The translations under genes were made by a program, and so were the position numbers. 64,000 nucleotides of DNA, from positions 1 to 64,000 of the forward strand of contig JANYLK010000139.1 of assembly GCA_025357875.1 (NCBI GenBank), read 5' to 3'. The stretch's first letter is position 1. Each line of letters starts with the position of its first letter. A model generated the notes under the pieces. It had not been told where the DNA came from. It worked only from the letters and a program-made list of their open reading frames with translations, and searched no databases. Below, in pieces: positions 1-64,000 of this stretch. Source of the DNA: Granulicella sp. Its GTDB lineage: Bacteria > Acidobacteriota > Terriglobia > Terriglobales > Acidobacteriaceae.

Positions 1-1
1 G

Positions 2-175
2 ACAGCAATCAGCGAGAGGGTTAGGTTCATCCTCAAGGCTGAAGCTCTTAACGTGTTCAACCGCCATGTCTTTGCAACGCCCGACGCCCAGCCGTACAGT
101 GCCTTCTTTGGAGTTCCAACGGGCACGATTGACGGTCCGCGGAATATGCAACTCACGGCACGCTTCTCGTTCTAG
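2..175 (+). CDS. TonB-dependent receptor, C-terminal fragment
   Basis: The open frame runs from the window edge to a TAG stop at 173-175, so only about 57 C-terminal residues are visible. They include a KAEALNVFNR segment, then a FGVPTGTIDGPRNMQLTARF-type end that finishes in phenylalanine. This is the usual last strand pattern of the large carboxypeptidase-regulatory-domain TonB-dependent receptors (Oar-like) that are abundant in Acidobacteriota. Such proteins sit in the outer membrane and import large substrates, often glycans, using TonB energy. The substrate cannot be read from this fragment. A strong terminator follows about 30 bases after the stop. Confidence 0.85.
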   Translation, partial: TAISERVRFILKAEALNVFNRHVFATPDAQPYSAFFGVPTGTIDGPRNMQLTARFSF

Positions 176-206
176 TGCCCGGTCACTAATCCGTGCGATA
201 CATTGA

Positions 207-245
207 GGGTGCAGGGAGGCTTCAATCTCCCTGCACCCCTTTTTC
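207..245 (+). terminator. Rho-independent terminator after the TonB-dependent receptor
   Basis: A perfect 12-bp stem (207-218 with 227-238, GGGTGCAGGGAG/CTCCCTGCACCC) with an 8-base loop is followed by a run of five T. It lies just downstream of the receptor stop codon and should end that transcript. Confidence 0.9.
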
Positions 246-323
246 CTCTTCTGCCAGGCAAGCGGAAAAACTTAGGCCGTAGTTCCGCGCAAGGGCGATG
301 CCTTTCGTGTCCAAACTGCCTTC

Positions 324-980
324 ATGCATAAAGACTCTTACTGGATGCGACGATTCAAGCAGCATTTGGCCCTTGCTGCAGCCTCAATTGTCATAGTTTC
401 GCTCGCATACACTGCGACGCCTCCGCCAGATGTACGTCATAGACTGAGCATGGCTACTGCCTATGCTGGTCTGATCTTTCTTGCAGCATCTCTTTGTCTC
501 GGACCGTGGAATGTTCTGCGGCGCAAGCCCAATCCCATCAGTTTCGATCTGCGTCGAGATGTGGGCATCTGGACTGGGATTCTAGCAATTGTGCACATGG
601 CGATCGGATTGACCGTCCATCTTCGCGGGCGGATGTGGATGTATTTTTTCAAATCTCTCCATCCAATCCACCTGCAAAATAAGCAATTCGGTTTTGCGAA
701 CTTTACCGGACTCGCGGCTGCGCTTCTTTTTGTGATGCTTTTAGCTATCTCGAATGATTATTCGCTGCGGGCATTGAAGACGCAGCGTTGGAAGTTTTTG
801 CAGAGATGGGCCTATGCAGCGTTCGCGCTGACGGTCGCTCATGGCATTGCTTATCAATTGATTGAGAAACGCCACCGCCCCTGGGTTCTCATTTCTGCAT
901 GGATCATGGTCGCAGCTGGTGCTGCTCAATTCATTGGTTGGGTACATGCTCGACGGCGGATAAACCACGGCCGGGGATGA
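324..980 (+). CDS. ferric reductase-like transmembrane protein (MsrQ/FRE-type haem membrane domain)
   Basis: A 218-residue protein with about six membrane segments (roughly 14-31, 44-60, 80-100, 124-143, 161-180, 187-207). Histidines H91, H99 and H173 lie in or next to membrane helices, as in the ferric-reductase-like domain (PF01794), where paired histidines bind b haems. There is no FAD/NAD domain, so it is an electron-transfer membrane subunit rather than a full reductase; MsrQ-like is possible, but no msrP gene is adjacent. I see no clear ribosome binding site for ATG 324 or for the internal ATG at 345, so the start is uncertain. It converges on the GH51 gene with a 41-bp gap. Confidence 0.75.
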   Translation: MHKDSYWMRRFKQHLALAAASIVIVSLAYTATPPPDVRHRLSMATAYAGLIFLAASLCLGPWNVLRRKPNPISFDLRRDVGIWTGILAIVHMAIGLTVHLRGRMWMYFFKSLHPIHLQNKQFGFANFTGLAAALLFVMLLAISNDYSLRALKTQRWKFLQRWAYAAFALTVAHGIAYQLIEKRHRPWVLISAWIMVAAGAAQFIGWVHARRRINHGRG

Positions 981-1021
981 CTAAATATCGGGCGGACTGC
1001 TGACTACGCGAGAACGACCGT

Positions 1022-3088
1022 TCAATGTTTCAAAGGGATTTCGATGACTGTAATGCTGGCATTCGGAAAGGTGTAATCGACATCCCCGGCCAGTTGGCGG
1101 GTATGGGTCACGGGTGCAACGCGCTGTGGGTCTTCCTCGTCGTTCTCAGTCAAGATACTTTCGCTAGCGATGGTGGTGATCTTTACGGCCCCACTTGCAA
1201 TGCCAAGTGAACTGACGTCGATTGTTGCTTTTAAGGCGCGAGTGAGGTGGCGGTTCACGCAAAACAGGAGAACTTTACTTCGATCCTTCGACTGCGCCGC
1301 GACAATGTCAAGGTAAGGGACATCGGAAATCTCTGGCAGGCGCATGACTCCTTTCGCAATGCTGTAGGTGGGCGCATTGGATTCGACGGAAAAAAGCATA
1401 GTCGGCTCGGCGCTGGCGTAGGTACGCAGTACCCAATATGCGGGAGCACCGTAAACTTGCTGTCGCTTCTTCCAAATACCGCCAAACTCCAAAATGCCGG
1501 TCATGTCGGATATTGAGACGACGTCGGAGTTGCGCATCACCATGTTCAGGAAGCCGCCAGCAAACAACGCACCGCCCATGTTGCTGAAGTGGGGTCCCGT
1601 GCGAGTGTCAGAGATCATGAGCCACTCAGTGAAAGCGACGTTAACGTCCTTGTGCCCGGCGGCAGCAGCCTGTTGCTTGATCGCGTGCATGCGTTCGGCC
1701 AGTCCCCAGGGCAAGGCCAAAGCGGCCATGGTGCGGAATTCGCTGGAGGCATGAGGAAGTTGCACGCTGTCATTTACGACGAAGTGAGTGGAAAGAAAGT
1801 TGAAGCTGCCAACGGAGTTTTTCAGTTGCTGCGCATTCCAGTCGTGAAAGAAATCCTCATCGCCTCCGGTGGCAATGAGCCGAGAACTGGGGTCAGCCTT
1901 GCGGACGGCCTGGCTGGTCGCAAGTGTCACATCGGCTATTCGCTGCTGTGACGGATAGCCAACTTGAAAGTCGCCCCAAAGCTCATTGCCCATCTCCCAG
2001 AGCAGGCCTCCTTTGTGGTCAGCCCAGTGTTTGTCGACGTAGGTCACCCAGTCGGCGGCCTGTTGCGGTGTACCAGTACCGAGGTTCAGAGCGATTTGCG
2101 GTTGGGCATGGATGAGTTCGCAGAAGCGGAGGAACTCGTCGGTCCCGAATGTGTTGTACTCCGGAATTCCCCACGAGAGGTTGACCTTGCTGACGCGCTT
2201 GTCGATAGGGCCAACGCCGTCGTTCCAGTCGTACGCAGAGGTAAAGTTTCCGCCAAAGCGAACCACCGGGGAGTGCAGATCGCGCGCCATCGCAATCACG
2301 TCGGGGTCCATGCCGTCGATCGCGTCCGCCGGATTGAGTGAGACGTTGTCGACGAGGGCACGGGCGTCGTCAGAGAGAGATATGACCAGATCTACAGGCT
2401 CCAGTGGGGCAAGCTGGTTTGGCTTCAATTCCAGTTGGAACGAGTATTTGGTCCAGTTGGTGGAGGAAGCGTCTACCGTCGTCGAAGCAAGCGTCTGGTC
2501 AGGATGAGCATGGCGACGAAGTGTGATGCTCACAGGTCCCTGCCCGCGAACGTGCTTGAGCCAGAGGCCTCCGCGATAGCTCAGCTCACGCTGGGCGGGC
2601 ACGTAGACCTCTTGAAGGATGCCTACCTCCTTGCCGGGCAGCGACATGATGAGAATTGACTGAGCTGAATTGGCGGCATCTCCGCGCACTGGTGAGTATC
2701 GATTGCCCTGCGATGGGTCGAGCGGCTGCCACGGGAGCGGAAGTCCGAGTGAGGACGCGCGGCGAAGCTCGGGATGTTGGCGAAGCATGTTCTCCACATT
2801 GCCCGCGGACCAGAGGCCCTCCTCGAATGATGGGTTTTCAATCACGTCGGCCCACAAGCCTCCATAGGTGGAATGACCGATGGGCTCCAGAAAACTGCCA
2901 AAAAGGGTGGGCGGTATTTCCTGCGGCCGCGCAGGCCGAGTGACACGAATCTTGATCGGCGCGTCAGAGCTGCTGGTAGAAGATTCCGTCATCTGGGCGC
3001 GAGCGTTGCCGGCAAGCGCCGCCGAAAGCGTCACAAGGAAGAGGCTGACGATACAGATTAGTGAGATATTACGTGCGGAACTCGTCAT
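1022..3088 (-). CDS. secreted alpha-L-arabinofuranosidase, GH51 family
   Basis: The 688-residue protein begins with a signal peptide (MTSSARNISLICIVSLFLVT..). The ATG at 3088 is preferred over an upstream in-frame ATG at 3154 because an AGGAGA ribosome binding site lies 8 bases before it and the signal peptide then becomes N-terminal. An N-terminal CBM-like beta region (about 140-250) precedes the TIM barrel. The acid/base is E369 in EMGNELWG and the nucleophile is E488 in FTEWL, both typical of GH51. The enzyme should release L-arabinofuranose from arabinan or arabinoxylan outside the cytoplasm. A LacI-family-type operator sequence lies at 3114-3127, between this gene and the TPR genes upstream, suggesting sugar-responsive control. 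Confidence 0.87.
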   Translation of the reverse strand: MTSSARNISLICIVSLFLVTLSAALAGNARAQMTESSTSSSDAPIKIRVTRPARPQEIPPTLFGSFLEPIGHSTYGGLWADVIENPSFEEGLWSAGNVENMLRQHPELRRASSLGLPLPWQPLDPSQGNRYSPVRGDAANSAQSILIMSLPGKEVGILQEVYVPAQRELSYRGGLWLKHVRGQGPVSITLRRHAHPDQTLASTTVDASSTNWTKYSFQLELKPNQLAPLEPVDLVISLSDDARALVDNVSLNPADAIDGMDPDVIAMARDLHSPVVRFGGNFTSAYDWNDGVGPIDKRVSKVNLSWGIPEYNTFGTDEFLRFCELIHAQPQIALNLGTGTPQQAADWVTYVDKHWADHKGGLLWEMGNELWGDFQVGYPSQQRIADVTLATSQAVRKADPSSRLIATGGDEDFFHDWNAQQLKNSVGSFNFLSTHFVVNDSVQLPHASSEFRTMAALALPWGLAERMHAIKQQAAAAGHKDVNVAFTEWLMISDTRTGPHFSNMGGALFAGGFLNMVMRNSDVVSISDMTGILEFGGIWKKRQQVYGAPAYWVLRTYASAEPTMLFSVESNAPTYSIAKGVMRLPEISDVPYLDIVAAQSKDRSKVLLFCVNRHLTRALKATIDVSSLGIASGAVKITTIASESILTENDEEDPQRVAPVTHTRQLAGDVDYTFPNASITVIEIPLKH

Positions 3089-3113
3089 CAGTAGGTCTCC
3101 TGGTGGTAGTGAT

Positions 3114-3127
3114 TGTAATCGCTTGCA
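3114..3127 (+). promoter_or_regulatory. LacI-family-type operator upstream of the GH51 gene
   Basis: TGTAATCGCTTGCA matches the near-palindromic TGTAA-CG-TTNCA pattern of LacI/GalR-family operators. It sits about 26 bases upstream of the GH51 start codon. A similar site (TGTAAACGCTTGCG on the minus strand) lies upstream of the GH5-like gene at 8627-8640. The regulator is not in the window. Confidence 0.5.
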
Positions 3128-3162
3128 GATATGTTGTGACCTCGATGAAATCATATGCTGGC

Positions 3163-4326
3163 CTAAAACCTTCCGCTTGTTGCAAGTGGTTCACCTTTGC
3201 CCTGTTGTTGACGATCTAGTTCGACGGCGATCCCGAGTTCAAGATCAGACGCTGGTTTGTCGCCCAGTCGAACAAGCGTAAGTCCCAAATAGTAGTGCGC
3301 TGGCTGGTAATCGGGCGACGCCTCGGTGGCAGCCGATAGTTGCTGGTGAGCCGTCGGATAGTCCTTTGCGCGATATGCGATGATCCCGAGGCCGGTGAGG
3401 GCACCGCCATGTCTGGGATTGCGCGCGAGTGTCTTCTCAAAGAACTGGCGGGCAGAGGTGTCTTGATGTTCGTCGAGGGCGATTTGGCCGAGCTGATAAT
3501 ACGATTCGGTTTGGGTGGGTTGTAGCTCGATGGAGTTTTGGAACTCTGCAGCCGCTGCATCGCTTTGTTGCTGTCTTTCGAGGACGTGACCAAGCCCATA
3601 GTGAGCTGAGGCGTCGCGCGGGCGGACAGCCAGATAGGCGCGTAGATGCCGCTCCGCTTCGGGAAGATGATCCTGGTCCGTTTCGACCCGCGCAAGGGCG
3701 TAGATGGTATCGAGCCGCTCTGGAGCAAGACTGAGCGCTGTCTTAAGGACCTCCGCGGCTTCGGGCAGTAAATGCATCTGTTGTGCCTGGATGCCAAGAT
3801 CCGTAAGCAGCGTTGGGTCGTCAGGGAGACTCTTGCGGGCCTGTCTCAGGCTCGCTAAGGCGTCTTCATGACGGCCGTCAGCGCGAGCCTCGAGAGCCAG
3901 AGCAGTTGCAGCAGTAAGTTCATCCTTGCGGGCATCCACGTCTTGCCGGTCATTGGCAAGGACAATCTCGAATCGCTCCATGGCTTCCTGGTAGTGATGC
4001 TGACTGATAAGGATCTTGCCAAACGTGATGTTCGCTTCGCGCGAGTCCGGGTTGGCTTCGAGCGCTCGTTCAAGAAGTGGTATGGCTGTACTGGTATCGC
4101 CGTCGTCGATACGAAGGCGTGCAAGGCTGGTCAGTGCCTCGACATCATCCGGATGGGTGGCGAGATAGCTACGCAGAATTTCTGCCGCTTCCGCCGGATG
4201 ATGATCGTTGGTGAGGGTTGTGGCCCTCTCGATTGAAGTCTGTGGAAAGCTTTTGTACGAAAACGCTACCGTCAGAACAACAAGCAGGATTGCAGAGTCT
4301 GCGACGTTGGATAAAAGACGACTCAT
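3163..4326 (-). CDS. TPR-repeat protein (membrane-anchored or exported)
   Basis: With the start at 4326 the product is 387 residues: a hydrophobic N-terminal segment (SAILLVVLTVAFSYKSF) followed by about eight tetratricopeptide repeats, recognisable by repeated A-x-ALxxALxxxP patterns such as LLERALEANPDSREA and LKTALSLAPERLDT. TPR arrays bind partner proteins. The frame extends upstream to 4557, overlapping the preceding TPR gene, but that part is not protein-like and the hydrophobic segment would then be internal; the start is therefore uncertain. It is the third gene of a minus-strand run CRTAC1-TPR-TPR and is followed by the GH51 gene. Confidence 0.8.
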   Translation of the reverse strand: MSRLLSNVADSAILLVVLTVAFSYKSFPQTSIERATTLTNDHHPAEAAEILRSYLATHPDDVEALTSLARLRIDDGDTSTAIPLLERALEANPDSREANITFGKILISQHHYQEAMERFEIVLANDRQDVDARKDELTAATALALEARADGRHEDALASLRQARKSLPDDPTLLTDLGIQAQQMHLLPEAAEVLKTALSLAPERLDTIYALARVETDQDHLPEAERHLRAYLAVRPRDASAHYGLGHVLERQQQSDAAAAEFQNSIELQPTQTESYYQLGQIALDEHQDTSARQFFEKTLARNPRHGGALTGLGIIAYRAKDYPTAHQQLSAATEASPDYQPAHYYLGLTLVRLGDKPASDLELGIAVELDRQQQGKGEPLATSGRF

Positions 4327-4468
4327 GGAAAAGAGGGTGGGAGGCGAATGGCTTCCACGTCCCTCTGAGGATAGCGCAGCGATGCTCTTCCACGCCATAA
4401 CAGTCTTCATCACTGGCTGCACACCGATGAACCGGTCATACGGTAGGGTGCTTGAAGTAGAAGCCGCG

Positions 4469-5563
4469 TCAGCGAATTTCAGCATCACGGGTCGTAGCTT
4501 TCGGTCTATTCCGATCCACTTCAGTCGTCGAGGAATGTGTGCTGTACAGTTCCGCACTCTTCTTCAACTCGATCTGGCTGCGGTTAGTGAAGCCGGCTCT
4601 TCGACACATTTGTCCGAGTTGGAAGTGAAGGCGTGGGTTTTCCGGGTCTAGGGCAATTGCTTGCTCCATCTGTTCACGGGCAAGGTCTTCCTGATGGGCA
4701 CCCGCGTACGCGCGAGACAGCTCTTCGTGACATCGACTGCTCGATGGGGCAAGGATTACGGCCTTTTGGAGCGGAGCGATTGCCTCGGCGGAGCGGTTCC
4801 TGCTGTTTAGCAATGCACCGAAATTGAGCAGCGGTTGCTCGCTTGGATGCTGGGTTTTTGCCTGAGCTGAGATCGCGCTGGAGTATGCGGTTAGAGCATC
4901 CTCGGTACGATTCTGGGCTTCGAAAGAGAGGCCCAAATTGTCGAGCGCTTTCGCACTGGTCGGATTAATCGCCAAAGTCCGCTTAAAATCGCGCTCGGAT
5001 TCAACAAAATTGCCTTCGTACATCTGCGCGCGACCGAGGTCATACCACGCCTCCGCGCTATCCGGATCGGCAGCCAGGCAACGACGTAGCCAGTGGACAG
5101 CGTCGACATAGTCGTCGAGCAGAACATAGTCAAGCGCGACCAGCCTGAGATCTTCAGGACGCGGAGTGGTGATGGCGGCGGCGCGAGTGAATACCTCAAG
5201 CGACTCTTGAGGTCTGTTCTGGCGTTGGAGAACATAGCCGAGAAGGTACAGGGCAGGCGATGATTTGGGGTTCTGCTCGAGGTAGCTGTGCAGCACGGGC
5301 TCCGCAGCGGCCGATTCATCGAGATTGAAAAGTGAATCCGCCTGCATCAGGAGAGCATCGGTATGCGACGTAAGAGGTATCCCTTGTTCTGCTGCTGCTA
5401 CTGCAAAGAGAGCGGCGGCCTCACGGAAATGCTTGCTGGCGAAGGCTTCCTGGGCCTGGGCATAGGTGTTAGGTTGTTGAGCACGAGTTGAATCGGGCGC
5501 GACGATGGCTAGAAAGAATAAAACTTTGACTGAATGCGATCCGAGTTGTCTCAGGGCATTCAC
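4469..5563 (-). CDS. secreted TPR-repeat protein
   Basis: A 364-residue protein with an N-terminal signal peptide (VKVLFFLAIVAPDSTRA, cleavage near AQQ) and about eight TPR units, for example DSAEAWYDLGRAQMYEGN and NPTSAKALDNLGLSFEAQNR. It starts with GTG at 5563, which overlaps the stop of the upstream CRTAC1 gene as GTGA, so translation is probably coupled. The same layout (VCBS/UnbV protein followed by exported TPR proteins) is familiar in Acidobacteriota, but its role is unknown; a periplasmic scaffold working with the CRTAC1 protein is an inference. Confidence 0.85.
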   Translation of the reverse strand: MNALRQLGSHSVKVLFFLAIVAPDSTRAQQPNTYAQAQEAFASKHFREAAALFAVAAAEQGIPLTSHTDALLMQADSLFNLDESAAAEPVLHSYLEQNPKSSPALYLLGYVLQRQNRPQESLEVFTRAAAITTPRPEDLRLVALDYVLLDDYVDAVHWLRRCLAADPDSAEAWYDLGRAQMYEGNFVESERDFKRTLAINPTSAKALDNLGLSFEAQNRTEDALTAYSSAISAQAKTQHPSEQPLLNFGALLNSRNRSAEAIAPLQKAVILAPSSSRCHEELSRAYAGAHQEDLAREQMEQAIALDPENPRLHFQLGQMCRRAGFTNRSQIELKKSAELYSTHSSTTEVDRNRPKATTRDAEIR

Positions 5564-7272
5564 TTGGTACCGGTAACGTTGGCGGCTTCATCGACTTTGA
5601 GTATCTGATCGGCGTGGATGTTGATGAGCTTCTGCACCATACCGCTGGGCCAGCGTATCTCGATCGAACTAGCAACCGCGTCACTTCCAAGGCCGAAGTG
5701 GGCGCGCTTGTCGTTGGACGAGAGATAGCTGCCGGCTGTAGAGACGGTGCGGTACTGCGAGCCGTGCGTAGTTGTGACTTTGATCTCCGCACCAATCCCA
5801 TCGCGGTTCGACTTGTGTCCAATCAGATTGAGAATCAGCCAGTGGTTGGAGGTGACTGTCTCGTTATGCAGAATGTGAGCGGGACCGCCGTTCGTGGAGA
5901 CGACGGCGTCCAGCCGGCCGTCGTTATCGAGATCGCCTACAGCCAATCCACGGCCAACCCACGGCTGCTTAAATACGATGCCCGACTCCTTGCTGACATC
6001 GGCGAATGTACCTTTGCCAGTGTTGTGAGCCAGGAGCATGGGCTCTTTGTAGCGGAGTTGCGGATAGTTCAACTCGACTGTGTCGAGGTCGTGTCCCTGC
6101 GAGATGAGTAGGTCTTTGAAGCCGTCGTTGTCATAGTCGAGAAATTGGACGCCCCAACCGGAGTGAAGCAGGGTCATGCTTGCCATGCCGGAGGTATATG
6201 TCGAGTAGGTAAAGGAGCCGTCTCCATTGTTGTGATAGAGAGCGTATTTCTGGTTGGCGAGGTTTGTGATGACCAGATCCGGCAGGCCGTCGTTGTCGTA
6301 GTCCTGAAAGTCGATGCCCATCCCCGCATAGGTGCGGCCGTCCGCGTCGACAGCTATTTCGGCAGTGAGGCCAGTCTCTTCAAAGGTTCCGTCGCCCTTG
6401 TTGTGAAAGAGAAACTCGAGCATGGAATCATTGGCGACCGCGACATCGATTTTTCCATCCCGATCGAAGTCATTAATTGCCAGTCCAAGGCCCTTGCCGG
6501 GAGTAGCCATCCCTATCTTCTGCGCAACTTCGGTGAAGTGGCCATTCCCGTCGTTGTGATAAACGAGCGCGGAGATGGCGGGGAAGATGTCGGGGTGGCA
6601 GTAGGAACGGTATCCTTCGCGATGCTCGCCGCACCACACGTCGTCGAAGTCCCACACCACATAGCGGAGGACTATGAGGTCCAGCTTGCCATCATTGTCG
6701 AGATCAACCCAAGCCGCTGAGGTTGACCAGGTCTGGCCCGGCGTTGTGGGCCCGCCGGTTCCGGATTTCTCCGTGACGTCCGTGAAGGTTCCGTAACCGT
6801 TGTTGTGGTACAGCCGGTTGCCACCGTATGCGGTGACATAAAGATCTTCAAAGCCGTCGTTGTCATAGTCCCCAACGGCGACTCCCATTCCATAGCCGAC
6901 GCCCTTCAGCCCTGATTTCTCAGTTACATCTTCGAACGTGCCGTCCTTCTTTTGATGGTAGAGACGGTTCCAGTCTTCGGGCCCGGACTTCTGCGGGACA
7001 GTGCCCTTGGGTGTCGGATCGGTCAGCGGTGCGCCGTTAACAAAGAAGATGTCGAGAAGACCGTCGTTGTCGTAATCGAAGACTGCGACGCCCGAGCCCA
7101 TAGTCTCAAGCAGGTATTTCTGCGACGTATGGGAGGCAACACCTTTGAACGTAATCCCTGACTTGATCGCAGTATCGACGAATTTGCCTGCCGGTCCGGT
7201 AGGCCCGGGAGACTGCGCAACGGCAGTCGCGGTGAGTGCAAGAAGTGCGGCAGCGTGGAAGAATTTGGTCAT
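5560..7272 (-). CDS. CRTAC1-family protein with FG-GAP/VCBS repeats and ASPIC/UnbV domain
   Basis: A 570-residue secreted protein. The ATG at 7272 places a signal peptide (MTKFFHAAALLALTATAVAQ) at the N-terminus; the frame is open to 7332, but the extra residues are not signal-like. At least six FG-GAP/VCBS calcium-binding repeats carry the D-x-DNDG-x-xD signature (FDYDNDGLLDIFF, GDYDNDGFEDLYV, VDLDNDGKLDLIV). The C-terminal 80 residues match the ASPIC/UnbV domain (RDGIGAEI, GSYLSSNDKRAHFGLG, IRWPSG). It forms a seven-bladed propeller in related proteins, probably for extracellular protein or glycan binding. First gene of a coupled run with two TPR genes. Confidence 0.9.
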   Translation of the reverse strand: MTKFFHAAALLALTATAVAQSPGPTGPAGKFVDTAIKSGITFKGVASHTSQKYLLETMGSGVAVFDYDNDGLLDIFFVNGAPLTDPTPKGTVPQKSGPEDWNRLYHQKKDGTFEDVTEKSGLKGVGYGMGVAVGDYDNDGFEDLYVTAYGGNRLYHNNGYGTFTDVTEKSGTGGPTTPGQTWSTSAAWVDLDNDGKLDLIVLRYVVWDFDDVWCGEHREGYRSYCHPDIFPAISALVYHNDGNGHFTEVAQKIGMATPGKGLGLAINDFDRDGKIDVAVANDSMLEFLFHNKGDGTFEETGLTAEIAVDADGRTYAGMGIDFQDYDNDGLPDLVITNLANQKYALYHNNGDGSFTYSTYTSGMASMTLLHSGWGVQFLDYDNDGFKDLLISQGHDLDTVELNYPQLRYKEPMLLAHNTGKGTFADVSKESGIVFKQPWVGRGLAVGDLDNDGRLDAVVSTNGGPAHILHNETVTSNHWLILNLIGHKSNRDGIGAEIKVTTTHGSQYRTVSTAGSYLSSNDKRAHFGLGSDAVASSIEIRWPSGMVQKLINIHADQILKVDEAANVTGTK

Positions 7273-7404
7273 GAGAAGCGTATCGACTCCTGTGCAGGCC
7301 GAGGGTGTATCGAAGCGTAGGAGCGACTTCAACCTGCACTATTAAACTATCTTAGCCCGGATTTCGACGAGCGGGTGTGGCCGATGTGTCGTTGGCAAGA
7401 GTTG

Positions 7405-8553
7405 CTACTTTCTTGCACTCGCGGATGTCACCGGCGAGGCGCCCCGGCCTGTCAGCTCGCGGATGAGATCTACCTCGTGCTGGCGGTATGGGGTGTCATC
7501 CTGGCGGAAGACTTCGTGAAACCATACGGTGGGTTGTGATCGCACATAGGGCTTGTCCCACGAGTCCCATGGAAAATAAGTCTGCGTCTTGCCGGCAACG
7601 AGACCCCAGTTGATTGCAGCTACGTTATATTTTTTCGCGATAGGAAGACTGTTGTCGAAGGTACTGCCAGCGCCACGGGCCATGTACTCCGTGCAAAGGA
7701 TGGGGCGGTGATATTGCTGCAAAGAGAGGATCCGAGCCTCAAATTCCTCGGGCCAGCCGTAGTTGTGGAAAGAGATGACGTCAGACTCGGCGAGTTGAAT
7801 CCCCGTCATGGCGCTTTCCTGGTCAGGGTGGGTCCAGTCTCCGGTCCAGACTCCGCTGGTCAGCGGCTGCTTTGGATTTGCGGAGCGGGCCCACGCAAAG
7901 ACTCTAGGCAGGAGTTCGGCTACGCGCCTCACCTTCGCGACCTCATCCGCCACCGTGTCGCCGCCTCGGTTGTCGGGCTCATTCCACACGTCCCAGCCGA
8001 GTATACGGTCGTCATTAGCGAAGGCGCCAACTACGCCTTCTACGTAGCTCTTCAACTTTGGCTCATAAGAGCGGTCGAGCAACTCCTGCTTGCCGGGACT
8101 TTGTACCCAGCCGGAGTTGTGGATACCTGGGATTGGCGGATGCTGTGGACCGAGGTGCGGATTGGTCTCCCAGCATGAGTCGAACAGAACCAGCAAAGGG
8201 CGGATGTGGTGTTTGGCAGCGATTGACAAGAACATATCGAGACGCTTCTTGAAACCCTCGGGATCCTGAGACCAGAGTTGGTCCTGTAGAAATACGCGCA
8301 TCGTATTCATCCCGATGCTTTCGCCTAGACCCAGTTCCTTGTCATTTAACTCTGGATTGAAGGTTGTGGCCTGGAACATCTCAAGTTCATTGATCGCATC
8401 GGAGGGAATGAAGTTCGCGCCGACCAGCCAGGGCTGCTTCGAATACCAGGTTGTAGCCTGTGCCTCGGTCCACCGCCCCGGGCGGTTCTGAGCAATTAGG
8501 GAACTGGCCTGCAGTGCGACCAGACCAATGGTGAGGGCAACACGTACTTTCAT
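7405..8553 (-). CDS. secreted GH5-like glycoside hydrolase (clan GH-A)
   Basis: A 382-residue protein with a signal peptide (cleavage near IAQN) and a single (beta/alpha)8-barrel domain. The acid/base is E192 in WDVWNEPDN and the nucleophile is E289 in ILCTEYMARG, the clan GH-A arrangement. Segments WLVGANFIPS, NTMRVFLQDQLW and ISFHNYGWP resemble the GH5-like proteins often annotated as 1,4-beta-xylanase or cellulase-family hydrolase; the exact substrate (xylan, mannan or another beta-glycan) cannot be told. It is transcribed alone toward the CRTAC1 operon, 132 bp away, and a LacI-type operator lies about 75 bp upstream. Confidence 0.85.
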   Translation of the reverse strand: MKVRVALTIGLVALQASSLIAQNRPGRWTEAQATTWYSKQPWLVGANFIPSDAINELEMFQATTFNPELNDKELGLGESIGMNTMRVFLQDQLWSQDPEGFKKRLDMFLSIAAKHHIRPLLVLFDSCWETNPHLGPQHPPIPGIHNSGWVQSPGKQELLDRSYEPKLKSYVEGVVGAFANDDRILGWDVWNEPDNRGGDTVADEVAKVRRVAELLPRVFAWARSANPKQPLTSGVWTGDWTHPDQESAMTGIQLAESDVISFHNYGWPEEFEARILSLQQYHRPILCTEYMARGAGSTFDNSLPIAKKYNVAAINWGLVAGKTQTYFPWDSWDKPYVRSQPTVWFHEVFRQDDTPYRQHEVDLIRELTGRGASPVTSASARK

Positions 8554-8890
8554 GAGTAGAGACCTTTATTGAGAAGATTTCTTGCTATCAGCAATACTGA
8601 GCAAATTACATTGACGTAACTTTTTGCGCAAGCGTTTACATTTTGGGGATGGTCCTACCTCTGTCGTCGCTGAGGCACCCAGCGAGGTCCGATCTTCGCG
8701 CGACAACAAGTTCCCCCCACGATATCCGGCCCCCGCAAACTGAGCGTGGGCCGCTTGCCACGAATGGCTGCCTTGTACCGTTGGGTACTCGTCGGGATAC
8801 TCCACGAATGTGTACCCGGGCGGACAGGGGTCTTTTATGCTGGCTTAGCTGGAGTTCGCTATATCGTCGGTTCACGCGATTAGCCCCAAT
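8554..8890. other. intergenic region between the GH5-like gene and the Fap-like operon
   Basis: No plausible gene. It holds the promoter region of the GH5-like gene, including a LacI-type operator at 8627-8640, and the 3' end region of the amyloid operon. No terminator with a clear U-run was found for the latter. Confidence 0.6.
8627..8640 (-). promoter_or_regulatory. LacI-family-type operator upstream of the GH5-like gene
   Basis: Read on the minus strand this is TGTAAACGCTTGCG, a good match to LacI/GalR-family operators (TGTAAACGNTTACA type). It shares 12 of 14 positions with the site at 3114-3127 before the GH51 gene, suggesting both hydrolases belong to one regulon. Confidence 0.55.
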
Positions 8891-10174
8891 TTAGTGTGGC
8901 ACGGACTTCCATAGGGGTCTACGGATCGGGAATCCAACGGAGAACTGAAGGTTTGGCGTGTCTGGGGTGAGGCCTACACCGAAGCTCAGATCCACCATGC
9001 GGTTAGGCGCATACATATAAGAGGTGCCGATTCTAAGGGTTCCTTCCACCAGATACGAAGCGGGCAGGCGCACTCCGTCCAACTTCGTTTCTTGTGTAAA
9101 TCGCTGGTCCCAACCGAGAGTCATCGATGTCTCCGTGTTCAGAGCGAGGATGGAACCCAACTGAAAGCCGAAAGAGTCGCCCGGCCGCAAATAACCCACA
9201 GTGCTCGTCACACTTGGATCAGCGGCATCGCTGACTGGAATCGTGTGATGTGCAGGAAGGCTTCTGGTATACGAAAGGCTTCCGAAAAACACGACGGGAT
9301 CGCTCGATTTGGCCGCGGTCAGACTTCCTTGCAACGAGTTAAAGCCGCTACCGAGTGAAGTTTCGGCGCTCTGCAAATCGTAGGAATTCGTTCCTGTCGC
9401 GGACTTGAAGCGAAAATTTGCAAGCATGTCAGGAACTTTGCCGCGCTCCAGGGTCAACTGCCGGGATAGGCCCGCCGAGATATCGCCGAGGCCAAACTGA
9501 CTTACGGAGGTCTCCTTGCTGTTCGACGCCACTGCCCGATTCAGGACGTATCCGTAAGGAACGGTGACATCCATCTGAAATCTCTTGGGCAAGCCAAGTC
9601 GCGCGGTCAGCGAGTGGATCAGGATGTCTCTTCGCAGGCGTTGCGAAGTGATGTCTCCGACCACCAGAATCGGCAACAAGGCGAATCCATCAACAGTCAG
9701 ATGGTCCGATGACATGCTGAAGTAGGACGCTGTATTGTCGGCCTCAAGTACTCCACTGGGAAGCAGCAGTCCTCCGCGAACCAGCAGCGCTTGATCGAGC
9801 GATTGGGACGCGCGGCGTTCCTCCTCATCATAGGCAGAGTTATTGACGACGGCGGCCTCTCGCTCAGCAGACGGGGTAACGAACGCGGCAGTTTTCGCTG
9901 GCGTACTACTATGGACCGCACCGCTGCGGGCGGTACTGCCACTCTCTGCATTCAGCCGGCTTTCTAGTTCCTGAACCCGTTCCAATAAATTGCGAATGAT
10001 GGCGTCGCGCTCGCGCAGAGCGTTCTGGATCTTCACATCCACATTGTCCTGCGGCTCATGCACGGCCAAGCTAGCCTGTGCCGGAGGGTGTGACGCCCCG
10101 CTTGTAGTTTGGGCAAACAAGGAATGGATTCCAAAGGCAAGAACGAAGCTCACCAGGTAAGAACGCGATAGCAT
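8891..10174 (-). CDS. FapF-like outer-membrane protein: coiled coil plus beta-barrel
   Basis: A 427-residue exported protein: signal peptide (cleavage near LFAQ), a coiled coil at about 46-76 (VKIQNALRERDAIIRN, ELESRLNAE), a low-complexity linker, then about 280 residues of alternating strand pattern ending in VGFPIRRPLWKSVPH, as in an outer-membrane barrel. FapF of Pseudomonas has the same order: N-terminal trimeric coiled coil, plug, 12-stranded barrel that secretes amyloid subunits. Here it is the last gene of a four-gene operon, 18 bp after a C39 peptidase gene (FapD-like). The family call rests on architecture and context. Automated pipelines may label such proteins simply as transporters. 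Confidence 0.65.
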   Translation of the reverse strand: MLSRSYLVSFVLAFGIHSLFAQTTSGASHPPAQASLAVHEPQDNVDVKIQNALRERDAIIRNLLERVQELESRLNAESGSTARSGAVHSSTPAKTAAFVTPSAEREAAVVNNSAYDEEERRASQSLDQALLVRGGLLLPSGVLEADNTASYFSMSSDHLTVDGFALLPILVVGDITSQRLRRDILIHSLTARLGLPKRFQMDVTVPYGYVLNRAVASNSKETSVSQFGLGDISAGLSRQLTLERGKVPDMLANFRFKSATGTNSYDLQSAETSLGSGFNSLQGSLTAAKSSDPVVFFGSLSYTRSLPAHHTIPVSDAADPSVTSTVGYLRPGDSFGFQLGSILALNTETSMTLGWDQRFTQETKLDGVRLPASYLVEGTLRIGTSYMYAPNRMVDLSFGVGLTPDTPNLQFSVGFPIRRPLWKSVPH

Positions 10175-10192
10175 GGGTCCCTCTTTGCAACC

Positions 10193-10873
10193 TCAATACA
10201 GTCCGTTGCTCGGTGTAGTAATGCCAATATTGCGGGTGATCAGACTCTCGTCAGGAACCGTTCTTGCGGCGGTAGACATGCTCCTGGGCGCCTGCATTAG
10301 CTCGTCTGGAGGATGAACGGTAAACACAATTCCGTTCTTCCAGATCTCCTTAAAACGGCTCGTCTTCATCGTAACGTTACCGAAGCCAGGGTCAGCCAGG
10401 AATACGCGATCACTGGTCACGCCCTTCACCACGACAAAATGATCGAATCCCTTAAGTCGAATTGGGACGATGACAGAACTCTTCTGGCTGGCGAGCTCGT
10501 CAAGCGACATGTCGCTGTATCCCTCTGCCTGGTAGCCGCGCGCCTGTGCGAAATGCTTGAGGTCCAATAGTGAAAAACCACCTCTCGCGCGCACACGCCC
10601 TGGGTCGGTGCGGTGCAGAATCCATACAACGATCGCCGACTCCGGCGTGTTATCCGTAAAATCATACGTTAGGAGTGTGCTCAGCGCCGCAGCGCCGCAA
10701 CTGAGATCCCAGCGCTGTCGCACTACACCATCGTTTCGGATGTCCTTCAGAGTGCGAATGTGCTTTCCTCCTTCTACTCCCGCCCCATCCAGTATGGTCT
10801 GGGCATAGGCGGGAGTAAGTAGGAAGGCAAAAGCCATCAACACCGCTACGAACATGGATCTGCAAAAGCGCAT
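10193..10873 (-). CDS. C39-family cysteine peptidase, FapD-like
   Basis: A 226-residue protein with a signal peptide (MAFAFLLTPAYAQ), so it acts outside the cytoplasm. It has the C39 peptidase residues: oxyanion Q53 and nucleophile C59 in RQRWDLSCGAAAL, H145 in GFDHFVVVKG and D161 in LADPGFG. It lacks the ABC-transporter domains of bacteriocin exporters and is a stand-alone peptidase, as is FapD in Pseudomonas amyloid operons. Its start shares base 10873 with the end of the preceding small-subunit gene, so the two are tightly coupled. Likely substrates are the two upstream gene products, which both carry a leader-like D-x3-[ML]-D-[KR]-V-T-A motif. Confidence 0.85.
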   Translation of the reverse strand: MRFCRSMFVAVLMAFAFLLTPAYAQTILDGAGVEGGKHIRTLKDIRNDGVVRQRWDLSCGAAALSTLLTYDFTDNTPESAIVVWILHRTDPGRVRARGGFSLLDLKHFAQARGYQAEGYSDMSLDELASQKSSVIVPIRLKGFDHFVVVKGVTSDRVFLADPGFGNVTMKTSRFKEIWKNGIVFTVHPPDELMQAPRSMSTAARTVPDESLITRNIGITTPSNGLY

Positions 10874-11271
10874 CAGTGTTTTCCGTTCAAGTTCGACTGC
10901 AGAATCGAACCTACCGTCGAGTTGATATTAATGTTCAAGTTCAGCAGAACGTTGATCTGCGAATTCACCGCGTTGATATTGATTAGTGAACTCAGATTCT
11001 GTTGCGCACTGCCGTTCAAAGTAAGGCTGCCAAGCGTCGTCGTGCTGGTGAGCGGAGCGGTTTGCATCGCGAGCGTCCCGGTACTGGAAACAAGCCCGTT
11101 TGCTGTTGCTACCTGCCCAGAAAACTTGACCACCCCCTCGGATACCGTTGCAGAAACTCCCGCTGCGGTGACCCGATCCAGCACGCTGTCGTCCAACGGC
11201 TTCTTCTTCAATTGAGACTCACCTACTTGCGTAAACAACGCCAAACTCAGGATCACTAACGTTCGGTACAT
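10873..11271 (-). CDS. small Fap-like amyloid-related subunit
   Basis: A 132-residue exported protein (signal segment MYRTLVILSLALFTQVGES) with a good GGAGG site before ATG 11271. Residues 26-38 (PLDDSVLDRVTAA) resemble the leader motif of C39 substrates. Residues about 86-116 (SLTLNGSAQQNLSSL, ININAV..) align without gaps to the C-terminal repeat of the larger neighbour (SINLSGAAQQNASAI, NLVNAA..). The C-terminus is rich in alternating N/L/I (LLNLNININ), typical of beta-stacking proteins. By position and size it could be a minor subunit or nucleator, like FapB or FapA in pseudomonads; which one is not decidable here. Confidence 0.7.
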   Translation of the reverse strand: MYRTLVILSLALFTQVGESQLKKKPLDDSVLDRVTAAGVSATVSEGVVKFSGQVATANGLVSSTGTLAMQTAPLTSTTTLGSLTLNGSAQQNLSSLININAVNSQINVLLNLNININSTVGSILQSNLNGKH

Positions 11272-11300
11272 AAATCCTCCCTATTGCTCGTGAAGGTAGA

Positions 11301-11336
11301 CCGAGGCATCCCACTAATGTCTGGAGGATGCCTCGG
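11301..11336 (-). promoter_or_regulatory. intercistronic hairpin between the two amyloid-like genes
   Basis: A perfect 11-bp stem (11301-11311 with 11326-11336, CCGAGGCATCC/GGATGCCTCGG) with a 14-base loop sits in the 74-bp gap after the large subunit gene. On the minus strand it is not followed by a T-run. It could be a partial attenuator or an mRNA 3'-end stabiliser that keeps the major subunit in excess over downstream genes. Confidence 0.6.
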
Positions 11337-11345
11337 CCCCGATCG

Positions 11346-12926
11346 TTAGCGCATCTGAGAAATGCTGTTTGACTGGTTCAAAGTAGGAGTTACGTTCATG
11401 TTCGTCGTGCGGGCGATGTTGACACCGTTAGCAACCATGCTGCCAGCGGCATTGACAAGGTTGATAGCGCTTGCATTCTGTTGAGCAGCACCAGACAAAT
11501 TGATGCTGGACGATTTGGTTGTGGTGATCTTCGATCCATCAACAGCGATATTCTCCCCGGCTGCAGAGGCGATGTCGGTCGCGCCCTGAAGCGTGTTGAC
11601 AACATGGCTGTTCTTTACGCTGTTGCTCGAAGATGTATCGGTCTTCTGCAGGTTCATGCTGGTTACCGTGCTGGTGGTGGAGTTCTTCGTATCGCTTCTG
11701 CTGCGATTTTCAGAAGAGTTTTTTGCGGAGTTGGAGGCTTCACTGCTGGAGCTGCTGGAGGAAGCAGTGTCCTGCGATGCGCTGTTGTTGCTGCTCGACA
11801 TAGCATGTTGTGAGGCTTCGATCTCGCCCGAATTGGAAGCTGCATTGGCGGACTTGGACGTGTTTGCAGCCAAGGAAGCCTTCGAGCTCGCGCTCTCTGC
11901 TTCAGTGGAATTATTTGTGCTGTTCATGGTTCCTGAAGTCGCAGTGGCTCCATTCGAGGTGGAGTTGCTTGCTGAAGCACCCTTCGATGCATCAGCGGCC
12001 TGAGTTGCATTTCCCGTCGCCGAGGTGTTGTTCGCACCATTGTTAGATTTATTGTTGAATGCTGAATTGTCGGTCGCATTCGCCGTCCCGGTCGGGGTGG
12101 CTGAAGCGGACTCACTTGTGCTGGAATTGCTGGTTGCATTATTGGTGGTGCTTGCCTTGGTTCCGGCGGCGGTTTCGTTCTCTGTCCTGGCCTTTTCCGA
12201 ACTTGCACTCGACGCCGAGGTCGCCAAAGAGGAGCTGGTCGCAGCTTTGGTGTTGGTTTCACTGCTTGAACCAGAAGCCGTGCTCGTGCTCCCTGCGCTC
12301 TTTGTAGAGGACCTAGCTGCGTCCATCTTCTCGCTCTCAGTCTCGCTGGACGACGAACTGCTGGATTTCGCCGAAGTGTCGACATCGGTTGAGTTGCTGG
12401 AAGCACTGTGATTGAGGGCTCCAACGAGGCTCAAGGTGGAGTTCATGCTCTTCGTGTCCGTGGAGGACTGTGTATTGTCCGATAACGTATTCGCTCCATG
12501 CTTGTATCCACTCAGAGTCGCACCACTAGCGGCCTCGGATTGGGCGATCGAGTTCCCCTGGGACACATTGGAGCTGCTGCTGTTGCTGACCGTCGTCAAG
12601 CTGCCGCTCCAGACGTTCACGCCGTCTGCAACTGAGCTATCCGAGGCGGACACGACATTGACACCCTTTGCGCCTTCCATCGCTGTTCCAGAGATATTTA
12701 AAGATGCATCCCTGGTAGTGGATACGGTTGAGTTATTCGCTGCGATATTGCCGCCAGCCGATTCCGATGTGGTCGTAGTCGCACCGGCCGTGACTTTGTC
12801 CATCTGCGTGTCGCTAATAGTCTGTGCTTTGTTGTTTTTGGTAGATGACGCGGCCTTGCCTTGGCCGAATGCGACTCCATACGTGAGTACGGTTGCAGCT
12901 ACGAAAGTGCTAATGATTTTATTCAC
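11346..12926 (-). CDS. Fap-like functional amyloid subunit candidate (repeat-linker-repeat, Ser/Thr/Asn/Ala-rich)
   Basis: A 526-residue exported protein. GTG 12926 is the start because GGAGGA lies 5 bases before it and a signal peptide follows (cleavage near VAFG). Residues 38-48 (SDTQMDKVTAG) look like a double-glycine-type leader. Two about 50-residue repeats flank a 340-residue S/T/N/A/E-rich linker: repeat 1 at 56-107 and repeat 2 at 455-506. They align without gaps (SLNISGTAMEGAKGVNVV against SINLSGAAQQNASAINLV), and both carry GVN, as in the GVNxAA motif of FapB/FapC. There are almost no aromatic residues and no cysteine. First gene of the operon with the small subunit, C39 peptidase and FapF-like barrel. 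Amyloid function is inferred. Confidence 0.65.
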   Translation of the reverse strand: MNKIISTFVAATVLTYGVAFGQGKAASSTKNNKAQTISDTQMDKVTAGATTTTSESAGGNIAANNSTVSTTRDASLNISGTAMEGAKGVNVVSASDSSVADGVNVWSGSLTTVSNSSSSNVSQGNSIAQSEAASGATLSGYKHGANTLSDNTQSSTDTKSMNSTLSLVGALNHSASSNSTDVDTSAKSSSSSSSETESEKMDAARSSTKSAGSTSTASGSSSETNTKAATSSSLATSASSASSEKARTENETAAGTKASTTNNATSNSSTSESASATPTGTANATDNSAFNNKSNNGANNTSATGNATQAADASKGASASNSTSNGATATSGTMNSTNNSTEAESASSKASLAANTSKSANAASNSGEIEASQHAMSSSNNSASQDTASSSSSSSEASNSAKNSSENRSRSDTKNSTTSTVTSMNLQKTDTSSSNSVKNSHVVNTLQGATDIASAAGENIAVDGSKITTTKSSSINLSGAAQQNASAINLVNAAGSMVANGVNIARTTNMNVTPTLNQSNSISQMR

Positions 12927-13592
12927 AGTGTTCCTCCGATAGCGGTATATCTTTTTGGACGATCACGATCGCACGCACCACTGAGCGATGGGCGCAACCA
13001 AATTAACGTGGCATTGGGGGCCCCTGTTTCGAAAGAATGCCACGCACGCAGATGATTGGCGCTGTGAGGTTGGTCGTAGACACGGAAGGCGGCATCTGGT
13101 TTCGATGGAGCATCACCGGAGAAAGGCCAAACAGGACAGAGCCGGAGCCCTAATCCCAGTGAAACTCGACGTACGTATTCCACTCCACCGGGATAACTTC
13201 ACCGAGCGAAATATTCGAGAGCTTTCTGATTCCGTCCACTACCGTGCAATTCTGTAGCCAACGCAGCTTCCGCAAATCTTTGAGCTTCTTTGGGAGGACT
13301 ACGGCGCGACTGCAAGGTTTTGCAAACTTTAGGGAAAATTATTGCCTAACGCAATAGTCATCGCCGACAAGACTTCCGTCGTCCGCAATGAGGCAAAGTC
13401 GACACCTATTTCATAGGGCAAAAAAGACTGGGCGAAGATGTTCATAAGGCGCTGTTTCGATAACAACAAATTATGTCGCCGTAAGTGATAGGGACCGACG
13501 GCCATCGCCCTCGTTGCCTCGCATCCAGCGACCTGTATGATTCGTTGGACCGGCTTCCGGAACGAAATCAAATACCACTCATCCAATAAACG
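12927..13592. other. long intergenic region upstream of the Fap-like operon and selO
   Basis: About 670 bp between divergent genes with no protein-like reading frame on either strand. It must carry the promoters for the amyloid operon (minus) and selO (plus), and its length would allow a complex promoter, as is usual for biofilm matrix genes. I could not identify convincing operators or an RNA gene. Confidence 0.5.
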
Positions 13593-15137
13593 ATGAAAAC
13601 TCCAGATGCTCCCGCGATCGTTTCGCCTGCGGCTGCGGACCCCTACCGCAACCCCATCGGTTTCGATTTCAAAAACACCTATGCCCGTCTGCCGGAGCGC
13701 TTTTATGCGCGAGTGGCGCCGACACCGGTAGTCGACCCGCACCTTATCAAGGTGAATGTGCAACTAGCTCGGAACCTCGGGCTTGATCCAGACGCGCTGG
13801 CAAGTTCGCAAGGCGTGGAGATCCTGGCTGGTAATCGCGTGGCAGAGGGATCCGAGCCTCTGGCAATGGCCTATGCTGGTCACCAGTTTGGAAATTTTGT
13901 ACCTCAGCTTGGCGACGGTCGCGCCAACCTGCTCGGGGAGGTTATCGGGCGTGACGGCGTACGCTACGACATCCAGCTTAAAGGCTCTGGACGGACCCCG
14001 TTCTCTCGCGGTGGAGACGGCAGAGCTGCTCTCGGCCCGGTGCTGCGGGAGTACATCGTAAGCGAGGCCATGGCAGCGCTCGGCGTGCCGACGGCGAGGG
14101 TGCTGGCCGCGGTGATGACAGGGCAACAGGTAATGCGCGAAACACCGCAACCTGGCGCCGTGATGACCCGGGTAGCAGCGAGCCACCTGCGCGTGGGCAC
14201 CTTCCAATATTTCGCTGCAAGAGGCGACACCGAGGGCACGCACATTTTGGCGGACTATGCGATCGCTCGTCACTACCCTGAGGCCGCGCAGGCGAACCAG
14301 CCGTACCGCGCACTGCTTGATAGCGTGGTCGCCAGGCAGGCGCACCTTGTCGCACAATGGATGCTGCTTGGCTTCATCCATGGCGTAATGAACACCGACA
14401 ACACGTCCATCTCGGGCGAGACAATCGACTACGGCCCCTGCGCCTTCATGGAGGCCTACGAGCCGAATAAGGTATTCAGCTCTATTGATCAGCAAGGCCG
14501 CTATGCCTATAGCAACCAGCCTCACGCTGCACACTGGAATCTTGTACGCCTCGCCGAGTCATTGCTCCCCTTACTTAACGAGGAAATGGGAAGTGAGGAG
14601 GCTGGGCTGGCTTCGGCGCAAGAGTCGCTCGCCGCATTCGCTCCGCATTTCGATACGGCTCGTGCTGCAGGTCTACGCCGCAAGCTTGGACTCACGATAG
14701 AGCATGAGGGTGATTTAGCACTGGCCGAGAAACTGCTCGATCGCATGGCCGCCAACCAAGCCGACTACACATTGACCTTCCGCCGATTGTGTGATGCCGT
14801 GGTCGGGACGGAAGCCGATACGGCCATACGCGCACTGTTCGCAGACCCTAGCGCTTACGACTCCTGGGCTGACGACTGGCGCAAGCGCTTGGGAAATGAG
14901 TCCGTCTCGGCACAGGAACGCGCTGTAATGATGAGGCGCGCGAGTCCAGCTTTCATCCCACGCAACCACTTGGTGCAGGCGGCGATCGAGGCCGCTGTCG
15001 ACCGGCAAGACTTCCGTTCGTTCGAGGAACTGCTGGATGTAGTGTCATGTCCATACGAGGACAGGCCGGCGCTGGAGCGGTACACCACGCCCGCTCGCCC
15101 CGAAGAGTGCGTCACTGCGACATTTTGCGGGACGTAA
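13593..15137 (+). CDS. selO: SelO/YdiU protein adenylyltransferase (UPF0061)
   Basis: A 514-residue protein matching the SelO pseudokinase family along its whole length: PERFYARV near the start, GHQFGNFVPQLGDGRA, the nucleotide-binding LKGSGRTPFSRGGDGRAALG segment, the active-site HGVMNTDN and DYGP motifs (metal-binding N and D), and FEPNKVFSSID-like YEPNKVFSSID. SelO transfers AMP from ATP to Ser, Thr or Tyr of target proteins, with roles in redox stress. The bacterial proteins usually end near NLSCSS; this one ends FCGT, so the C-terminal redox cysteine pair is not obvious. Monocistronic and convergent with the next gene. Confidence 0.95.
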   Translation: MKTPDAPAIVSPAAADPYRNPIGFDFKNTYARLPERFYARVAPTPVVDPHLIKVNVQLARNLGLDPDALASSQGVEILAGNRVAEGSEPLAMAYAGHQFGNFVPQLGDGRANLLGEVIGRDGVRYDIQLKGSGRTPFSRGGDGRAALGPVLREYIVSEAMAALGVPTARVLAAVMTGQQVMRETPQPGAVMTRVAASHLRVGTFQYFAARGDTEGTHILADYAIARHYPEAAQANQPYRALLDSVVARQAHLVAQWMLLGFIHGVMNTDNTSISGETIDYGPCAFMEAYEPNKVFSSIDQQGRYAYSNQPHAAHWNLVRLAESLLPLLNEEMGSEEAGLASAQESLAAFAPHFDTARAAGLRRKLGLTIEHEGDLALAEKLLDRMAANQADYTLTFRRLCDAVVGTEADTAIRALFADPSAYDSWADDWRKRLGNESVSAQERAVMMRRASPAFIPRNHLVQAAIEAAVDRQDFRSFEELLDVVSCPYEDRPALERYTTPARPEECVTATFCGT

Positions 15138-15173
15138 ACGGCCGCGCTGCGATCAGAGATTACCGATCGTGTT

Positions 15174-16238
15174 TCAGTCGATCTGCTTTGGCTCAACCTG
15201 TTTGTAGCCTGCGGGTGGGTTGAACTGCGACGCGTCTATAGGGGCCTTCGAGAATTCGGTCGTCTGCGTGGTCAATTCGATGAGCACCGCAGCCGCAATT
15301 TGCGCACCATTGGCGGAGGGTGGCGGGTCCTCCTGTTTTTTCTTCCTACCGAAACCTCCGAAGGGTAGGCTATTGATCACCGCGGACTTGGCGATGTCGC
15401 TCGCGGATGGGGGTGCCGGACCCGCCGGCAGAGACGCTTCGGAGGCGGCGGCCAGTGGCGTCCCGTCGACAGTGGTTCCCATGCGCATGATTTGAAGCAC
15501 CGGTATGCCTTTCAGCTTGGACATCTGCTCGACCATCTCTGCCATACCTTTTCCCGCGGCAGGTTGCTGCATCATGGCCATCATCTGCGTATTGATCGCG
15601 CCGCTCATCACGGTTCCCATCTTTGCGGCATACCGTTTGTAGAAGTCGCGGACTTCCTCGTAGCCGGGGATATCGGGAGCGAGGTACATGTCGTTAGTGA
15701 TGGCGAGGGAACCAGTCTGGCCCGACTTGCGGTCAGTGGCGTCCAGCGTCATCGTCATGATGGCTTCTTTAGCGCTGAGGCCGGCGACGTCCTTGGTTGC
15801 CCCGGTGTCATGAACCTTCACGTTGAACCCCATATCGATCTGCTGGGCGTCGCTACTAGGCGTGGAATTGGGCTGCTTCGCCTGCTGCGCCTTGGCTTTG
15901 GCCATGGCAGCCTCCATCTGCTGACGCATCTGCTCGAAGGTCATCGTGGTGTACTGCCTCTTAAGATGGTCGATGACGGTGACCGTTCCAGCATCGAGGT
16001 CGATGATCTCGGAATTGTCTTTGTTATTTCGCACCATTCGGTTGCCCTTGACCATGACCGTGGAAACGATTGGGTCGCTGGCCTGACGAGCCTGCTTGCT
16101 GAAGGCTCCCGCAAACTTCATCATGTTGACTACGGAGCCCCCGGTAATCTGGGTCGTCTCTTGGTACGTAAAGTCCGCGTAGGCGACGGTGGACATGGAC
16201 ACTAGCGTGCAGGTAAGCAGAATAGTAAGCGGCTTCAT
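15174..16238 (-). CDS. secreted protein of unknown function (DUF4412-like)
   Basis: A 354-residue protein with a clear signal peptide (ILLTCTLVSMSTVAYA). The N-terminal 110 residues (FTYQETTQITGGSVVNMM, VSTVMVKGNRMVRNNKDN, AGTVTVIDHLKRQYTTM) look like the beta-rich periplasmic LolA/DUF4412-type fold in which a readout of conditions is stored in short strands. It then has an Ala/Gln/Lys-rich helix (QQMEAAMAKAKAQQAK) and a region with Met-rich segments (GAINTQMMAMMQQ). I do not recognise a specific function. It stands alone, convergent with selO, and divergent from the DPP-IV gene by 207 bp. Confidence 0.75.
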   Translation of the reverse strand: MKPLTILLTCTLVSMSTVAYADFTYQETTQITGGSVVNMMKFAGAFSKQARQASDPIVSTVMVKGNRMVRNNKDNSEIIDLDAGTVTVIDHLKRQYTTMTFEQMRQQMEAAMAKAKAQQAKQPNSTPSSDAQQIDMGFNVKVHDTGATKDVAGLSAKEAIMTMTLDATDRKSGQTGSLAITNDMYLAPDIPGYEEVRDFYKRYAAKMGTVMSGAINTQMMAMMQQPAAGKGMAEMVEQMSKLKGIPVLQIMRMGTTVDGTPLAAASEASLPAGPAPPSASDIAKSAVINSLPFGGFGRKKKQEDPPPSANGAQIAAAVLIELTTQTTEFSKAPIDASQFNPPAGYKQVEPKQID

Positions 16239-16445
16239 GGATTCTTCTCCTGAGAAAAAAACCGAACTTGACCCGTTGTCAGCGTTCGACGAGGATTCTA
16301 CCAGTCCGGAGTAAGAATGCGCTTAAGCGTGAATCCGCGCTCTTCAAATGATAGGTGCCGAAGTGCTCACAATTCGTCTTGCTAAACTTCGTTGTGTGCG
16401 CTGATGATTGTGGTTTGGCGCTCCAATACGCGGAGGTGAAGGATA

Positions 16446-18827
16446 TTGCGAAGCTTGAGTTGGCTAGCGCTGGCGACGATTGGAGTTCTGTACTGCTGGA
16501 ACGCTACGGGTTCAGCGCAGTCAGGGCGGATCTACACTGCGACCGACTATGCACAGGCCGAGAAGTTCATGGACTATTACGTAAAGCCTCTGGTCTACCA
16601 CTCGGTGGATCATCCAACGTGGCTCGGCGATGGCCGTTTTTGGTATCGCGACACTGGATCGGATGGAACTACTTACATGCTGGTGGATCCCGCGAAGCGG
16701 ACCAAAGCCCCGGCATTTGACCACATTAGACTGACGGCGGAGTTGAACGCTGCGAGCGGTGCAGGTAAATTACCGGGAATCCTGGGCGGTTCGGTCGATT
16801 TGGGCGATCTGCCAATCGATACGTTCACTTTAGAGGATCGCGACGGCGTCGCGCTGCTGACGATTGGCACGCATCGGGTGCGGTGCGATCTGCGCGCTAA
16901 TGGAGTCTGCGTGCACTCAGGCGAGGTATTTGGCGGAGCTCCGGGGGTGACCTACGATCTTTCACCAGATGGAAAACAGGCAGCATTTATTCGCAACAAT
17001 AATTTGTGGGTGCGCGATGTTGCCGACGCGCGCGACACGCAGTTGACCAAAGACGGTGTCGAGAATTTCGGTTACGCAACCGACAACGCAGGATGGATCC
17101 ACAGTGATAAACCAATCCTAGTCTGGTCCCGCGACTCGAAGAAGATTGCAACGTTTCAGCAGGATCAGCGCAAGGTTAGACGGATGTATGTGGTCAACAC
17201 GACCGATGGGCACCCCGCGCTCGAATCGTGGGCGTATCCGCTGGCTGGAGACGAGAACGTGACAATGATTGAAAGGGTCATTGTCGATGTGGCAAGACGC
17301 AAAGTGGTGCGATTGAAGATGCCGCCAGACCAGCATCGATCGACTCTGTGCGACGACGTAAGTTGCGCCGGAGGTCACGGCTGGGACGACGTGCAGTGGA
17401 GCGAGGACGGAGTGCATCTCGCATTCGTCTCGACATCGCGGGACCACAAACATGAGTGGCTTCGCGTGGCCGACGCCGCAAGTGGCGACGTGCGCGACGT
17501 GATGAACGAGACGGTAGTGACGTACTTCGAGAGCGGGAACGGCAAAGTGAACTGGCGCTATCTGCCGCGGTCGAACGAGGTCCTGTGGTTCTCCGAGCGC
17601 GACAACTGGGGGCAGATGTATCTCTACGATTTGACGTCGGGCAAGTTGAAAAACCAGATTACGCGTGGCGACGGCAATGTGACGCAGGTACTGCATGTAG
17701 ATGAACAGGCTCGCGCGATCTATTTCCTCGCGTGTGGTAAAGAGGCTGGACGTGATCCGTACTTCTCCGCGCTTTATCGCATCAACTTCGATGGCACGGG
17801 GATGAAGCTGCTGACTGCGGAAGACGCCGATCACGACGTTTCCATGTCGCCGGACGGTCGCAACTTTATAGACGTAGCGTCCACTCCTGAGACGCCGACG
17901 GTGGCAATTGTTCGCGATCGCGACGGCGACATGATGATCGAAGTTGCGCGGGAGGATATTTCAAAGCTTCGCTCGAAAGGATGGAAGCCGCTTACGCCGA
18001 TTACGGTGAAGGCGCGCGACGGCAAAACTGACTTGTACGGGTTCCTGTTCAAGCCTACGAACTTCGATCCCTCGAAGCGGTATCCGATCATCGATCATGT
18101 CTATCCTGGGCCGCAGACCGGATCTTGCGGCAGTCGCAGTTTCTCCGCTGCGCATAAGGACATGGAGTCGCTTGCGGAGTTGGGATTCGTTGTGGTGTGC
18201 ATTGACGGAATGGGTACGCCGGGACGATCGAAGAGCTTTCATGAAGCGCTCTTTGGCGACTTGGCCGATAACACGATTCCCGATCAGGTGGCTGCGATCA
18301 CGGAACTGGCCTCGCGATATCCATGGATCGACGTCGAACGCGCGGGCATCTATGGCCATTCAGGCGGCGGCGCGGCGACTGCAGCAGCGATGTTTCACTA
18401 TCCTGACTTCTTCAAGGTTGGCATCAGCGAAAGTGGTAATCACGACAATCGCGTCTACGAAGACGACTGGGCAGAGAAGTGGATCGGGCTGTTAAAGAAA
18501 AATGCGGACGGAACGACCAACTACGATAGCCAGGCAAATCAGAATTCCGCGAAGAATCTAAAAGGGCATCTTCTGTTGATGCATGGGACGATGGACGACA
18601 ACGTGCCGCCGAACAACACACTTTTGGTAGTCGACGCGCTGATCCGGTCGAACAAGGACTTTGACCTGCTGATGATTCCGAATGCAAAGCATGGCTATGG
18701 CGCAGCAAACAATTACGTCACGAGGCGGCGCTGGGATTACTTCGTGAAGTATCTGGCGGACGGAGTACCGCCGCACGAATATCAGATGAAGCCTGAGGTA
18801 CATCAGTCATTCGAGACTCTTCAATGA
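16446..18827 (+). CDS. secreted S9B dipeptidyl-peptidase IV-type serine peptidase
   Basis: A 793-residue protein starting at TTG 16446, chosen because GGAGGTG lies 7 bases upstream and a signal peptide (LAWLATIG-like, ending GSAQ) follows directly. An eight-bladed propeller (about 120-520; FTWSPDG-like blocks such as VTYDLSPDGKQAAF) precedes an alpha/beta-hydrolase domain. The catalytic triad is about S639 in YGHSGGGAA, D718 in MDDNVPP and H749 in AKHGYG. Such enzymes cut X-Pro or X-Ala dipeptides from peptides in the periplasm. Its stop codon (18825-18827) directly abuts the stop of the convergent lipase gene. Confidence 0.93.
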   Translation: MRSLSWLALATIGVLYCWNATGSAQSGRIYTATDYAQAEKFMDYYVKPLVYHSVDHPTWLGDGRFWYRDTGSDGTTYMLVDPAKRTKAPAFDHIRLTAELNAASGAGKLPGILGGSVDLGDLPIDTFTLEDRDGVALLTIGTHRVRCDLRANGVCVHSGEVFGGAPGVTYDLSPDGKQAAFIRNNNLWVRDVADARDTQLTKDGVENFGYATDNAGWIHSDKPILVWSRDSKKIATFQQDQRKVRRMYVVNTTDGHPALESWAYPLAGDENVTMIERVIVDVARRKVVRLKMPPDQHRSTLCDDVSCAGGHGWDDVQWSEDGVHLAFVSTSRDHKHEWLRVADAASGDVRDVMNETVVTYFESGNGKVNWRYLPRSNEVLWFSERDNWGQMYLYDLTSGKLKNQITRGDGNVTQVLHVDEQARAIYFLACGKEAGRDPYFSALYRINFDGTGMKLLTAEDADHDVSMSPDGRNFIDVASTPETPTVAIVRDRDGDMMIEVAREDISKLRSKGWKPLTPITVKARDGKTDLYGFLFKPTNFDPSKRYPIIDHVYPGPQTGSCGSRSFSAAHKDMESLAELGFVVVCIDGMGTPGRSKSFHEALFGDLADNTIPDQVAAITELASRYPWIDVERAGIYGHSGGGAATAAAMFHYPDFFKVGISESGNHDNRVYEDDWAEKWIGLLKKNADGTTNYDSQANQNSAKNLKGHLLLMHGTMDDNVPPNNTLLVVDALIRSNKDFDLLMIPNAKHGYGAANNYVTRRRWDYFVKYLADGVPPHEYQMKPEVHQSFETLQ

Positions 18828-19757
18828 CTATGTAAGCGCGCTGTCCATTGGTGGCTCGGAGGCGTCGATGCGCTCCTGGTTGGGAGAAGGATCGTGCGGC
18901 AAAGTAAACGACATTTTCTTCGGTTGCGGGCAGCATTCAACCCTCAGCGGATACTCTTCGACATTCAGTCCAGCCTTCGCGGCCATCAGGTAAAGGTACG
19001 TAGTGAGGTGGTGCATGCACAGGATGTGTTTTCCCACTGCATCGCCCGGATCCAGCACCGCTGTCGCTTCAACGTGGCGATACTGCGAGATGCGGCCGAG
19101 AAAGTCCGGTGGCACTTCCGTGATCAGGTCGGACTGGTTGGCTATGCGGATTGTCTTTGGAACATACTGGTTGAACACTTCGGCAAATCTGCTGTCTCCC
19201 GTGCGTGGGCTGGCATAGGTAAAAAGCGACACGTCCTTGTACTGCGTGTTCGCGGCTAGATCAAGAGCGAGCAAAGTTGCCAAAGCTGCTCCAAGACTGT
19301 GTCCGCAAATCGTAAGCGACTTCACTGGCTGAGGGAAGCTCATCGCTGCGATTGCGTCTCGGACGCGCGGCGAATCCTCGTGCGAGCCTACTCGAAGAGA
19401 CATGTAGACCTCGGTAAATCCGTCCTCCGTGTGGCCGGCGTCGGGCAGGAAAGGGCATGGCACCGCGAAGTAGCGGAAGTCGTGAAGCCACTCATGTATG
19501 CCGTGCGTGCCTCGTATGGCGACGACCACATTCCCTGCATCGTCTTGTGCGACGTAGCCGATTGAGACGACGAGTTCTCTGCGCGCGTCATTGCTTTCGG
19601 TAGCAAGGTCGTTGGCGAAGATGTTGCCCAGTACGGCATAGGAGATGGGCGCTCCCTGCATGGGCACGGTTACGTTTGTCCCGCATTCGGCATCGGGCGC
19701 GATGTCTGCAGCCGCCTTCACCAACCTGGCGTAATGGATTGCCGCTTGCCAGTCCAT
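18828..19757 (-). CDS. class 3 lipase-family protein (alpha/beta hydrolase)
   Basis: A 309-residue protein of the Lipase_3 family (PF01764). It shows the oxyanion region VVVAIRGTHGIHEWLHDF, nucleophile S154 in ICGHSLGAALATLL, catalytic D210 in RIANQSDLITEVPP and H250 in CMHHLTTYL, in the right order for a fungal-lipase-like triad. No signal peptide is visible, so it may act in the cytoplasm or use another route. Substrate is probably an acylglycerol or other lipid ester. The TAG stop at 18828-18830 touches the stop of the DPP-IV gene with no base between. Confidence 0.85.
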   Translation of the reverse strand: MDWQAAIHYARLVKAAADIAPDAECGTNVTVPMQGAPISYAVLGNIFANDLATESNDARRELVVSIGYVAQDDAGNVVVAIRGTHGIHEWLHDFRYFAVPCPFLPDAGHTEDGFTEVYMSLRVGSHEDSPRVRDAIAAMSFPQPVKSLTICGHSLGAALATLLALDLAANTQYKDVSLFTYASPRTGDSRFAEVFNQYVPKTIRIANQSDLITEVPPDFLGRISQYRHVEATAVLDPGDAVGKHILCMHHLTTYLYLMAAKAGLNVEEYPLRVECCPQPKKMSFTLPHDPSPNQERIDASEPPMDSALT

Positions 19758-19823
19758 ACCATTCTCCTTTGGTCAACATCCCGATTGACGTTACGACTGT
19801 TGCTTGCAAATGCAGACTAGCAC

Positions 19824-21122
19824 TTAGCGCATCAGCAGCGGGAGCGCGGTGAGGCACACCATCGCCTGGGCGGCTAGTATTGTGCCGGTGAGGACGAGGA
19901 ACAGCTTGCGGTAGCCGGTTTCGAGGGCGTCGGAGAAGGCCCCGCCGATAAAGGTGAACAGGAACGGCAGCGCCCACAACGACGGCGCAGTCACTGTCTG
20001 TGTGGTGACGATCGGCGCGAGCGCGAGGAACACCAGCAGCGGTGCAGTGTTGCCGAAGTATCGGCTGCGAGGCGCACCGATGTAGAGAAGCCCAGCGACC
20101 GCGGTAGCGATCAGGATGGGTACATTGAGCATGGTGCCTGCGAATCCGCGGGCGCCAACGAAGCTGCGTATGCCTGCGAGCGAGAACCAGAAGCGCGCCG
20201 CGCCGCCGGTGAAGACATAGCTGAATGCAGCGAGGTGGAATCCGTAGAACGCGAACAGGACGATGAGCGCGCCGATCGCAGAGAAGATCAAAATCTGCAT
20301 TACATAGCTGCGACGGCGGTCGGCGAGGTGCAGCATGAAGATTAACGAGGCAAAGAAGCCTGCGATTGCGGCCAGCACATGCGCCGCCGCGGTGAGGCCA
20401 AGGGCGAGCGTCAATAGCACGATGCGCGGACGCCACTTGCGGCGCGGTCCTTGCATCGCATGGGCGACTCCCATGGCGGCGTAGATGAGGCCGTACAGTC
20501 CCCACATCGCCAGGACATCATTGTTCGGCGTCACCGCCATAGCAATGACGGCGGGACAGAAGCAGTAAAGGCCGAGTGCGAGAAATCCTCCTTCGTTGCC
20601 GAAGAGGCGGCGCGAAACCCACCACAATCCGCCGCCAAGCCAGACGGCGAAGATAACGAACGGCAGGTGGATCAGGTAGATGACACTTGCCAGTTCGTGA
20701 CGCGCCTCCCAGGTCGAGCCGTTCAGCGAACTGCCTTCGTACAGGCGGTTCGCGGGTGCGCGGAAGTGATCCGCGGCGAGCAGCGTGAGACGCTGCAGCG
20801 TGAGCGGAAGTCCCGCCGCACGATAGGCAAAGGTTCCGTCGCCGTTGAGGTTGCCGCAGGTGGTGAAGTAGCCTGCGAGCGGCGAGGGACGCTCCCACAT
20901 CTCGCGACCACAGCGTGCGAAACGGTAGTCTGTGGTGGAGAGTTTCTGATGGCCGACTACCCAGAGGCACTCGCCGAAGAAGATCAGGAGCAGGAGTGCG
21001 GCGAGGCGTTGCGGGCGACCGATCTGAATGCGCGGCAATCTCAACGCACTCGGTCGGTCCGGTAGGACTTGCCGATCGGCAAGATCAGACTTCCCTTCCT
21101 CGACCTCAGTTTCATTCGGCAC
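19824..21122 (-). CDS. multi-pass membrane protein, GT39/ArnT-like glycosyltransferase candidate
   Basis: A 432-residue protein with about nine to ten membrane helices, starting at GTG 21122. After a first helix (LAALLLLIFFGECLWVV) comes a periplasmic loop with TTDYRFARCGREMW and NLNGDGTFAYR, then EARHELASVIYLIHLPFVI. This resembles the topology of GT39/PMT-type lipid-linked sugar transferases, but the hallmark acidic DE pair in the first loop is not convincing, so substrate and activity remain open. 66 bp upstream of the lipase gene and in the same direction, so possibly co-transcribed with it. Confidence 0.65.
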   Translation of the reverse strand: MPNETEVEEGKSDLADRQVLPDRPSALRLPRIQIGRPQRLAALLLLIFFGECLWVVGHQKLSTTDYRFARCGREMWERPSPLAGYFTTCGNLNGDGTFAYRAAGLPLTLQRLTLLAADHFRAPANRLYEGSSLNGSTWEARHELASVIYLIHLPFVIFAVWLGGGLWWVSRRLFGNEGGFLALGLYCFCPAVIAMAVTPNNDVLAMWGLYGLIYAAMGVAHAMQGPRRKWRPRIVLLTLALGLTAAAHVLAAIAGFFASLIFMLHLADRRRSYVMQILIFSAIGALIVLFAFYGFHLAAFSYVFTGGAARFWFSLAGIRSFVGARGFAGTMLNVPILIATAVAGLLYIGAPRSRYFGNTAPLLVFLALAPIVTTQTVTAPSLWALPFLFTFIGGAFSDALETGYRKLFLVLTGTILAAQAMVCLTALPLLMR

Positions 21123-21192
21123 GCTTTCGAGTGTAACGCGGCGTGCTGTTCAATCAGCATCAGAGCGGATGTATCGTAGGAGAAGAGGTGTT

Positions 21193-21630
21193 ATGCAGTC
21201 GCTTACGTTCACTCCTGGCCACGCTTTTCTGTCATCTGACTCGCCCGCGGTACCTTGGACCGTGGTCTTCGAGGACGAAGGCGTGGCTGGCTATTTCTAC
21301 GCTTGCGATCGGTCTCAGCAGAGTCACGACCAGAGCATTGTGGACGCGATGCTGATCTACAACGTTGCGGCGCTGGCGGCTAGCGATGCGGAGCTGGCTC
21401 GGCCGACCTCGGAGCGGATCGCTTCGGTGGAATGGTCACGCGATGGGCTGAAGGCTGTTCTGTATCTCGACGGCTTCGCGCAGGGACTTTTCGACTTTGG
21501 CGCTCGCTGCGGATATTGCCGAATGGACTTTCCCAACTTCCTGGGAGCTCAGGGTGACATCTGGAACCGGAGTAGCCACGCCTGGTCGGACGGGGCGCTG
21601 CAACAGTTCGAGGCGGCTTTGTACGCTTAG
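21193..21630 (+). CDS. DUF2251-like small protein
   Basis: A 145-residue soluble protein. The ATG at 21193 is preferred over the longer frame because GGAGAAGAGG lies just upstream and conservation-like sequence begins there. WTVVFEDEGVAGYFYACD and IVDAMLIYNVAAL match what I recall of the DUF2251 family. A CGYC-like pair occurs at RCGYCRMDF. Function unknown. It is divergent from the membrane protein gene at 21122. Confidence 0.7.
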   Translation: MQSLTFTPGHAFLSSDSPAVPWTVVFEDEGVAGYFYACDRSQQSHDQSIVDAMLIYNVAALAASDAELARPTSERIASVEWSRDGLKAVLYLDGFAQGLFDFGARCGYCRMDFPNFLGAQGDIWNRSSHAWSDGALQQFEAALYA

Positions 21631-21976
21631 GTGCCCCCTCCCCCCCATATCGATCTTGGGGATAAGACGTTATTAATCAGCTAGTTACGGGTGATCGATA
21701 TCTCCAAGATATGCTTTTCAAAAGACTTACCGCTAAATTCCTCTCCTATAGAGGGTTAGTGGATTAAATGCGGAAGGCTGCTGGGCACCGGTGGGCGCTC
21801 GACAGCCTTGATAATTTCTAATTACTTACCTAATACTATTTTATCAGGTTGACCATAACTGTTACGCCAACTATTTTTCCGCACGAAAGGTGCGTGGATA
21901 TTGGGGTTTGGCGATTGTGGAGGGCTGCGGGGGCTTGACACGCGGATTTGCTGAGGGATTTCGTAAAATATTTTTT
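21631..21976. other. AT-rich intergenic region without a gene
   Basis: About 350 bp, more AT-rich than its surroundings, with many stop codons in all frames. It begins with a C-run after the DUF2251-like gene and leads into the AIPR remnant. I see nothing functional in it. Confidence 0.5.
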
Positions 21977-22406
21977 TCAGGGGTCTTGACTGCGGTTTGG
22001 ATTACTCGGCGTGTGCTCGTGGAACGGTTGCGGCAAGGGCCGTTGCCGGTTGTTGGCGATCTTCTCCAACTCGCTGGCGCGTTCGATCGTCTTCCGTATC
22101 ACTTCAAAAGTGTGACCGCCATCTGCGATTCCGTACTTGAGGCCGTCAAGCTCATCTACGCTTTCATCCGGCTCAAGAGTGGGTTGGTAATACGGATCAC
22201 ACGAGCCGCATTGTCAAATTCGAACTTCTTACACCGATAGATAATCCCGCGGTTCTTGATGTGGAATTTTGCCGAAACAGTCTTCACCGTTTCCATCATG
22301 TCGTGTAAGGCTTCTTCCGCTTAGACGCTGGGCGCACGGTGGTATTTCCGCGGTCTAGCTTTGCGGCTTCTGTAAATGGAAGGCACGCTTCCAAGCGAAA
22401 TATTTG
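21977..22406 (-). pseudogene. truncated, frameshifted AIPR-family (abortive phage infection) gene
   Basis: Three minus-strand frames read in order give the N-terminal part of an AIPR-type protein: FRLEACLPFTEAAKLDRGNT..RPASKRKKPY (22406 to about 22300), then MMETVKTVSAKFHIKNRG..FEFDNAARVIRITNPLL (about 22300 to 22180), then DELDGLKYGIADGGHTFEVI..QPFHE (about 22180 to 22015). FHIKNRG and the GIADGGHT motif are hallmarks of the family (PF10592). Each frame ends in a stop shortly after the switch, so at least two frameshifts are needed, and the protein stops after roughly 130 of the several hundred residues expected. AIPR proteins are linked to phage abortive infection; this copy is dead. Confidence 0.72.
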
Positions 22407-22771
22407 GGGATTTTGGGGGTTTTTCAGGCGCTTGCAGTGGTCTGTGTCACGTACGGATACTTCGGATACCTTTGTGGGATACAACATATAAACACCTCAT
22501 TCGCAGCGTGTGCTGCTAGGTCAATAGTCGTCGGAAGCCAAACGGTCATCCGACGCCAGACAACGGCGCCACGTCCCCGATTGTTCTGCAAAGCCCTATT
22601 GCGGAGCTCGATCGACTTGGATTGGCAATCGATGCGGGGGCAGTTGAGGAAGCATGAAGTGCAGCGAACGAAGACCCCAAGTACAACACCGCTGCTGCGA
22701 GCCGTTTTCATTGCACACCTGTCGCCGGAGCAACAATACGCCGATCGAGTTGGCGTTAGAGACGACGTGCA

Positions 22772-22810
22772 GAAGCAGATTCCTTCGCTGCGCTACGGAA
22801 TGACAAAGGT
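22772..22810 (+). repeat. REP-like dispersed repeat, family 1 (copy 1)
   Basis: Core GATTCCTTCGCTGCGCTACG followed by GAATGACAAA: ATTCC and GGAAT form the outer arms of an imperfect hairpin around TTCGCTGCGCT. Other copies are at 22886, 37113, 39929, 45627 and 47931. Confidence 0.8.
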
Positions 22811-22885
22811 GGGAGTCTGTAATGGAGGCTAGGATCCTGTGGCCGGCATTCGCGGGCTAACTTTTGCGGTGGCGCGGCCAAAATC

Positions 22886-22917
22886 GGGGGGTTCTTCGCT
22901 GCGCTCTGAATGACAAA
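22886..22917 (+). repeat. REP-like dispersed repeat, family 1 (copy 2)
   Basis: GTTCTTCGCTGCGCTCTGAA then TGACAAAC, the same core as copy 1, about 50 bp downstream of the nucleotidase stop codon. Confidence 0.75.
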
Positions 22918-22966
22918 CAACGTGACCCATCATAAAAAATGTGAATTGTCCGGGTTGGGTCGCGGA

Positions 22967-23512
22967 TTACTTGCCACTGAGGAATAGGGTTTCGATTTCC
23001 TGCCAGTTGCGAACGCGGGTGTAGCCGGTGATGGCTTCGTTGTGGGGTGCGTCATAGAGGATGCCGGTGCCGGAGAAGAGCTCGAGTTGGCGCGGGTTGT
23101 CATCGATGAGGTAGTCCGCCAGGAGGATGGATTTGTTGCCGCAGAAGACAATGTGGGTGTGGGGGATGAACGGGAAGTAGCGTTCGAGCCAGCGATACTT
23201 GGCGTTGAAGGAACTGGGGACTTCCATGGCGGCGGAGGCGATAAATATCTCGTAGTGGCGCTGCATCTCGGCGAGGACGCGGGGGGCGTCGGGCATGACG
23301 TCGAGGTCTTCGAAGAAGTCTTCGGCGCGGAGGTAGTCGTCGAGGACGGCGTGATGGCGTTCGGGCACAACCTGCCAGAAGCGCTTGCCGCGAAGGTCTT
23401 CCTTGGTGAGATTGCCGTTGAACTCGCGGTTGTAGCGGAGGAGATGTTCGGCGACGGCGTCGGCCATGACCTCGTCCATGTCGACGCAGATGCGTTTGCG
23501 GGAAGTGCTCAT
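22967..23512 (-). CDS. 5'(3')-deoxyribonucleotidase, NT5C type (HAD superfamily)
   Basis: A 181-residue cytoplasmic protein. The start at MSTSRKR (23512) is chosen because HAD motif I must lie close to the N-terminus: CVDMDEVMAD with the nucleophile and acid aspartates. A longer frame to 23590 adds unrelated residues. Further family features are KRFWQVVPE, IASAAMEVP (motif II region), RYFPFIPHTHIVFCGNKS (motif III lysine) and LIDDNPRQLE (motif IV aspartates). The enzyme dephosphorylates nucleoside monophosphates, helping to balance dNTP pools. Two REP-like elements lie downstream. Confidence 0.88.
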   Translation of the reverse strand: MSTSRKRICVDMDEVMADAVAEHLLRYNREFNGNLTKEDLRGKRFWQVVPERHHAVLDDYLRAEDFFEDLDVMPDAPRVLAEMQRHYEIFIASAAMEVPSSFNAKYRWLERYFPFIPHTHIVFCGNKSILLADYLIDDNPRQLELFSGTGILYDAPHNEAITGYTRVRNWQEIETLFLSGK

Positions 23513-23619
23513 GGTTCCATTATCGCGGATGTGGGTCTGCAGCTCACGGCGGCAGGTTTGCGGGTGTGCTTCCGGGAAGGCCTTGAACATCCAGATGCAT
23601 CCGTACGTATCACAGGCTA

Positions 23620-24537
23620 ATGACTTTTCTTCGTTTTATAGCTCTTGGCTTTGCGCTCTCGCTCTTTGGCGCGGCGGGCTTTACGCAGCAACAAAATGTG
23701 TCCGCTAATGCGCCGACTGCCGACGCAATCATGGCACGTGTCGCTGTCAATCAGGATAGGACTGAGGAGGAGCGCGGCCACTATGTCTATGTTCAGCATG
23801 CCCGGGTCGTCTCCCGCAAAGGCAATCAGGTGATGTGCGAGGAGGTGACGGACTACCGTGTCACGCCGTCCGCAAGCGGTTCGCACCGGAATCTGATCAA
23901 GTTGGATGGGCGCGTGCTGGTCAAGCACAAGTATGCCGCATACACTTCGCTACTGCCCGCGAATGGAGGGGGCAAGACCGACGTGGAGAAAGACCACGAT
24001 TCAGTTTCTATTCAAATGGGCAATGTGGATACCGACCGCAGCCTGGTAGAAAACATGCGGAGGAATCTGACAGACGACAAGTCGAAAGATGGGATCAACG
24101 GACAGCTGTTCCCCCTGACTACGAAGGGGCAGGTGGACACGCTGTTCCATCTGGCGGGGCGAGAGCGGATTAATGGGCGCGACGTCTTCCATATCGATTT
24201 CCACCCGAAAGACAAGAACGACTTCGGATGGAAAGGCGATGCCTATATTGATGTCGACGCGTATCAGCCAGTGCTGATCCGAACCGACATGTCACGCAAG
24301 ATTCCGTTGGCGGTGCGGGCGTTGCTGGGCACCAATGTTCCGGGGCTGGGCTTCAGCGTCGTCTACGCGCCGCAGCCGGACGGCGTGTGGCTTCCGATTT
24401 CATTTGGGACAGAGTTCAAAATTCATGTGCTTTTCTTCTTTACGCGACAGATCATCCTTGACGCACAGAATCGTGATTTCGAGAAGACGCACGTTAGCTC
24501 GAAGATCGTTGGGAATGTGGATGGTGTTCAGCCGTGA
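23620..24537 (+). CDS. secreted protein, outer-membrane-lipoprotein-sorting-like fold
   Basis: A 305-residue protein with an N-terminal signal peptide (FIALGFALSLFGAAGFTQ). The body is beta-rich with segments such as YVYVQHARVVSRKG, HIDFHPKDKNDFGWKGDAYIDVDAYQPVLIRTDM and VVYAPQPDGVWLPISF, the type of sequence found in LolA-like or DUF4412-like periplasmic proteins. No catalytic motif is seen and function is unknown. It ends 15 bp before the convergent zinc-ribbon gene and is divergent from the nucleotidase. Confidence 0.75.
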   Translation: MTFLRFIALGFALSLFGAAGFTQQQNVSANAPTADAIMARVAVNQDRTEEERGHYVYVQHARVVSRKGNQVMCEEVTDYRVTPSASGSHRNLIKLDGRVLVKHKYAAYTSLLPANGGGKTDVEKDHDSVSIQMGNVDTDRSLVENMRRNLTDDKSKDGINGQLFPLTTKGQVDTLFHLAGRERINGRDVFHIDFHPKDKNDFGWKGDAYIDVDAYQPVLIRTDMSRKIPLAVRALLGTNVPGLGFSVVYAPQPDGVWLPISFGTEFKIHVLFFFTRQIILDAQNRDFEKTHVSSKIVGNVDGVQP

Positions 24538-24551
24538 CGGGGAACTGAAGG

Positions 24552-25358
24552 CTACAGGGAGCGAACGATTTGAGCGGCGATGCTTTCGACTGGGACGATT
24601 TTGTGGTCGGGTGAGTCTCGGGCGGGATCGTAGTAAAGCATGCGCCCGCAGTTCTCGCAGTACATGATGGTCTGGCTGGCTTCGGAGTCAGCGCTGTTGT
24701 CGCGGAGGTCATTCCAGCGCTGCGGACGCACCATCATCTGGCATGCGGTGCATTTCTGGTTGAGCGCTTCGGATACGGCGGTGCCCTTGCCTCGGGCGAT
24801 GCGGTCGTAGTTGGCGAGGGACGCTTCGCCGGTTGAAGTGAGGATGATTTCCGCGCGCAGGGCGGCGCGCTTGCTTTCGATGTCGAGGAGTGCTGCATGG
24901 TCGGCGGCGCTGGTGTCGGTTGCGCGAGCCCGCTCGCGTTCAAGGGTGGCGGTTGCTTCGGTTACTGCGGCGTCGGCGAGGACTTTCTGGGTGTCGAGGG
25001 CTTCGCCTCGCTCCATGCTCTCAAGCTCAGCGTCTTCGATTCGGCTGATCTCGGAGCGGGCGAAGGCGGCTTCGTGTTCGAGCGCCTCAAGCTGATGGGT
25101 GGTAGTGGTCATATCGAGCTTCTTTTTCGTACGCTCGAGCTTCTGCTTGAGATCGGCGATCTCGGACTCTTCTTTGCGGCGGAGCGCTTCCTCTTTGGCG
25201 ATGAGGTCGACCACGACGGCGCGCTGGCCTACGGTAGCCTTGGCTTTGGTGTCGAGTGCAGCAACTTGTTTTGCCAGGGTGGCCATCTGGTCGCGCAGGC
25301 GTTTTGCTTCGACATCGTGCGCCTGCAGGACAACCAGTTTTGCGAGATCCGGATGCAT
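24552..25358 (-). CDS. CdsZ/CT398-like coiled-coil protein with C4 zinc ribbon
   Basis: A 268-residue protein. Residues about 10-175 form a long antiparallel coiled coil (LQAHDVEAKRLRDQMATLA, ESEIADLKQKLERTKKK). The C-terminus holds a C4 zinc ribbon with C203, C206, C234 and C237 (KCTACQM and MYCENCGRM) followed by LYYDPA. This is the widespread zf-RING_7/C4-type zinc ribbon family (CT398, CdsZ). In Chlamydia the homologue binds type III secretion and sigma-54-related partners; in most bacteria the role is unknown. Confidence 0.88.
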   Translation of the reverse strand: MHPDLAKLVVLQAHDVEAKRLRDQMATLAKQVAALDTKAKATVGQRAVVVDLIAKEEALRRKEESEIADLKQKLERTKKKLDMTTTTHQLEALEHEAAFARSEISRIEDAELESMERGEALDTQKVLADAAVTEATATLERERARATDTSAADHAALLDIESKRAALRAEIILTSTGEASLANYDRIARGKGTAVSEALNQKCTACQMMVRPQRWNDLRDNSADSEASQTIMYCENCGRMLYYDPARDSPDHKIVPVESIAAQIVRSL

Positions 25359-25762
25359 CAGTGAGGGACCTTTCCATTTGCATTTGTGCGCACGACGCGG
25401 CGCAAAGCGCGCGCGCAGCGGAAAAGTTTGAGTCTAGCACGCGGGCCGGGTCGAGAGTGGGACGCTTAGTTGGGTGCGGTGGGCTTGGCGAGCTAACCAC
25501 CTGGCGCAGAACAACGTCCATGGGATGGAGAGTAGTCACGGCAGTGCCGATGCGCGCGATTATTCAGCCGTCAAGGCTGTCCACTGCTTTCGAGTTACCA
25601 AAGGGATAGATAGTCACATATTTTTGAGGTTTCCGCAGGAGCTGTGCGGTGTAGTCTGCACAGTAGGATTGATAGCTTCACTTCTTGTATTACTTTTCTC
25701 TGTCCCGCAGCCCGTTCGCGGACGATATCTGTCTGTGTGTAACCCGCACAAGGGGTTTCTCC
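25359..25762. other. intergenic region between divergent genes
   Basis: About 400 bp with the promoters of the zinc-ribbon gene (minus) and the response regulator (plus). The plus-strand frame that begins at ATG 25685 is open into the regulator but its first 26 residues are not REC-like. No RNA gene or repeat was recognised. Confidence 0.5.
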
Positions 25763-26638
25763 TTGGCACCGGTACGACTTCTCCTGGTCGACGACGACGA
25801 CTCAGTGCTTTCTGGGCTGGGCGTGGTTCTCGAAGCGTATGAATTCGAAGTTACGACTGCGTCCAACGTGACAGAGGCGCTGAAGCGCATTGCGAGCGAG
25901 AGCTTCGATGTGCTTCTGACGGATCTGCACATGCCTGGCGCGGGCGACGGCTTGATTGTGGCCGGCGCAATGCGTCACGCCCATCCTGGGGCGGTGACGC
26001 TGATCCTGAGTGCGAACCCCGATATGGCGAAGGCGAGCGCCGCAGTCCTGCGCCAGGTGGACGAGATCCTGGTTAAGCCGGTGAAGGCAGCCGCCATTGT
26101 GGAGATCATTCGCCAACGGCTTGCCGAGGCGGAGCCGCTTGCGGCACAGCGCCAAGTGGATAGGGAGCAGGCCACGCAGCAACGCCCCGTGGAATTGGTG
26201 GCGACAGTGCTCGAACGCGAGCGTGCTGCAATTACCGAAAAGTGGCTGGCAAAGATGAAGGAGGCTGAGAGTCTGGCAACGATTCCGCTAAGCGTTGAGA
26301 AGCAGACCGAGCATTTGCCTGAGGCGCTGAATGAGATTATCTATCGACTACAGTATCCGCAGCCATTGGGGTTAATGACTCTGTTTTCGATGGCCTCGCT
26401 GCAACATGGGGCGCGACGTCGAAGGCAAGGGTTCCGCTCCCCGGTGCTGGTGGAGGAGGCTCGGGCGCTGCAGGTTGCGCTGTTTCAGGCGATTCAGGAC
26501 AACGTTGGACGAATGGACCTGAGCCAGTTACCCGGCACTTTGATGGCGATTGCCGACGAGGTGAACGCGCAACTGCTGCAGAGCCTGTCGGGCTATGAGA
26601 ATGAGAAGCCGGCAGAGTTTCCAATAAACGACCGATAG
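25763..26638 (+). CDS. response regulator with receiver domain and RsbRD-N-like helical domain
   Basis: A 291-residue protein, taking TTG 25763 as the start because AAGGGG precedes it and the receiver domain begins at once (APVRLLLVDDDDSVLS). Acidic pocket D10-D13, phospho-acceptor D54 in LLTDLHMPGAGDG, and the conserved lysine in ILVKPVKA are all present. Residues about 140-275 are all-alpha (LERERAAITEKWLAKMKEAE, LMTLFSMASLQHGARRR) and resemble the RsbRD N-terminal domain seen in stressosome-type proteins. There is no DNA-binding domain, so output is probably by protein contact. No histidine kinase is adjacent. Confidence 0.82.
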   Translation: MAPVRLLLVDDDDSVLSGLGVVLEAYEFEVTTASNVTEALKRIASESFDVLLTDLHMPGAGDGLIVAGAMRHAHPGAVTLILSANPDMAKASAAVLRQVDEILVKPVKAAAIVEIIRQRLAEAEPLAAQRQVDREQATQQRPVELVATVLERERAAITEKWLAKMKEAESLATIPLSVEKQTEHLPEALNEIIYRLQYPQPLGLMTLFSMASLQHGARRRRQGFRSPVLVEEARALQVALFQAIQDNVGRMDLSQLPGTLMAIADEVNAQLLQSLSGYENEKPAEFPINDR

Positions 26639-26712
26639 GGCTGCTGCCAGGTAACCGTCGGACGCAGCAAGTTTTGCGGCTTTCTCCACCGCCGTAGAAT
26701 CAAATCAGACGG

Positions 26713-28377
26713 ATGGCAACTGCAACAATTCAAATGGACAATGAGCTGGCCGCGCAGGCCGCTGCGGATCGCGACTGGAAGCCTCGTGCGAATCAGTGGG
26801 CGGTCGCAATCACCGTTACGCTGGCGACGTTTATGGAGGTGTTGGACAGCTCCATCGCCAACGTCGCGTTGCCGCACATCGCGGGGTCGCTGGGCGCAAG
26901 CGAGAACGAGGCGACTTGGGTTCTGACCAGCTACCTGGTGTCGAACGCGATCATTCTGCCGGCGTCGGCGTACCTGACGACGTTTATCGGGCGCAAGAAG
27001 TTCTACATGATCTGCGTAGTGCTGTTTGGGATCAGCTCGATGTTGTGCGGGCTGGCTCCATCGCTGCCTATCCTCGTATTTTGCAGGGTGCTGCAGGGCG
27101 CGGGTGGAGGCGGATTAGCTCCGTCGGAGCAGTCGATTCTGGCGGATACTTTCTCACCGAAGGACCGTGGCAAAGCTTTTGCGCTGTACGGGCTGGCGGT
27201 GGTTTGCGCGCCGGCGATCGGGCCGACCCTGGGCGGGTGGATCACCGATAACTACAACTGGCGATGGATATTCTTCATCAACGTCCCTATTGCGCTGATC
27301 AGTTTGTACCTAACGAATCGGTTGGTGGAGGATCCGCCGCACATCAAGCGCGAGGTGGCGAAGTCGGCGCGAGAGGGGCTAAAGCTCGACCTGTTCGGCT
27401 TTGGACTGCTGGCTACGGGGTTCGGCTCGCTCGAGTTCATTCTCGACAAGGGGCAGGAGGATGACTGGTTTGGATCGCGGGTTATTACGTTCTTTGTTGT
27501 GTTGTGCGTGGTGTCGCTGGCGACGCTGATCCTGTGGGAGCTTCACGAGCTGAAGATCAAGAAGCGGCCGATTTTGAACCTGACGCTGTTCAAGCGGAAG
27601 ACGTTTGCGATTCCCTTTGTGTTGATGTTTGTGCTGGGATTCACACTGTATGGGACGACCGTGCTGATTCCCCAGATGGTGCAGCAGCTGCTTGGATATA
27701 CGGCGGAGCTGGCGGGGCTGGTGATCTCGCCGGGCGCACTGTGCATCATGCTGATGATGCCGGTGGTGGGGATTTTGGTAGGCAAGACCGATCCTCGCTA
27801 CCTGATTTGCTATGGATTTACGATGCTTTCAGTGTCAATGCTGGCGATGCACACGTTCTCGCTGCAGTCGAGCTTTCGCTACATCATGTGGATCAGGGTG
27901 CTGCAGGCGTCGGGTTTGGCGTTTCTATTTATCCCAATCAATACAATTACTTACATCGGGATTCCGAGGGAACAGAGCAACGATGTCTCGGGACTGACGA
28001 ACCTGGCACGAAACATTGGCGGCTCGACCGGGACGGCGTTTGTGGCGACCATGTTGACGCGACGGCAGCAGGCGCACGAGGCAGTCATGATCCGCGGCCT
28101 GACTCCCGGGAATGAAGCATTCCGGAATCAGGTGAACCGGCTAAAGGGACTGTTTCATGGCGGGGGAAACGTTGCGGCCAACGGATTTGGTGGCCAAACG
28201 AAGGGGAGTCTACATACGGCGCAGGCGTTTATTTACAGCCAGTTGCACAGGCAGTCGGCGATGCTAGCGTACATGGATATCATCGCGGTGTTTGCGGTGT
28301 TTTGCGCGTGCATGATTCCGCTGGTGCTGGCGATGGGTAGGATTCGGCCACCGAGCGGCGACTCTCCTATGCATTGA
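26713..28377 (+). CDS. DHA2-family (EmrB/QacA-type) drug efflux transporter, 14 TM
   Basis: A 554-residue major facilitator with about 14 helices. It shows DHA2 features: VTLATFMEVLDSSIANVALP in helix 1 (motif D1), WVLTSYLVSNAIILPASAYL in helix 2, GRKKFYMICVVLFG (motif A) and PTLGGWITDNYNWRWIFFIN (motif C and the following loop). Such pumps export drugs or host compounds using the proton gradient, often with an EmrA adaptor and a TolC channel. No emrA gene is in the window, so it may use a distant partner. It stands 74 bp after the response regulator gene and may be co-transcribed with it. Confidence 0.92.
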   Translation: MATATIQMDNELAAQAAADRDWKPRANQWAVAITVTLATFMEVLDSSIANVALPHIAGSLGASENEATWVLTSYLVSNAIILPASAYLTTFIGRKKFYMICVVLFGISSMLCGLAPSLPILVFCRVLQGAGGGGLAPSEQSILADTFSPKDRGKAFALYGLAVVCAPAIGPTLGGWITDNYNWRWIFFINVPIALISLYLTNRLVEDPPHIKREVAKSAREGLKLDLFGFGLLATGFGSLEFILDKGQEDDWFGSRVITFFVVLCVVSLATLILWELHELKIKKRPILNLTLFKRKTFAIPFVLMFVLGFTLYGTTVLIPQMVQQLLGYTAELAGLVISPGALCIMLMMPVVGILVGKTDPRYLICYGFTMLSVSMLAMHTFSLQSSFRYIMWIRVLQASGLAFLFIPINTITYIGIPREQSNDVSGLTNLARNIGGSTGTAFVATMLTRRQQAHEAVMIRGLTPGNEAFRNQVNRLKGLFHGGGNVAANGFGGQTKGSLHTAQAFIYSQLHRQSAMLAYMDIIAVFAVFCACMIPLVLAMGRIRPPSGDSPMH

Positions 28378-28606
28378 AATTTGCCAGCTATGGTCGATGC
28401 CAACGGGGTGTGTGGAAGCCGGTAAGCCTCTTGTTCATAACGCTATGATGCCAGTACAGTGCGGATGCAAGAAACATAGCGAGTCATGGCGGGTGCGTAG
28501 CAAGATACCCCCATGGGCCTAAATAGGAGCATTGTTTGACAGACTTCGGTATTCTAGAGACGATGCCACCTGTTGTTGGCGGCCAGACCACTCAAGGAGA
28601 ATTGAA

Positions 28607-28879
28607 ATGGCAGAGAAAGTGAAAAAAGCAAAGGCTCCGACGAAGACAACGGCGACCGCCGCGACTACCAGGACGGTGCCGGCGGTTACGGCGACGGTCA
28701 AGGCTACTCCGATAGTGAAGAAGCAGACGGTTGCGGAAAAGGTGACTGCGACCACCCCGACCCACCAGGAGATTGCCCAACTTGCCCTGCACTATTGGGC
28801 GGAGCGCGGCCGGCAGCACGGCCATCACGAGCAGGATTGGCTGCGCGCCGAACGAGAACTGATGAAGATGGCGTCGTAG
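28607..28879 (+). CDS. DUF2934 domain small protein
   Basis: A 90-residue protein. ATG 28607 follows an AAGGAG site. The first half is a Lys/Ala/Thr-rich, probably disordered tail (KKAKAPTKTTATAATTRT). The C-terminal 40 residues, EIAQLALHYWAERGRQHGHH and EQDWLRAERELM, match the DUF2934 helical motif, common in plant-associated and soil bacteria. Function unknown; the basic tail could bind nucleic acid, which is only a guess. A terminator follows at 28907. Confidence 0.82.
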   Translation: MAEKVKKAKAPTKTTATAATTRTVPAVTATVKATPIVKKQTVAEKVTATTPTHQEIAQLALHYWAERGRQHGHHEQDWLRAERELMKMAS

Positions 28880-28906
28880 ACTCCAGGCGCTCGACCGAGA
28901 TGGGGA

Positions 28907-28937
28907 AAGCCACGGCTTCAGGCCGTGGCTTCTTCTC
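28907..28937 (+). terminator. Rho-independent terminator after the DUF2934 gene
   Basis: A 10-bp perfect stem AAGCCACGGC/GCCGTGGCTT (28907-28916 with 28922-28931), five-base loop, followed by TCTTCTCATT. Confidence 0.8.
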
Positions 28938-28962
28938 ATTAAGGCGCAAAAGGCTGGTGCAC

Positions 28963-29241
28963 GTGAAACGATTCGTTGGCAGGACGGTGGTCGCGTTGAT
29001 CGCATCGCTGGCGGCGCTATATGCGGGCGACTGGGCGGTGTGGCGGACGAGGGTGGCCATCGGAGGCGGAATGGGCACAGTGTCGGTTGGGACTCTGATT
29101 GTGACCCCGTTGAAAGGGAATAAGGAAGAGTACGACTGGGGCGGGGCGGCGGACGTCGCCTGCAGCAAGTCGATTTTTCCCCAGACGGGAGGTGGGGCAT
29201 GCTGGTGGCTGAAGCGGCACCCGGTGGTGTACGAGCGGTAA
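28963..29241 (+). CDS. small conserved hypothetical protein with one membrane helix
   Basis: A 92-residue product from GTG 28963 (another GTG lies at 28957). The N-terminus has a basic stretch then a single hydrophobic helix (VVALIASLAALYAGDWAVW), so it is likely a membrane-anchored or exported protein. The rest (GGGMGTVSVGTLIVTPLKGN, KEEYDWGG, VACSKSIFPQTGGGACWW) has two cysteines that could pair outside the cytoplasm. It resembles small proteins I recall from other Acidobacteriaceae, but no function is known. It begins right after the DUF2934 terminator, so it probably has its own promoter or relies on readthrough. Confidence 0.65.
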   Translation: MKRFVGRTVVALIASLAALYAGDWAVWRTRVAIGGGMGTVSVGTLIVTPLKGNKEEYDWGGAADVACSKSIFPQTGGGACWWLKRHPVVYER

Positions 29242-29278
29242 ATTGGGCACGGTGATCCGTAGGGTCTGACAATGGTCT

Positions 29279-31717
29279 TTACTGGGCGCTTATCAGCTTG
29301 GTTTCGTAAGGCCGCAAGTCTAGTTTTATGGTGCGAACGCCCTTAGTGGGCGTCGATGCCACCGTGGAGATCGAGCCAATTGACGGGTCCCAGCTCTGAA
29401 CGGTAGATCCGTTGCCTTTGAGAGCGACCGTGTGCGAGATAGGCTTGGCACTTTCGTTGAAGAAGAAGTAGACATTGGCGTCTTTAAGGCGGCGAGTGTT
29501 CACCCTGAGGGCGGTATCGGCCGAATCGAGCGTTACTTCGCGGTTGCCGATGACGGTGTTTAGGGCGCTTTCGATGGCGGCGGGAACGATCTGCGGAGTC
29601 GGGGGCGCAGTGGGCGGGTATGCCGGAGGAGTCGGCGTTGCGGGAAGTTGAGCCGAGGTTTCGATGGTGGCCCAGGAGAAGTCGGAGGCGGTGGCGGCGC
29701 GGGCATCGAGGATTGTCTTGCCGGAGATCAGGGACGGGGTTCGGCCTAGGAAGAGGACTTTTCCGCCTCCTTTGGTCAAGGATTTGAGACGGTCCAGTTC
29801 CATCTGCGTAAGGACAGACGCGGAGGGAATGATGATGGTGCGGTAGGCGTTGCCGCTCAGGGATTCGAGAGTGCCGGGGCCCGCCTTGAGGTCGGTGGCG
29901 AGGGCGTCCTGGTTGATGATGTCGAAGTCGATCTGACGCTCGGAGAGCATCTGTTCGGTAGCCACGAAGGCGGTGTCGGAGTCGCGATCGTTCATCCACA
30001 TCGAACTTGAGGGTATGTAGAGCGCGACTGAGGCTGCCGGGCGTCCCATGCTCATGATGTAGCTGACGCGTCGGGTGTAGTCCATCAGCGCAGGCCATGC
30101 TGGGTCGAGCATGACGGCGGATGGGCCACCGTGGCGGAGTGGTGGCGCTGCTGCGCCTGCGGGTGTGGGAGGAACTGGTGGTGGGGCGGTAGGTACGGCA
30201 GCGGATTGGGGCCGCGTGGCCGGGTAGAACATCGTCTCGACCAGGTTCACGCCGCGCACTAGCTGCTCGTTGATGATGTAGCGCGCCATGGTGACGTCGG
30301 GCGCGGGGCGGTATGCGGCGAAGCTCTCGGTGAACGAACGCGGGTGACCGTAGATGTGTGCGGCGCTGGACGCGAGGCGCGGAAAGTCGGAGACGGTGTC
30401 GGTCCAAATCTGATGCCAGATGGAGTCGATGCCGGGCTCCTGCACGTACTTCATATCGCGGAGGAACTCGCCTTCGGAACGCACGAGGTCCATCTCCATC
30501 TCTTCGTGGTTGAGGTGGACCTGATACTCGACTCCGTGGGCGGCGCACCAGTCACCTTGTGGCTTGAAGAATCCGTCGCGGAACATCTGCGAGAAGACGT
30601 CGTAATAATCGGCCTTGGCGCGGAATTCTTTGTCGGTGAGTTTGGCTGGGGGCATGGGCGGACCGGCGGGGATAAAGGCGGGATCAGACGCTGACGAAGT
30701 GGCGGCCTCCGATGCGGAAGCGCCTGCGAGAGGACGGGGACGTCCGCCGCCTTGGGATATCAGCATTGCGCCTAGGTACTGGCGGACGTCGTATCCCTTG
30801 ATTTTCTGGAAGGTGTCGAAGAAGGCAGGTGTCCAGGGTAGGCCCGCGATGGAGTAGTCGGGTTCGTCGCCGCGGAAACCGAGGATGGTGTTGCCGAAGA
30901 GTTCCGGCATGGCTTTGAAGTAGCCGTTGTGGGTGGCTTCGATGTAGGCCGCGGTGGCCGCAGGATTGAGGTAGTCCTCGAGGGGCTGGGTGGAATCCTT
31001 CGCGTGAGTGGGGTTGGTATCGCTCCTGGTGGGCGAGGTGCGGAAGACGTGTTCGACGACGGAGACGGTGTAGTCGGAGCCCGCGGGGGCGGTCCAGGAG
31101 ATGCTGCCGTTGTTGATGGGAACGGCGATGCGCTCGCCGGAGGCGTTGGTGGCGACGGCCGCGACTGCACTGGCGCTGACAATTTGACTCAATGTCTCGC
31201 TGGCCTTTACTGCAAAGCGCTGCGACAGCGTGAGCGCCTGCATGCTGAGTTCGTGCTTGTCTTTATCCTTGGCGAAGATACCGCCGGCAAATCCGCTGGG
31301 GTAGCCGATGTCGTCGACGACCCAGACTTTCATGTCGCGTTTCTTTGCCTCGTTGACGAATAGCTTGAAGAATGCAAAATATTCAGGCGTGAGGTAGGTA
31401 GTGGACATGCCGCCGCCGGCCTGCGCGGTGACCGCATGGAAGCCGAGGCTCTTCATGGTGTTTAGATCGTGTACCAGGCTCTCAATGGTGACTGCGCCAT
31501 TCATTCCAAAGTAGGGTTCCGGGCCATATTCGGCGGGAGGATTTTTCCAGGCGGCGGCAACCTCGGCTGCGGTGGGCATCTGCATTTTTTGGAAGGGTTG
31601 CTGAGAAAGGGATTGGCCGTGGGCGCAAAGCGCTACAGTACATGCTACTAATGCTGTTACAAATTTATGCGAGCGAGATAGATGGGTATCATCGTTGGTC
31701 ACAAATATAGTTTTCAT
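29279..31717 (-). CDS. secreted GH106-like glycoside hydrolase (alpha-L-rhamnosidase-type)
   Basis: An 812-residue protein. ATG 31717 overlaps the stop of the upstream gene (TGATG), making it the natural start; a signal peptide (VTALVACTVALCAHG) follows 18 residues later. NPPAEYGPEPYFGMNGAV, TMKSLGFHAVTAQAGGG, VWVVDDIGYPSGFAGG and ILGFRGDEPDYS match the N-terminal region of the GH106-like family, and the C-terminus has a glutamine-amidotransferase-like and a small beta region. Several Ala/Pro-rich loops interrupt it. GH106 enzymes remove alpha-L-rhamnose from plant pectin; many relatives are uncharacterised, so the substrate is not certain. Confidence 0.8.
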   Translation of the reverse strand: MKTIFVTNDDTHLSRSHKFVTALVACTVALCAHGQSLSQQPFQKMQMPTAAEVAAAWKNPPAEYGPEPYFGMNGAVTIESLVHDLNTMKSLGFHAVTAQAGGGMSTTYLTPEYFAFFKLFVNEAKKRDMKVWVVDDIGYPSGFAGGIFAKDKDKHELSMQALTLSQRFAVKASETLSQIVSASAVAAVATNASGERIAVPINNGSISWTAPAGSDYTVSVVEHVFRTSPTRSDTNPTHAKDSTQPLEDYLNPAATAAYIEATHNGYFKAMPELFGNTILGFRGDEPDYSIAGLPWTPAFFDTFQKIKGYDVRQYLGAMLISQGGGRPRPLAGASASEAATSSASDPAFIPAGPPMPPAKLTDKEFRAKADYYDVFSQMFRDGFFKPQGDWCAAHGVEYQVHLNHEEMEMDLVRSEGEFLRDMKYVQEPGIDSIWHQIWTDTVSDFPRLASSAAHIYGHPRSFTESFAAYRPAPDVTMARYIINEQLVRGVNLVETMFYPATRPQSAAVPTAPPPVPPTPAGAAAPPLRHGGPSAVMLDPAWPALMDYTRRVSYIMSMGRPAASVALYIPSSSMWMNDRDSDTAFVATEQMLSERQIDFDIINQDALATDLKAGPGTLESLSGNAYRTIIIPSASVLTQMELDRLKSLTKGGGKVLFLGRTPSLISGKTILDARAATASDFSWATIETSAQLPATPTPPAYPPTAPPTPQIVPAAIESALNTVIGNREVTLDSADTALRVNTRRLKDANVYFFFNESAKPISHTVALKGNGSTVQSWDPSIGSISTVASTPTKGVRTIKLDLRPYETKLISAQ

Positions 31718-33399
31718 CAAAAACTCCCCATAGTAATGCGCAGCAAGGATCCCTTGCCGCCGAAATTTAGGCCGTAATCCGTCTCGTCGCCGTTCCAGAG
31801 GCGAGTGGGTATCCAAGTTGCGCCGTCATAGCGGCCCTCTTCGACCTTCAGTATTTGCGGCTGTTTGCTGCCGGAATGGAGAGGAAGGGCGAAGTGCACT
31901 CGGCAGTCGATGCCGGCGACGAGGAATTGGTTCGGGCCTAGCGATGCAACTACGGCGCGGCCTTCATGCAGGGCTGTGGTGTCGGATGTAGTGGAGACAG
32001 GCGCGGCGGGTGGATCGTAGGACGGCGGAAAGGAGACGATTACTCGCCAGGCTATATTTCCGGAAGCGTTCGAGGGCCCGCCTGCGCCGTCAAAATGTAA
32101 CTCTTTTTGAGAGATGCCGTCTTCTTCGACCGCGGTCTGGAGTTTGCCGGCGAAGTTGAGTGCGGCAAGCTCAGGAGTGAAGGAGCCGAGGAGGCGATAG
32201 CCTTCGACGACGGCGCGCATCTCCTGATTCAGGGGTTGGTCGATGTGCAGGCGGTCGAGACCGAAGTTTCCGAAGCCGATGGCGCCGTCGCCTATCGCGA
32301 AGTAGAGATAGCGTGCATAGCCGGTGGCTCCGGGGAAGGGCTCGAAGCCGAGGCTTTCTGGGATGAGGAGAGGATTGCCGGGTTGGTGGAACTCGCGCAT
32401 CACGCTGCGGTAATTTTCTGAATTCGGAACGTAGATGTCTGGGGCGAGCAGGTCGATCAACGGTGCCATGGCCTTCCAGACGGGATGCATGTTGATGGTG
32501 GGGCCGCCGCTCGGGTAATCGTCGCCGGGGACGGTGGTGATGGGGAAGGCGCGGGGACTCTTGAGCCAGTTGTTGACGTACATGGGCAGCGCGAGTTCCT
32601 TCTTGCCCGCTGCAGCGACGGCGTTGATGTAGCGCGAGACGCTCCACGCGGCGAACGTTTCGTCGGCATCGTCGCCGAAGACTTGCGACCAGGTGCCGGG
32701 CCTTTTATTGAGGGCCCTCACCAAGTCGGCTGGGACGGGCGCGTCGAAGATGGCCTGCGCCGTGGGTGAGAAATCGCGGACCAGGCCGAGCGAACCGGAT
32801 TCGTTTTCTACCTGCATCATGATGACGGTGTGCTGCGGATCGGCCTGCTTGAGGTGGCGCATCAATGTGGCGAAGGCGGTGCTGTCGGCCTGCACGTTGG
32901 CAGGCGCGTTGGGGCTGAGAACGTCGATAGGGACGCCGGCTTTGGACTTCATGCGCGGGTAGGTTGCGGTGTCCGACTTCACCCAGTCGGGAACGTAGTG
33001 CATCTTGCCGTTTTTCCAGGTGCCGAACCAGAGCAGGACGAGCCGAACTTTGTGGGCTTGGGCCTGGGCAAGGATTGAGTCGACCACGGTGAAGTCGAAG
33101 GCGCCGCGGACGGGCTCCATTTGTTCCCAGTAGACGGGTACCTCGAGGGTGTTGAGGCGGAGTTCTTCGGAGGCAGGCCAGACGGCGGCGAGGCGGTCGG
33201 TCCACCCGCTGGAGTTGTCGACTTGTGCGCCGAGAAGGAAGTAGGGCGCGCCGTCAACCATGAGCGTGGCGCGGCCGTGATCTTCGGCGAGCGATGGCAT
33301 CTGCTGCGCGAGAGTGGGGATGGCAGCGATCCCAGCTACCGCGAAGAGCGACAGTACGGCCGTTACGCCGGATTTCAATTCGACCCAAATGCTACGCAT
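31717..33399 (-). CDS. secreted GH35-like beta-galactosidase (DUF5597-type C-terminus)
   Basis: A 560-residue protein. ATG 33399 is chosen for its GGAG site 6 bases upstream and the signal peptide that follows (VTAVLSLFAVAGIAAIPTLA). The TIM-barrel start DGAPYFLLGAQVDNSSGW, LRLNTLEVPVYWEQMEPVRG and the acid/base region MMQVENESGSLG fit GH35/GH42-like beta-galactosidases of clan GH-A; IPESLGFEP probably carries the nucleophile. The C-terminal 150 residues correspond to the beta-sandwich of the DUF5597 group. It is coupled to the GH106-like gene by a one-base overlap, so both enzymes likely act on one rhamnose- and galactose-containing glycan. Confidence 0.8.
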   Translation of the reverse strand: MRSIWVELKSGVTAVLSLFAVAGIAAIPTLAQQMPSLAEDHGRATLMVDGAPYFLLGAQVDNSSGWTDRLAAVWPASEELRLNTLEVPVYWEQMEPVRGAFDFTVVDSILAQAQAHKVRLVLLWFGTWKNGKMHYVPDWVKSDTATYPRMKSKAGVPIDVLSPNAPANVQADSTAFATLMRHLKQADPQHTVIMMQVENESGSLGLVRDFSPTAQAIFDAPVPADLVRALNKRPGTWSQVFGDDADETFAAWSVSRYINAVAAAGKKELALPMYVNNWLKSPRAFPITTVPGDDYPSGGPTINMHPVWKAMAPLIDLLAPDIYVPNSENYRSVMREFHQPGNPLLIPESLGFEPFPGATGYARYLYFAIGDGAIGFGNFGLDRLHIDQPLNQEMRAVVEGYRLLGSFTPELAALNFAGKLQTAVEEDGISQKELHFDGAGGPSNASGNIAWRVIVSFPPSYDPPAAPVSTTSDTTALHEGRAVVASLGPNQFLVAGIDCRVHFALPLHSGSKQPQILKVEEGRYDGATWIPTRLWNGDETDYGLNFGGKGSLLRITMGSF

Positions 33400-33597
33400 G
33401 ATGTCTCCGATATCTGAAAAAGATTGATGACCCGACCCCAAGTTATACATCGCCTACGAGACGGTTGGAAATACTTTCCCGATTGAAAGTACAAAGCATT
33501 AAGCATTCCGCGCCACCGGCCCAGCGTGGTTGGGACATGCGCGATCGGCCGGATGCTAAACTCGCTTTTCGCGGAGACGCGTTGTTGAGGTGAGGTT

Positions 33598-34764
33598 TTG
33601 GCTGAGGATGTAGTGCGGGCGGCGCTGAGCGAATTGAGCGAAGACGAGCGGATGTTCCAGGATTCGGTACGGCAATTTGCTGCGGACCGGGTTGCTCCGC
33701 TGGCTCGCACGATGGATGAGGCGCAGCAGATGGACGTGGGCCTGGTGCGGGAGATATTTTCGCTGGGGCTGATGGGGATAGTGACGCCGGAGGAGTACGG
33801 CGGCGCGGGCGGCAGCTTCTTCGACGCGGTGCTGGCGGTGGAGGCAATTTCGGCGGTCGATCCGGCGGTGGGTGTGTTGGTCGATGTGCAGAATACATTG
33901 TGTGCGAACGCGATTCTGCGATGGGCGACGGACGAACAGAAACAGCGATACATGCCGCGGCTGGCTGCGGAGATGGTGGGCGCATATGCGTTGAGCGAGG
34001 CGGCGTCGGGGTCAGACGCGTTCGCGCTGGAGACGCGGGCGGTGCGGCGCGGCGACGACTACGTGCTGAATGGGCAGAAGCTTTGGATAACGAACGCAAA
34101 GGAGGCGGGACTGTTTATTGTCTTTGCGACCATCGATCCGGCTGCGGGATATAAGGGGGTCACGGCGTTCCTCGTCGAGAAGGGAACTGCGGGTTTCACG
34201 ATTGGGCGGAAGGAAGACAAGTTAGGGATACGCGCGTCCAGTACTTGCGAGCTGATCTTCAGTGATTGTGTCGTACCGGCCGGTCAGATGCTTGGCGAAG
34301 CAGGCAAGGGCTACCGGATTGCGATTGAGACGCTGAACGAGGGACGGATCGGGATCGGCGCGCAATTGGTAGGACTGGCGGATGGAGCGTGGGGACATGC
34401 GGCGCGGTGGGCGAAGCAGCGGAAACAGTTCGGCAAGCCGCTGGCTGAGTTTCAGGCGATGCAGTTCCAGTTGGCGGAGATGGCGACCGAGGTGGAGGCG
34501 GCTCGGCTGATGGTCTACAACGCGGCTCGGCTGCGGGATCGGGGTGTGGACTTTGTGAAAGAGGCAGCGATGGCGAAGTATTTCGCATCGCAAGTGGCGG
34601 AACGCGTGGCCAGCCTTGCGGTCGAGGTTTTTGGCGGGTCGGGATTCGTGAAGGATTATCCAGTTGAGAAGCTCTATCGCGATGCAAAGATCGGTAAGAT
34701 TTATGAGGGAACATCGTTCATGCAGCTGGCGACGATCGCTAAACTGACGTTGGGAAACCTGTGA
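33598..34764 (+). CDS. acyl-CoA dehydrogenase (short-chain/butyryl type)
   Basis: A 388-residue flavoprotein, full family length. The TTG start at 33598 has a GAGGTGAGG site just upstream. Family signatures include YALSEAASGSDA (signature 1), QKLWITNAKEAG, LGIRASSTCEL and the signature 2 region (QFGKPLAEFQAMQFQLAEMA). The catalytic base is the Glu in GKIYEGTSFMQL near the C-terminus, as in short/medium-chain enzymes. It oxidises acyl-CoA to enoyl-CoA in fatty acid degradation, passing electrons to ETF. No other beta-oxidation gene is next to it. Confidence 0.94.
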   Translation: MAEDVVRAALSELSEDERMFQDSVRQFAADRVAPLARTMDEAQQMDVGLVREIFSLGLMGIVTPEEYGGAGGSFFDAVLAVEAISAVDPAVGVLVDVQNTLCANAILRWATDEQKQRYMPRLAAEMVGAYALSEAASGSDAFALETRAVRRGDDYVLNGQKLWITNAKEAGLFIVFATIDPAAGYKGVTAFLVEKGTAGFTIGRKEDKLGIRASSTCELIFSDCVVPAGQMLGEAGKGYRIAIETLNEGRIGIGAQLVGLADGAWGHAARWAKQRKQFGKPLAEFQAMQFQLAEMATEVEAARLMVYNAARLRDRGVDFVKEAAMAKYFASQVAERVASLAVEVFGGSGFVKDYPVEKLYRDAKIGKIYEGTSFMQLATIAKLTLGNL

Positions 34765-34906
34765 CTGAACCGGATACCCGTCTGGGCGGTATAGCGATCC
34801 AAGAAGTTACCAAACGACAACTTGGCTGGAATTTGACGCGGTGGACGGACCACCTGAGCGACAGAGTGGTGTAAGTGGACTTACACTGGACACTGATTTC
34901 TGTCGA

Positions 34907-36217
34907 ATGAGCTTCAAGTCCCAATCCGGCACACCTCGCGCTCCTTTGAACTTTCTGGGGCTGGCGTGCGCTATTGGCGTCTCGACGATCTACTTCAATC
35001 AGCCTCTTCTCGTCGATATGGGAAAGACCTATGGAGCGCCTGCCGGGCGGGTGATGTTTGTTTCTGGGGCCACGCAGGTGGGATATGCGCTGGGGCTGCT
35101 GCTGTTTGTACCGCTTGGTGATGTGATGGAGCGGCGCGGGCTAATGATGCGGATGTACGGTGCCGTAATTGTGGCGCTGCTTCTGGTGTCACTGGCTCCG
35201 ACGCTGGCGTGGTTGATTGCGGGTAGCGTGGTGTTGGGGATGGTGGCTTCGGTGACCCACATCGTGCTGCCAATTGCGCCGGACCTGGTATCCAACCGCG
35301 AGCGTGGACGAGCGATTGGGAAGGTAATGATGGGGCTTTTGCTGGGCATCCTGCTGGCGCGGACGTTCGCCGGTTGGGTCAGCAAGTTGCCGGCGCTGTT
35401 CGTGCATGCACCGAGAGTATTTCCGCCGGGAGCTTTCTGGGTAACGGAGGGATGGCGGTATGTGTTCGTGATTGCCGCAGTGATCAATGCGGTGTTCCTG
35501 GTGGTGCTTGGGCGAAGGATGCCGAAGTTGCCGCCCAAGCAGAATCTCAGCTACGGGGACGCGATGCGGTCGCTATGGACGCTGTTTCGGACCCAGCCAC
35601 TGTTGCGTGAGTCGAGCCTGATTGGGGCGCTGGTGTTTGCATCGTTCAGTTGCTTCTGGACGACGCTGGCGTACTTGTTGAGCAGCCATTATGGGCTAGG
35701 CGCTGGAGTTGCGGGCAGCTTTGGGCTGGTTGGCGCAGCGGGCGCTCTGGTTGCGCCGATTGGCGGTAGATGGACGGATCATCACGGCACGAGATGGGTG
35801 CTGACTGCGGGTATTTCGACGCTGGCGATCTCCTATGTATTGCTTTGGATGGGGGAGCGATCAGGTCTGTCCTTCGCGGCGCACATTGCCATGCTGCTGG
35901 TTGGTGTGATCCTGCTGGATATAGGCGCGCAATTGACGCAGGTTGCGAATCAGACGCGGATATTCGGACTTGTGTCTTCGGCGCGGAGCCGGCTAAATAC
36001 GGTGTACATGACTATTTACTTCGCGGGAGCGGCGTGTGGATCTGTTCTATCGACCATTGCGTGGGAGCGCTGGAAATGGAATGGCGTCTGCGGAATGGCA
36101 CTGGGTCTTATCGCGGTGGCTGGGTTGCGGCATGCGCTTGGATCGCGGGTGCCTGAGCCGTTCAATCCGGATTCGCGCAGCGAGCAGAGCTCGATTGAGA
36201 CAGCGTTGGAAGTGTAG
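34907..36217 (+). CDS. MFS transporter (YnfM/YgaY-like, 12 TM)
   Basis: A 436-residue protein with about 12 helices. IYFNQPLLVDMGKTYG at the end of helix 1, GATQVGYALGLLLFVPLGDVMERR (motif A after helix 2), IVLPIAPDLVSNRERGRAIG and FVFGATRVGYALG-like spacing resemble the YnfM/YgaY subgroup of exporters. Substrate unknown. The start is placed at ATG 34907 because upstream residues are not membrane-like, but no strong ribosome binding site is visible. It follows the acyl-CoA dehydrogenase gene by 142 bp on the same strand. Confidence 0.88.
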   Translation: MSFKSQSGTPRAPLNFLGLACAIGVSTIYFNQPLLVDMGKTYGAPAGRVMFVSGATQVGYALGLLLFVPLGDVMERRGLMMRMYGAVIVALLLVSLAPTLAWLIAGSVVLGMVASVTHIVLPIAPDLVSNRERGRAIGKVMMGLLLGILLARTFAGWVSKLPALFVHAPRVFPPGAFWVTEGWRYVFVIAAVINAVFLVVLGRRMPKLPPKQNLSYGDAMRSLWTLFRTQPLLRESSLIGALVFASFSCFWTTLAYLLSSHYGLGAGVAGSFGLVGAAGALVAPIGGRWTDHHGTRWVLTAGISTLAISYVLLWMGERSGLSFAAHIAMLLVGVILLDIGAQLTQVANQTRIFGLVSSARSRLNTVYMTIYFAGAACGSVLSTIAWERWKWNGVCGMALGLIAVAGLRHALGSRVPEPFNPDSRSEQSSIETALEV

Positions 36218-36237
36218 GGAGAAGGCTTTTGGGCTTG

Positions 36238-36852
36238 CTATCTGCTCGCAGGTGAAGGGCTCGGGAAAGACGCATCTTTCAAATACTCAGGGCTGAGAGT
36301 GTGCTTTGATTTTGCGATGTCGATGAGGGTGGGGTAGAACTGCACGAAGGTGGTATTCACTGCGCCATGGGCTTCGTGGCAGGTGTAGCAGTCGGCCGGG
36401 CTCGCTGTGATTCTCGCAGATTTGTCGGAGCCGAACTCGAAAAATCCCCATTTTCCTGGGATCTTTGCTTCGTCTTTGACGTGGGCCTCGATCGCGTTAA
36501 CGGTGGTGCTTTGGGAGTGGCCACGTCTATCGATCGAGGTGTGCGCGTCTGCGCTACGCAACTCCAGGATGAAGGTTGTCTTATCTGGCCATGTGCCGGT
36601 TGCGAGGAACGTGCGGAAGGAAGATGGGTTGACGAAGACGTTGTCGAATGTGGACTGGCCGCTGGCCGGTGCAGCTGAGTTGTAGTTCATGTCGAGGCCG
36701 GAGGAGAGGAAAATCCACTCGCGGTAGTTGTCGGGTAGCTTCATGGCTCCGTCGGCGGTGTAAGCAGGTGCGTCGGGCGTTGTGGTGCTGGTGATGGAGG
36801 CGCTGAGGGGTAAAAGCAAGACTGGGACTAGAACCATCAAGCGTCTCATCAT
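36238..36852 (-). CDS. cytochrome P460-family periplasmic c-type haem protein
   Basis: A 204-residue protein. Two ATG codons at 36852 and 36849 follow a GAGGG site; the signal peptide (MVLVPVLLLPLSAS) comes at once. The body matches cytochrome P460: MKLPDNYREWIFLSSGLDMNY, NVFVNPSSFRTFLATGTWPD, KTTFILELR, and the haem-binding CYTCH (C155-H159) in ADCYTCHEAHG. Classical P460 oxidises hydroxylamine; most homologues in heterotrophs have unknown roles. The crosslinking lysine is not assigned here. Its frame is open far upstream (to 37491) but that part is antisense noise within the ThyX-like gene. Confidence 0.85.
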   Translation of the reverse strand: MMRRLMVLVPVLLLPLSASITSTTTPDAPAYTADGAMKLPDNYREWIFLSSGLDMNYNSAAPASGQSTFDNVFVNPSSFRTFLATGTWPDKTTFILELRSADAHTSIDRRGHSQSTTVNAIEAHVKDEAKIPGKWGFFEFGSDKSARITASPADCYTCHEAHGAVNTTFVQFYPTLIDIAKSKHTLSPEYLKDASFPSPSPASR

Positions 36853-36872
36853 TGCCTGTTCCCTCGGGCTGG

Positions 36873-38522
36873 TTAGCGTTTCAAAAGGTCGATGGGCCGG
36901 TTGACGTCGTCGATGCGGAAGTAAGGGGCTAGCGCGGGGTGGCGCTTGGCTACGGCGCGGTACATCTCCCAGGCAACGCGGCGGTAGCTGAAATGGCCTG
37001 CGACACCGGAGCGGAGTTCGGCGATGTAAAGAGCTTCGGCGAAGTCCATCTTGAACATAGCGCGGATGCGGGTGCTGAGGGGGAGTAGGTAGGCGGCGTC
37101 GGGATTTGGAAAAGCAGATCCCTTCGTTGCGCTGCGGGATGACAAAGTGTAGGTGCGGTAGGCGGCGTGGGCGGCGTCCATTGCGGCGGTGTAGGTCTCG
37201 GCTTGACCTGCTTCGGCTAGCGTGGGCTGGCCGGGGCAGATGGGTTCTTCGTAGCCGTGGAGGTTGGTGTAGTCCTGGATGAGTTGGACGCAGCGGCGGT
37301 GCCGGTGCATATCGCGGAAGGCGCCGATGTCCATGAGGATGTCGAACTTGAAGCTTTGGCCAGCGGAGAAGGTTCGGGGAAGTTCGTCGTGTTGGCCGCG
37401 ATGTTTGGTGCCGAGGGAGATAACTTCCTCGATGCGGGTTGCGCTGAGGGCGGCGACGGAGCGCTGGATCTGGCGCCACGAGTAGTGGCATTCGGGATAG
37501 AGAAGGGAGGTGGCGAGTTCGACTTCGAGCGTGCCGGCATCTTCGACGAGATCAACGACTGGCGCGGGCTCAATGGGCTGGTTGGACATCAGTTCTGCTG
37601 CCGCGTGCCGGAGTTCAGCGCGGGAGGCGAGGGTGTAGTCGCTGGGCGCGGAATATTTGACTAGCGTGGGCGAGGTTTTGACTTCGCGGAGGAGAGCGTC
37701 GGACAGGCGGGCGTGAAAGTCTTCGCGGCCGTCGCCCTTGGGGATGGAGAAGGAGGCGGCCTCTTCGAGCAGGACGCGGGCGGCGTCATGAGTGACGTTC
37801 CAAGCGGGCGAGGCGGCGGCGGATTTGAGGTGGTCGCCGAGAGCTCGAATTTCGGGGAACTCGCTGGTGAGCAGGCGGGAGATCTGCGACTCGAGAGTGC
37901 GGGCGCTAACGATTTGACCGAGGGAAGTGTTGGTCGCGAGCGGCAGAAGATAGCGTGCGACGTCGAAGGCTCGAGCCTTCAGAGTACGGGTGTAGGCGTC
38001 ATCCTTCATCTCGGCGGGCTGCGGGATGGCGGCTTTCAGGGCTTCCAACATGCCTGCGCCCACCTTGTCGTAGGCGGCGAACAGGGCTTCGATGGAGGCG
38101 GTGTAAGAGGTGGCTTCCGGGGCTGGGAGTTGCGGCGTGTACCAGCCGGATTTGCGGAAGTTCTGGTAGCGGGTGGAGCGCTCCTGTCCGTCCCAGCGCT
38201 GCTCGTCGACGAGGCTGATTGCGGCGAGCAGCGAAAGACGCTCAATGGCGAACGGGATGTGGGCGAGGTCGGCGATAGAGCGATGACCGTATTGGAAGTA
38301 GAAGGTATTGAGGAACTGTTCGGCGCGCTGCGAACTGATCTCGACGAGCGATTCCTTCATGGTGAGGGAGGAGCGCGAGTACTTCGCCATGGCGTAGGCG
38401 AGGACCTCGGGATCTACACCGTGTATGGCGTAGACGTCGGTTTGAGCGGTCGCCGGAGCGGAAGACGGATTTTTGATTGCGGCGATTTCGGTGTCAGTCA
38501 TGTATGAGTAAGGATATTCCAT
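36873..38522 (-). CDS. thyX: ThyX-like (FAD-dependent thymidylate synthase family) double-domain protein
   Basis: A 549-residue protein, about twice the usual ThyX length of 220-260. The N-terminal half has YGHRSIADLAHIPF and a QERSTRYQNF segment, the C-terminal half a FRDMHRHRRCVQLIQDY segment. ThyX proteins share an RHR-x7-S type signature; here the parts are split over the two halves (S-TRY in one, RHR in the other). ThyX makes dTMP from dUMP with methylene-folate, FAD and NADPH. Activity of this form is uncertain. A 12-residue piece, SSRSATKGSAFP, is encoded by a REP-like repeat at 37113-37149. Twenty bp upstream of the cytochrome P460 gene and co-directional. Confidence 0.78.
   Translation of the reverse strand: MEYPYSYMTDTEIAAIKNPSSAPATAQTDVYAIHGVDPEVLAYAMAKYSRSSLTMKESLVEISSQRAEQFLNTFYFQYGHRSIADLAHIPFAIERLSLLAAISLVDEQRWDGQERSTRYQNFRKSGWYTPQLPAPEATSYTASIEALFAAYDKVGAGMLEALKAAIPQPAEMKDDAYTRTLKARAFDVARYLLPLATNTSLGQIVSARTLESQISRLLTSEFPEIRALGDHLKSAAASPAWNVTHDAARVLLEEAASFSIPKGDGREDFHARLSDALLREVKTSPTLVKYSAPSDYTLASRAELRHAAAELMSNQPIEPAPVVDLVEDAGTLEVELATSLLYPECHYSWRQIQRSVAALSATRIEEVISLGTKHRGQHDELPRTFSAGQSFKFDILMDIGAFRDMHRHRRCVQLIQDYTNLHGYEEPICPGQPTLAEAGQAETYTAAMDAAHAAYRTYTLSSRSATKGSAFPNPDAAYLLPLSTRIRAMFKMDFAEALYIAELRSGVAGHFSYRRVAWEMYRAVAKRHPALAPYFRIDDVNRPIDLLKR
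37113..37149 (+). repeat. REP-like dispersed repeat, family 1 (copy 3), inside the ThyX-like gene
   Basis: GCAGATCCCTTCGTTGCGCT then GCGGGATGACAAAGTG, the same core as the intergenic copies. It lies in frame inside the coding sequence (antisense to it) and adds about 12 residues just before the NPDAAYLLPL segment. Confidence 0.8.
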
Positions 38523-38743
38523 CGCCTTGTGGTTTACTTGGGAACGAATCCTGGGAGCAATCTGGTGGCGACCTTGAAATCAACTCCAATGGTCTTAGAA
38601 AACAGTTAAAAATGCCGTCAGTCTCTTGTAATTGCGACAATAACTCTTGCTTCGAGCGGGGCTGCTCTCATAGAGTTGCTCTCGAAAGCGTTCCGGCGCC
38701 ATTGGGAGGCTTGGTCGTCCAGAGACCTGCACCGGAGGAAAAT

Positions 38744-39721
38744 ATGGCGGTTGTTAACGAAGTTGAACGGCTGAAAGCTCTTCGCCAGTACAGGATCCTC
38801 GACACAGACCCGGAGCAGGCGTTCGATGACCTGACGCTAATCGCTTCTCAGATCTGCGGTGCTCCCATCGCCCTGATCACGCTGGTAGACGAGGACCGCC
38901 AGTGGTTCAAGTCGCGGATTGGAGTTGAAGTCCAGGAGACCTCGCGCAGCGTGTCGTTCTGCGCACATGCCATTCAGCAGAAAGGCATCTTCACCATACC
39001 CGATGCGTTGAATGACGCGCGATTTAGCGACAACCCATTTGTGAAGGGCGATCCGCACATCCGCTTTTATGCAGGGGCGCCAATCACGACGCAGGATGGG
39101 GCGGCGCTCGGAACTCTTTGCGTCTTGGATTACGTCCCACGCAAGCTCACCGATGATCAGAGCAACGCGCTCATGGCACTCAAGCGGCAGGTGGCAGCGC
39201 AACTTGAGCTGCGACGTAACATCGAAGAGTTGCGCTTCGCTCTCGAAGGCATCGAGACGCTCAGCGCTCTGATTCCCCTTTGCTCCACTTGCGAACTGAA
39301 TATCGTCATTCCCGCCGATCCCGCGGCCATGCGAAAGGTGACTGCTGGCGTAAACCAACTACTCGCGAGTAAGAAATGGCCCGAGGACAAAATTATGGAG
39401 GTGGATCTCGCTGTGCAGGAAGCGCTGGCTAACGCGATTCGACACGGGTGCAAAAACGATCTACACAAGGAAGTGCAATGTTGTGTCACCTTCGATGCGA
39501 CAGGAGAACTCGTAATTGTTGTCAGGGATCCGGGAACGGGATTTGACCTGACTGCGGTTCCCAACCCGCTCGAAGGCAACAATATTTTTAAGGGAAGCGG
39601 ACGAGGTGTTTTCCTCATTAATGAATTGATGGACACCGCTGAGTACACGGACGGTGGGCGTAAGGTCGTTATGCGGAAGCGAAAGCCGTTGATGGGAGAG
39701 CCGGATGCCGCCGCAGGTTGA
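38744..39721 (+). CDS. GAF sensor with RsbW-like serine kinase/ATPase domain
   Basis: A 325-residue protein. ATG 38744 has a GGAGGAA site; the longer upstream frame is not protein-like. Residues about 15-160 form a GAF domain of the type found in many sensor kinases (RQYRILDTDPEQAFDDLT, ICGAPIALITLVDEDRQWF, FCAHAI, IRFYAGAPI). Residues about 190-315 are a HATPase_c_2/RsbW-like fold: N-box EVDLAVQEALANAIRHG, VVRDPGTGFD and GSGRGVFLINELMD. There is no histidine phospho-acceptor, so it probably phosphorylates an anti-anti-sigma factor in response to a small ligand or light/redox cue. No sigma factor is adjacent. Confidence 0.85.
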   Translation: MAVVNEVERLKALRQYRILDTDPEQAFDDLTLIASQICGAPIALITLVDEDRQWFKSRIGVEVQETSRSVSFCAHAIQQKGIFTIPDALNDARFSDNPFVKGDPHIRFYAGAPITTQDGAALGTLCVLDYVPRKLTDDQSNALMALKRQVAAQLELRRNIEELRFALEGIETLSALIPLCSTCELNIVIPADPAAMRKVTAGVNQLLASKKWPEDKIMEVDLAVQEALANAIRHGCKNDLHKEVQCCVTFDATGELVIVVRDPGTGFDLTAVPNPLEGNNIFKGSGRGVFLINELMDTAEYTDGGRKVVMRKRKPLMGEPDAAAG

Positions 39722-39928
39722 GCCGCGCTCGACTATCCTGCATGGCGACGTCGACCACGGGTTGCGTTCCAGCTGTCGTGGCATCGCATGGCAAAAAGGG
39801 TGTTTCGGCGTATCACTCCCCATGGTCTAACGTTTCGCACCTGTTTCGCCCGCCGCGCAACTTTGAGCAGATACGTGGTCTATGCAGGCTTCAAATAGGA
39901 AATCTGCTTGGCCCACGGGAGAAATGCG

Positions 39929-39957
39929 GAGATTCTTCGTTGCGCTCAGAATGACAG
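39929..39957 (+). repeat. REP-like dispersed repeat, family 1 (copy 4)
   Basis: GAGATTCTTCGTTGCGCTCA then GAATGACA. Intergenic, between the GAF/ATPase gene and the photolyase gene; a degenerate TTCGCTGCGCT piece follows about 15 bases later. Confidence 0.75.
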
Positions 39958-39999
39958 GCTAAGTAGAGGACAGGTTCGCTGCGCTGTGGAGCAGGGGCT

Positions 40000-41733
40000 T
40001 CAGTATTTTGGGCGGGTAAAGGATTGCAGGTGGGTGATGGCCTGGTCGGCGCGGGTGCGGAGTTGCACGAGTTCCTCGGCAGACTTTTTGGCTAGGGTGC
40101 GATACGGCATCTGCAGGCGGAAGTTGCTGCCGAGGATGGGCTGATTTCGTTCGAGGAAGGTCCAGTAAAGCGCGGTGAATGGGCAGGAGTCGGGGCCGGT
40201 GGAAGTCTTCGGATTGTATTGGCAATGTCCGCAGTAGTTCGACATGCGGTTGATGTAGGCGGCGCCGGAGACGTACGGCTTGGTCGCCGTGAGGCCTCCG
40301 TCGGCGTAGGTGGACATTCCGAGGACGTTAGGTTCCACCACCCAGTCGTAGGCATCGACATAGGCAAACCAAAACCAATCGGTTAGTTCGCGCGGAGAAA
40401 ATCCACAGAGGGTTGCGAGGTTGGAGAGGACCATGAGGCGGGTGATGTGGTGGGACCAGCCTTCATCGATGACCTGAGCGACTACCGTGTCGATACAGTG
40501 CAATCCGGACTTTGTTCCCCAGTAGACGGCGGGCAGCGGGAGGGCGGCACCGAGGGCGGAGGGCGCTGCACCCACGTAGGGATCCGGCTCCGCTGCGGGC
40601 TGGGTGTAGGCGTGGGCGGCTTCGGGTGCCTGATTGGGCGAGCCTTTCTGGTGGATCTGGCGCGGTTTGCGATTCTGAGCGAGTTCGGATGGGATGTGGC
40701 CTCGCAACAGACGGTAACCGTCGGTCTGTTCGTGTAAGTGGCGTATGAATTCGCGCCATCCGAGGATCTGGCGAATAAAGCCCTCGGCACTGGACAGGGG
40801 GACGCGACCTGCGGTGGCGGCCTGCTCGACATCGCGGACAAGATCGGCAGGAAGCAGGCGGCCGAGGTTGACGAGGGGTGAAGTCCGACTATGGAAGAGC
40901 TGAAGCTGGTCGTCGCGCATGGCGTCTTCGTAAGGGCCGAAGTTTGGCAGGAGGTGCTTGAGCGCGAAAGCCCACATTGTGTCGCAATCGGCCTGCGTGA
41001 CGGGGAGGTCGAAGTTGTCGATGCTGCCGAAATGATGCGCGTAGGTGTCGCTGACCATCTGGATGACTTCGCGCGTGAGGTCGTCGGGCGGAAAAGTTGG
41101 CGGCGCTGGGATGGGAATCTGATTCTTGTATGGATTACGGTTATCGGCGTCGAAGGAAAATTGGCCTCCGACCGGCTTTGCATTTTTCATCAGGATCGCC
41201 GTCTGCTGACGCACGCGTCGGTAGAAGCGGTCCATGACGTACGAACGGCCGTGCTTGTATGGGCCATAAACGTTAAGGAAGTCGTTAGTTGTAGAGAGCC
41301 AAGTGGTGTCGGGAACTTCGCGTAGCTTCAGACCGTTCGAGGCCGCCTGCGCGAGGTCAATGCGGAGTTCTCGCTCGGCGGGCTTCATGACGGTGAGCTC
41401 AGGAAGGGCGAGGTCGGACTGAAGTTTGAGGAGTGCCTGGCCGTGGCTTTGCGGCGAGAAGTGGTAGAGGACACTGCATCCTTTCGCGGCCTGTTCCAGC
41501 GCAAAGTGACGCATGTTGGAGATCAGGAGCACCAGTTTCTTCTTGTGGTACGGCCGCCGCATAGCTTTAGCAGTGGATTCGACGATGACAATGCCGGTCT
41601 TTTCGGGCGGCTGCTCGCTGAGAGGACCAGTGCGGTCTGTGTAACGGTCGTAGGGAATGTAAATCCAGCGGCGGTTGCGAATATCGGCAGAGGTGGGATG
41701 GGCTGGATGGATCTGCTTGCGGAAAGGAACCAT
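40000..41733 (-). CDS. iron-sulfur (6-4) photolyase/cryptochrome (FeS-BCP, PhrB-like)
   Basis: A 577-residue protein. The start at MVPFRKQ (41733) is chosen because homologous sequence (IYIPYDRYTDRTGPL) begins there; the 96 residues upstream are antisense noise. Family features are GRSYVMDRFYRRVR, LGWREFIRHLH, WSHHITRLMVLSNLATLCGF, WFWFAYVDAYDWVVEPNVLG and the iron-sulfur ligands in YCGHC..DSCPF with the same 3 and 13 residue spacings as PhrB; an additional cysteine, in TLCGF, may be the fourth ligand. It repairs (6-4) photoproducts using FAD and light. Divergent from the FabG-like gene. Confidence 0.9.
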   Translation of the reverse strand: MVPFRKQIHPAHPTSADIRNRRWIYIPYDRYTDRTGPLSEQPPEKTGIVIVESTAKAMRRPYHKKKLVLLISNMRHFALEQAAKGCSVLYHFSPQSHGQALLKLQSDLALPELTVMKPAERELRIDLAQAASNGLKLREVPDTTWLSTTNDFLNVYGPYKHGRSYVMDRFYRRVRQQTAILMKNAKPVGGQFSFDADNRNPYKNQIPIPAPPTFPPDDLTREVIQMVSDTYAHHFGSIDNFDLPVTQADCDTMWAFALKHLLPNFGPYEDAMRDDQLQLFHSRTSPLVNLGRLLPADLVRDVEQAATAGRVPLSSAEGFIRQILGWREFIRHLHEQTDGYRLLRGHIPSELAQNRKPRQIHQKGSPNQAPEAAHAYTQPAAEPDPYVGAAPSALGAALPLPAVYWGTKSGLHCIDTVVAQVIDEGWSHHITRLMVLSNLATLCGFSPRELTDWFWFAYVDAYDWVVEPNVLGMSTYADGGLTATKPYVSGAAYINRMSNYCGHCQYNPKTSTGPDSCPFTALYWTFLERNQPILGSNFRLQMPYRTLAKKSAEELVQLRTRADQAITHLQSFTRPKY

Positions 41734-41869
41734 GACAAACTTTATCCCGTTCAATGGCGTTGATTGGCGGGATAACGAACTTTCGCTGCCTCGATTTGAT
41801 AGCCTGAACAACTGTGCAAGGCTATGGTATGCCGCAGTGACCAAAAAGCAGTCTTGCGCATGGAGGATC

Positions 41870-42688
41870 ATGAAGAGCTTGCGGAACAGGGTTGCGTTGA
41901 TTACGGGAGCGTCGCAGGGGATTGGGCGGGCTTGTGCGATGGCGTTGGCGGAGGCTGGCGCGACCGTGGCATTGTGCGCGCGGAACGAGGTTAAGCTGGC
42001 CGAGGTGGCGGCTGAGATCAATCAGCATCAAGCCTCTACTGATGAAACTGGAAAGGATGGGGCACCCGGGGATTTTACCCATGACGGAAGAGCCGTCACG
42101 GCAGGTACCGCGCACGTATTTGCGCTGGATTTGAGCAGCGAGGACTCAATAAAGGAATGCGTGAAGACAGTGATCGCGCAGCTTGGCAAAGTTGAGATAT
42201 TAATCAACAATGCGGGCATTACGCGAGACATTCTGACTTTGCGGATGAAGAAGAAAGATTGGGACGATGTGCTGTCGACCAACCTGACCGGTGCATTCCT
42301 GATGACGCAGGCGGTGATGCAGTCGATGCTGAAGGCTCGGTGGGGACGGGTGATCAACATTACTTCGGTAGTGGGCGAGATGGGGCAGGCAGGCCAAGCG
42401 AATTATGCGGCGTCGAAGGCGGGTCTGATCGGGCTGACCAAGTCGCTGGCGCGGGAGTTGGCGAGCCGGACGATTACCGTGAATGCGGTCGCGCCGGGCT
42501 ACATCGAGACGGCGATGACGGCGGTGCTGACTGAGGAGCAACGGACGGCGATGACCTCGCAAATCCCGCTGGCGCGGGCAGGGACGGACCGGGACATTGC
42601 AGCTGCGGTGGCGTTCCTGGCGTCCGAGGAAGCAGGGTATATTACGGGGCATACGCTGGACGTAAATGGTGGGATGTATATGGGTTAG
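41870..42688 (+). CDS. fabG: 3-oxoacyl-ACP reductase-type SDR (FabG-like) with a repeat-derived insertion
   Basis: A 272-residue short-chain dehydrogenase; GGAGG lies before ATG 41870. NADP(H)-binding TGASQGIGRA (12-21), NNAG (113-116), and catalytic S166, Y179, K183 (TSVVGEMGQAGQANYAASK) are close to FabG of fatty acid synthesis. It ends DVNGGMYMG, also FabG-like. E. coli FabG is 244 residues; the extra 28 lie at about 54-80 (STDETGKDGAPGDFTHDG), where the DNA carries a copy of dispersed repeat family 2 (42030-42072). That loop lies before beta-strand 3 and need not disturb activity. It could also be one of several FabG paralogues of other pathways. Confidence 0.9.
   Translation: MKSLRNRVALITGASQGIGRACAMALAEAGATVALCARNEVKLAEVAAEINQHQASTDETGKDGAPGDFTHDGRAVTAGTAHVFALDLSSEDSIKECVKTVIAQLGKVEILINNAGITRDILTLRMKKKDWDDVLSTNLTGAFLMTQAVMQSMLKARWGRVINITSVVGEMGQAGQANYAASKAGLIGLTKSLARELASRTITVNAVAPGYIETAMTAVLTEEQRTAMTSQIPLARAGTDRDIAAAVAFLASEEAGYITGHTLDVNGGMYMG
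42030..42072 (-). repeat. dispersed repeat, family 2 (copy 1), inside the FabG-like gene
   Basis: CCTCTACTGATGAAACTGGA then AAGGATGGGGCACCCGG. Related to the copies at 46716, 47534 and 50399, whose shared features are CCCTTCGCGATGA and GCGAAGGATGGGGCACCCG. Confidence 0.65.
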
Positions 42689-42836
42689 GTGCCGGATTCT
42701 AGGAGAAAACTCTACCCTCAACCTCGAATCGTGAACCTTGCACCTGTCTTGCGGGGAACCTTGGGTGGTGCGAGAATCGGGGAGTGACACGAAATAGTCA
42801 TTGACCCGCGCTCGGGGGATGATTACTTTGTGGCTA

Positions 42837-43259
42837 ATGACCGACATGCAAACAATCCCGACTTCGCTGAGTACTCCTCTTCTTCCTGTTCCTCCCGTTT
42901 CTACGGTCGCCCTGAACATTGGGGGTACAATCCGAGCGTATCGACTGCAAAAAGGGATGTCGCAGGGCGATATTGAGAAGCGGACGGGGCTGTTGCGGTG
43001 TTATCTGTCGCGCGTTGAGAACGGGCATACGGTGCCGTCTCTGGAGACTTTGCAGAAGATTGCTTATGCACTGGATCTGCAGCTTGCGCAGTTTTTCTCG
43101 GATGAGGCGGTGAGCCGGGAGATGTCGACGCTGCGGCTGAGTGAGGAAGAGATTCGCTTCCTCACACAGATTCAGCGGTACGCGTCGCGGCTGTCTGAGA
43201 ATGATCGGAAGCTGTTGCTGGCGATGGTGCGGAAGTTCGCGCAGACGACGCTGGTGTAG
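42837..43259 (+). CDS. XRE-family helix-turn-helix regulator
   Basis: A 140-residue protein. An HTH_3 domain spans about 28-83: IRAYRLQKGMSQGDIEKRTG, LRCYLSRVENGHTVPSLETL and ALDLQLAQFF. A C-terminal helix (about 100-138) may mediate dimerisation. The N-terminal 25 residues are Pro/Thr/Ser-rich. Several ATG codons (42819, 42837, 42846) are possible and none has a clean ribosome binding site. Such regulators are often single-domain repressors of nearby genes; the target is unknown. It lies 148 bp after the FabG-like gene. Confidence 0.82.
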   Translation: MTDMQTIPTSLSTPLLPVPPVSTVALNIGGTIRAYRLQKGMSQGDIEKRTGLLRCYLSRVENGHTVPSLETLQKIAYALDLQLAQFFSDEAVSREMSTLRLSEEEIRFLTQIQRYASRLSENDRKLLLAMVRKFAQTTLV

Positions 43260-43350
43260 GGCCGTTGGCCGCTGTGTGTTGTGCGTGAAATACGACACGA
43301 GGGCGGTGCGGTTGAATTCACACGACGAACAACTGAAACCGAACAATGCC

Positions 43351-44202
43351 CTATGCGAGTCGAGCGATGAAGTAGCCGACGAGGGCGAGGACGAGGCCTG
43401 CGGCGGCGAAGGTGATCTTCTGTCGGCTGAGGTAGCGTTCGCGGCCGGAGGTCATTCGAGGGATCAGGGGAACGCCAAGGGCCATGCCGGAGACAAAGCC
43501 TCCAATGTGGGCGAAGTTGTCGATTCGGATGCCGACGTTGATAACCAGGGTGCTGAGGCCAATGACGAGGTTGATGGCAGCGAACTTGACTACGCTGCTG
43601 CGCAGGCGTTGCAACTCCTCCCAGGGGAAAGGAAGTTTGCGATTGGACAGCAGCACGATGAGAATTCCAGCGATGCCGAAGACGGCGCCTGAAGCTCCCG
43701 CGCCGATCTGCATCAGGTAGCTGGCGTCGTGGAAGATTGCGAAGTGGGTGACATTCCAGGCCATGCTCAGTAGGTTTCCTGCGATTCCGGTGAGCATGTA
43801 AATGGCGATCATGGCGTAGGGGCCGACCAGCGGCTCACCGAGGATTCCCAGGTTCCAAAGACACCACATGTTGCCGGCGATGTGCAGAAGGCCTACGTGG
43901 ACGAAGGTGGCGGTGAGCAGGCGGTACCACTCACTGTGGAGGACCAGCCATGGCTCATTTGCGCCGTAATGGAGCAGGGCGTAATCGGATGGCGTTTTGG
44001 GGTCAACGTGGTTGGCGACCATCCAGACGTAGACTGCGATGTTGATCGCCATCAGGAGGTAGGTTCCGGGGGCGGATCGCGGGTCCCACATACTGTACTC
44101 GCGATGGCGCCGCACTTGGGATGGCGAGTAGGCCTCGGCCGGCGCTTCGGGGTGAACGGGCGGCACGATTACGCCTTCGGAATTGGATTGCGTGGGGGGC
44201 AT
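43351..44202 (-). CDS. rhomboid-family intramembrane serine protease
   Basis: A 283-residue protein with about six to seven helices after a soluble 45-residue N-terminus. The dyad is S171 in GAGASGAVFG and H232 in NFAHIGGFVSGM; H107 and N111 in LLHIAGNMWCLWNLG supply the oxyanion site. The WR motif-like segment EWYRLLTATFVHVG precedes it. Rhomboids cleave membrane helices of other proteins. Convergent with the XRE gene. Substrates are unknown, as for most bacterial rhomboids. Confidence 0.93.
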   Translation of the reverse strand: MPPTQSNSEGVIVPPVHPEAPAEAYSPSQVRRHREYSMWDPRSAPGTYLLMAINIAVYVWMVANHVDPKTPSDYALLHYGANEPWLVLHSEWYRLLTATFVHVGLLHIAGNMWCLWNLGILGEPLVGPYAMIAIYMLTGIAGNLLSMAWNVTHFAIFHDASYLMQIGAGASGAVFGIAGILIVLLSNRKLPFPWEELQRLRSSVVKFAAINLVIGLSTLVINVGIRIDNFAHIGGFVSGMALGVPLIPRMTSGRERYLSRQKITFAAAGLVLALVGYFIARLA

Positions 44203-44335
44203 GATGATGTTTCTACGCTATCGCACTTTCGGGAACGCAGCTATTAGTTGTTAGCCGCCAGCTAAAAGCAGTTAGCTAAGAAGATGAACACCACCGCGAA
44301 GTGCGGGGCTAAGGGTTAGTAACTGGGTGGCTGCT

Positions 44336-44827
44336 TTAGGCGGCGTTCTTCATGATGCGTTCGCGAATGTGTGGGGGAATACGCTGCTGCAGCGCGTCGG
44401 AGACCAGGCCGGGGAGCGGGGTGGCGATCGCGACCAGAACCCAAAGCATCAGCGAGATGATGACGCCGCCGATGGCAGCCGCTTCAAGTGAGATGGTGAC
44501 GGGGGTGTGATAGACGTGTCCGTGGAGGCTAGAGCTGAAATGGGCCATGGCCTCGATCCGATGCAGGACGGCGGCGGCCAGCAAGAACGCGAGGATCGAC
44601 AGCGAACTCACTGAAATAAGTAGCACGTCGATGGTGCGAGCAAGGTGTTGTCGGCGGCGGCAGTGGGCACAGTCGGTGAGGTGCTGATCGTAGTCGGTGC
44701 GCATTGCCGGGGAGAGGCCTGAGATGTCGTAACGCCAGCCGGCGAGGATGTTTCCGATCAGCGGATCTGTGCAATGCGGAACGATCATGCGGCTTGACCC
44801 GGATGTGCCTGAAGCGAGATTAACCAT
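44336..44827 (-). CDS. membrane protein with HxxxCxxC zinc-finger motif (anti-sigma-like)
   Basis: A 163-residue protein. Residues near 49-56 (HLTDCAHC) form the H-x3-C-x2-C motif of zinc-binding anti-sigma domains, and two membrane helices follow (VLLISVSSLSILAFLLAAAVL and AAAIGGVIISLMLWVLVAI). Usually such proteins are paired with an ECF sigma factor gene, but none lies next to it, and the C-terminus has no recognised sensor domain. It may therefore be an orphan regulator or a protein that only shares the motif. An internal ATG at residue 14 is a possible alternative start. Confidence 0.7.
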   Translation of the reverse strand: MVNLASGTSGSSRMIVPHCTDPLIGNILAGWRYDISGLSPAMRTDYDQHLTDCAHCRRRQHLARTIDVLLISVSSLSILAFLLAAAVLHRIEAMAHFSSSLHGHVYHTPVTISLEAAAIGGVIISLMLWVLVAIATPLPGLVSDALQQRIPPHIRERIMKNAA

Positions 44828-44974
44828 TGTGTTCTATAAACAATTCTACAAGATTTGGTAGCCGGAAGCGTAAAAAGATGCAATTTGACCATTTATGCAA
44901 GATGTTCTTTATATGTCTTTTAGATTGCGCTGAGGAGTCTGTTGCCTAACATTCAGCGATTGGCCGGACTGCGT

Positions 44975-46027
44975 TCAGAGACATATTGGGGCAAGCGGCG
45001 CGGATTGCTGGGCCAGCAGGACGCGATTGCCGAGCAGCCTCATGCGGCCCTGAACGGCTTGTTCGGCGGCAAGGAGGGCGAGTTCGGGAGCGTTATTGGA
45101 TTCGGATAAGTGACCGAGGACGATCCAGGTGGCGCAGCCGTCGTAGTCGCGGGAGAGGAATTCGGCGGTGGCGTAGTTGGAGAGGTGACCGACGCGGGAG
45201 AGGACTCGCTGCTTGACCGCCCACGGATAGGGACCGTCGCGGAGCATTTCCAGATCATGGTTGGATTCGAGCAGAAGGACGTCGATGCGCTTGAGCGCGG
45301 ACTTGACATTGGGCGGCATGTATCCGAGGTCGGTGGCGATAGCCATGCGGACGGATTCGGATTGAGACTCGAAGACAAAGCCGCAGGGATCGGCAGCGTC
45401 GTGCGGGATAGTGAAGGGCGTGATCGAGATGTCGCCAATGGAGAAGTTTGTCCCGGAGTGGAAGTATTCGACTGCGGGGAGGAAGGCGGGATCGCGTTTG
45501 GGGCCGGGTGCCGGATCATCACATTCGTCGGGATCTGGATCGGTGGAGGCGTCGACTTCGGAAAGTGGTTGGCAGAGATCAGGATGGGTAGCGTCGGCTG
45601 GCGCAGGCAGAGGCGCAATACGGGGATCCTTACCCGTCACTTCGTTCTGGGGCAGGATGACACTATGAGAAGAAATGGCGGCTACATCGGCTCGAAGCTC
45701 TTTTTCTTTTTGTATGTGGTTGAGCCATTTGGCGTAGGTCATGGTGGTGCGTGGGGTGACCATGCGAACCCAGGCGCGGTGGGTAGGTTCGGTGATGAAT
45801 ACGGGAATGCGCAGGCGGCGGGCGAGGGTGGCGAGGCCGGCGATGTGGTCCTGATGCTCGTGGGTGATGAGGATGGCGTCGAGAGCGGCGGGGTCTTCGC
45901 CGGCGAGGGCCATGCGTTTGAGCAGTTCGCGGCAGGAGAGGCCGGCGTCAATAAGGAGGCGAGTATGCGCGGAGGCCACGATCGTGGAATTGCCCTTGGA
46001 TCCGGAGGCGAGAATGGTCATGCGCAT
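44975..46027 (-). CDS. MBL-fold metallo-hydrolase (YycJ/WalJ-like) with an internal insertion
   Basis: A 350-residue protein, longer than YycJ/WalJ (about 265). Metal ligands H56, H58, D60 and H61 lie in LITHEHQDHI; later ligands lie in TPFTIPHDAADPCGFVFE, ATDLGYM and ESNHDLEML. Start MRMTILASGSKGNST is typical of the family. Residues about 105-185 (QKEKELRADVAAIS to PKRDPAFLPA) form an extra acidic, Pro-rich loop; part of its DNA (45627-45665) is a REP-like repeat. YycJ is linked to cell wall and DNA end processing, but the substrate is uncertain. Confidence 0.87.
   Translation of the reverse strand: MRMTILASGSKGNSTIVASAHTRLLIDAGLSCRELLKRMALAGEDPAALDAILITHEHQDHIAGLATLARRLRIPVFITEPTHRAWVRMVTPRTTMTYAKWLNHIQKEKELRADVAAISSHSVILPQNEVTGKDPRIAPLPAPADATHPDLCQPLSEVDASTDPDPDECDDPAPGPKRDPAFLPAVEYFHSGTNFSIGDISITPFTIPHDAADPCGFVFESQSESVRMAIATDLGYMPPNVKSALKRIDVLLLESNHDLEMLRDGPYPWAVKQRVLSRVGHLSNYATAEFLSRDYDGCATWIVLGHLSESNNAPELALLAAEQAVQGRMRLLGNRVLLAQQSAPLAPICL
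45627..45665 (+). repeat. REP-like dispersed repeat, family 1 (copy 5), inside the MBL gene
   Basis: GGGATCCTTACCCGTCACTT then CGTTCTGGGGCAGGATGACA. It keeps the GATCCTT and GGATGACA ends of the family but the centre is longer. It lies antisense within the loop that is extra relative to YycJ. Confidence 0.55.
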
Positions 46028-46151
46028 TGGATTTAAGATACGCCAAATTTTTGTGGATTGCGGGGGCTTCAGACGTACACGAGTGGGTTCAAGGTTCGGG
46101 AGTGGTGCGAGGTTGAAGGTTAAGTAGAGACTTACTCCACAATAGCTTCGC

Positions 46152-47918
46152 CTACGGCTTCGCGGTCATGGGGCCACCCGCGGTGGGGCGCAGGACGTAG
46201 ATGCGGTAGCTGGCGGGGAGCTCTTCGCGGCTCCACCAGCGGGCGGTGCGGGTCGGCGACCATTGTGTCTGAAGGGTGTAACGGTCAGCGAGAAAGGAGG
46301 CAAAGGCCGGCCAGCGATCCAGCTTTTGATAAATTTCGAGATCGGCGAGGTGGAGATGGCTGGTGACGATGATGACATGCGGGGGATCGTGGAGGAGTCC
46401 GGCGGAGAATTGGCTGCGCGTGTCGCGGATGATGGGTACGTCATCTGGACCAAAGAGAAGGAAGTCTGAGAGTACGCCTGTGGCGGGCTCGAGGCGCATG
46501 AGGTAGAGGACGTTGCCGCAGCCGGAGACAGAGTCGATGCACTGGATGTGGCCGGAGAGCTGCGCGCCGCCGAGGGCGTTGAGATTCTGCTCGAGCGAGG
46601 TGATGAAGTCTGTCTCCCACCAGCGGTAGTGGTGGATCAGTATGGCGGACTGTGGAGCGAGGAAGAATCCTCCAACGATAAGTGCGGCGATGGCGAGGAG
46701 GCGGGCTGCGTTGGATTCCACCCTTCGCGATGAGGCTGCGAAGGACGGGGCACCCGGACTTGCTGACGGGCGTAGCTTTAGTGCGCGGGTGAAGTCGAGG
46801 GCCATCAGCGGCAGCAGGAAGGCTAACAACGGGTAGCGGTAGTAGGGGAGCGCGCGGGCCTGGAGGATGCAGTTGAGGATGCCGAAGGTGACTCCTGCGA
46901 GGAGGGCGGTGCGTTCCCAGTCGCGCGGATGGTTGCGATCTTCGCGGCGCTGCGTACGATCCAACGCCAGCATCGCAAGCCATAGCAGTACCAAAGACAG
47001 CAGTGGAGATAGGCTGTGCAGCAGGATGTAGCCGAGCGGGCGATGGCCGAGGCTGGCGTAATAGGGAATGACGCCACGGGTGGCCACGAGGAAGGCAGTG
47101 AACGCGTGTTCGCGGAGAAGGAAGGCGAGAGCGATCACCGGAGCTATGAGGTAGGCGGCTGCTGCTGAAGCGATTAGTTGGAACGGCGAAATATTCGGAG
47201 CCTTGCCCTTCGGAGAGCTCGGGGTAGCAATGTCACGGTCCGGTCTGGGGTTCATACTGCTTCCACGAAGTGCGTAGATCGCGAGTAGCAGTTCGGCGAG
47301 CGTGAGCAGGATGGCGGTGGGTTTTATGGTGACGGCGATGCCGGAGAGAAGGCCAAAGATTGCGGCGTGCGATGGAGCCCTTCTACGAACGGCGGCGAAA
47401 AGGAAGGCTGTTGCGGCGACGAGACAGACGCCCATGGTGAGATCACGCTGCCCTCCCTGGGCGAGGCCGTCGCGGCCGTGAATCAGGATGAAGAGACTGG
47501 AGGCAAATATTGCGGGAAGCCATTTTTCTGTAAATCCCACCCTTTCCGATGAAGCCACTACCGATAAGGCACCTGAAGAGTTGCGACCAGTTATGGTTAC
47601 AAATGCGACGGAGGCGATGGCAAGCAGCGTGAAGTCGAAGAGTCTCCAAGCCAGAGCACCCATTCCGAAGAAGTGCATGGCAGCCAATTCGATGAGATAG
47701 GAGCCAGGCATGTTCATGTCGCTGAGGCCGCGGTAAGGAGCCCATCCGCGCTCGATGAGAAAGCCGATGTAGTGGATGAGCGAGGCGTCGCCGACTAGCG
47801 GCCAGCGCCAACTGTATAGGAAGAAGAGTAGTGCGGAAGCGGTGAGGCTGACGGCGAGGGCAAGGCGGAAGAGGCGCGCGGTTACAGTGAACGCGCGCGC
47901 CTGAATCTGAGGCTGCAT
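46152..47918 (-). CDS. GT39/ArnT-like integral membrane glycosyltransferase with two repeat-derived peptides
   Basis: A 588-residue protein with 10-12 helices. After the first helix comes the periplasmic loop WPLVGDASLIHYIGFLIERG and MNMPGSYLIELAAMHFFG, which fits GT39/GT83 dolichyl- or undecaprenyl-phosphate sugar transferases. The C-terminus (about 440-588) is a soluble domain (RDTRSQFSAGLLHDPPHVII, YTLQTQW). Two similar peptides, SPGAPSFAASSRRVES and SSGALSVVASSERVGF, are encoded by family 2 repeats at 46716-46757 and 47534-47576. They lie in loops. Sugar donor and acceptor are unknown. Confidence 0.78.
   Translation of the reverse strand: MQPQIQARAFTVTARLFRLALAVSLTASALLFFLYSWRWPLVGDASLIHYIGFLIERGWAPYRGLSDMNMPGSYLIELAAMHFFGMGALAWRLFDFTLLAIASVAFVTITGRNSSGALSVVASSERVGFTEKWLPAIFASSLFILIHGRDGLAQGGQRDLTMGVCLVAATAFLFAAVRRRAPSHAAIFGLLSGIAVTIKPTAILLTLAELLLAIYALRGSSMNPRPDRDIATPSSPKGKAPNISPFQLIASAAAAYLIAPVIALAFLLREHAFTAFLVATRGVIPYYASLGHRPLGYILLHSLSPLLSLVLLWLAMLALDRTQRREDRNHPRDWERTALLAGVTFGILNCILQARALPYYRYPLLAFLLPLMALDFTRALKLRPSASPGAPSFAASSRRVESNAARLLAIAALIVGGFFLAPQSAILIHHYRWWETDFITSLEQNLNALGGAQLSGHIQCIDSVSGCGNVLYLMRLEPATGVLSDFLLFGPDDVPIIRDTRSQFSAGLLHDPPHVIIVTSHLHLADLEIYQKLDRWPAFASFLADRYTLQTQWSPTRTARWWSREELPASYRIYVLRPTAGGPMTAKP
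46716..46757 (+). repeat. dispersed repeat, family 2 (copy 2), inside the GT39-like gene
   Basis: CCACCCTTCGCGATGAGGCT then GCGAAGGACGGGGCACCCGG; CCTTCGC and GCGAAGG form the arms of an imperfect palindrome. It is translated in frame as SPGAPSFAASSRRVES. Confidence 0.75.
47534..47576 (+). repeat. dispersed repeat, family 2 (copy 3), inside the GT39-like gene
   Basis: ATCCCACCCTTTCCGATGAA then GCCACTACCGATAAGGCACCTG, a diverged copy of the element at 46716 and translated in the same relative frame (SSGALSVVASSERVGF). Confidence 0.65.
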
Positions 47919-47930
47919 CGACGAAATGTG

Positions 47931-47960
47931 GGGATTGTTCGCTTCGCTCAGAATGACAAC
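47931..47960 (+). repeat. REP-like dispersed repeat, family 1 (copy 6)
   Basis: GGGATTGTTCGCTTCGCTCA then GAATGACAAC, intergenic between the MaoC-like and GT39-like genes. Confidence 0.75.
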
Positions 47961-47981
47961 CTGATTGTTATTCGCCAGTCG

Positions 47982-48440
47982 CTACGTAGTGGGACGGAGG
48001 GGCGCGAGAAAATTAACAGTTGCGCGCAGCACGGTGACATTGTTCTGATTGATAGCGTGTGTTCGAGTGCGGACAACGCCGTAGTCCTTGCGCGAGTTGG
48101 CGTAGCGAACGCCGACGACTTCAATTTCGGTGCGGAGAGTGTCGCCGGGGCGGACGGGCTCGGTCCAGCGCATCTCTTCGGCGCCAGCGCCGATCATGCC
48201 GCCGGAGACTTTGATGGAGAGCACGCGCAGGCGCATGACGATGGCCGCTGTGAGCCAGCCCGAGGCTGCGAGGCCTTGGAAGAAGGAGCCTTCACCAGCC
48301 GCTTCGTCGAGGTGGAACGGCTGCGGATCGTACTTCTGTCCGAACTCCTTGATCTCGGCGGCGGTGACGGTGTAGGTGCCGGCGGAATCGAATCGCTGGC
48401 CGACATAAAAATCCTCGAAGTAAAGCTCCTTATTAGGCAT
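47982..48440 (-). CDS. MaoC-family (hotdog-fold) hydratase
   Basis: A 152-residue protein. It has the MaoC/R-hydratase signature: YEDFYVGQRFDSAGTYTVT-like LYFEDFYVGQRFDSAGTYTV, the catalytic Asp and His in YDPQPFHLDEAAG, and SGWLTAAIVMRL, WTEPVRPGDTLRTEIEVV. MaoC-like proteins hydrate trans-2-enoyl-CoA to the R-3-hydroxy form, or act on related acyl thioesters. It stands alone between the PP2C and GT39-like genes, so its pathway is not shown by context. Confidence 0.9.
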   Translation of the reverse strand: MPNKELYFEDFYVGQRFDSAGTYTVTAAEIKEFGQKYDPQPFHLDEAAGEGSFFQGLAASGWLTAAIVMRLRVLSIKVSGGMIGAGAEEMRWTEPVRPGDTLRTEIEVVGVRYANSRKDYGVVRTRTHAINQNNVTVLRATVNFLAPLRPTT

Positions 48441-48519
48441 TAGGTCTCCTGATTGATTATCAGTCTATGCGATGCGGGGTGGGTGGCGCCGGATTCTGAA
48501 CTGGAATGACCGCGAAGGG

Positions 48520-49407
48520 TCATGAACAATAGATGAGCAGCACGGTGATATTGTCATGCCCGCCGTGCGCGTTGGCGGCGTCGATGAGGGCCTTACATCC
48601 GGCTTCGAGCGCGGAGACTGTCGTGCGGTCTGTGATATCGGCAAGGATGCCGGCGATTTCGGCGTCGCTGAGCTCGCGGGTCAGGCCGTCCGAGGTGAGA
48701 AGAAGAAGATCGCCGTGCTGCATTGTGCGGGCTGCGACGTCCGGCTCGACTTCGGGCTGGGAACCGATGGCGCGGGTGATGATGTTGCGAATGGGGGAGG
48801 AGGCGGCCTCCCTGGCGCTCAGGATACCTGCTCGCACCTGCTCTTCGACCAGCGAGTGGTCTTCGGTGAGGAGTTGGAGTGTGCCGCGGCGGTAAAGATA
48901 TCCGCGACTATCTCCAACGTGTGCGAGCCAAAGCGTGGGCGTGTTCGCGACGGCATCCAGATACGCTGCAACGAGGGTGGTTCCCATGCCGTGGAGGCTT
49001 TGAGATTTGCGCGAGTGCCGGAAGACTGCCTGGTTAGCGGCTATGACGGCGTCGTTGAGGCGGGTGTGGGGATGGCTGGCGGGATACCGTGCAGTATCGG
49101 GGGCAAACGTGGCAGGAGACGCGGCTTTGGGCGAGGTGTGGCGAGGCTGCGGAACGGACTGGCTCAGGGCGTGGAGGAAGGCTTCGGCGGCAAGTTTGCT
49201 GGCAATCTCGCCGGCTGCTGCTCCTCCGATGCCGTCGCAGACGACGAAGGCGCCATGCTCGGGCAGGGCGGCGCATGCGTCCTGATTGGCGTGGCGGACG
49301 CGACCGCGATGGGAGAGCATGGCGAAGATGGGAGCGGGCAGAGAAGTGTCCGCAGTGGCGGATCGGACTTGCGGCTTGGGAGACTTTAGAGTCGCAGTGT
49401 TTGCCAT
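48520..49407 (-). CDS. PP2C-family serine/threonine phosphatase
   Basis: A 295-residue protein. PPM/PP2C motifs in order: SHRGRVRHANQDACAAL (motif 1), AFVVCDGIGGAAAGEIAS (motif 2, metal-binding Asp and Gly), MGTTLVAAY, LAHVGDSRGYLYR (motif 6), LTEDHSLVEE, LLLTSDGLTRELSD (motif 8) and GGHDNITVLLIYCS at the C-terminus (motif 11). It has no membrane helix. Bacterial PP2Cs of this type oppose PknB-like kinases, whose gene is not in the window. Divergent from the DNA methyltransferase gene. Confidence 0.94.
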   Translation of the reverse strand: MANTATLKSPKPQVRSATADTSLPAPIFAMLSHRGRVRHANQDACAALPEHGAFVVCDGIGGAAAGEIASKLAAEAFLHALSQSVPQPRHTSPKAASPATFAPDTARYPASHPHTRLNDAVIAANQAVFRHSRKSQSLHGMGTTLVAAYLDAVANTPTLWLAHVGDSRGYLYRRGTLQLLTEDHSLVEEQVRAGILSAREAASSPIRNIITRAIGSQPEVEPDVAARTMQHGDLLLLTSDGLTRELSDAEIAGILADITDRTTVSALEAGCKALIDAANAHGGHDNITVLLIYCS

Positions 49408-49519
49408 TGAGACACCGGGGATCGCCGCTTTGGGGGATCGTTGAAAGAATACTCCATGGGGGTGCGGAGTCCAACGTTTTCATTCGGGGTAGTCTGGAGT
49501 AATTCAACGAGGGTGCGGA

Positions 49520-50362
49520 TTGAATCGGATCGTGCATGGAGACAATCTGGAGGCGTTGCGGCAGATGCATGCAGGCTCGGTGGCGCTGATCTATATCGAT
49601 CCGCCGTTCAATACCGGACGGCGGCAGACACGGCTGCGGATGAAGACAGTGCAGGACGAGGCAGGCGATCGGGTGGGGTTTGGCGGACGGCGATATCGGA
49701 CGGAGTTGGTTCAGCAGGCGGCGGGCACGGGCGAGATTGCCGGTTATGCGGACCAGTTCAACGATTTTCTCGGATTTTTACGACCTCGGCTGGTGGAGGC
49801 GCGACGGGTGCTGGCGCCGACTGGGAGCCTGTTCTTCCACATCGACTATCGTGAGGTTCACTACTGCAAGGTGATGCTGGACGAAATATTCGGCCGAGAG
49901 TGTTTTCAGAACGAGATTATCTGGGCTTACGATTACGGGGCGCGGGCGACCAAGCGCTGGCCGGCCAAGCACGACAACATCCTTTGGTACACGCGCGATC
50001 CGGAGCGGTACACGTTCAACCTGGGTGAGAGCGACCGAATTCCCTATATGGCACCGGGGCTGGTAGGCGCGGAGAAGGCGGCGCGCGGCAAGACTCCAAC
50101 GGACGTGTGGTGGCATACCATCGTTCCGACGAACGGCAAGGAAAAGACCGGCTATGTGACGCAGAAGCCGTTGGGAATTCTGGAGCGGATTGTTCGGGTG
50201 CACTCAAACCCTGGGGATCTGGTGCTGGATTTTTTTGCGGGGAGCGGGACAACGGGGGAGGCGGCGGCGAAGAACGGGCGCGCGTTCTGCATGGTCGACG
50301 AGAGTGCAGAGGCGATTGCAGTGATGGAAAAGAGGCTTGGGGCGCAGGCGGAGAATCTATAG
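49520..50362 (+). CDS. solitary site-specific DNA methyltransferase (beta-class, N6-adenine or N4-cytosine)
   Basis: A 280-residue protein from TTG 49520 with GAGGG upstream. Catalytic motif IV is YIDPPFNTG (DPPF at 27-30) and the AdoMet-binding motif I DFFAGSGTTGEA (FAGSGT at 239-244) lies near the C-terminus, the beta-class order. WWHTIVPTNGKEKTGYVTQK and PLGILERIVRVHSNPGD match the N6_N4_Mtase family. Only a DPPF-type motif is present, so N6-adenine is likely, though N4-cytosine with SPP-type is excluded mainly by that motif. No restriction enzyme is adjacent, so it may be an orphan regulatory methylase. Confidence 0.9.
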   Translation: MNRIVHGDNLEALRQMHAGSVALIYIDPPFNTGRRQTRLRMKTVQDEAGDRVGFGGRRYRTELVQQAAGTGEIAGYADQFNDFLGFLRPRLVEARRVLAPTGSLFFHIDYREVHYCKVMLDEIFGRECFQNEIIWAYDYGARATKRWPAKHDNILWYTRDPERYTFNLGESDRIPYMAPGLVGAEKAARGKTPTDVWWHTIVPTNGKEKTGYVTQKPLGILERIVRVHSNPGDLVLDFFAGSGTTGEAAAKNGRAFCMVDESAEAIAVMEKRLGAQAENL

Positions 50363-50398
50363 GGACTTGCCCACAAATATCGCGATGGAACACGCGAT

Positions 50399-50416
50399 GA
50401 TCATGGGGCACCCGGG
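50399..50416 (+). repeat. dispersed repeat, family 2 (copy 4, partial)
   Basis: GATCATGGGGCACCCGGG, the right end of the family 2 element, intergenic before the zinc metallopeptidase gene. Confidence 0.5.
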
Positions 50417-50504
50417 GCGGGCGGATTGCGCGATACTCGTTTCGCGCATCCATGAGAGCTAGAGTTTTGCTTATCAGAACGAATCTGAATTCATTGGAGG
50501 CGAT

Positions 50505-51374
50505 ATGGATTGGACACCTGGGGGCTCGAGTGACGACGTAGAAGATCGCCGGGCCGGCGGCGGTGGCTTCGGCGGCGGAGGTCTGGGGATTGTCGGGTTT
50601 ATTTTCCTGGTCGTCATCAGCCTAGTCACGGGTCGCAACTACATCGGCAGCTATCTTTCAGGCGGCGGCGCGGGCGCCCCTTCCGGCCAATCCTCTGGCC
50701 AGCCAGTGCAGGAGTCTGCCGGGGAACATCGTTCGGTGGAGCTTGTTACATTTGTGCTCAACGACGTACAGAAGACATGGACTGAGATTCTGGCTGCGGA
50801 CGGCGTTCAGTATCGGCACGCTCACCTGGTGCTGTTTCGCGGTTACACTCCATCGGCCTGCGGGTCTGCTCGCTCGGCGACGGGTCCGTTCTACTGTCCG
50901 GGAGACGAGAAGGTATACATCGATCTGGGTTTCTGGGACGACCTCGCGCGCATCGGTGGCAGCACAGCTGACTTCGCGCAGTCTTACGTGATCGCCCACG
51001 AACTTGGCCATCACATTCAGAATCTGCTCGGCACCGAGCAGAAGGTGCGCCATCTGTCTGCGCAGCAGCCATCGGAACGCAACCATCTTTCCGTCGAGGT
51101 CGAACTGCAGGCTGATTGTTTTGCGGGCGTGTGGGCGCACAGTGCAGAGCAGCGCAACATCGTTCACGCGGCGGACATCCAGGCCGGCCTAAGTGCGGCA
51201 GCCGCGGTCGGCGACGATCATCTGCAGAAGATGGAGCGCGGTTCGGTCAGCCCTGAGTCCTTCACCCACGGCAGCTCCGCCCAGCGCGTTCACTGGTTCA
51301 GCGAGGGAATGCAGGAGGGAACCATCGCCGCCTGCAACACATTCCAGAGCGGCGGAACTTTCGATTCGCAGTAA
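50505..51374 (+). CDS. YpfJ-family zinc metallopeptidase
   Basis: A 289-residue protein. ATG 50505 follows a GGAGG site. An N-terminal acidic/Gly-rich tail precedes one membrane helix (LGIVGFIFLVVISLVTG, about 27-43), a Gly/Ser linker and a periplasmic catalytic domain. The zinc motif HELGHH is at 165-170 and the third-ligand region is VELQADCFAGVW. GPFYCPGDEKVYIDLGFW and GMQEGTIAACNTF are family signatures. YpfJ-type (neutral zinc metallopeptidase) proteins are common, with unknown substrates. Confidence 0.93.
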   Translation: MDWTPGGSSDDVEDRRAGGGGFGGGGLGIVGFIFLVVISLVTGRNYIGSYLSGGGAGAPSGQSSGQPVQESAGEHRSVELVTFVLNDVQKTWTEILAADGVQYRHAHLVLFRGYTPSACGSARSATGPFYCPGDEKVYIDLGFWDDLARIGGSTADFAQSYVIAHELGHHIQNLLGTEQKVRHLSAQQPSERNHLSVEVELQADCFAGVWAHSAEQRNIVHAADIQAGLSAAAAVGDDHLQKMERGSVSPESFTHGSSAQRVHWFSEGMQEGTIAACNTFQSGGTFDSQ

Positions 51375-51950
51375 CGCAGGCCGGCAGTTTATTTGTTCAG
51401 GGGAAGTTTTTCTAGGCGCGGGTCGAAGGAGAATTCGTCGATCCAGCGCCATGATGGCGTTGGCGAAGGAGTTAGACGTGCTTTGAAAGGGGCCGGGAGC
51501 GTTGAGAAGACGTAGCGTTTGGGGATAGTCTCCGGTCTGCAGGAGATTTGCGACTTGCTGCATCTGGCAATGAAATGCGCCGTGAAGATCGACTGCAGCG
51601 CAGTATTCTGGTATTCCGCGGAGATGGAGTGTGTGTTTCGAGACGAGCCATATCCCCACCAGGCATAGGGCCGGCATCCGAATTGCCTCAAGGGCGCGCT
51701 CGGTGAGTGGCTCGCGCATTTGCACGGCGAGCAACAGGGCGATTCTCCATCGCATGTGGCTGGCAATGGCGTCCCGAGGAGTGCACACGGGCTTCGAAGT
51801 ATAGGTGCCAGAACTCAAATGGGGACGCTTGTTTTCGGTACCTTTCGTTTATCGGAGAATTACGCAGAAATGTGAGTGGAGTGAGAAGTTGGCACAAATT
51901 AGCCGGCAGCAGGAACAGGAGATCCACAGGACAGAAGTAAGATAGTGATC
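51375..51950. other. intergenic region, possible decayed coding sequence
   Basis: About 575 bp between the metallopeptidase and VKOR genes. On the minus strand, a frame ending in WRWIDEFSFDPRLEKLPLNK reads like a real protein C-terminus, and a neighbouring frame contains a hydrophobic piece (ALCLVGIWLVSKHTLHL). No start or ribosome binding site joins them and I recognise no family, so this may be a frameshifted remnant. Nothing else was found. Confidence 0.35.
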
Positions 51951-52448
51951 ATGAAATACCTGATTGCGTTGCTGGCTGTGGCTGGAATATTTGTGAGCGT
52001 ACGGGCGCTGCAAATTCACAATATGGACCCGGCCGCGACCCCTCCGTGTGCGGTTACGGAAAAATGGGACTGCGGCGCAGTGAACCATGGCAAATACGCC
52101 GTCTTCCCGCCGATCACCGACGAAGAATTTGACGAGAATGGCCAACTGCACCCGAACAAGCCGCACATTCCGGTCGCGATTATCGGGATTGTGGGATACA
52201 TCCTGATTGGCATCTGCGCGCTCTTGGGACGCCTTAGGCTGGTGCTGGAGCTGGCAAGGGTGGGCTTTTTCTGCGCCGCGTTTCTCACCTATCTGGAGGC
52301 GTACGTCATTCACAAGTGGTGCATCTACTGCCTATGGTCGCAGTGCATCATTGCGTCCATCCTGGTGGCCAGTATTGTGACTGCGGTGATGCGCCGGCGT
52401 CGTCGGGCGGCTTCGATGGTCGCGGTGCTTTCCGAGCACGTAGACTAA
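51951..52448 (+). CDS. vitamin K epoxide reductase (VKOR)-family membrane oxidoreductase
   Basis: A 165-residue protein with four to five helices. The loop cysteines C33 and C41 (PCAVTEKWDCG) are 8 residues apart, as C43/C51 in human VKOR, and the active-site pair is C124/C127 in HKWCIYCLWSQC. Bacterial VKORs reoxidise a DsbA-like thioredoxin and pass electrons to a quinone, forming disulfides in secreted proteins. No fused thioredoxin domain is present, and no DsbA gene is close. ATG 51951 is used (GTG 51945 is in frame). It leads an operon with the coiled-coil and MqnC-like genes; the gap to the next ATG is 4 bp. Confidence 0.9.
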   Translation: MKYLIALLAVAGIFVSVRALQIHNMDPAATPPCAVTEKWDCGAVNHGKYAVFPPITDEEFDENGQLHPNKPHIPVAIIGIVGYILIGICALLGRLRLVLELARVGFFCAAFLTYLEAYVIHKWCIYCLWSQCIIASILVASIVTAVMRRRRRAASMVAVLSEHVD

Positions 52449-52452
52449 GCGT

Positions 52453-52860
52453 ATGTGGCCCAAAATGCTGTTCGACCTGTTGCCCCATTTTGCGCGGCTG
52501 ATGCCGATGGCAGATAAGTACCTCTCCACCCGCAGCGCGAGCGAGAAGGCTCAGGAGGCTGCGTTAACCACGTTGTCGCAGGACATTCGCGGTGAACTTG
52601 GCAAGTCGACGGCGGTGCACGCGGATTTGCGGCGACAGGTCCAGGGGCAGGGTACGCAGATCGCGGAGCTTGCGGTCGATGTGACCCGCTCGCGGATGGG
52701 TGTGGAGAGCGTGGAAGCTCGAGTCGCCAAGCTGGAGAAATCGATGGCAGCCCTGGAAGCAAAGGCGGGCTCTGCGGTGAAGCTGCTTGGAGCGGTACTG
52801 GGGCTGCTCGTGATCGCGTTTGCGTTGCTGCTGATTCTCGTGGCCCACGTGGTGCGCTGA
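52453..52860 (+). CDS. small coiled-coil protein with C-terminal membrane anchor
   Basis: A 135-residue protein. Residues about 35-100 form a helical coiled coil (ALTTLSQDIRGELGKSTAVH, GVESVEARVAKLEKSMAALE), and the last 28 residues form one hydrophobic helix (LLGAVLGLLVIAFALLLILVA), so the protein is probably tail-anchored in the membrane. I do not recognise a family. It lies between the VKOR gene (4 bp) and the MqnC-like gene (30 bp) on the same strand and is likely co-transcribed with both. Confidence 0.72.
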   Translation: MWPKMLFDLLPHFARLMPMADKYLSTRSASEKAQEAALTTLSQDIRGELGKSTAVHADLRRQVQGQGTQIAELAVDVTRSRMGVESVEARVAKLEKSMAALEAKAGSAVKLLGAVLGLLVIAFALLLILVAHVVR

Positions 52861-52890
52861 AGCTTCGCGTTGCAGGCGTAGACTTTTTGT

Positions 52891-53847
52891 ATGGGAATCA
52901 GCAGGGAACAGGCTCTGGATTGCTTTCGGAGCGACGATTTGGTGGGGATTGGGATGGAGGCCGACGCGGTGCGCCGGAGGCTGCATCCGGAGGGCGTGGT
53001 TAGCTACGCGATTGGCCGACGCATCGACTGCGGGGCGGTGATGGACGTCGGCACTCTAACGGCAAACAAAACGGCGGTGGGATGCGCGCATCGCTTGTTT
53101 GACGAGATTGGCGAGACGATCGAAATGGGCGGCACCGGCGTACGTCTGGTGTGCGGAGTCGAACACGTGATGGCTGGTCGGATTGAGTGCGGCGAGATCG
53201 ACTGGTTCGAAGGGCTCTTCCGAGGTATCAAGCAGCGCTTTCCTGCAATCTGGATTGAGGCATTTTCGGCAGCAGAGGCGAGGTTGGTGGCTGCGGCCTG
53301 GGGCTTGGGACCGCGGGAGACGATTGCGCGGTTGATGGATGCGGGGCTGGATTCGATTGCGGGCGAGAGTGTGCGGCTTGGAGATGGAGCGTTGAAGGAG
53401 TGGGTTGAGGTGCATGGTGCGGCTCACGGGCTGGGGATGAGGACTACGGTCGAGATGGTATTCGGCGCGGGCGAAACGATGGAACAGCGCGTCGATTTTC
53501 TGGAGGCGGTGCGGCGGCTGCAGGAAGAGACAGACGGATTTGTGGCGTTCGTACCGGTAGCGGCTGAGGCTCCCGGTGGTAGGGAACTTGATGCCGTGAC
53601 GGCGGTGGAGCGGCTGAAGACGCTGGCGATTGCGCGGATGTTTCTCGACAATATTGAGAATGTGCAGGCGACTGGTGCGGCTCAGGGGCTGAAGGTGCTG
53701 CAGATGGGACTGCGATTCGGCGCTAACGATGTGGGATTCGTAGTCCCGGACGGCGGCAATGAGGAAGATGTAAGGCGGATCATTCGTGATGCTGGGTTCC
53801 GGCCGGCACAGACAGACATGGCGCATCGGACGATGTTGCTAACTTAG
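52891..53847 (+). CDS. MqnC/CofH-family protein lacking the radical-SAM cysteine motif
   Basis: A 318-residue protein similar along its length to MqnC (cyclic dehypoxanthine futalosine synthase, menaquinone synthesis): ADAVRRRLHPEGVVSYAI, AIWIEAFSAAEARLVA, LMDAGLDSIAG, VHGAAHGLGMRTTVEMVFG, RRLQEETDGFVAFVPV, QGLKVLQMGLRFGANDVG and IIRDAGFRPAQTD. In MqnC the R-x-INYTNVC-x3-C-x2-C segment binds the 4Fe-4S cluster; here the aligned stretch is RRIDCGAVMDVGTLTANK, giving M51, T55 and A58 in place of the three cysteines. So it cannot make the SAM radical in the usual way. It may be a regulator, a ligand binder or a partner subunit. The start is unambiguous by homology. Confidence 0.75.
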   Translation: MGISREQALDCFRSDDLVGIGMEADAVRRRLHPEGVVSYAIGRRIDCGAVMDVGTLTANKTAVGCAHRLFDEIGETIEMGGTGVRLVCGVEHVMAGRIECGEIDWFEGLFRGIKQRFPAIWIEAFSAAEARLVAAAWGLGPRETIARLMDAGLDSIAGESVRLGDGALKEWVEVHGAAHGLGMRTTVEMVFGAGETMEQRVDFLEAVRRLQEETDGFVAFVPVAAEAPGGRELDAVTAVERLKTLAIARMFLDNIENVQATGAAQGLKVLQMGLRFGANDVGFVVPDGGNEEDVRRIIRDAGFRPAQTDMAHRTMLLT

Positions 53848-54033
53848 ATTTACAGCGCCGATAGGAGACGATCGGGCTAATGCGTGCATTTCATCCCGAT
53901 CTTGCATCGCTTTCTAGATCGCGTTGAATCGCTTGCGAGCATAGCCTTCGCGTAGAATCTTCGTGACGGCAACCCTGCCTGCGGAGTTTATTCCCTGCCA
54001 ACTTTTCTCGACAAGCTACATGCTCCGCTGGCG

Positions 54034-55659
54034 ATGTTTCTGGCCTCGAAGGGGCTTGGGCACTATCTTCACACGCACTATGGCGATCGCACGTTTCGCG
54101 GGCTATATCGATGGAACGCTTTCGACATTTCCATGCTGGTGCCATATTTCATCGTGATGGTGATCCTGGCGTTTTACGGGATCCATCGCTACCAATTGGT
54201 TTGGCTGTACTACCGGAACAAGGACAAGGCAGCGAAGTGGGATCAGCCAGGCGGCCGGTATGCCGAGGGTGAGCTTCCGTTTGTGACCGTGCAGCTTCCC
54301 ATCTACAACGAACAGTTTGTGATTGACCGTCTGATCGATGCGATATGCCGGATCGAGTATCCACGCGATCGATTCGAGATTCAACTGCTAGATGACTCGA
54401 CCGACGAGACGGTTGGCGTGGCAGCCGAGATTGTTGAACGGTATGCACGCGGGTTCGCAGGGATGGAGCCGCAGCCCATCGTGCATATTCATCGCACGAA
54501 TCGCCATGGATACAAGGCGGGCGCACTGGATGAGGGCTTAAAAGTTGCGAAGGGCGAACTAATCGCGATCTTCGATGCGGACTTTGTGCCGGCGCCGGAC
54601 TGGCTTATGAAGGTTGTGCATCATTTTGCCGAGCCGGGTATTGGCATGGTGCAGACGCGATGGACGCATCTGAATCGCAACTATAGTTTCATGACGCAGG
54701 TGGAGGCGATCCTGCTGGACGGGCATTTTGTGCTGGAGCATGGAGGGCGCTCGCGGGCAGGTGTGTTCTTTAACTTCAACGGCACGGCCGGGGTTTGGCG
54801 TAGGCAAGCTATATCGGACGGCGGCGGATGGCAGCACGACACGCTGACCGAGGACACCGACCTCAGCTATCGCGTACAGATGACAGGATGGAAGTTCAAA
54901 TACCTGCAAGACGTGGAGTGTCCCGCCGAGCTGCCGATTGAGATGACCGCCTTCAAGACGCAGCAGGCGCGTTGGGCGAAGGGGCTGATCCAGACCGGCA
55001 AGAAGATTCTGCCGCGAGTGATGAAGAGCGACGCGCCGTGGCATACCAAGCTGGAGGCTTGGTATCACCTGACTGCAAATCTCAGCTATCCCCTGATGAT
55101 TGTGTTGAGCGTGTTGTTGATGCCCGCGATGATCATTCGCAGTTGGCAAGGGTACGTACAGATGCTGCTAATCGACCTGCCGCTGTTTGTTGCGAGCACG
55201 ATGTCGGTATCGACGTTCTACCTGGTGAGCCAGAAGGAACTGTTTCCGAAGACCTGGTACAAGACGTTTTTGTACGTTCCGTTCCTGATGGCTCTCGGTG
55301 TTGGGTTGACGATCACGAATACGAAGGCGGTGATGGAGGCGCTGTTTGGATACAAGACGGAGTTTGCGCGCACACCGAAGTATCGCGTGAAGAAGAAGGG
55401 CGAAGCGAGCCACGCAAAGGTGTATCGCAAGCGGCTGGGAATTGTCCCGTGGATTGAATTGGCGATTGGGACTTATTTCGCGTGGACCGTTTATTACGCG
55501 GTGACCACGGAGAACTTCTTCACGGTGCCGTTTCTGCTGCTTTTCGTGCTGGGATATTGGTACACCGGATTGCTGAGCTTGTTGCAAGGTCGGTTCGAAC
55601 GCGGTGGTGGGGCGTCTGGGGAAGAGGTCCACGAGAAGCCGTATCCGATGGGTATTTAG
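54034..55659 (+). CDS. processive GT2 glycosyltransferase (cellulose/mannan synthase-like)
   Basis: A 541-residue membrane glycosyltransferase. After one to two N-terminal helices (about 33-58) comes a cytosolic GT2 domain with D120-D121 (LLDDSTDET), the DAD at 181-183 (IFDADFVPAPDW), TED at 272-274 and QQARW at 310-314, the D,D,D,QxxRW set of processive synthases. Four to five C-terminal helices follow (about 340-520). This matches CslA-like, hyaluronan-like or cellulose-synthase-like enzymes; no bcsB or PilZ domain is seen, so the polymer is unknown. It follows the MqnC-like gene by 186 bp. ATG 54034 is the first in-frame ATG; a non-ATG start slightly upstream is possible. Confidence 0.9.
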   Translation: MFLASKGLGHYLHTHYGDRTFRGLYRWNAFDISMLVPYFIVMVILAFYGIHRYQLVWLYYRNKDKAAKWDQPGGRYAEGELPFVTVQLPIYNEQFVIDRLIDAICRIEYPRDRFEIQLLDDSTDETVGVAAEIVERYARGFAGMEPQPIVHIHRTNRHGYKAGALDEGLKVAKGELIAIFDADFVPAPDWLMKVVHHFAEPGIGMVQTRWTHLNRNYSFMTQVEAILLDGHFVLEHGGRSRAGVFFNFNGTAGVWRRQAISDGGGWQHDTLTEDTDLSYRVQMTGWKFKYLQDVECPAELPIEMTAFKTQQARWAKGLIQTGKKILPRVMKSDAPWHTKLEAWYHLTANLSYPLMIVLSVLLMPAMIIRSWQGYVQMLLIDLPLFVASTMSVSTFYLVSQKELFPKTWYKTFLYVPFLMALGVGLTITNTKAVMEALFGYKTEFARTPKYRVKKKGEASHAKVYRKRLGIVPWIELAIGTYFAWTVYYAVTTENFFTVPFLLLFVLGYWYTGLLSLLQGRFERGGGASGEEVHEKPYPMGI

Positions 55660-55781
55660 TCCGCACGAAAGAGATCTTGGATTTCTAAGCCTTATTCGAA
55701 TTTGACCTATGTAGAACCGATTGTCACGAGATTTCGACTGTTCCCAGAGAGAACTCTCTGTGCTGCGATTCGGCAACGCAG

Positions 55782-55812
55782 AGAAGCCCGGCTGGTTGGC
55801 CGGGCTTCTACT
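55782..55812. terminator. hairpin terminator between convergent genes
   Basis: An 11-bp perfect stem AGAAGCCCGGC/GCCGGGCTTCT (55782-55792 with 55799-55809), six-base loop, with ACTTT following on the plus strand. It lies between the plus-strand GT2 gene and the minus-strand outer-membrane gene and may serve both. Confidence 0.75.
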
Positions 55813-55833
55813 TTAGTGCATCCTCACGCTTCT

Positions 55834-56859
55834 CTAGAATCGAATGCCGAATGTAATGGGGATGAACGTGGTGCGATTGCTATTCTGCGGATAGTAGTTG
55901 AAGCCGTTGTAATTGAATCCGAATGGTGTCCCCACATTCTGTGCTGTGACGCCTGTGCGTTGCTGGTTGAAGATGACGACATAACGAGCTTCAGCGTAGA
56001 ACCTCTCGTTTGAGAATTTCGAGAATTTGTAGGTCAAGCCTATGCCACCATTCGCGCCGCCTGCGTTGCTGGAGTAGTGATCGATCACCTGATTAGCCGA
56101 ATACTGGATAGGACCGTAGTAAGGATCGTAGTAGTAGCCGGTCGTGGGCACGGTGAAGTTTGTGACCTTGTGATAAAAGCCGCCGCCTACGACAAAGTAT
56201 GCGCCGAGCGAACCTTCTGTAGCGAGGGTGAAGGTGGGGTCGAGTGTAATTGACCAGACATGGTTATTGCCATCCAGGTTCGCGATGAGGGAGCAAAGTT
56301 TCTGCTGGATCGCTTGCGGGGTACAGTAGTAGTTGTAGGCGTACTCCTCATTCCTAAGAGTGGCACCTTGCAAACCGAAGTGGTCGTAGTCGAATTGGGC
56401 AAGGAGGCCAACGCTCTTACTGAAATTACGACCTGCGCCAACCTGAAATCCCCAACTGGGAGTCTCGTAGTGGTACGTATTGCCTACGGGTAGGGAAACG
56501 CCGCCGCCTGCGATGAAAGCAAACTTGGGCGATCCATCCCGGTTGGAATGGCTGTCAGAGTAATTGGGGCGACCGTAGCGTCGCGGGGGCGGTTGAGACT
56601 TCTTGAGATCCGCGGAACCGAACATGAATTGGCCGTTCGAATCCCCCGCAGTCTCTGAAGTCGTCGAACTGCTGCTGGAGGAGGTGCTCGCAGAAAGATC
56701 GAAAGGGGCAAATTCGGATGCGACGAGAACGGGCACCTTCGTGTTGGACTCGATGGAAGAGGGTTGCTGAGCCTCCATCAGCGAGGCTGACCCCGCTACC
56801 AGAAAGCTGAACGCCGCAATCCTGCACGCAATACCGAAAAGCTTGCTGTCATTATGCAT
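55834..56859 (-). CDS. outer-membrane beta-barrel protein (OmpA/porin-like opacity family)
   Basis: A 341-residue protein with a signal peptide (ACRIAAFSFLVAGSASLMEA). After a Ser/Thr-rich linker comes a beta-barrel with alternating residues: FAFIAGGGVSLPVGNTYHYE, GFQVGAGRNFSKSVGLLAQF, LEYDHFGLQG-like QFDYDHFGLQG, GGANGGIGLTYKFSKFSNER and FIPITFGIRF at the end, finishing in Phe as outer-membrane barrels do. The pattern matches OmpW/OMP_b-brl-type eight-stranded barrels. Function unknown. Tyr-rich loops (YYYDPYYGPIQYS) are notable. Confidence 0.83.
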   Translation of the reverse strand: MHNDSKLFGIACRIAAFSFLVAGSASLMEAQQPSSIESNTKVPVLVASEFAPFDLSASTSSSSSSTTSETAGDSNGQFMFGSADLKKSQPPPRRYGRPNYSDSHSNRDGSPKFAFIAGGGVSLPVGNTYHYETPSWGFQVGAGRNFSKSVGLLAQFDYDHFGLQGATLRNEEYAYNYYCTPQAIQQKLCSLIANLDGNNHVWSITLDPTFTLATEGSLGAYFVVGGGFYHKVTNFTVPTTGYYYDPYYGPIQYSANQVIDHYSSNAGGANGGIGLTYKFSKFSNERFYAEARYVVIFNQQRTGVTAQNVGTPFGFNYNGFNYYPQNSNRTTFIPITFGIRF

Positions 56860-57204
56860 TTTATTTCATGACTCCCTTATTTGATCCTTTAAAGCTGCTA
56901 ACCCAAATCAACTGAAATTGTTGCGGGCCGGAGGCACGGGCGAACCCTGCAACTAACACTGACTAATAGGACGCAGGATTGCTCAATTTAGGTTCGCTCC
57001 TATAGGGAGATTGTTTTCGTTTCATCAAGAAAATTTTCCCAGTCCGCTAGTACACAAAACAGTTGATACAAGATTGCAAGAAGCGGTTTTGGCGGAGATG
57101 GCTTGATTGTACGGGTGTCCGAAAAGGAAACCCACCCCAACAAGTCACCACGAGGGGGTGAGTGCCGCATTTTTGTCGCGTCGACCAGAGCCCTTCTGTG
57201 CGTA
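56860..57204. other. intergenic region with the RNase E/G terminator
   Basis: About 345 bp between the outer-membrane barrel gene and the RNase E/G gene, both minus strand. It carries the barrel gene promoter and a terminator for the RNase gene at 57121-57160. No reading frame is convincing. Confidence 0.5.
57121..57160 (-). terminator. Rho-independent terminator after the RNase E/G gene
   Basis: On the minus strand a CACCCC/GGGGTG stem (57133-57138 with 57155-57160) is followed by GGTTTCCTTTTC. It lies about 45 bp past the RNase stop codon. The stem is short, so strength is uncertain. Confidence 0.5.
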
Positions 57205-60200
57205 TTAGTGGATGTCGAACTGCTCCGGATGCAGACTTGGGTCGCTCTTCACTAGGATGGTTTTGCCAGCCATCTCTTCCATCTCCTGCAGCCATTTCGC
57301 GCCGGACGTCTTAAGCTGCTTCACTACTTCTGGATGCACTCGCAACATGACGTCGCCCCGGTCGAGGTGCTTATGCATCTTGCGCATTTCAATGTAAATG
57401 TCGTTGCAGACGGTGACCGGCGATTTGACCATGCCGGTGCCCGTGCAGATAGTGCAGGGCGTGGAGAGGGTGCGCTCGAGCGACTGCTTGACGCGCTTGC
57501 GGGTGATGGCGACCAGCCCAAAATCATTGAACTGGAGCACCTTCGACGGTGCCCGATCAGACTTCAACTCATCTTCCAGTGCGGCCATGACGCGATTGCG
57601 ATTCTTGCGCTCGTCCATGTCGATGAAGTCGATGATGATGATGCCGCCGAGGTCGCGCAGACGGATCTGGCGAACAATCTCTGGAATGGCATCGAGGTTG
57701 GTCTTGACGATGGTGTCTTCGAGGCGTGCCGTCTTGCCGACAAACTTGCCGGTATTGATGTCGATGGCGACGAGAGCCTCGGTCTGGTTAATGACGATGG
57801 AGCCGCCGGACTTAAGCCAGACCTTGGAGCGCAGCGCCTTATTGATCTCCTCGGTGATGCCGAACTGCTCGAAAAGCGGAACGTCCTTGGAGTAGAGCTT
57901 GACGCGGCGGATGAGCGAAGGCTGGAAACGTTGCAGGAAGCGCAGGACGCGCTCGTACTCGGACTCGGAGTCGACCCAGATGGCGGAGAAGTTGTCGGTG
58001 ACCTGGTCGCGCAGAATTCGCTCGATGAGGTTGAGGTCGTGGTAGATCAGGGCCGGCGACTTGGACGATTCGGAACGATTCTTGATGTCTGCCCAGAGGT
58101 TAAGCAGGAAGCGTAGATCGCTGCGGAGTTCCTCTTCGCTTGCTCCTTCGGCGGCAGTACGTACGATGAATCCGCCGGTGGCCTCTCCCTTTTCGCTGAG
58201 CAGGATTTCTTTCAGCCGGCGGCGTTCTCCGTCGGACTCGATCTTGCGCGAGACGCCGGTGTGGTTGACTGTCGGCATGAACACCAGGAAGCGGCCCGGA
58301 AGTGCGATGTGCGACGTTATGCGCGCACCCTTCTTGGCGATGGGTTCCTTGGCGATCTGGACCAGAATTTCCTGGCCGGGTTTGAGCAGATCGCTAATGG
58401 CGGGCAGATTGGTGGTCTGCATGGAGTGGCGTCCATGTCCGTTGCTGTGCCCGCTGCGAGGACTGCGGCTGCGGTCGCTGCCACGGTCAGTGCGATCGCG
58501 GTCGCTGCGACCACGGCGGCCATCGCGACGTCCTCCGCGGCGTTCCTGTTCGCGGCCGAAATCGCGGTTGGAATCGCCTGCAGGAGTCGAAGCTGCTTGC
58601 TCATCGCCGCGGCTTCCCTCAGCAGTCTGGGTAAACTGCTTCTCAAAAAATTCGGAGTCGGCGGCGTTGCCGGTGCGGGCTGCCTGCTCGTGGAGGTCGT
58701 CTTCGGACTGGCTTGAGTTGGCGCGCTCGTCGAGTTGAAACTCCTCCTGGCTGCTCTCGTCGTCCTCGCCGTCTTCCTCGTTTTCTTCGTCGAGGTCTTC
58801 TTCGTCGAGGTCTTCTTCTTCGTCGTCCTCGTCATCCTCGTCGCTATCCTCTAACTCGGGCTTAGTGCGTGTGATCTGGTCAATGGACATCTCGCGAAGC
58901 ATGGTACCGAGGTCGGCCGCACCTTCCAGCGTCTCCTCGTCCAGGTCGTCCATCTCTTCGATTGAACTGGCCTGCAGGGTCGTACTCGCGAAGTCCTCGT
59001 CGTCGAGCGTCTCTTCATCCAGTTGGCCGGACCCAGGAGCGAAACCACCCGCTGCAGACGTATCGATTTCCGAGTGGGTGTCAGCGGAGACGACAGCACC
59101 TTCATGCCGGATCGGCGATGCGGGCGCTTCAGTCTCAATGGGTGTGGGGTGTTGCACCGCGTCCGGCAGGGTTTCGACGGGCTCGGAGAACATCTCTCCG
59201 GCGGCGGAGATGGAGGTGATGTCGTGGGCGTCGGGCTCTTTGGACTCTGCAATCGCGACGTGTTCAGCATCAGATTGGAGCTTTGCCGCGTACTCACCCG
59301 GCGCGGGTGTGATGCTGTGGGTGGCGCTGGAAGCGGGCGCCTCATCGGCGAATTCGACCGGTGGTTCAAGGGTCGACGCGCTTTGACGATACTTGCTGGG
59401 CGCGACGGGGTCGATGCGGTGGGAGGCTGAGGCGTCCGCAGGTTCGTACTCGGTCTCCTCGTGCGAAATTGCTTCGGGGGCAGATTCAGCGGCTACTTCG
59501 GGTGCGGCAGGCGAGGCAGCGGTAGCCTGATAAGGCTCGGCGACCGGTTGGTGAACGAACTCCGCGGCGGGTGTGGGTGGAACTGCGCCGTTCTCGGCTT
59601 CCGGCTGCGCGTCAGATCGCACGGAGTGATCGGCGGTCGGAGGGACTGCTGGGGTGTTACGGAAGTCGGAGCGATTATCGCGGCGAGTCTCGGCGCGGTT
59701 GTCGCGGTTCGGACGACCGTCGCGACGGGGTTCGCGCTGCGGCTTGCGTGATTCGGAACGCGAATTGGAGGCGGATTCGGACGGCCTGCGTCGGGAAAGG
59801 GTCTCACCTGGTAGGGTTGCGCCTCCGTCCCAGCCGTCCGGAATGGTGTACAGGGTGGCGGGAGGAGCTACTGTGACCGGTGTGGCGTGGGAGGACGATG
59901 CCTGATTGGGGGTTGAGGCAGCCTGATCATCTCCCTTGCGGTACTTGGAGAGCGACTCGCCGGGGAGGATCATCGGCTCGGCGTCGGATCCTGCGTTCTC
60001 GTCGGGGTAGGCGTTGGCGATAGGGCCGGTGCCGCTTGTATCCCCGCTATCCACGCCGTAGAGGTCGGGTGAGGGGGGGAAACCGCGAGGGGTGCGCTGT
60101 TCTGGCCGCTGTTCCTGATCACGCCGCGGCGAGTCAGTGCGCTGGCCATCACGGCGTTGGCCACCTCGACCTTCGTTGCGTCGCCCGCGATCGCTGGGGC

Positions 60201-60984
60201 TTTCGCTGCGAGCGGAGGTTTCCGTGCGGTCAGCCGTTGCGTTGCGTGTCTCTGCTGCACCGTCGAACTCGTGGTACGTTTCGGGCTCAGAAGTGGATGC
60301 GTCTTCGGAATAGGCCGATGCTTCGGGACCGGCTTGTGCGGCGTTCTCCTGTGTTGGATCGCCGGGCTGGCCTGGAGTTCCGCGCCCTCGACGGCGTCCG
60401 CGGCGTCCGCGCCAGCGGCGGTTTCCATCGGCGCCGGGAGCACCTTCGCCTACTTCAAAGCTGTCCGTCGTGCCAGCTGCTGGGGCGCTCGATTCAGTGG
60501 GTCCGGCGGAGACTCGGGGCGCCTCGCCGCGCTCACGGTCGGAGGATGCGCGTTCGCCCGTGCCACGATCGGAATTGCGGTCGCGGTCACGTCCACCGCG
60601 ACGTCCTCGGCCACCGCGATCGCCTCGGTCACCGCGCTCGCCGGTGCGTGGGCTGGACTCGGTGCGTGGGGCGGATTCCTCACCGTTCGCGGGGCTTGGT
60701 GCGCGCGGCGCGCGGTCTCCGGTAGAGACGGTATCAAACTCCTCTGGATCAGGCGTTTCCTCCATAAAATCAGTGATGTAGAGGAAGGCGTCGCGCTCCA
60801 GACCGATGTCTACAAAACTGGACTGCATGCCTGGAAGGACGCGGGTGACGCGGCCGTTGTAGATGGAGCCGGCGAGGGTGTATTCATTCTCGCGCTCGTA
60901 ATAAATTTCGGTGAGGGCTTCGTCTTCGACGATGGCCAGACGCGTCTCGTGGGGCGTGCTGGAGATGTAAATTTCTTTCGACAT
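57205..60984 (-). CDS. rng: ribonuclease E/G family protein with a giant disordered insertion in the S1 domain
   Basis: A 1259-residue protein. Residues 1-78 are the start of the S1 domain (EYTLAGSIYNGRVTRVLPGM, FVDIGLERDAFLYI). Residues about 90-862 are an insertion rich in R/G, E/D, S, P (RRGGRDRDRNS, EEEDLDEEDLDEE), clearly disordered. The S1 domain then resumes at ISDLLKPGQEILVQIAKEPI and the catalytic core follows with D1075 (AIDINTG) and D1119 (IIIDFIDM), and Zn-link C1177/C1180 (PCTICTG). RNase E/G cleaves single-stranded, AU-rich 5'-monophosphate RNA. Near mrdA-rodA, as in other bacteria, but separated by vapBC. Confidence 0.92.
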   Translation of the reverse strand: MSKEIYISSTPHETRLAIVEDEALTEIYYERENEYTLAGSIYNGRVTRVLPGMQSSFVDIGLERDAFLYITDFMEETPDPEEFDTVSTGDRAPRAPSPANGEESAPRTESSPRTGERGDRGDRGGRGRRGGRDRDRNSDRGTGERASSDRERGEAPRVSAGPTESSAPAAGTTDSFEVGEGAPGADGNRRWRGRRGRRRGRGTPGQPGDPTQENAAQAGPEASAYSEDASTSEPETYHEFDGAAETRNATADRTETSARSESPSDRGRRNEGRGGQRRDGQRTDSPRRDQEQRPEQRTPRGFPPSPDLYGVDSGDTSGTGPIANAYPDENAGSDAEPMILPGESLSKYRKGDDQAASTPNQASSSHATPVTVAPPATLYTIPDGWDGGATLPGETLSRRRPSESASNSRSESRKPQREPRRDGRPNRDNRAETRRDNRSDFRNTPAVPPTADHSVRSDAQPEAENGAVPPTPAAEFVHQPVAEPYQATAASPAAPEVAAESAPEAISHEETEYEPADASASHRIDPVAPSKYRQSASTLEPPVEFADEAPASSATHSITPAPGEYAAKLQSDAEHVAIAESKEPDAHDITSISAAGEMFSEPVETLPDAVQHPTPIETEAPASPIRHEGAVVSADTHSEIDTSAAGGFAPGSGQLDEETLDDEDFASTTLQASSIEEMDDLDEETLEGAADLGTMLREMSIDQITRTKPELEDSDEDDEDDEEEDLDEEDLDEENEEDGEDDESSQEEFQLDERANSSQSEDDLHEQAARTGNAADSEFFEKQFTQTAEGSRGDEQAASTPAGDSNRDFGREQERRGGRRDGRRGRSDRDRTDRGSDRSRSPRSGHSNGHGRHSMQTTNLPAISDLLKPGQEILVQIAKEPIAKKGARITSHIALPGRFLVFMPTVNHTGVSRKIESDGERRRLKEILLSEKGEATGGFIVRTAAEGASEEELRSDLRFLLNLWADIKNRSESSKSPALIYHDLNLIERILRDQVTDNFSAIWVDSESEYERVLRFLQRFQPSLIRRVKLYSKDVPLFEQFGITEEINKALRSKVWLKSGGSIVINQTEALVAIDINTGKFVGKTARLEDTIVKTNLDAIPEIVRQIRLRDLGGIIIIDFIDMDERKNRNRVMAALEDELKSDRAPSKVLQFNDFGLVAITRKRVKQSLERTLSTPCTICTGTGMVKSPVTVCNDIYIEMRKMHKHLDRGDVMLRVHPEVVKQLKTSGAKWLQEMEEMAGKTILVKSDPSLHPEQFDIH

Positions 60985-61565
60985 AGCTGCTCTTTCTGCC
61001 CGCTCCGGGTTTGAGAACCGGTAGCTAAGCGGCAGGCAGGCGAAAGAATCAGAGGGCTCTAGCTGGGAGCTAGGCGCCGCTCACCGAAGGTGCGGACAGG
61101 GTGCGGGATCGGGAAGCTGTGTAGACCGACGAGTGCAGCAGAGAGTTGAAAATCAACGCAGTCTGCGTCCATAGCGCATCACGATTGGATGCGAAATGGC
61201 TGAAAACAATGGCTATCGGAGACACGGGGGAAGCTTCTAGTGAAGATAGGCATGCGGGGTTTGTGACCGAAACAACCTCAGAACCAACCTGAGGCGGGGC
61301 CGTTTTCCATCCGGATGCAATCATTCCCTTCAAACCTGTCCGGCCAACGGACTTGATTTCTCTTTGCCTGGCCGGCCTTTTTTTCTAATATCTAACGCCG
61401 CAGACCCGGCGCCTTGCGCCAACGGGAGTGGGAGTTGCGCCGGCTCGGATGTGACAGCCGGATAAACATAGTATGCACCATAATCGTCGCGGACGCTTGA
61501 TCGAGTCTGATCTACTCCAAATAAGTGGTTCACCCATAAGTGATCCAGAGCACAATAAGACCGGG
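60985..61565. other. long 5' region of the RNase E/G gene; structured, possible small RNA on the plus strand
   Basis: About 580 bp without a convincing gene. It would be the 5' untranslated region of the minus-strand RNase gene. It holds several hairpins, among them CTAGCT-GGG-AGCTAG near 61060 and CCTCAG..CTGAGG near 61275, and a plus-strand terminator at 61339-61384 that serves no known gene. A minus-strand frame from 61333 to 61070 (87 codons, TTG start) is probably chance. Confidence 0.45.
61339..61384 (+). terminator. plus-strand terminator without an assigned gene
   Basis: CCGGCC (61340-61345) pairs with GGCCGG (61370-61375) and is followed by seven T (61378-61384). A second hairpin GTCCG/CGGAC lies at 61338-61352. 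Both flanking genes are on the minus strand, so an antisense or small RNA from 61000-61340 could end here. Confidence 0.5.
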
Positions 61566-62006
61566 TCATTTGAGGAGGAGGACATTCTGGCTATATCGGT
61601 TTCCGGCTAAACTCCTGATTGCCTTGTCCATGGTCACCAACACACCGCCTTCTTTTACCGCGAGTCCCAGTAAGTAAGCGTCGGTTATCTGTTGGTGCCC
61701 ATAGACGCGCTCAAGAAAAGGAGCCGCTAGCGTGGCCCAGTCGTCCACGATAGGCCAGAACCGATAGCCGGGATGATCGATCAGTGTGGCCAGCACATCG
61801 CAGGCTTCTTCAATGGAAGCAGACCTAATTCTAGGGTTTGTCGCCAAACGCAAAAAGCCTGCTGCGGTCAACGCGCAGACGCCCCAGTTGTGACCACCCG
61901 GCCCATCGAGCCACTCCACCGTCCTGGCGTGATGCAAGTGGTTCTCATCTGTCAATGCCATCAATACATTCAGGTCGGCCAGGTGTTTTGGTTTAGGCAA
62001 ACTCAT
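61566..62006 (-). CDS. vapC: VapC-family PIN-domain toxin
   Basis: A 146-residue protein. ATG 62006 is chosen because it gives the PIN-domain start (HLADLNVLMALTDENHLHHA, Asp 11) and overlaps the antitoxin stop by 14 bases. Further acidic residues lie in IDHPGYRFWPIVDD, and QITDAYLLGLAVKEGGVLVTMDK carries the third and fourth conserved Asp. VapC toxins are site-specific RNases that cut tRNA or rRNA and are neutralised by VapB. Confidence 0.9.
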   Translation of the reverse strand: MSLPKPKHLADLNVLMALTDENHLHHARTVEWLDGPGGHNWGVCALTAAGFLRLATNPRIRSASIEEACDVLATLIDHPGYRFWPIVDDWATLAAPFLERVYGHQQITDAYLLGLAVKEGGVLVTMDKAIRSLAGNRYSQNVLLLK

Positions 62007-62235
62007 CCTCTTCAGCTTGCTTGATGATCTCGGGAGTAATGATCCTCCCATTGGCGGCAAAGACCTTGCGACCGTTGGGTAGGGTCTTAATCCGTGGGGT
62101 ACCGGATGCAGAGCGCGGCTGCCCAATCTTTAGTACCGCCTCGTTGATAGCGGCGCTCAACGTTATTCCCCTGCCTTTCGCATAAAGCGATGCAAGCTCG
62201 TAGGCGTCTTCATCGAGTGTGATGCTGGTTCTCAT
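61993..62235 (-). CDS. vapB: VapB-type antitoxin (ribbon-helix-helix)
   Basis: An 80-residue protein. MRTSITLDEDAYELASLYAK is a ribbon-helix-helix beta-strand plus helix; GITLSAAINEAV completes the DNA-binding fold. The C-terminal part (IKTLPNGRKVFAANGRIITP, EIIKQAEEDEFA) likely wraps the toxin. The ATG at 62235 starts the RHH domain; an upstream ATG at 62310 adds unlikely residues. The two genes overlap by 14 bases and are coupled. Confidence 0.88.
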   Translation of the reverse strand: MRTSITLDEDAYELASLYAKGRGITLSAAINEAVLKIGQPRSASGTPRIKTLPNGRKVFAANGRIITPEIIKQAEEDEFA

Positions 62236-62301
62236 CGCCTGATTATGCACCATTATCAAATGTGATGCGAATCGGAGATTTGATGCACTAAAATTGTGAG
62301 T

Positions 62302-62321
62302 GAACTTCATGAATGAAGTTC
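62302..62321. promoter_or_regulatory. perfect palindrome upstream of vapB
   Basis: GAACTTCATGAATGAAGTTC, 9-bp perfect arms with a 2-base centre, located 67 bp upstream of the vapB start. RHH antitoxins bind such palindromes to autoregulate. The right arm includes the ATG of a 24-codon plus-strand frame. Confidence 0.55.
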
Positions 62322-62387
62322 CCCAAGAACCTGCTCATTTATGCGGTAAGTGCGATGATTCTGGCCGCTATTCTGTACGCATCATGA
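62313..62387 (+). CDS. possible 24-residue membrane microprotein
   Basis: A plus-strand frame encoding a 24-residue peptide starting MKFPKN followed by a single hydrophobic helix (LLIYAVSAMILAAILYAS). It looks like small membrane peptides or type I toxins. There is no clear ribosome binding site and its ATG lies in a palindrome that could hide it, so expression is doubtful. Adjacent to the divergent vapBC operon. Confidence 0.3.
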   Translation: MKFPKNLLIYAVSAMILAAILYAS

Positions 62388-62492
62388 GCGCATTGGTTCC
62401 GTGATCTTCATAGTCTCGATGATCTACGCATATCGAGTCTCTATGTTGCCGGAAGTCACTCGTACGACGACTGATGCGTTCGCCACCGCACC

Positions 62493-63593
62493 TTAGTTCA
62501 CAAAGCGGCGCATGCGGATGTTCATGACGATGCCCAGTGCGAGGAAGGTGAACAGGATGGACGATCCTCCATAGCTCATCAGCGGCAGCGGGATGCCCGT
62601 GACTGGCATCAGGCCGACGACCATCCCGATATTTACGACAATCTGGAACAGGATGACTGCGACCACCCCCATGATGATGAATGTGCCGGGCATATCGGAT
62701 GCCTGTTGAGCGTTTTGGATCAGGCGCGTCAGGATCAGGAAGTAAAGCAGCAGGATGCCGATACCGCCGACAAAGCCGTGTTCCTCGCAGAAGGCAGCGA
62801 AGATGAAGTCGGTGTAGGGGATCGGGAGAAAGTCGCCCTGGGTTTGAGTGCCCTTGTTGGTGCCTTTGCCCCAGAGTCCGCCGGATCCGACCGCGATGAG
62901 GGACTGCTTGATCTGGTACCCGGAGCCTTTGGGGTCGGCGTCGGGGTTGATGAAGCTGGTCAAGCGGGCTTGCTGATAGGGCTTGAGGCGCTTTCCACTG
63001 AGCCATGCGCCTCCGGCCAGGACCGCGAGCCCGAGGATCAGTACAGCTACCTGTTTTGGCCGAATTCCGCCGAGGAACAATCCGGCCACCAGCACGGGAA
63101 AGTACGTGAGCGCGGTTCCCAGATCGGGCTGGATCAGGACTAGTCCCATGGGTACGCAGACCATCGCAAAGGCCTTTGCGATATCGATCCAGCTCAATTC
63201 GCGTCCCGCAAGCCCCCAGAAATAGCGGGCCACGGTGAGGATCAGCACCAGCTTGACCCACTCCGACGGCTGGAAGTGGATGCCGCCACCGAGGTTGATC
63301 CACCTGCGCGCGCCGAGCACCTTGGTCCCAACCGCCTTCACGGCAACCAAAAGAATGAGGCTGACGCCGTAGGCCCAGGGTGCGAGATCCAGGAGGCGGT
63401 GATAGTCGATAACAGAGATGAGAAACATCAGCGGGATGCCGACCATCAAAAAGGCGAGTTGCTTGTGGTCGAAATTATGAAACTTGGTGTGTAGCGTGGC
63501 GGACTTGATCTCGAGCACGCTGATGACGGACATCAGCAGCACGAGAGTGAGCAAGGTCCAGTCGAAGTCGCGGAAGGAGGAAAATCGGCGCAT
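62493..63593 (-). CDS. rodA: rod shape-determining protein RodA (SEDS glycosyltransferase)
   Basis: A 366-residue SEDS protein with about ten helices. Family signatures are GARRWINLGGGIHFQPSEWV, LVLIQPDLGTALTYFPVLVA, YQIKQSLIAVGSGGLWGKG, LPIPYTDFIFAAFCEEHGFV and MPVTGIPLPLMSYGGSSILF. RodA polymerises lipid II into glycan strands during side-wall growth together with PBP2. Its gene lies 69 bp after the PBP2 gene and is co-directional with it. Confidence 0.97.
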   Translation of the reverse strand: MRRFSSFRDFDWTLLTLVLLMSVISVLEIKSATLHTKFHNFDHKQLAFLMVGIPLMFLISVIDYHRLLDLAPWAYGVSLILLVAVKAVGTKVLGARRWINLGGGIHFQPSEWVKLVLILTVARYFWGLAGRELSWIDIAKAFAMVCVPMGLVLIQPDLGTALTYFPVLVAGLFLGGIRPKQVAVLILGLAVLAGGAWLSGKRLKPYQQARLTSFINPDADPKGSGYQIKQSLIAVGSGGLWGKGTNKGTQTQGDFLPIPYTDFIFAAFCEEHGFVGGIGILLLYFLILTRLIQNAQQASDMPGTFIIMGVVAVILFQIVVNIGMVVGLMPVTGIPLPLMSYGGSSILFTFLALGIVMNIRMRRFVN

Positions 63594-63662
63594 GTGCTGG
63601 GGGTAGTTTAGAGCAGAACCAGCGTGGACGTATCTGATCTGGGCGGTGTTCGGATTGTCGGC

Positions 63663-64000
63663 TTATTCGCCTGCCGGAGGCTGGGCCGGAGTAGTCTGTG
63701 CGGGCTTGGGGAGACTAGTTTTGAGCAGGTCCAGCCTGGGCGTATCGACCACGCGGATATTTCCGTCGTGTTTGCGCTGCTTCGTGACGAACGCGTTGAT
63801 GACTTGTGCCGCGAGCTTGGCCGAGTTATTGCCCCAGTTGCCGTGCTCCCACAGGACTGCAACGACGATATCTGGGTTACGGCGCGGAGCGATGCCGATA
63901 AACCACGCGTTCGGCACGGTGTTGTGTCCCTTGCCAGATGCTGCGAGTGCGGTATGACTCATCACCTGCGCGGTCCCCGTCTTGCCAGCGAAGTCGATGC
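63663..64000 (-). CDS. mrdA: penicillin-binding protein 2, C-terminal fragment
   Basis: The frame is open to the window edge; about 112 C-terminal residues are visible. The transpeptidase KTGT box lies at the very edge (DFAGKTGTAQVMSH), followed by NAWFIGIAPRRNPDIVVAVL, typical of the beta3-beta5 part of class B PBPs. The C-terminus is Pro/Thr-rich. PBP2 crosslinks wall strands made by RodA in the elongasome. Confidence 0.92.
   Translation of the reverse strand, partial: IDFAGKTGTAQVMSHTALAASGKGHNTVPNAWFIGIAPRRNPDIVVAVLWEHGNWGNNSAKLAAQVINAFVTKQRKHDGNIRVVDTPRLDLLKTSLPKPAQTTPAQPPAGE

Follow-up and report, generated by a model that had tools for sequence, protein, structure and literature searches.

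We found that the minus-strand operon at positions 8,891 to 12,926 of the window (the whole 64,000-nucleotide stretch of DNA analysed) is best read, with fair though not high confidence, as an Acidobacteriaceae operon of four genes for outer-membrane export of the FapF/FapD type, probably building an extracellular fibre or coat (Table 1). What is new here is a 12-residue leader that both candidate subunits carry behind a putative Sec signal, with a spacing like that of C39 double-glycine leaders. The evidence comprises a conserved gene order, homology of the pore and the peptidase, internal repeats in the subunits, conservation of the leader, and recurrence of the leader in other C39-FapF loci.

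Gene order is conserved in a genus of Acidobacteriaceae

The genome carrying the window, from a soil bacterium (4.56 Mb in 229 contigs, 97.5% complete), was placed in the Acidobacteriaceae, in agreement with the acidobacterial host named in the original prediction. All four of the predicted genes were found as ORFs on the minus strand in the order proposed; the outer-membrane protein lies where it had been placed and is 427 aa long, not 426. Conservation of gene order in relatives had been named beforehand as a test, and the order of long subunit, short subunit, C39 peptidase and FapF-like pore is kept in 26 of 28 loci from one acidobacterial genus, whose named members among the genomes examined are Edaphobacter and Granulicella. 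Loci L059 and L060 are decayed, and at L049 the long gene is split over two overlapping frames. The conserved unit contains no fifth gene. Among 61 genomes, the same 15 were matched by the short-subunit profile and by the C39 profile, and one extra FapF-positive genome (G011) holds pore fragments only; a scan of genome contigs yielded 18 relatives, all close. Scans of the locus for promoters (3 matches vs 2.8 in shuffles) and terminators (4 vs 5.5) showed no excess. The decayed L059 and L060 were left out of alignment A1 and had no short-subunit or C39 match for A2 and A3; A4 was made without L036, L049, L052, L059 and L061 (start unsure, split, decayed or short), and L104 and L105 contributed flanks only.

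Table 1. Features of the four-gene operon (positions in the window)
Feature	Position	Strand	Evidence
Four-gene operon	8891-12926	-	ORF calls; genes confirmed real
FapF-like outer-membrane transporter, 427 aa	8891..10174	-	PDB 5o65 FapF E 5.8e-22; profile E 1.6e-29
Beta-barrel region, transporter, aa 140-416	8927..9757	-	Aligned to 33-331 of FapF barrel structure
Putative N-terminal coiled-coil segment, transporter, aa 45-77	9944..10042	-	Conserved block L53-N75, 26 sequences
Stand-alone secreted C39 peptidase (FapD/FilB relative), 226 aa	10193..10873	-	PF03412 61.6 bits
Short secreted subunit (FapB-like), 132 aa, one repeat	10873..11271	-	ORF; sole full match of own profile in genome
Short-subunit repeat, aa 81-132	10876..11031	-	80% mean pairwise identity, 26 sequences; hhalign
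Short-subunit leader, aa 26-37 (LDDSVLDRVTAA)	11161..11196	-	26/26 homologues
Long secreted subunit (FapC-like), 526 aa, GTG start	11346..12926	-	ORF; alongside other three genes in 26/28 loci
Repeat 2, long subunit, aa 448-526	11349..11585	-	hhalign: vs repeat 1 Prob 98.7, vs short subunit Prob 82
Repeat 1, long subunit, aa 58-129	12540..12755	-	hhalign vs repeat 2, Prob 98.7
Long-subunit leader, aa 37-48 (ISDTQMDKVTAG)	12783..12818	-	25/27 homologues; L/I-12, M-7, V-4, A-2, G/A-1

Pore and peptidase

The beta-barrel proposed for the outer-membrane protein is supported through homology to the solved FapF structure (5o65) and not by structure prediction. The FapF model of NCBIfam covers the pore from position 43 at 108 bits, below its cut-off of 700, and it is by homology to 5o65 that we place the protein in the FapF family. 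In a tree of 19 transporter sequences the acidobacterial ones form a clade (100/100), with the sequence from genome G285 outside it; its deeper branches are left open, it raised long-branch warnings, and it includes one true Fap sequence only.

The C39 protein stands alone, with no fused ABC transporter, and appears from its signal peptide, judged by eye, to be secreted. Its catalytic residues Q53, C59, H145 and D161, predicted to be complete, are invariant in 26 aligned sequences. PF03412 matches no other protein of the genome, so the search turned up no C39-ABC transporter that could claim the leaders described below.

Repeats link the two subunits

The long subunit comprises a Sec signal (by eye), the leader, repeat 1, a Ser/Ala/Thr/Asn-rich linker and repeat 2. 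The proposal that its two repeats are homologous was borne out by profile comparison, with about 50 columns aligned before the first gap, and so was the kinship of the second repeat with the short protein. When the short-subunit profile was run against the whole genome (E 10), it matched, besides itself, two places, both in the neighbouring 526-aa gene: the leader (E 0.018) and the C-terminal repeat (E 1.5). Weak matches of the short subunit to DUF2391, BON and similar families were set aside as chance. One search of solved structures with the subunits returned none at E 10, and one weak and five further structure matches from other searches look like chance; AlphaFold2 models of the subunits reached pLDDT 34 and 51, too poor to show beta-arches, and were not used.

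Direct profile comparison of Aeromonas Fap repeats with the acidobacterial repeats gave weak results (Prob 7, 1 and 1). Proteobacterial small subunits matched the Aeromonas Fap repeats at Prob 74, a value reached by 0 of 100 shuffles, and the acidobacterial repeats weakly (Prob 13, 7 and 6, reached by 0, 1 and 1 of 100 shuffles). It is plausible that the acidobacterial repeats are akin to Fap repeats through such intermediates, by a weak link.

A C39-like leader behind the putative Sec signal

The leader stands out from its surroundings in both subunits, with a mean pairwise identity of 76% in the long subunit (46-50% on the flanks) and of 69% in the short one (32-59% on the flanks). It was not noticed in the original prediction. 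A strict leader pattern occurs in 26 of 26 short subunits, 25 of 27 long subunits and none of 282 background ORFs, and a looser pattern in 26/26, 24/27 and 8/282, respectively. The 51 leaders have L, M or I at -12, L or M at -7 and V or I at -4, which is the C39 consensus spacing; in place of the G at -2 of double-glycine leaders all 51 have Ala, followed by G, A or S at -1. C39 studies show the importance of L-12, of L-7 and of a hydrophobic residue at -4, and give GG, GA or GS as typical motifs. The long and short leader profiles match each other at Prob 97 (reached by 0 of 100 column shuffles).

We scored the leaders with a larger matrix trained solely on 15 leader words from outside the acidobacterial group, which were picked by the analyst with the hypothesis in view. 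By this matrix the leader is the best window in 26/26 short and 18/25 long subunits, and lies above the 95th percentile of the 282 background ORFs in 24/26 and 13/25; median scores are 9.3 (short) and 6.2 (long), against 0.5 for background, 2.0 for C39 and -0.1 for pore proteins. Two of the 15 training words, from L032 and L110 respectively, are not the best window of their own ORF, where another word scores higher. A smaller matrix, built from 8 leaders, gave weaker support: 12/26 short and 9/25 long subunits lay above the 95th percentile, and 2478 of 10200 shuffles scored as high as the real sequence. When each locus was left out of the training in turn, a gene bearing a leader ranked first (seven loci) or second (two) in all nine other C39-FapF loci, among 26-81 ORFs per locus and with the Fil locus weak. 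The leader of that Acinetobacter Fil locus scored 4.2, against a best score of 8.6 in a locus without a detected C39 gene; the 8.6 is probably spurious, but because it exceeds the Fil score the locus lacking a detected C39 gene is no clean negative control. The conserved subunit leader looks like a cleavage site for the operon's own C39 peptidase.

Six of the C39-FapF loci (L109, L064, L063, L110, L034 and L032), on replicons of Croceicoccus, Polymorphobacter, Photobacterium, Vibrio and Cupriavidus, resemble the operon: each encodes a C39 protein, a FapF-like pore and one or more secreted proteins with a leader, and all except that of Vibrio also have a related small repeat protein. Unlike the acidobacterial operon, they mostly have GG at -2/-1. 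Several have a second leader-bearing protein, and the one at L063 matches the FapE model weakly over its leader (E 0.0053). PCAT/AMS ABC transporters with double-glycine leaders likewise share the C39 family and the L-12, L-7 and hydrophobic -4 spacing, whereas here the peptidase is stand-alone and secreted and the leader lies behind a Sec signal.

Proposed export route and competing explanations

In the export model that we favour, all four proteins would reach the periplasm by Sec, as their N-termini suggest by eye. A second, C39-type leader (L-12, L/M-7, V/I-4, A-2, G/A/S-1) would then be exposed on both subunits, to be bound and cut by the operon's secreted C39 peptidase, and the trimmed subunits would leave through the FapF-like barrel, a step suggested by homology. 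Most of the fibre would consist of the long subunit, in which a low-complexity linker joins the two repeats, and the short subunit, having one repeat, may act as a minor partner or nucleator. Against this model stand the Ala at -2, the weaker result of the smaller matrix, the weak direct match of the Aeromonas Fap repeats, the poor AlphaFold2 models and a mass-spectrometry study of Pseudomonas in which FapB and FapC remained intact.

On sequence grounds, the operon falls outside Fap in the strict sense. The original prediction of a Fap-type operon holds for the FapF-type pore, the secreted C39 and the repeat-bearing secreted partners; it is unsupported for the identity of the subunits, which the NCBIfam FapB and FapC models did not match at E 1. 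The operon could still be a true, diverged Fap amyloid operon, with the long subunit as FapC, the short one as FapB, FapE and FapA lost, and cross-beta fibrils as the product; we regard this as rather unlikely. Such an explanation is compatible with the export model and differs from it on family and product. It would account for the pore and peptidase homology, for the match of proteobacterial small subunits to Aeromonas Fap repeats and, weakly, to the acidobacterial ones, and for the arrangement shared with the fapABCDEF operons of Pseudomonas and Aeromonas, in which the subunit genes lie directly upstream of a C39 peptidase with complete catalytic residues and a FapF-family pore. Against it, the long subunit comes first, in place of the order (A)BCDEF. 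The FapC model had no match in 11 genomes of the group, and the FapE model had none at E 1 in the window's genome and none over cut-off in the 11, with sub-threshold matches in six of them. Fap subunits almost always have three repeats, nearly fixed at that number in a survey built on Fap-repeat models; here the long subunit has two and the short one. The pores of Cupriavidus, Vibrio and Polymorphobacter outscore this pore on the FapF model (141-168 bits; a genuine Aeromonas FapF has 371), and FapB and FapC models matched none of the scanned neighbours of those pores. Finally, the operon bears a C39-type leader on the subunits themselves, and the Fap proteins of Pseudomonas are reported to lack canonical C39 sites.

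The product might instead be a secreted disordered coat or adhesin and not an amyloid, the long protein being exported unfolded and the repeats serving merely as anchors, an explanation just as doubtful as diverged Fap; it too is compatible with the export model, and differs on product. The mature long subunit is 66% S+A+T+N with three aromatic residues, and the linker varies from 212 to 466 residues in 22 aligned sequences, both of which speak for a disordered coat; in the same alignment, however, mean pairwise identity is 63-68% in the repeats and 37% in the linker, a difference that points to an ordered role of the repeats. A system of the Fil type known from Acinetobacter (FilA-FilF, annotated as a putative pilus) is improbable. 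The peptidase and the pore have relatives in FilB and FilC, the C39 protein scores higher with FilB (125 bits) than with FapD (102 bits, likewise under cut-off), and a FilA protein contains a leader-like word, but that word scores weakly (rank 2 of 26), the scores fall far below the Fil cut-offs (475 for FilB; 56 bits against 630 for FilC, with FapF at 108), and no other Fil model is matched by any of the four proteins. A bacteriocin-like C39 system, or a barrel for import that lies next to unrelated genes, is disfavoured and very improbable: C39 family membership and a match to Phenol_MetA_deg (32 bits, above the Pfam cut-off of 22), a family structurally close to FapF itself, could be cited for it, and against it stand the lone C39 gene, the large, low-complexity substrates, the co-conservation of all four genes and a FapF match that spans the whole barrel.

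Implications for Fap-related export

Fap papers of 2017 and 2018 call the substrate of FapD unclear or undetermined, and a 2025 review goes no further than to name FapE and FapF as its presumed targets. Given the first of these statements, the subunit leader offers a testable answer: it is present on both subunits and, in each of nine other C39-FapF loci (one of them weak), on one gene or more, which opens the way to a mutational test of the FapD target. The subunit layout found here would be expected to escape a survey that relies on Fap-repeat models. Reading these systems jointly, we tentatively propose, as a possibility somewhat short of likely, that a double-glycine-type leader behind the Sec signal serves generally as the tag of clients of FapF/FapD-type export. 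In the periplasm, the secreted C39 peptidase would cut this tag and so license export through the barrel; canonical Fap would keep the tag on FapE alone, and the Acidobacteriaceae would carry it on both fibre subunits, with FapE dispensable. If this is true, strict Fap would form a single branch within a larger export family that is mostly unnamed.

Gene order and distribution of the operon

The four minus-strand ORFs of the operon, encoding a long subunit (526 aa), a short subunit (132 aa), a C39 peptidase (226 aa) and a FapF-like pore (427 aa), are present in the window sequence where the original prediction had placed them. The window's genome comprises 4.56 Mb in 229 contigs. In a contig search, one Acidobacteriaceae MAG contig matches at 100%, and the remaining matches are named as Edaphobacter, Granulicella, Acidobacteriaceae, Acidobacteriales or Acidobacteria. 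In a search of 99 relatives, pore matches are confined to the genus: 26 of its 59 genomes have one, against 0 of 40 from the same order or class. The same gene order was found in 26 of 28 loci (27 from the 26 pore-positive genomes, plus the window). The conserved unit is the four genes: apart from a frame antisense to the long gene, no further ORF around the window copy has a homologue at any of the loci compared.

The two exceptions, L059 (genome G011) and L060 (G057), are decayed: the pore is fragmented or truncated, and neither locus has a short-subunit or peptidase match. Judged from these, the operon seems to have been lost within the genus more than once. The short-subunit and peptidase profiles match an identical 15 of 61 genomes, and neither matches G011, which has pore fragments only. 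One genome, G017, has two copies (L042 and L061) in an assembly with 7% contamination; these are either paralogues or derive from two strains. When 396 genomes were sampled evenly across the phylum, 16 gave a match at 1e-8, and 14 of these (including the window's own) belong to the same genus. The whole operon is present in G223, from another genus of the same family, and G285, from another family of the phylum, has a match with a different layout.

Five proteins that flank the window copy, including an ASPIC/UnbV protein, a GH5-like hydrolase and SelO, lie beside none of 30 other loci. Of these 30, 23 have two different flanking genes in common, one of which carries an ABC-ATPase-like motif (read by eye). 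This places the window copy, by its neighbours, at a different genomic site from the other loci. The transporter tree groups the window sequence with that of G223 (L102; support 100/98) and not with its own genus, a placement that may reflect transfer between genera.

Coordinates of flanking proteins and of loci compared
Feature	Locus	Position	Word	Observation
Five flanking proteins of window copy	Window	5560-8553, 13593-18827		
Two secreted proteins, one small	L103 (G285)	676-3398	VSAEQLEDQAGG, ISNEELDSQRGG	GG leaders; different acidobacterial C39-FapF locus; pore on opposite strand
FapF-like pore, Cupriavidus metallidurans	L032	7449-8921	VDSESLARKRGG	Leader-like word ending RGG, behind coiled-coil-like stretch
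FilA, Acinetobacter	L111	5841-6710	MDDAALSAATGQ	Resembles acidobacterial leader; weak score (4.2)

Relationship of the pore and peptidase to Fap and Fil

A 2013 survey described Fap in three proteobacterial classes, with FapD and FapF as members of larger families, and a 2018 review reported FapD-FapF pairs in five further phyla, without names in its main text. Among the matches listed in the open-licence literature, leaders on Fap-like subunits and a Fap-like system in this group are unreported.

The 427-aa pore matches the FapF barrel of the solved structure (E = 5.8e-22 as a single sequence, 1.6e-29 as a profile). Its scores on the NCBIfam models, 108 bits for FapF and 56 bits for FilC, of the Acinetobacter putative pilus system, lie far below cut-off; a genuine Aeromonas FapF, used as control, scores 371 bits on the FapF model. 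On this model, scores are 134-168 for the pores of Cupriavidus, Indioceanicola, Vibrio, Photobacterium and Polymorphobacter, 110 for that of Croceicoccus and 57 for Acinetobacter FilC. None of the neighbours scanned beside these pores (one Cupriavidus, one Vibrio and three Polymorphobacter proteins, plus two per locus at two Photobacterium loci) matches FapB or FapC, and one Photobacterium neighbour weakly matches the FapE model (E = 0.0053) across its leader. The pore is thus assigned to the FapF/FilC superfamily and, by these scores, does not fall within Fap. On the FilB model the C39 protein reaches 125 bits, and on FapD 102; its Q53, C59, H145 and D161 are invariant across 26 sequences, and it is the sole match to PF03412 in the window's genome.

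A shared second leader in both subunits

In each subunit, a 12-residue word of a common type (e.g. LNDAALDRVTAA, LRDNQMDKVTAA) lies after the Sec signal and ahead of the repeats. A strict pattern for this leader is found in 26/26 short and 25/27 long subunits and in 0/282 further long ORFs from these loci (26/26, 24/27 and 8/282 with a looser pattern). Its conservation exceeds that of the sequence on both sides, and the leaders of the two subunits align as profiles (Prob 97, reached by none of 100 shuffles). C39 leaders have L(-12), L(-7), a specificity-conferring residue at -4 and G(-2)G(-1) (PMC6959990), and cleavage by LahT depends on -12, -7 and -4, with GG, GA or GS occurring (PMC6363468). 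The subunit leaders, counted from the putative cut site, have the same spacing and G, A or S at -1, but depart genuinely from the C39 motif in having Ala at -2 in every case. For FapD, a 2017 paper considers the target unclear, with FapE as best guess because of its GG and GA motifs.

With a matrix trained on 15 leader words from nine other C39-FapF loci, each locus left out in turn, a leader-bearing gene ranks first in seven loci and second in two, the training words having been chosen with the hypothesis in mind. The first rank in L032 is held by the pore itself, the second gene of L110 scores through a word other than the listed one, and the score of the Acinetobacter locus is weak. The single locus in which no C39 gene was detected has no leader listed, yet its best ORF scores 8.6, and it is therefore not a clean negative control. 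By the same matrix, the long subunit of the window (12.0) exceeds all 282 background ORFs (maximum 9.25), and the short subunit (7.7) exceeds the background 95th percentile (6.05); a smaller leader matrix performed less well. The RGG-ending word in the L032 pore recalls a proposal in the literature that FapF may be cleaved by FapD.

Kinship of the repeats and a model for export

The mature long subunit is cysteine-free and consists of ~66% Ser, Ala, Thr and Asn. By profile comparison, its N-terminal repeat 1 and C-terminal repeat 2 are homologous (Prob 98.7), and repeat 2 resembles the short subunit (Prob 82). Neither subunit matches the FapB/FapC models at E 1, whereas the Aeromonas subunits do; in 11 genomes of the group, the FapC model has no match and the FapE model none above cut-off.

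Small secreted proteins adjoining C39-FapF pairs in Croceicoccus, Polymorphobacter, Photobacterium and Cupriavidus form a bridge to the Fap subunits. When 764 ORFs from ten other loci are searched with the short-subunit profile, the Croceicoccus small protein is the best match (E = 0.0024), followed by that of Polymorphobacter (E = 0.67, not significant). In this set, the long-subunit profile has no match below E 0.02. Five small proteins, chosen by eye and grouped as intermediates, match the Aeromonas Fap repeats with Prob 74, reached by 0/100 column shuffles. Their matches to repeat 1, the short subunit and repeat 2 have low Prob (13, 7 and 6, with 0, 1 and 1 of 100 shuffles) and all lie in one register; for Fap compared directly with the same three, the values are Prob 7, 1 and 1, with 1, 18 and 17 of 100 shuffles. 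Remote common descent of the Fap and acidobacterial repeats is plausible, not proven.

From the homology and leader conservation demonstrated in the sequences, we infer cleavage, export and assembly of the subunits. They would most likely reach the periplasm via Sec, where the C39 peptidase would then remove the second leader; the trimmed subunits would exit through the pore and assemble outside the cell.
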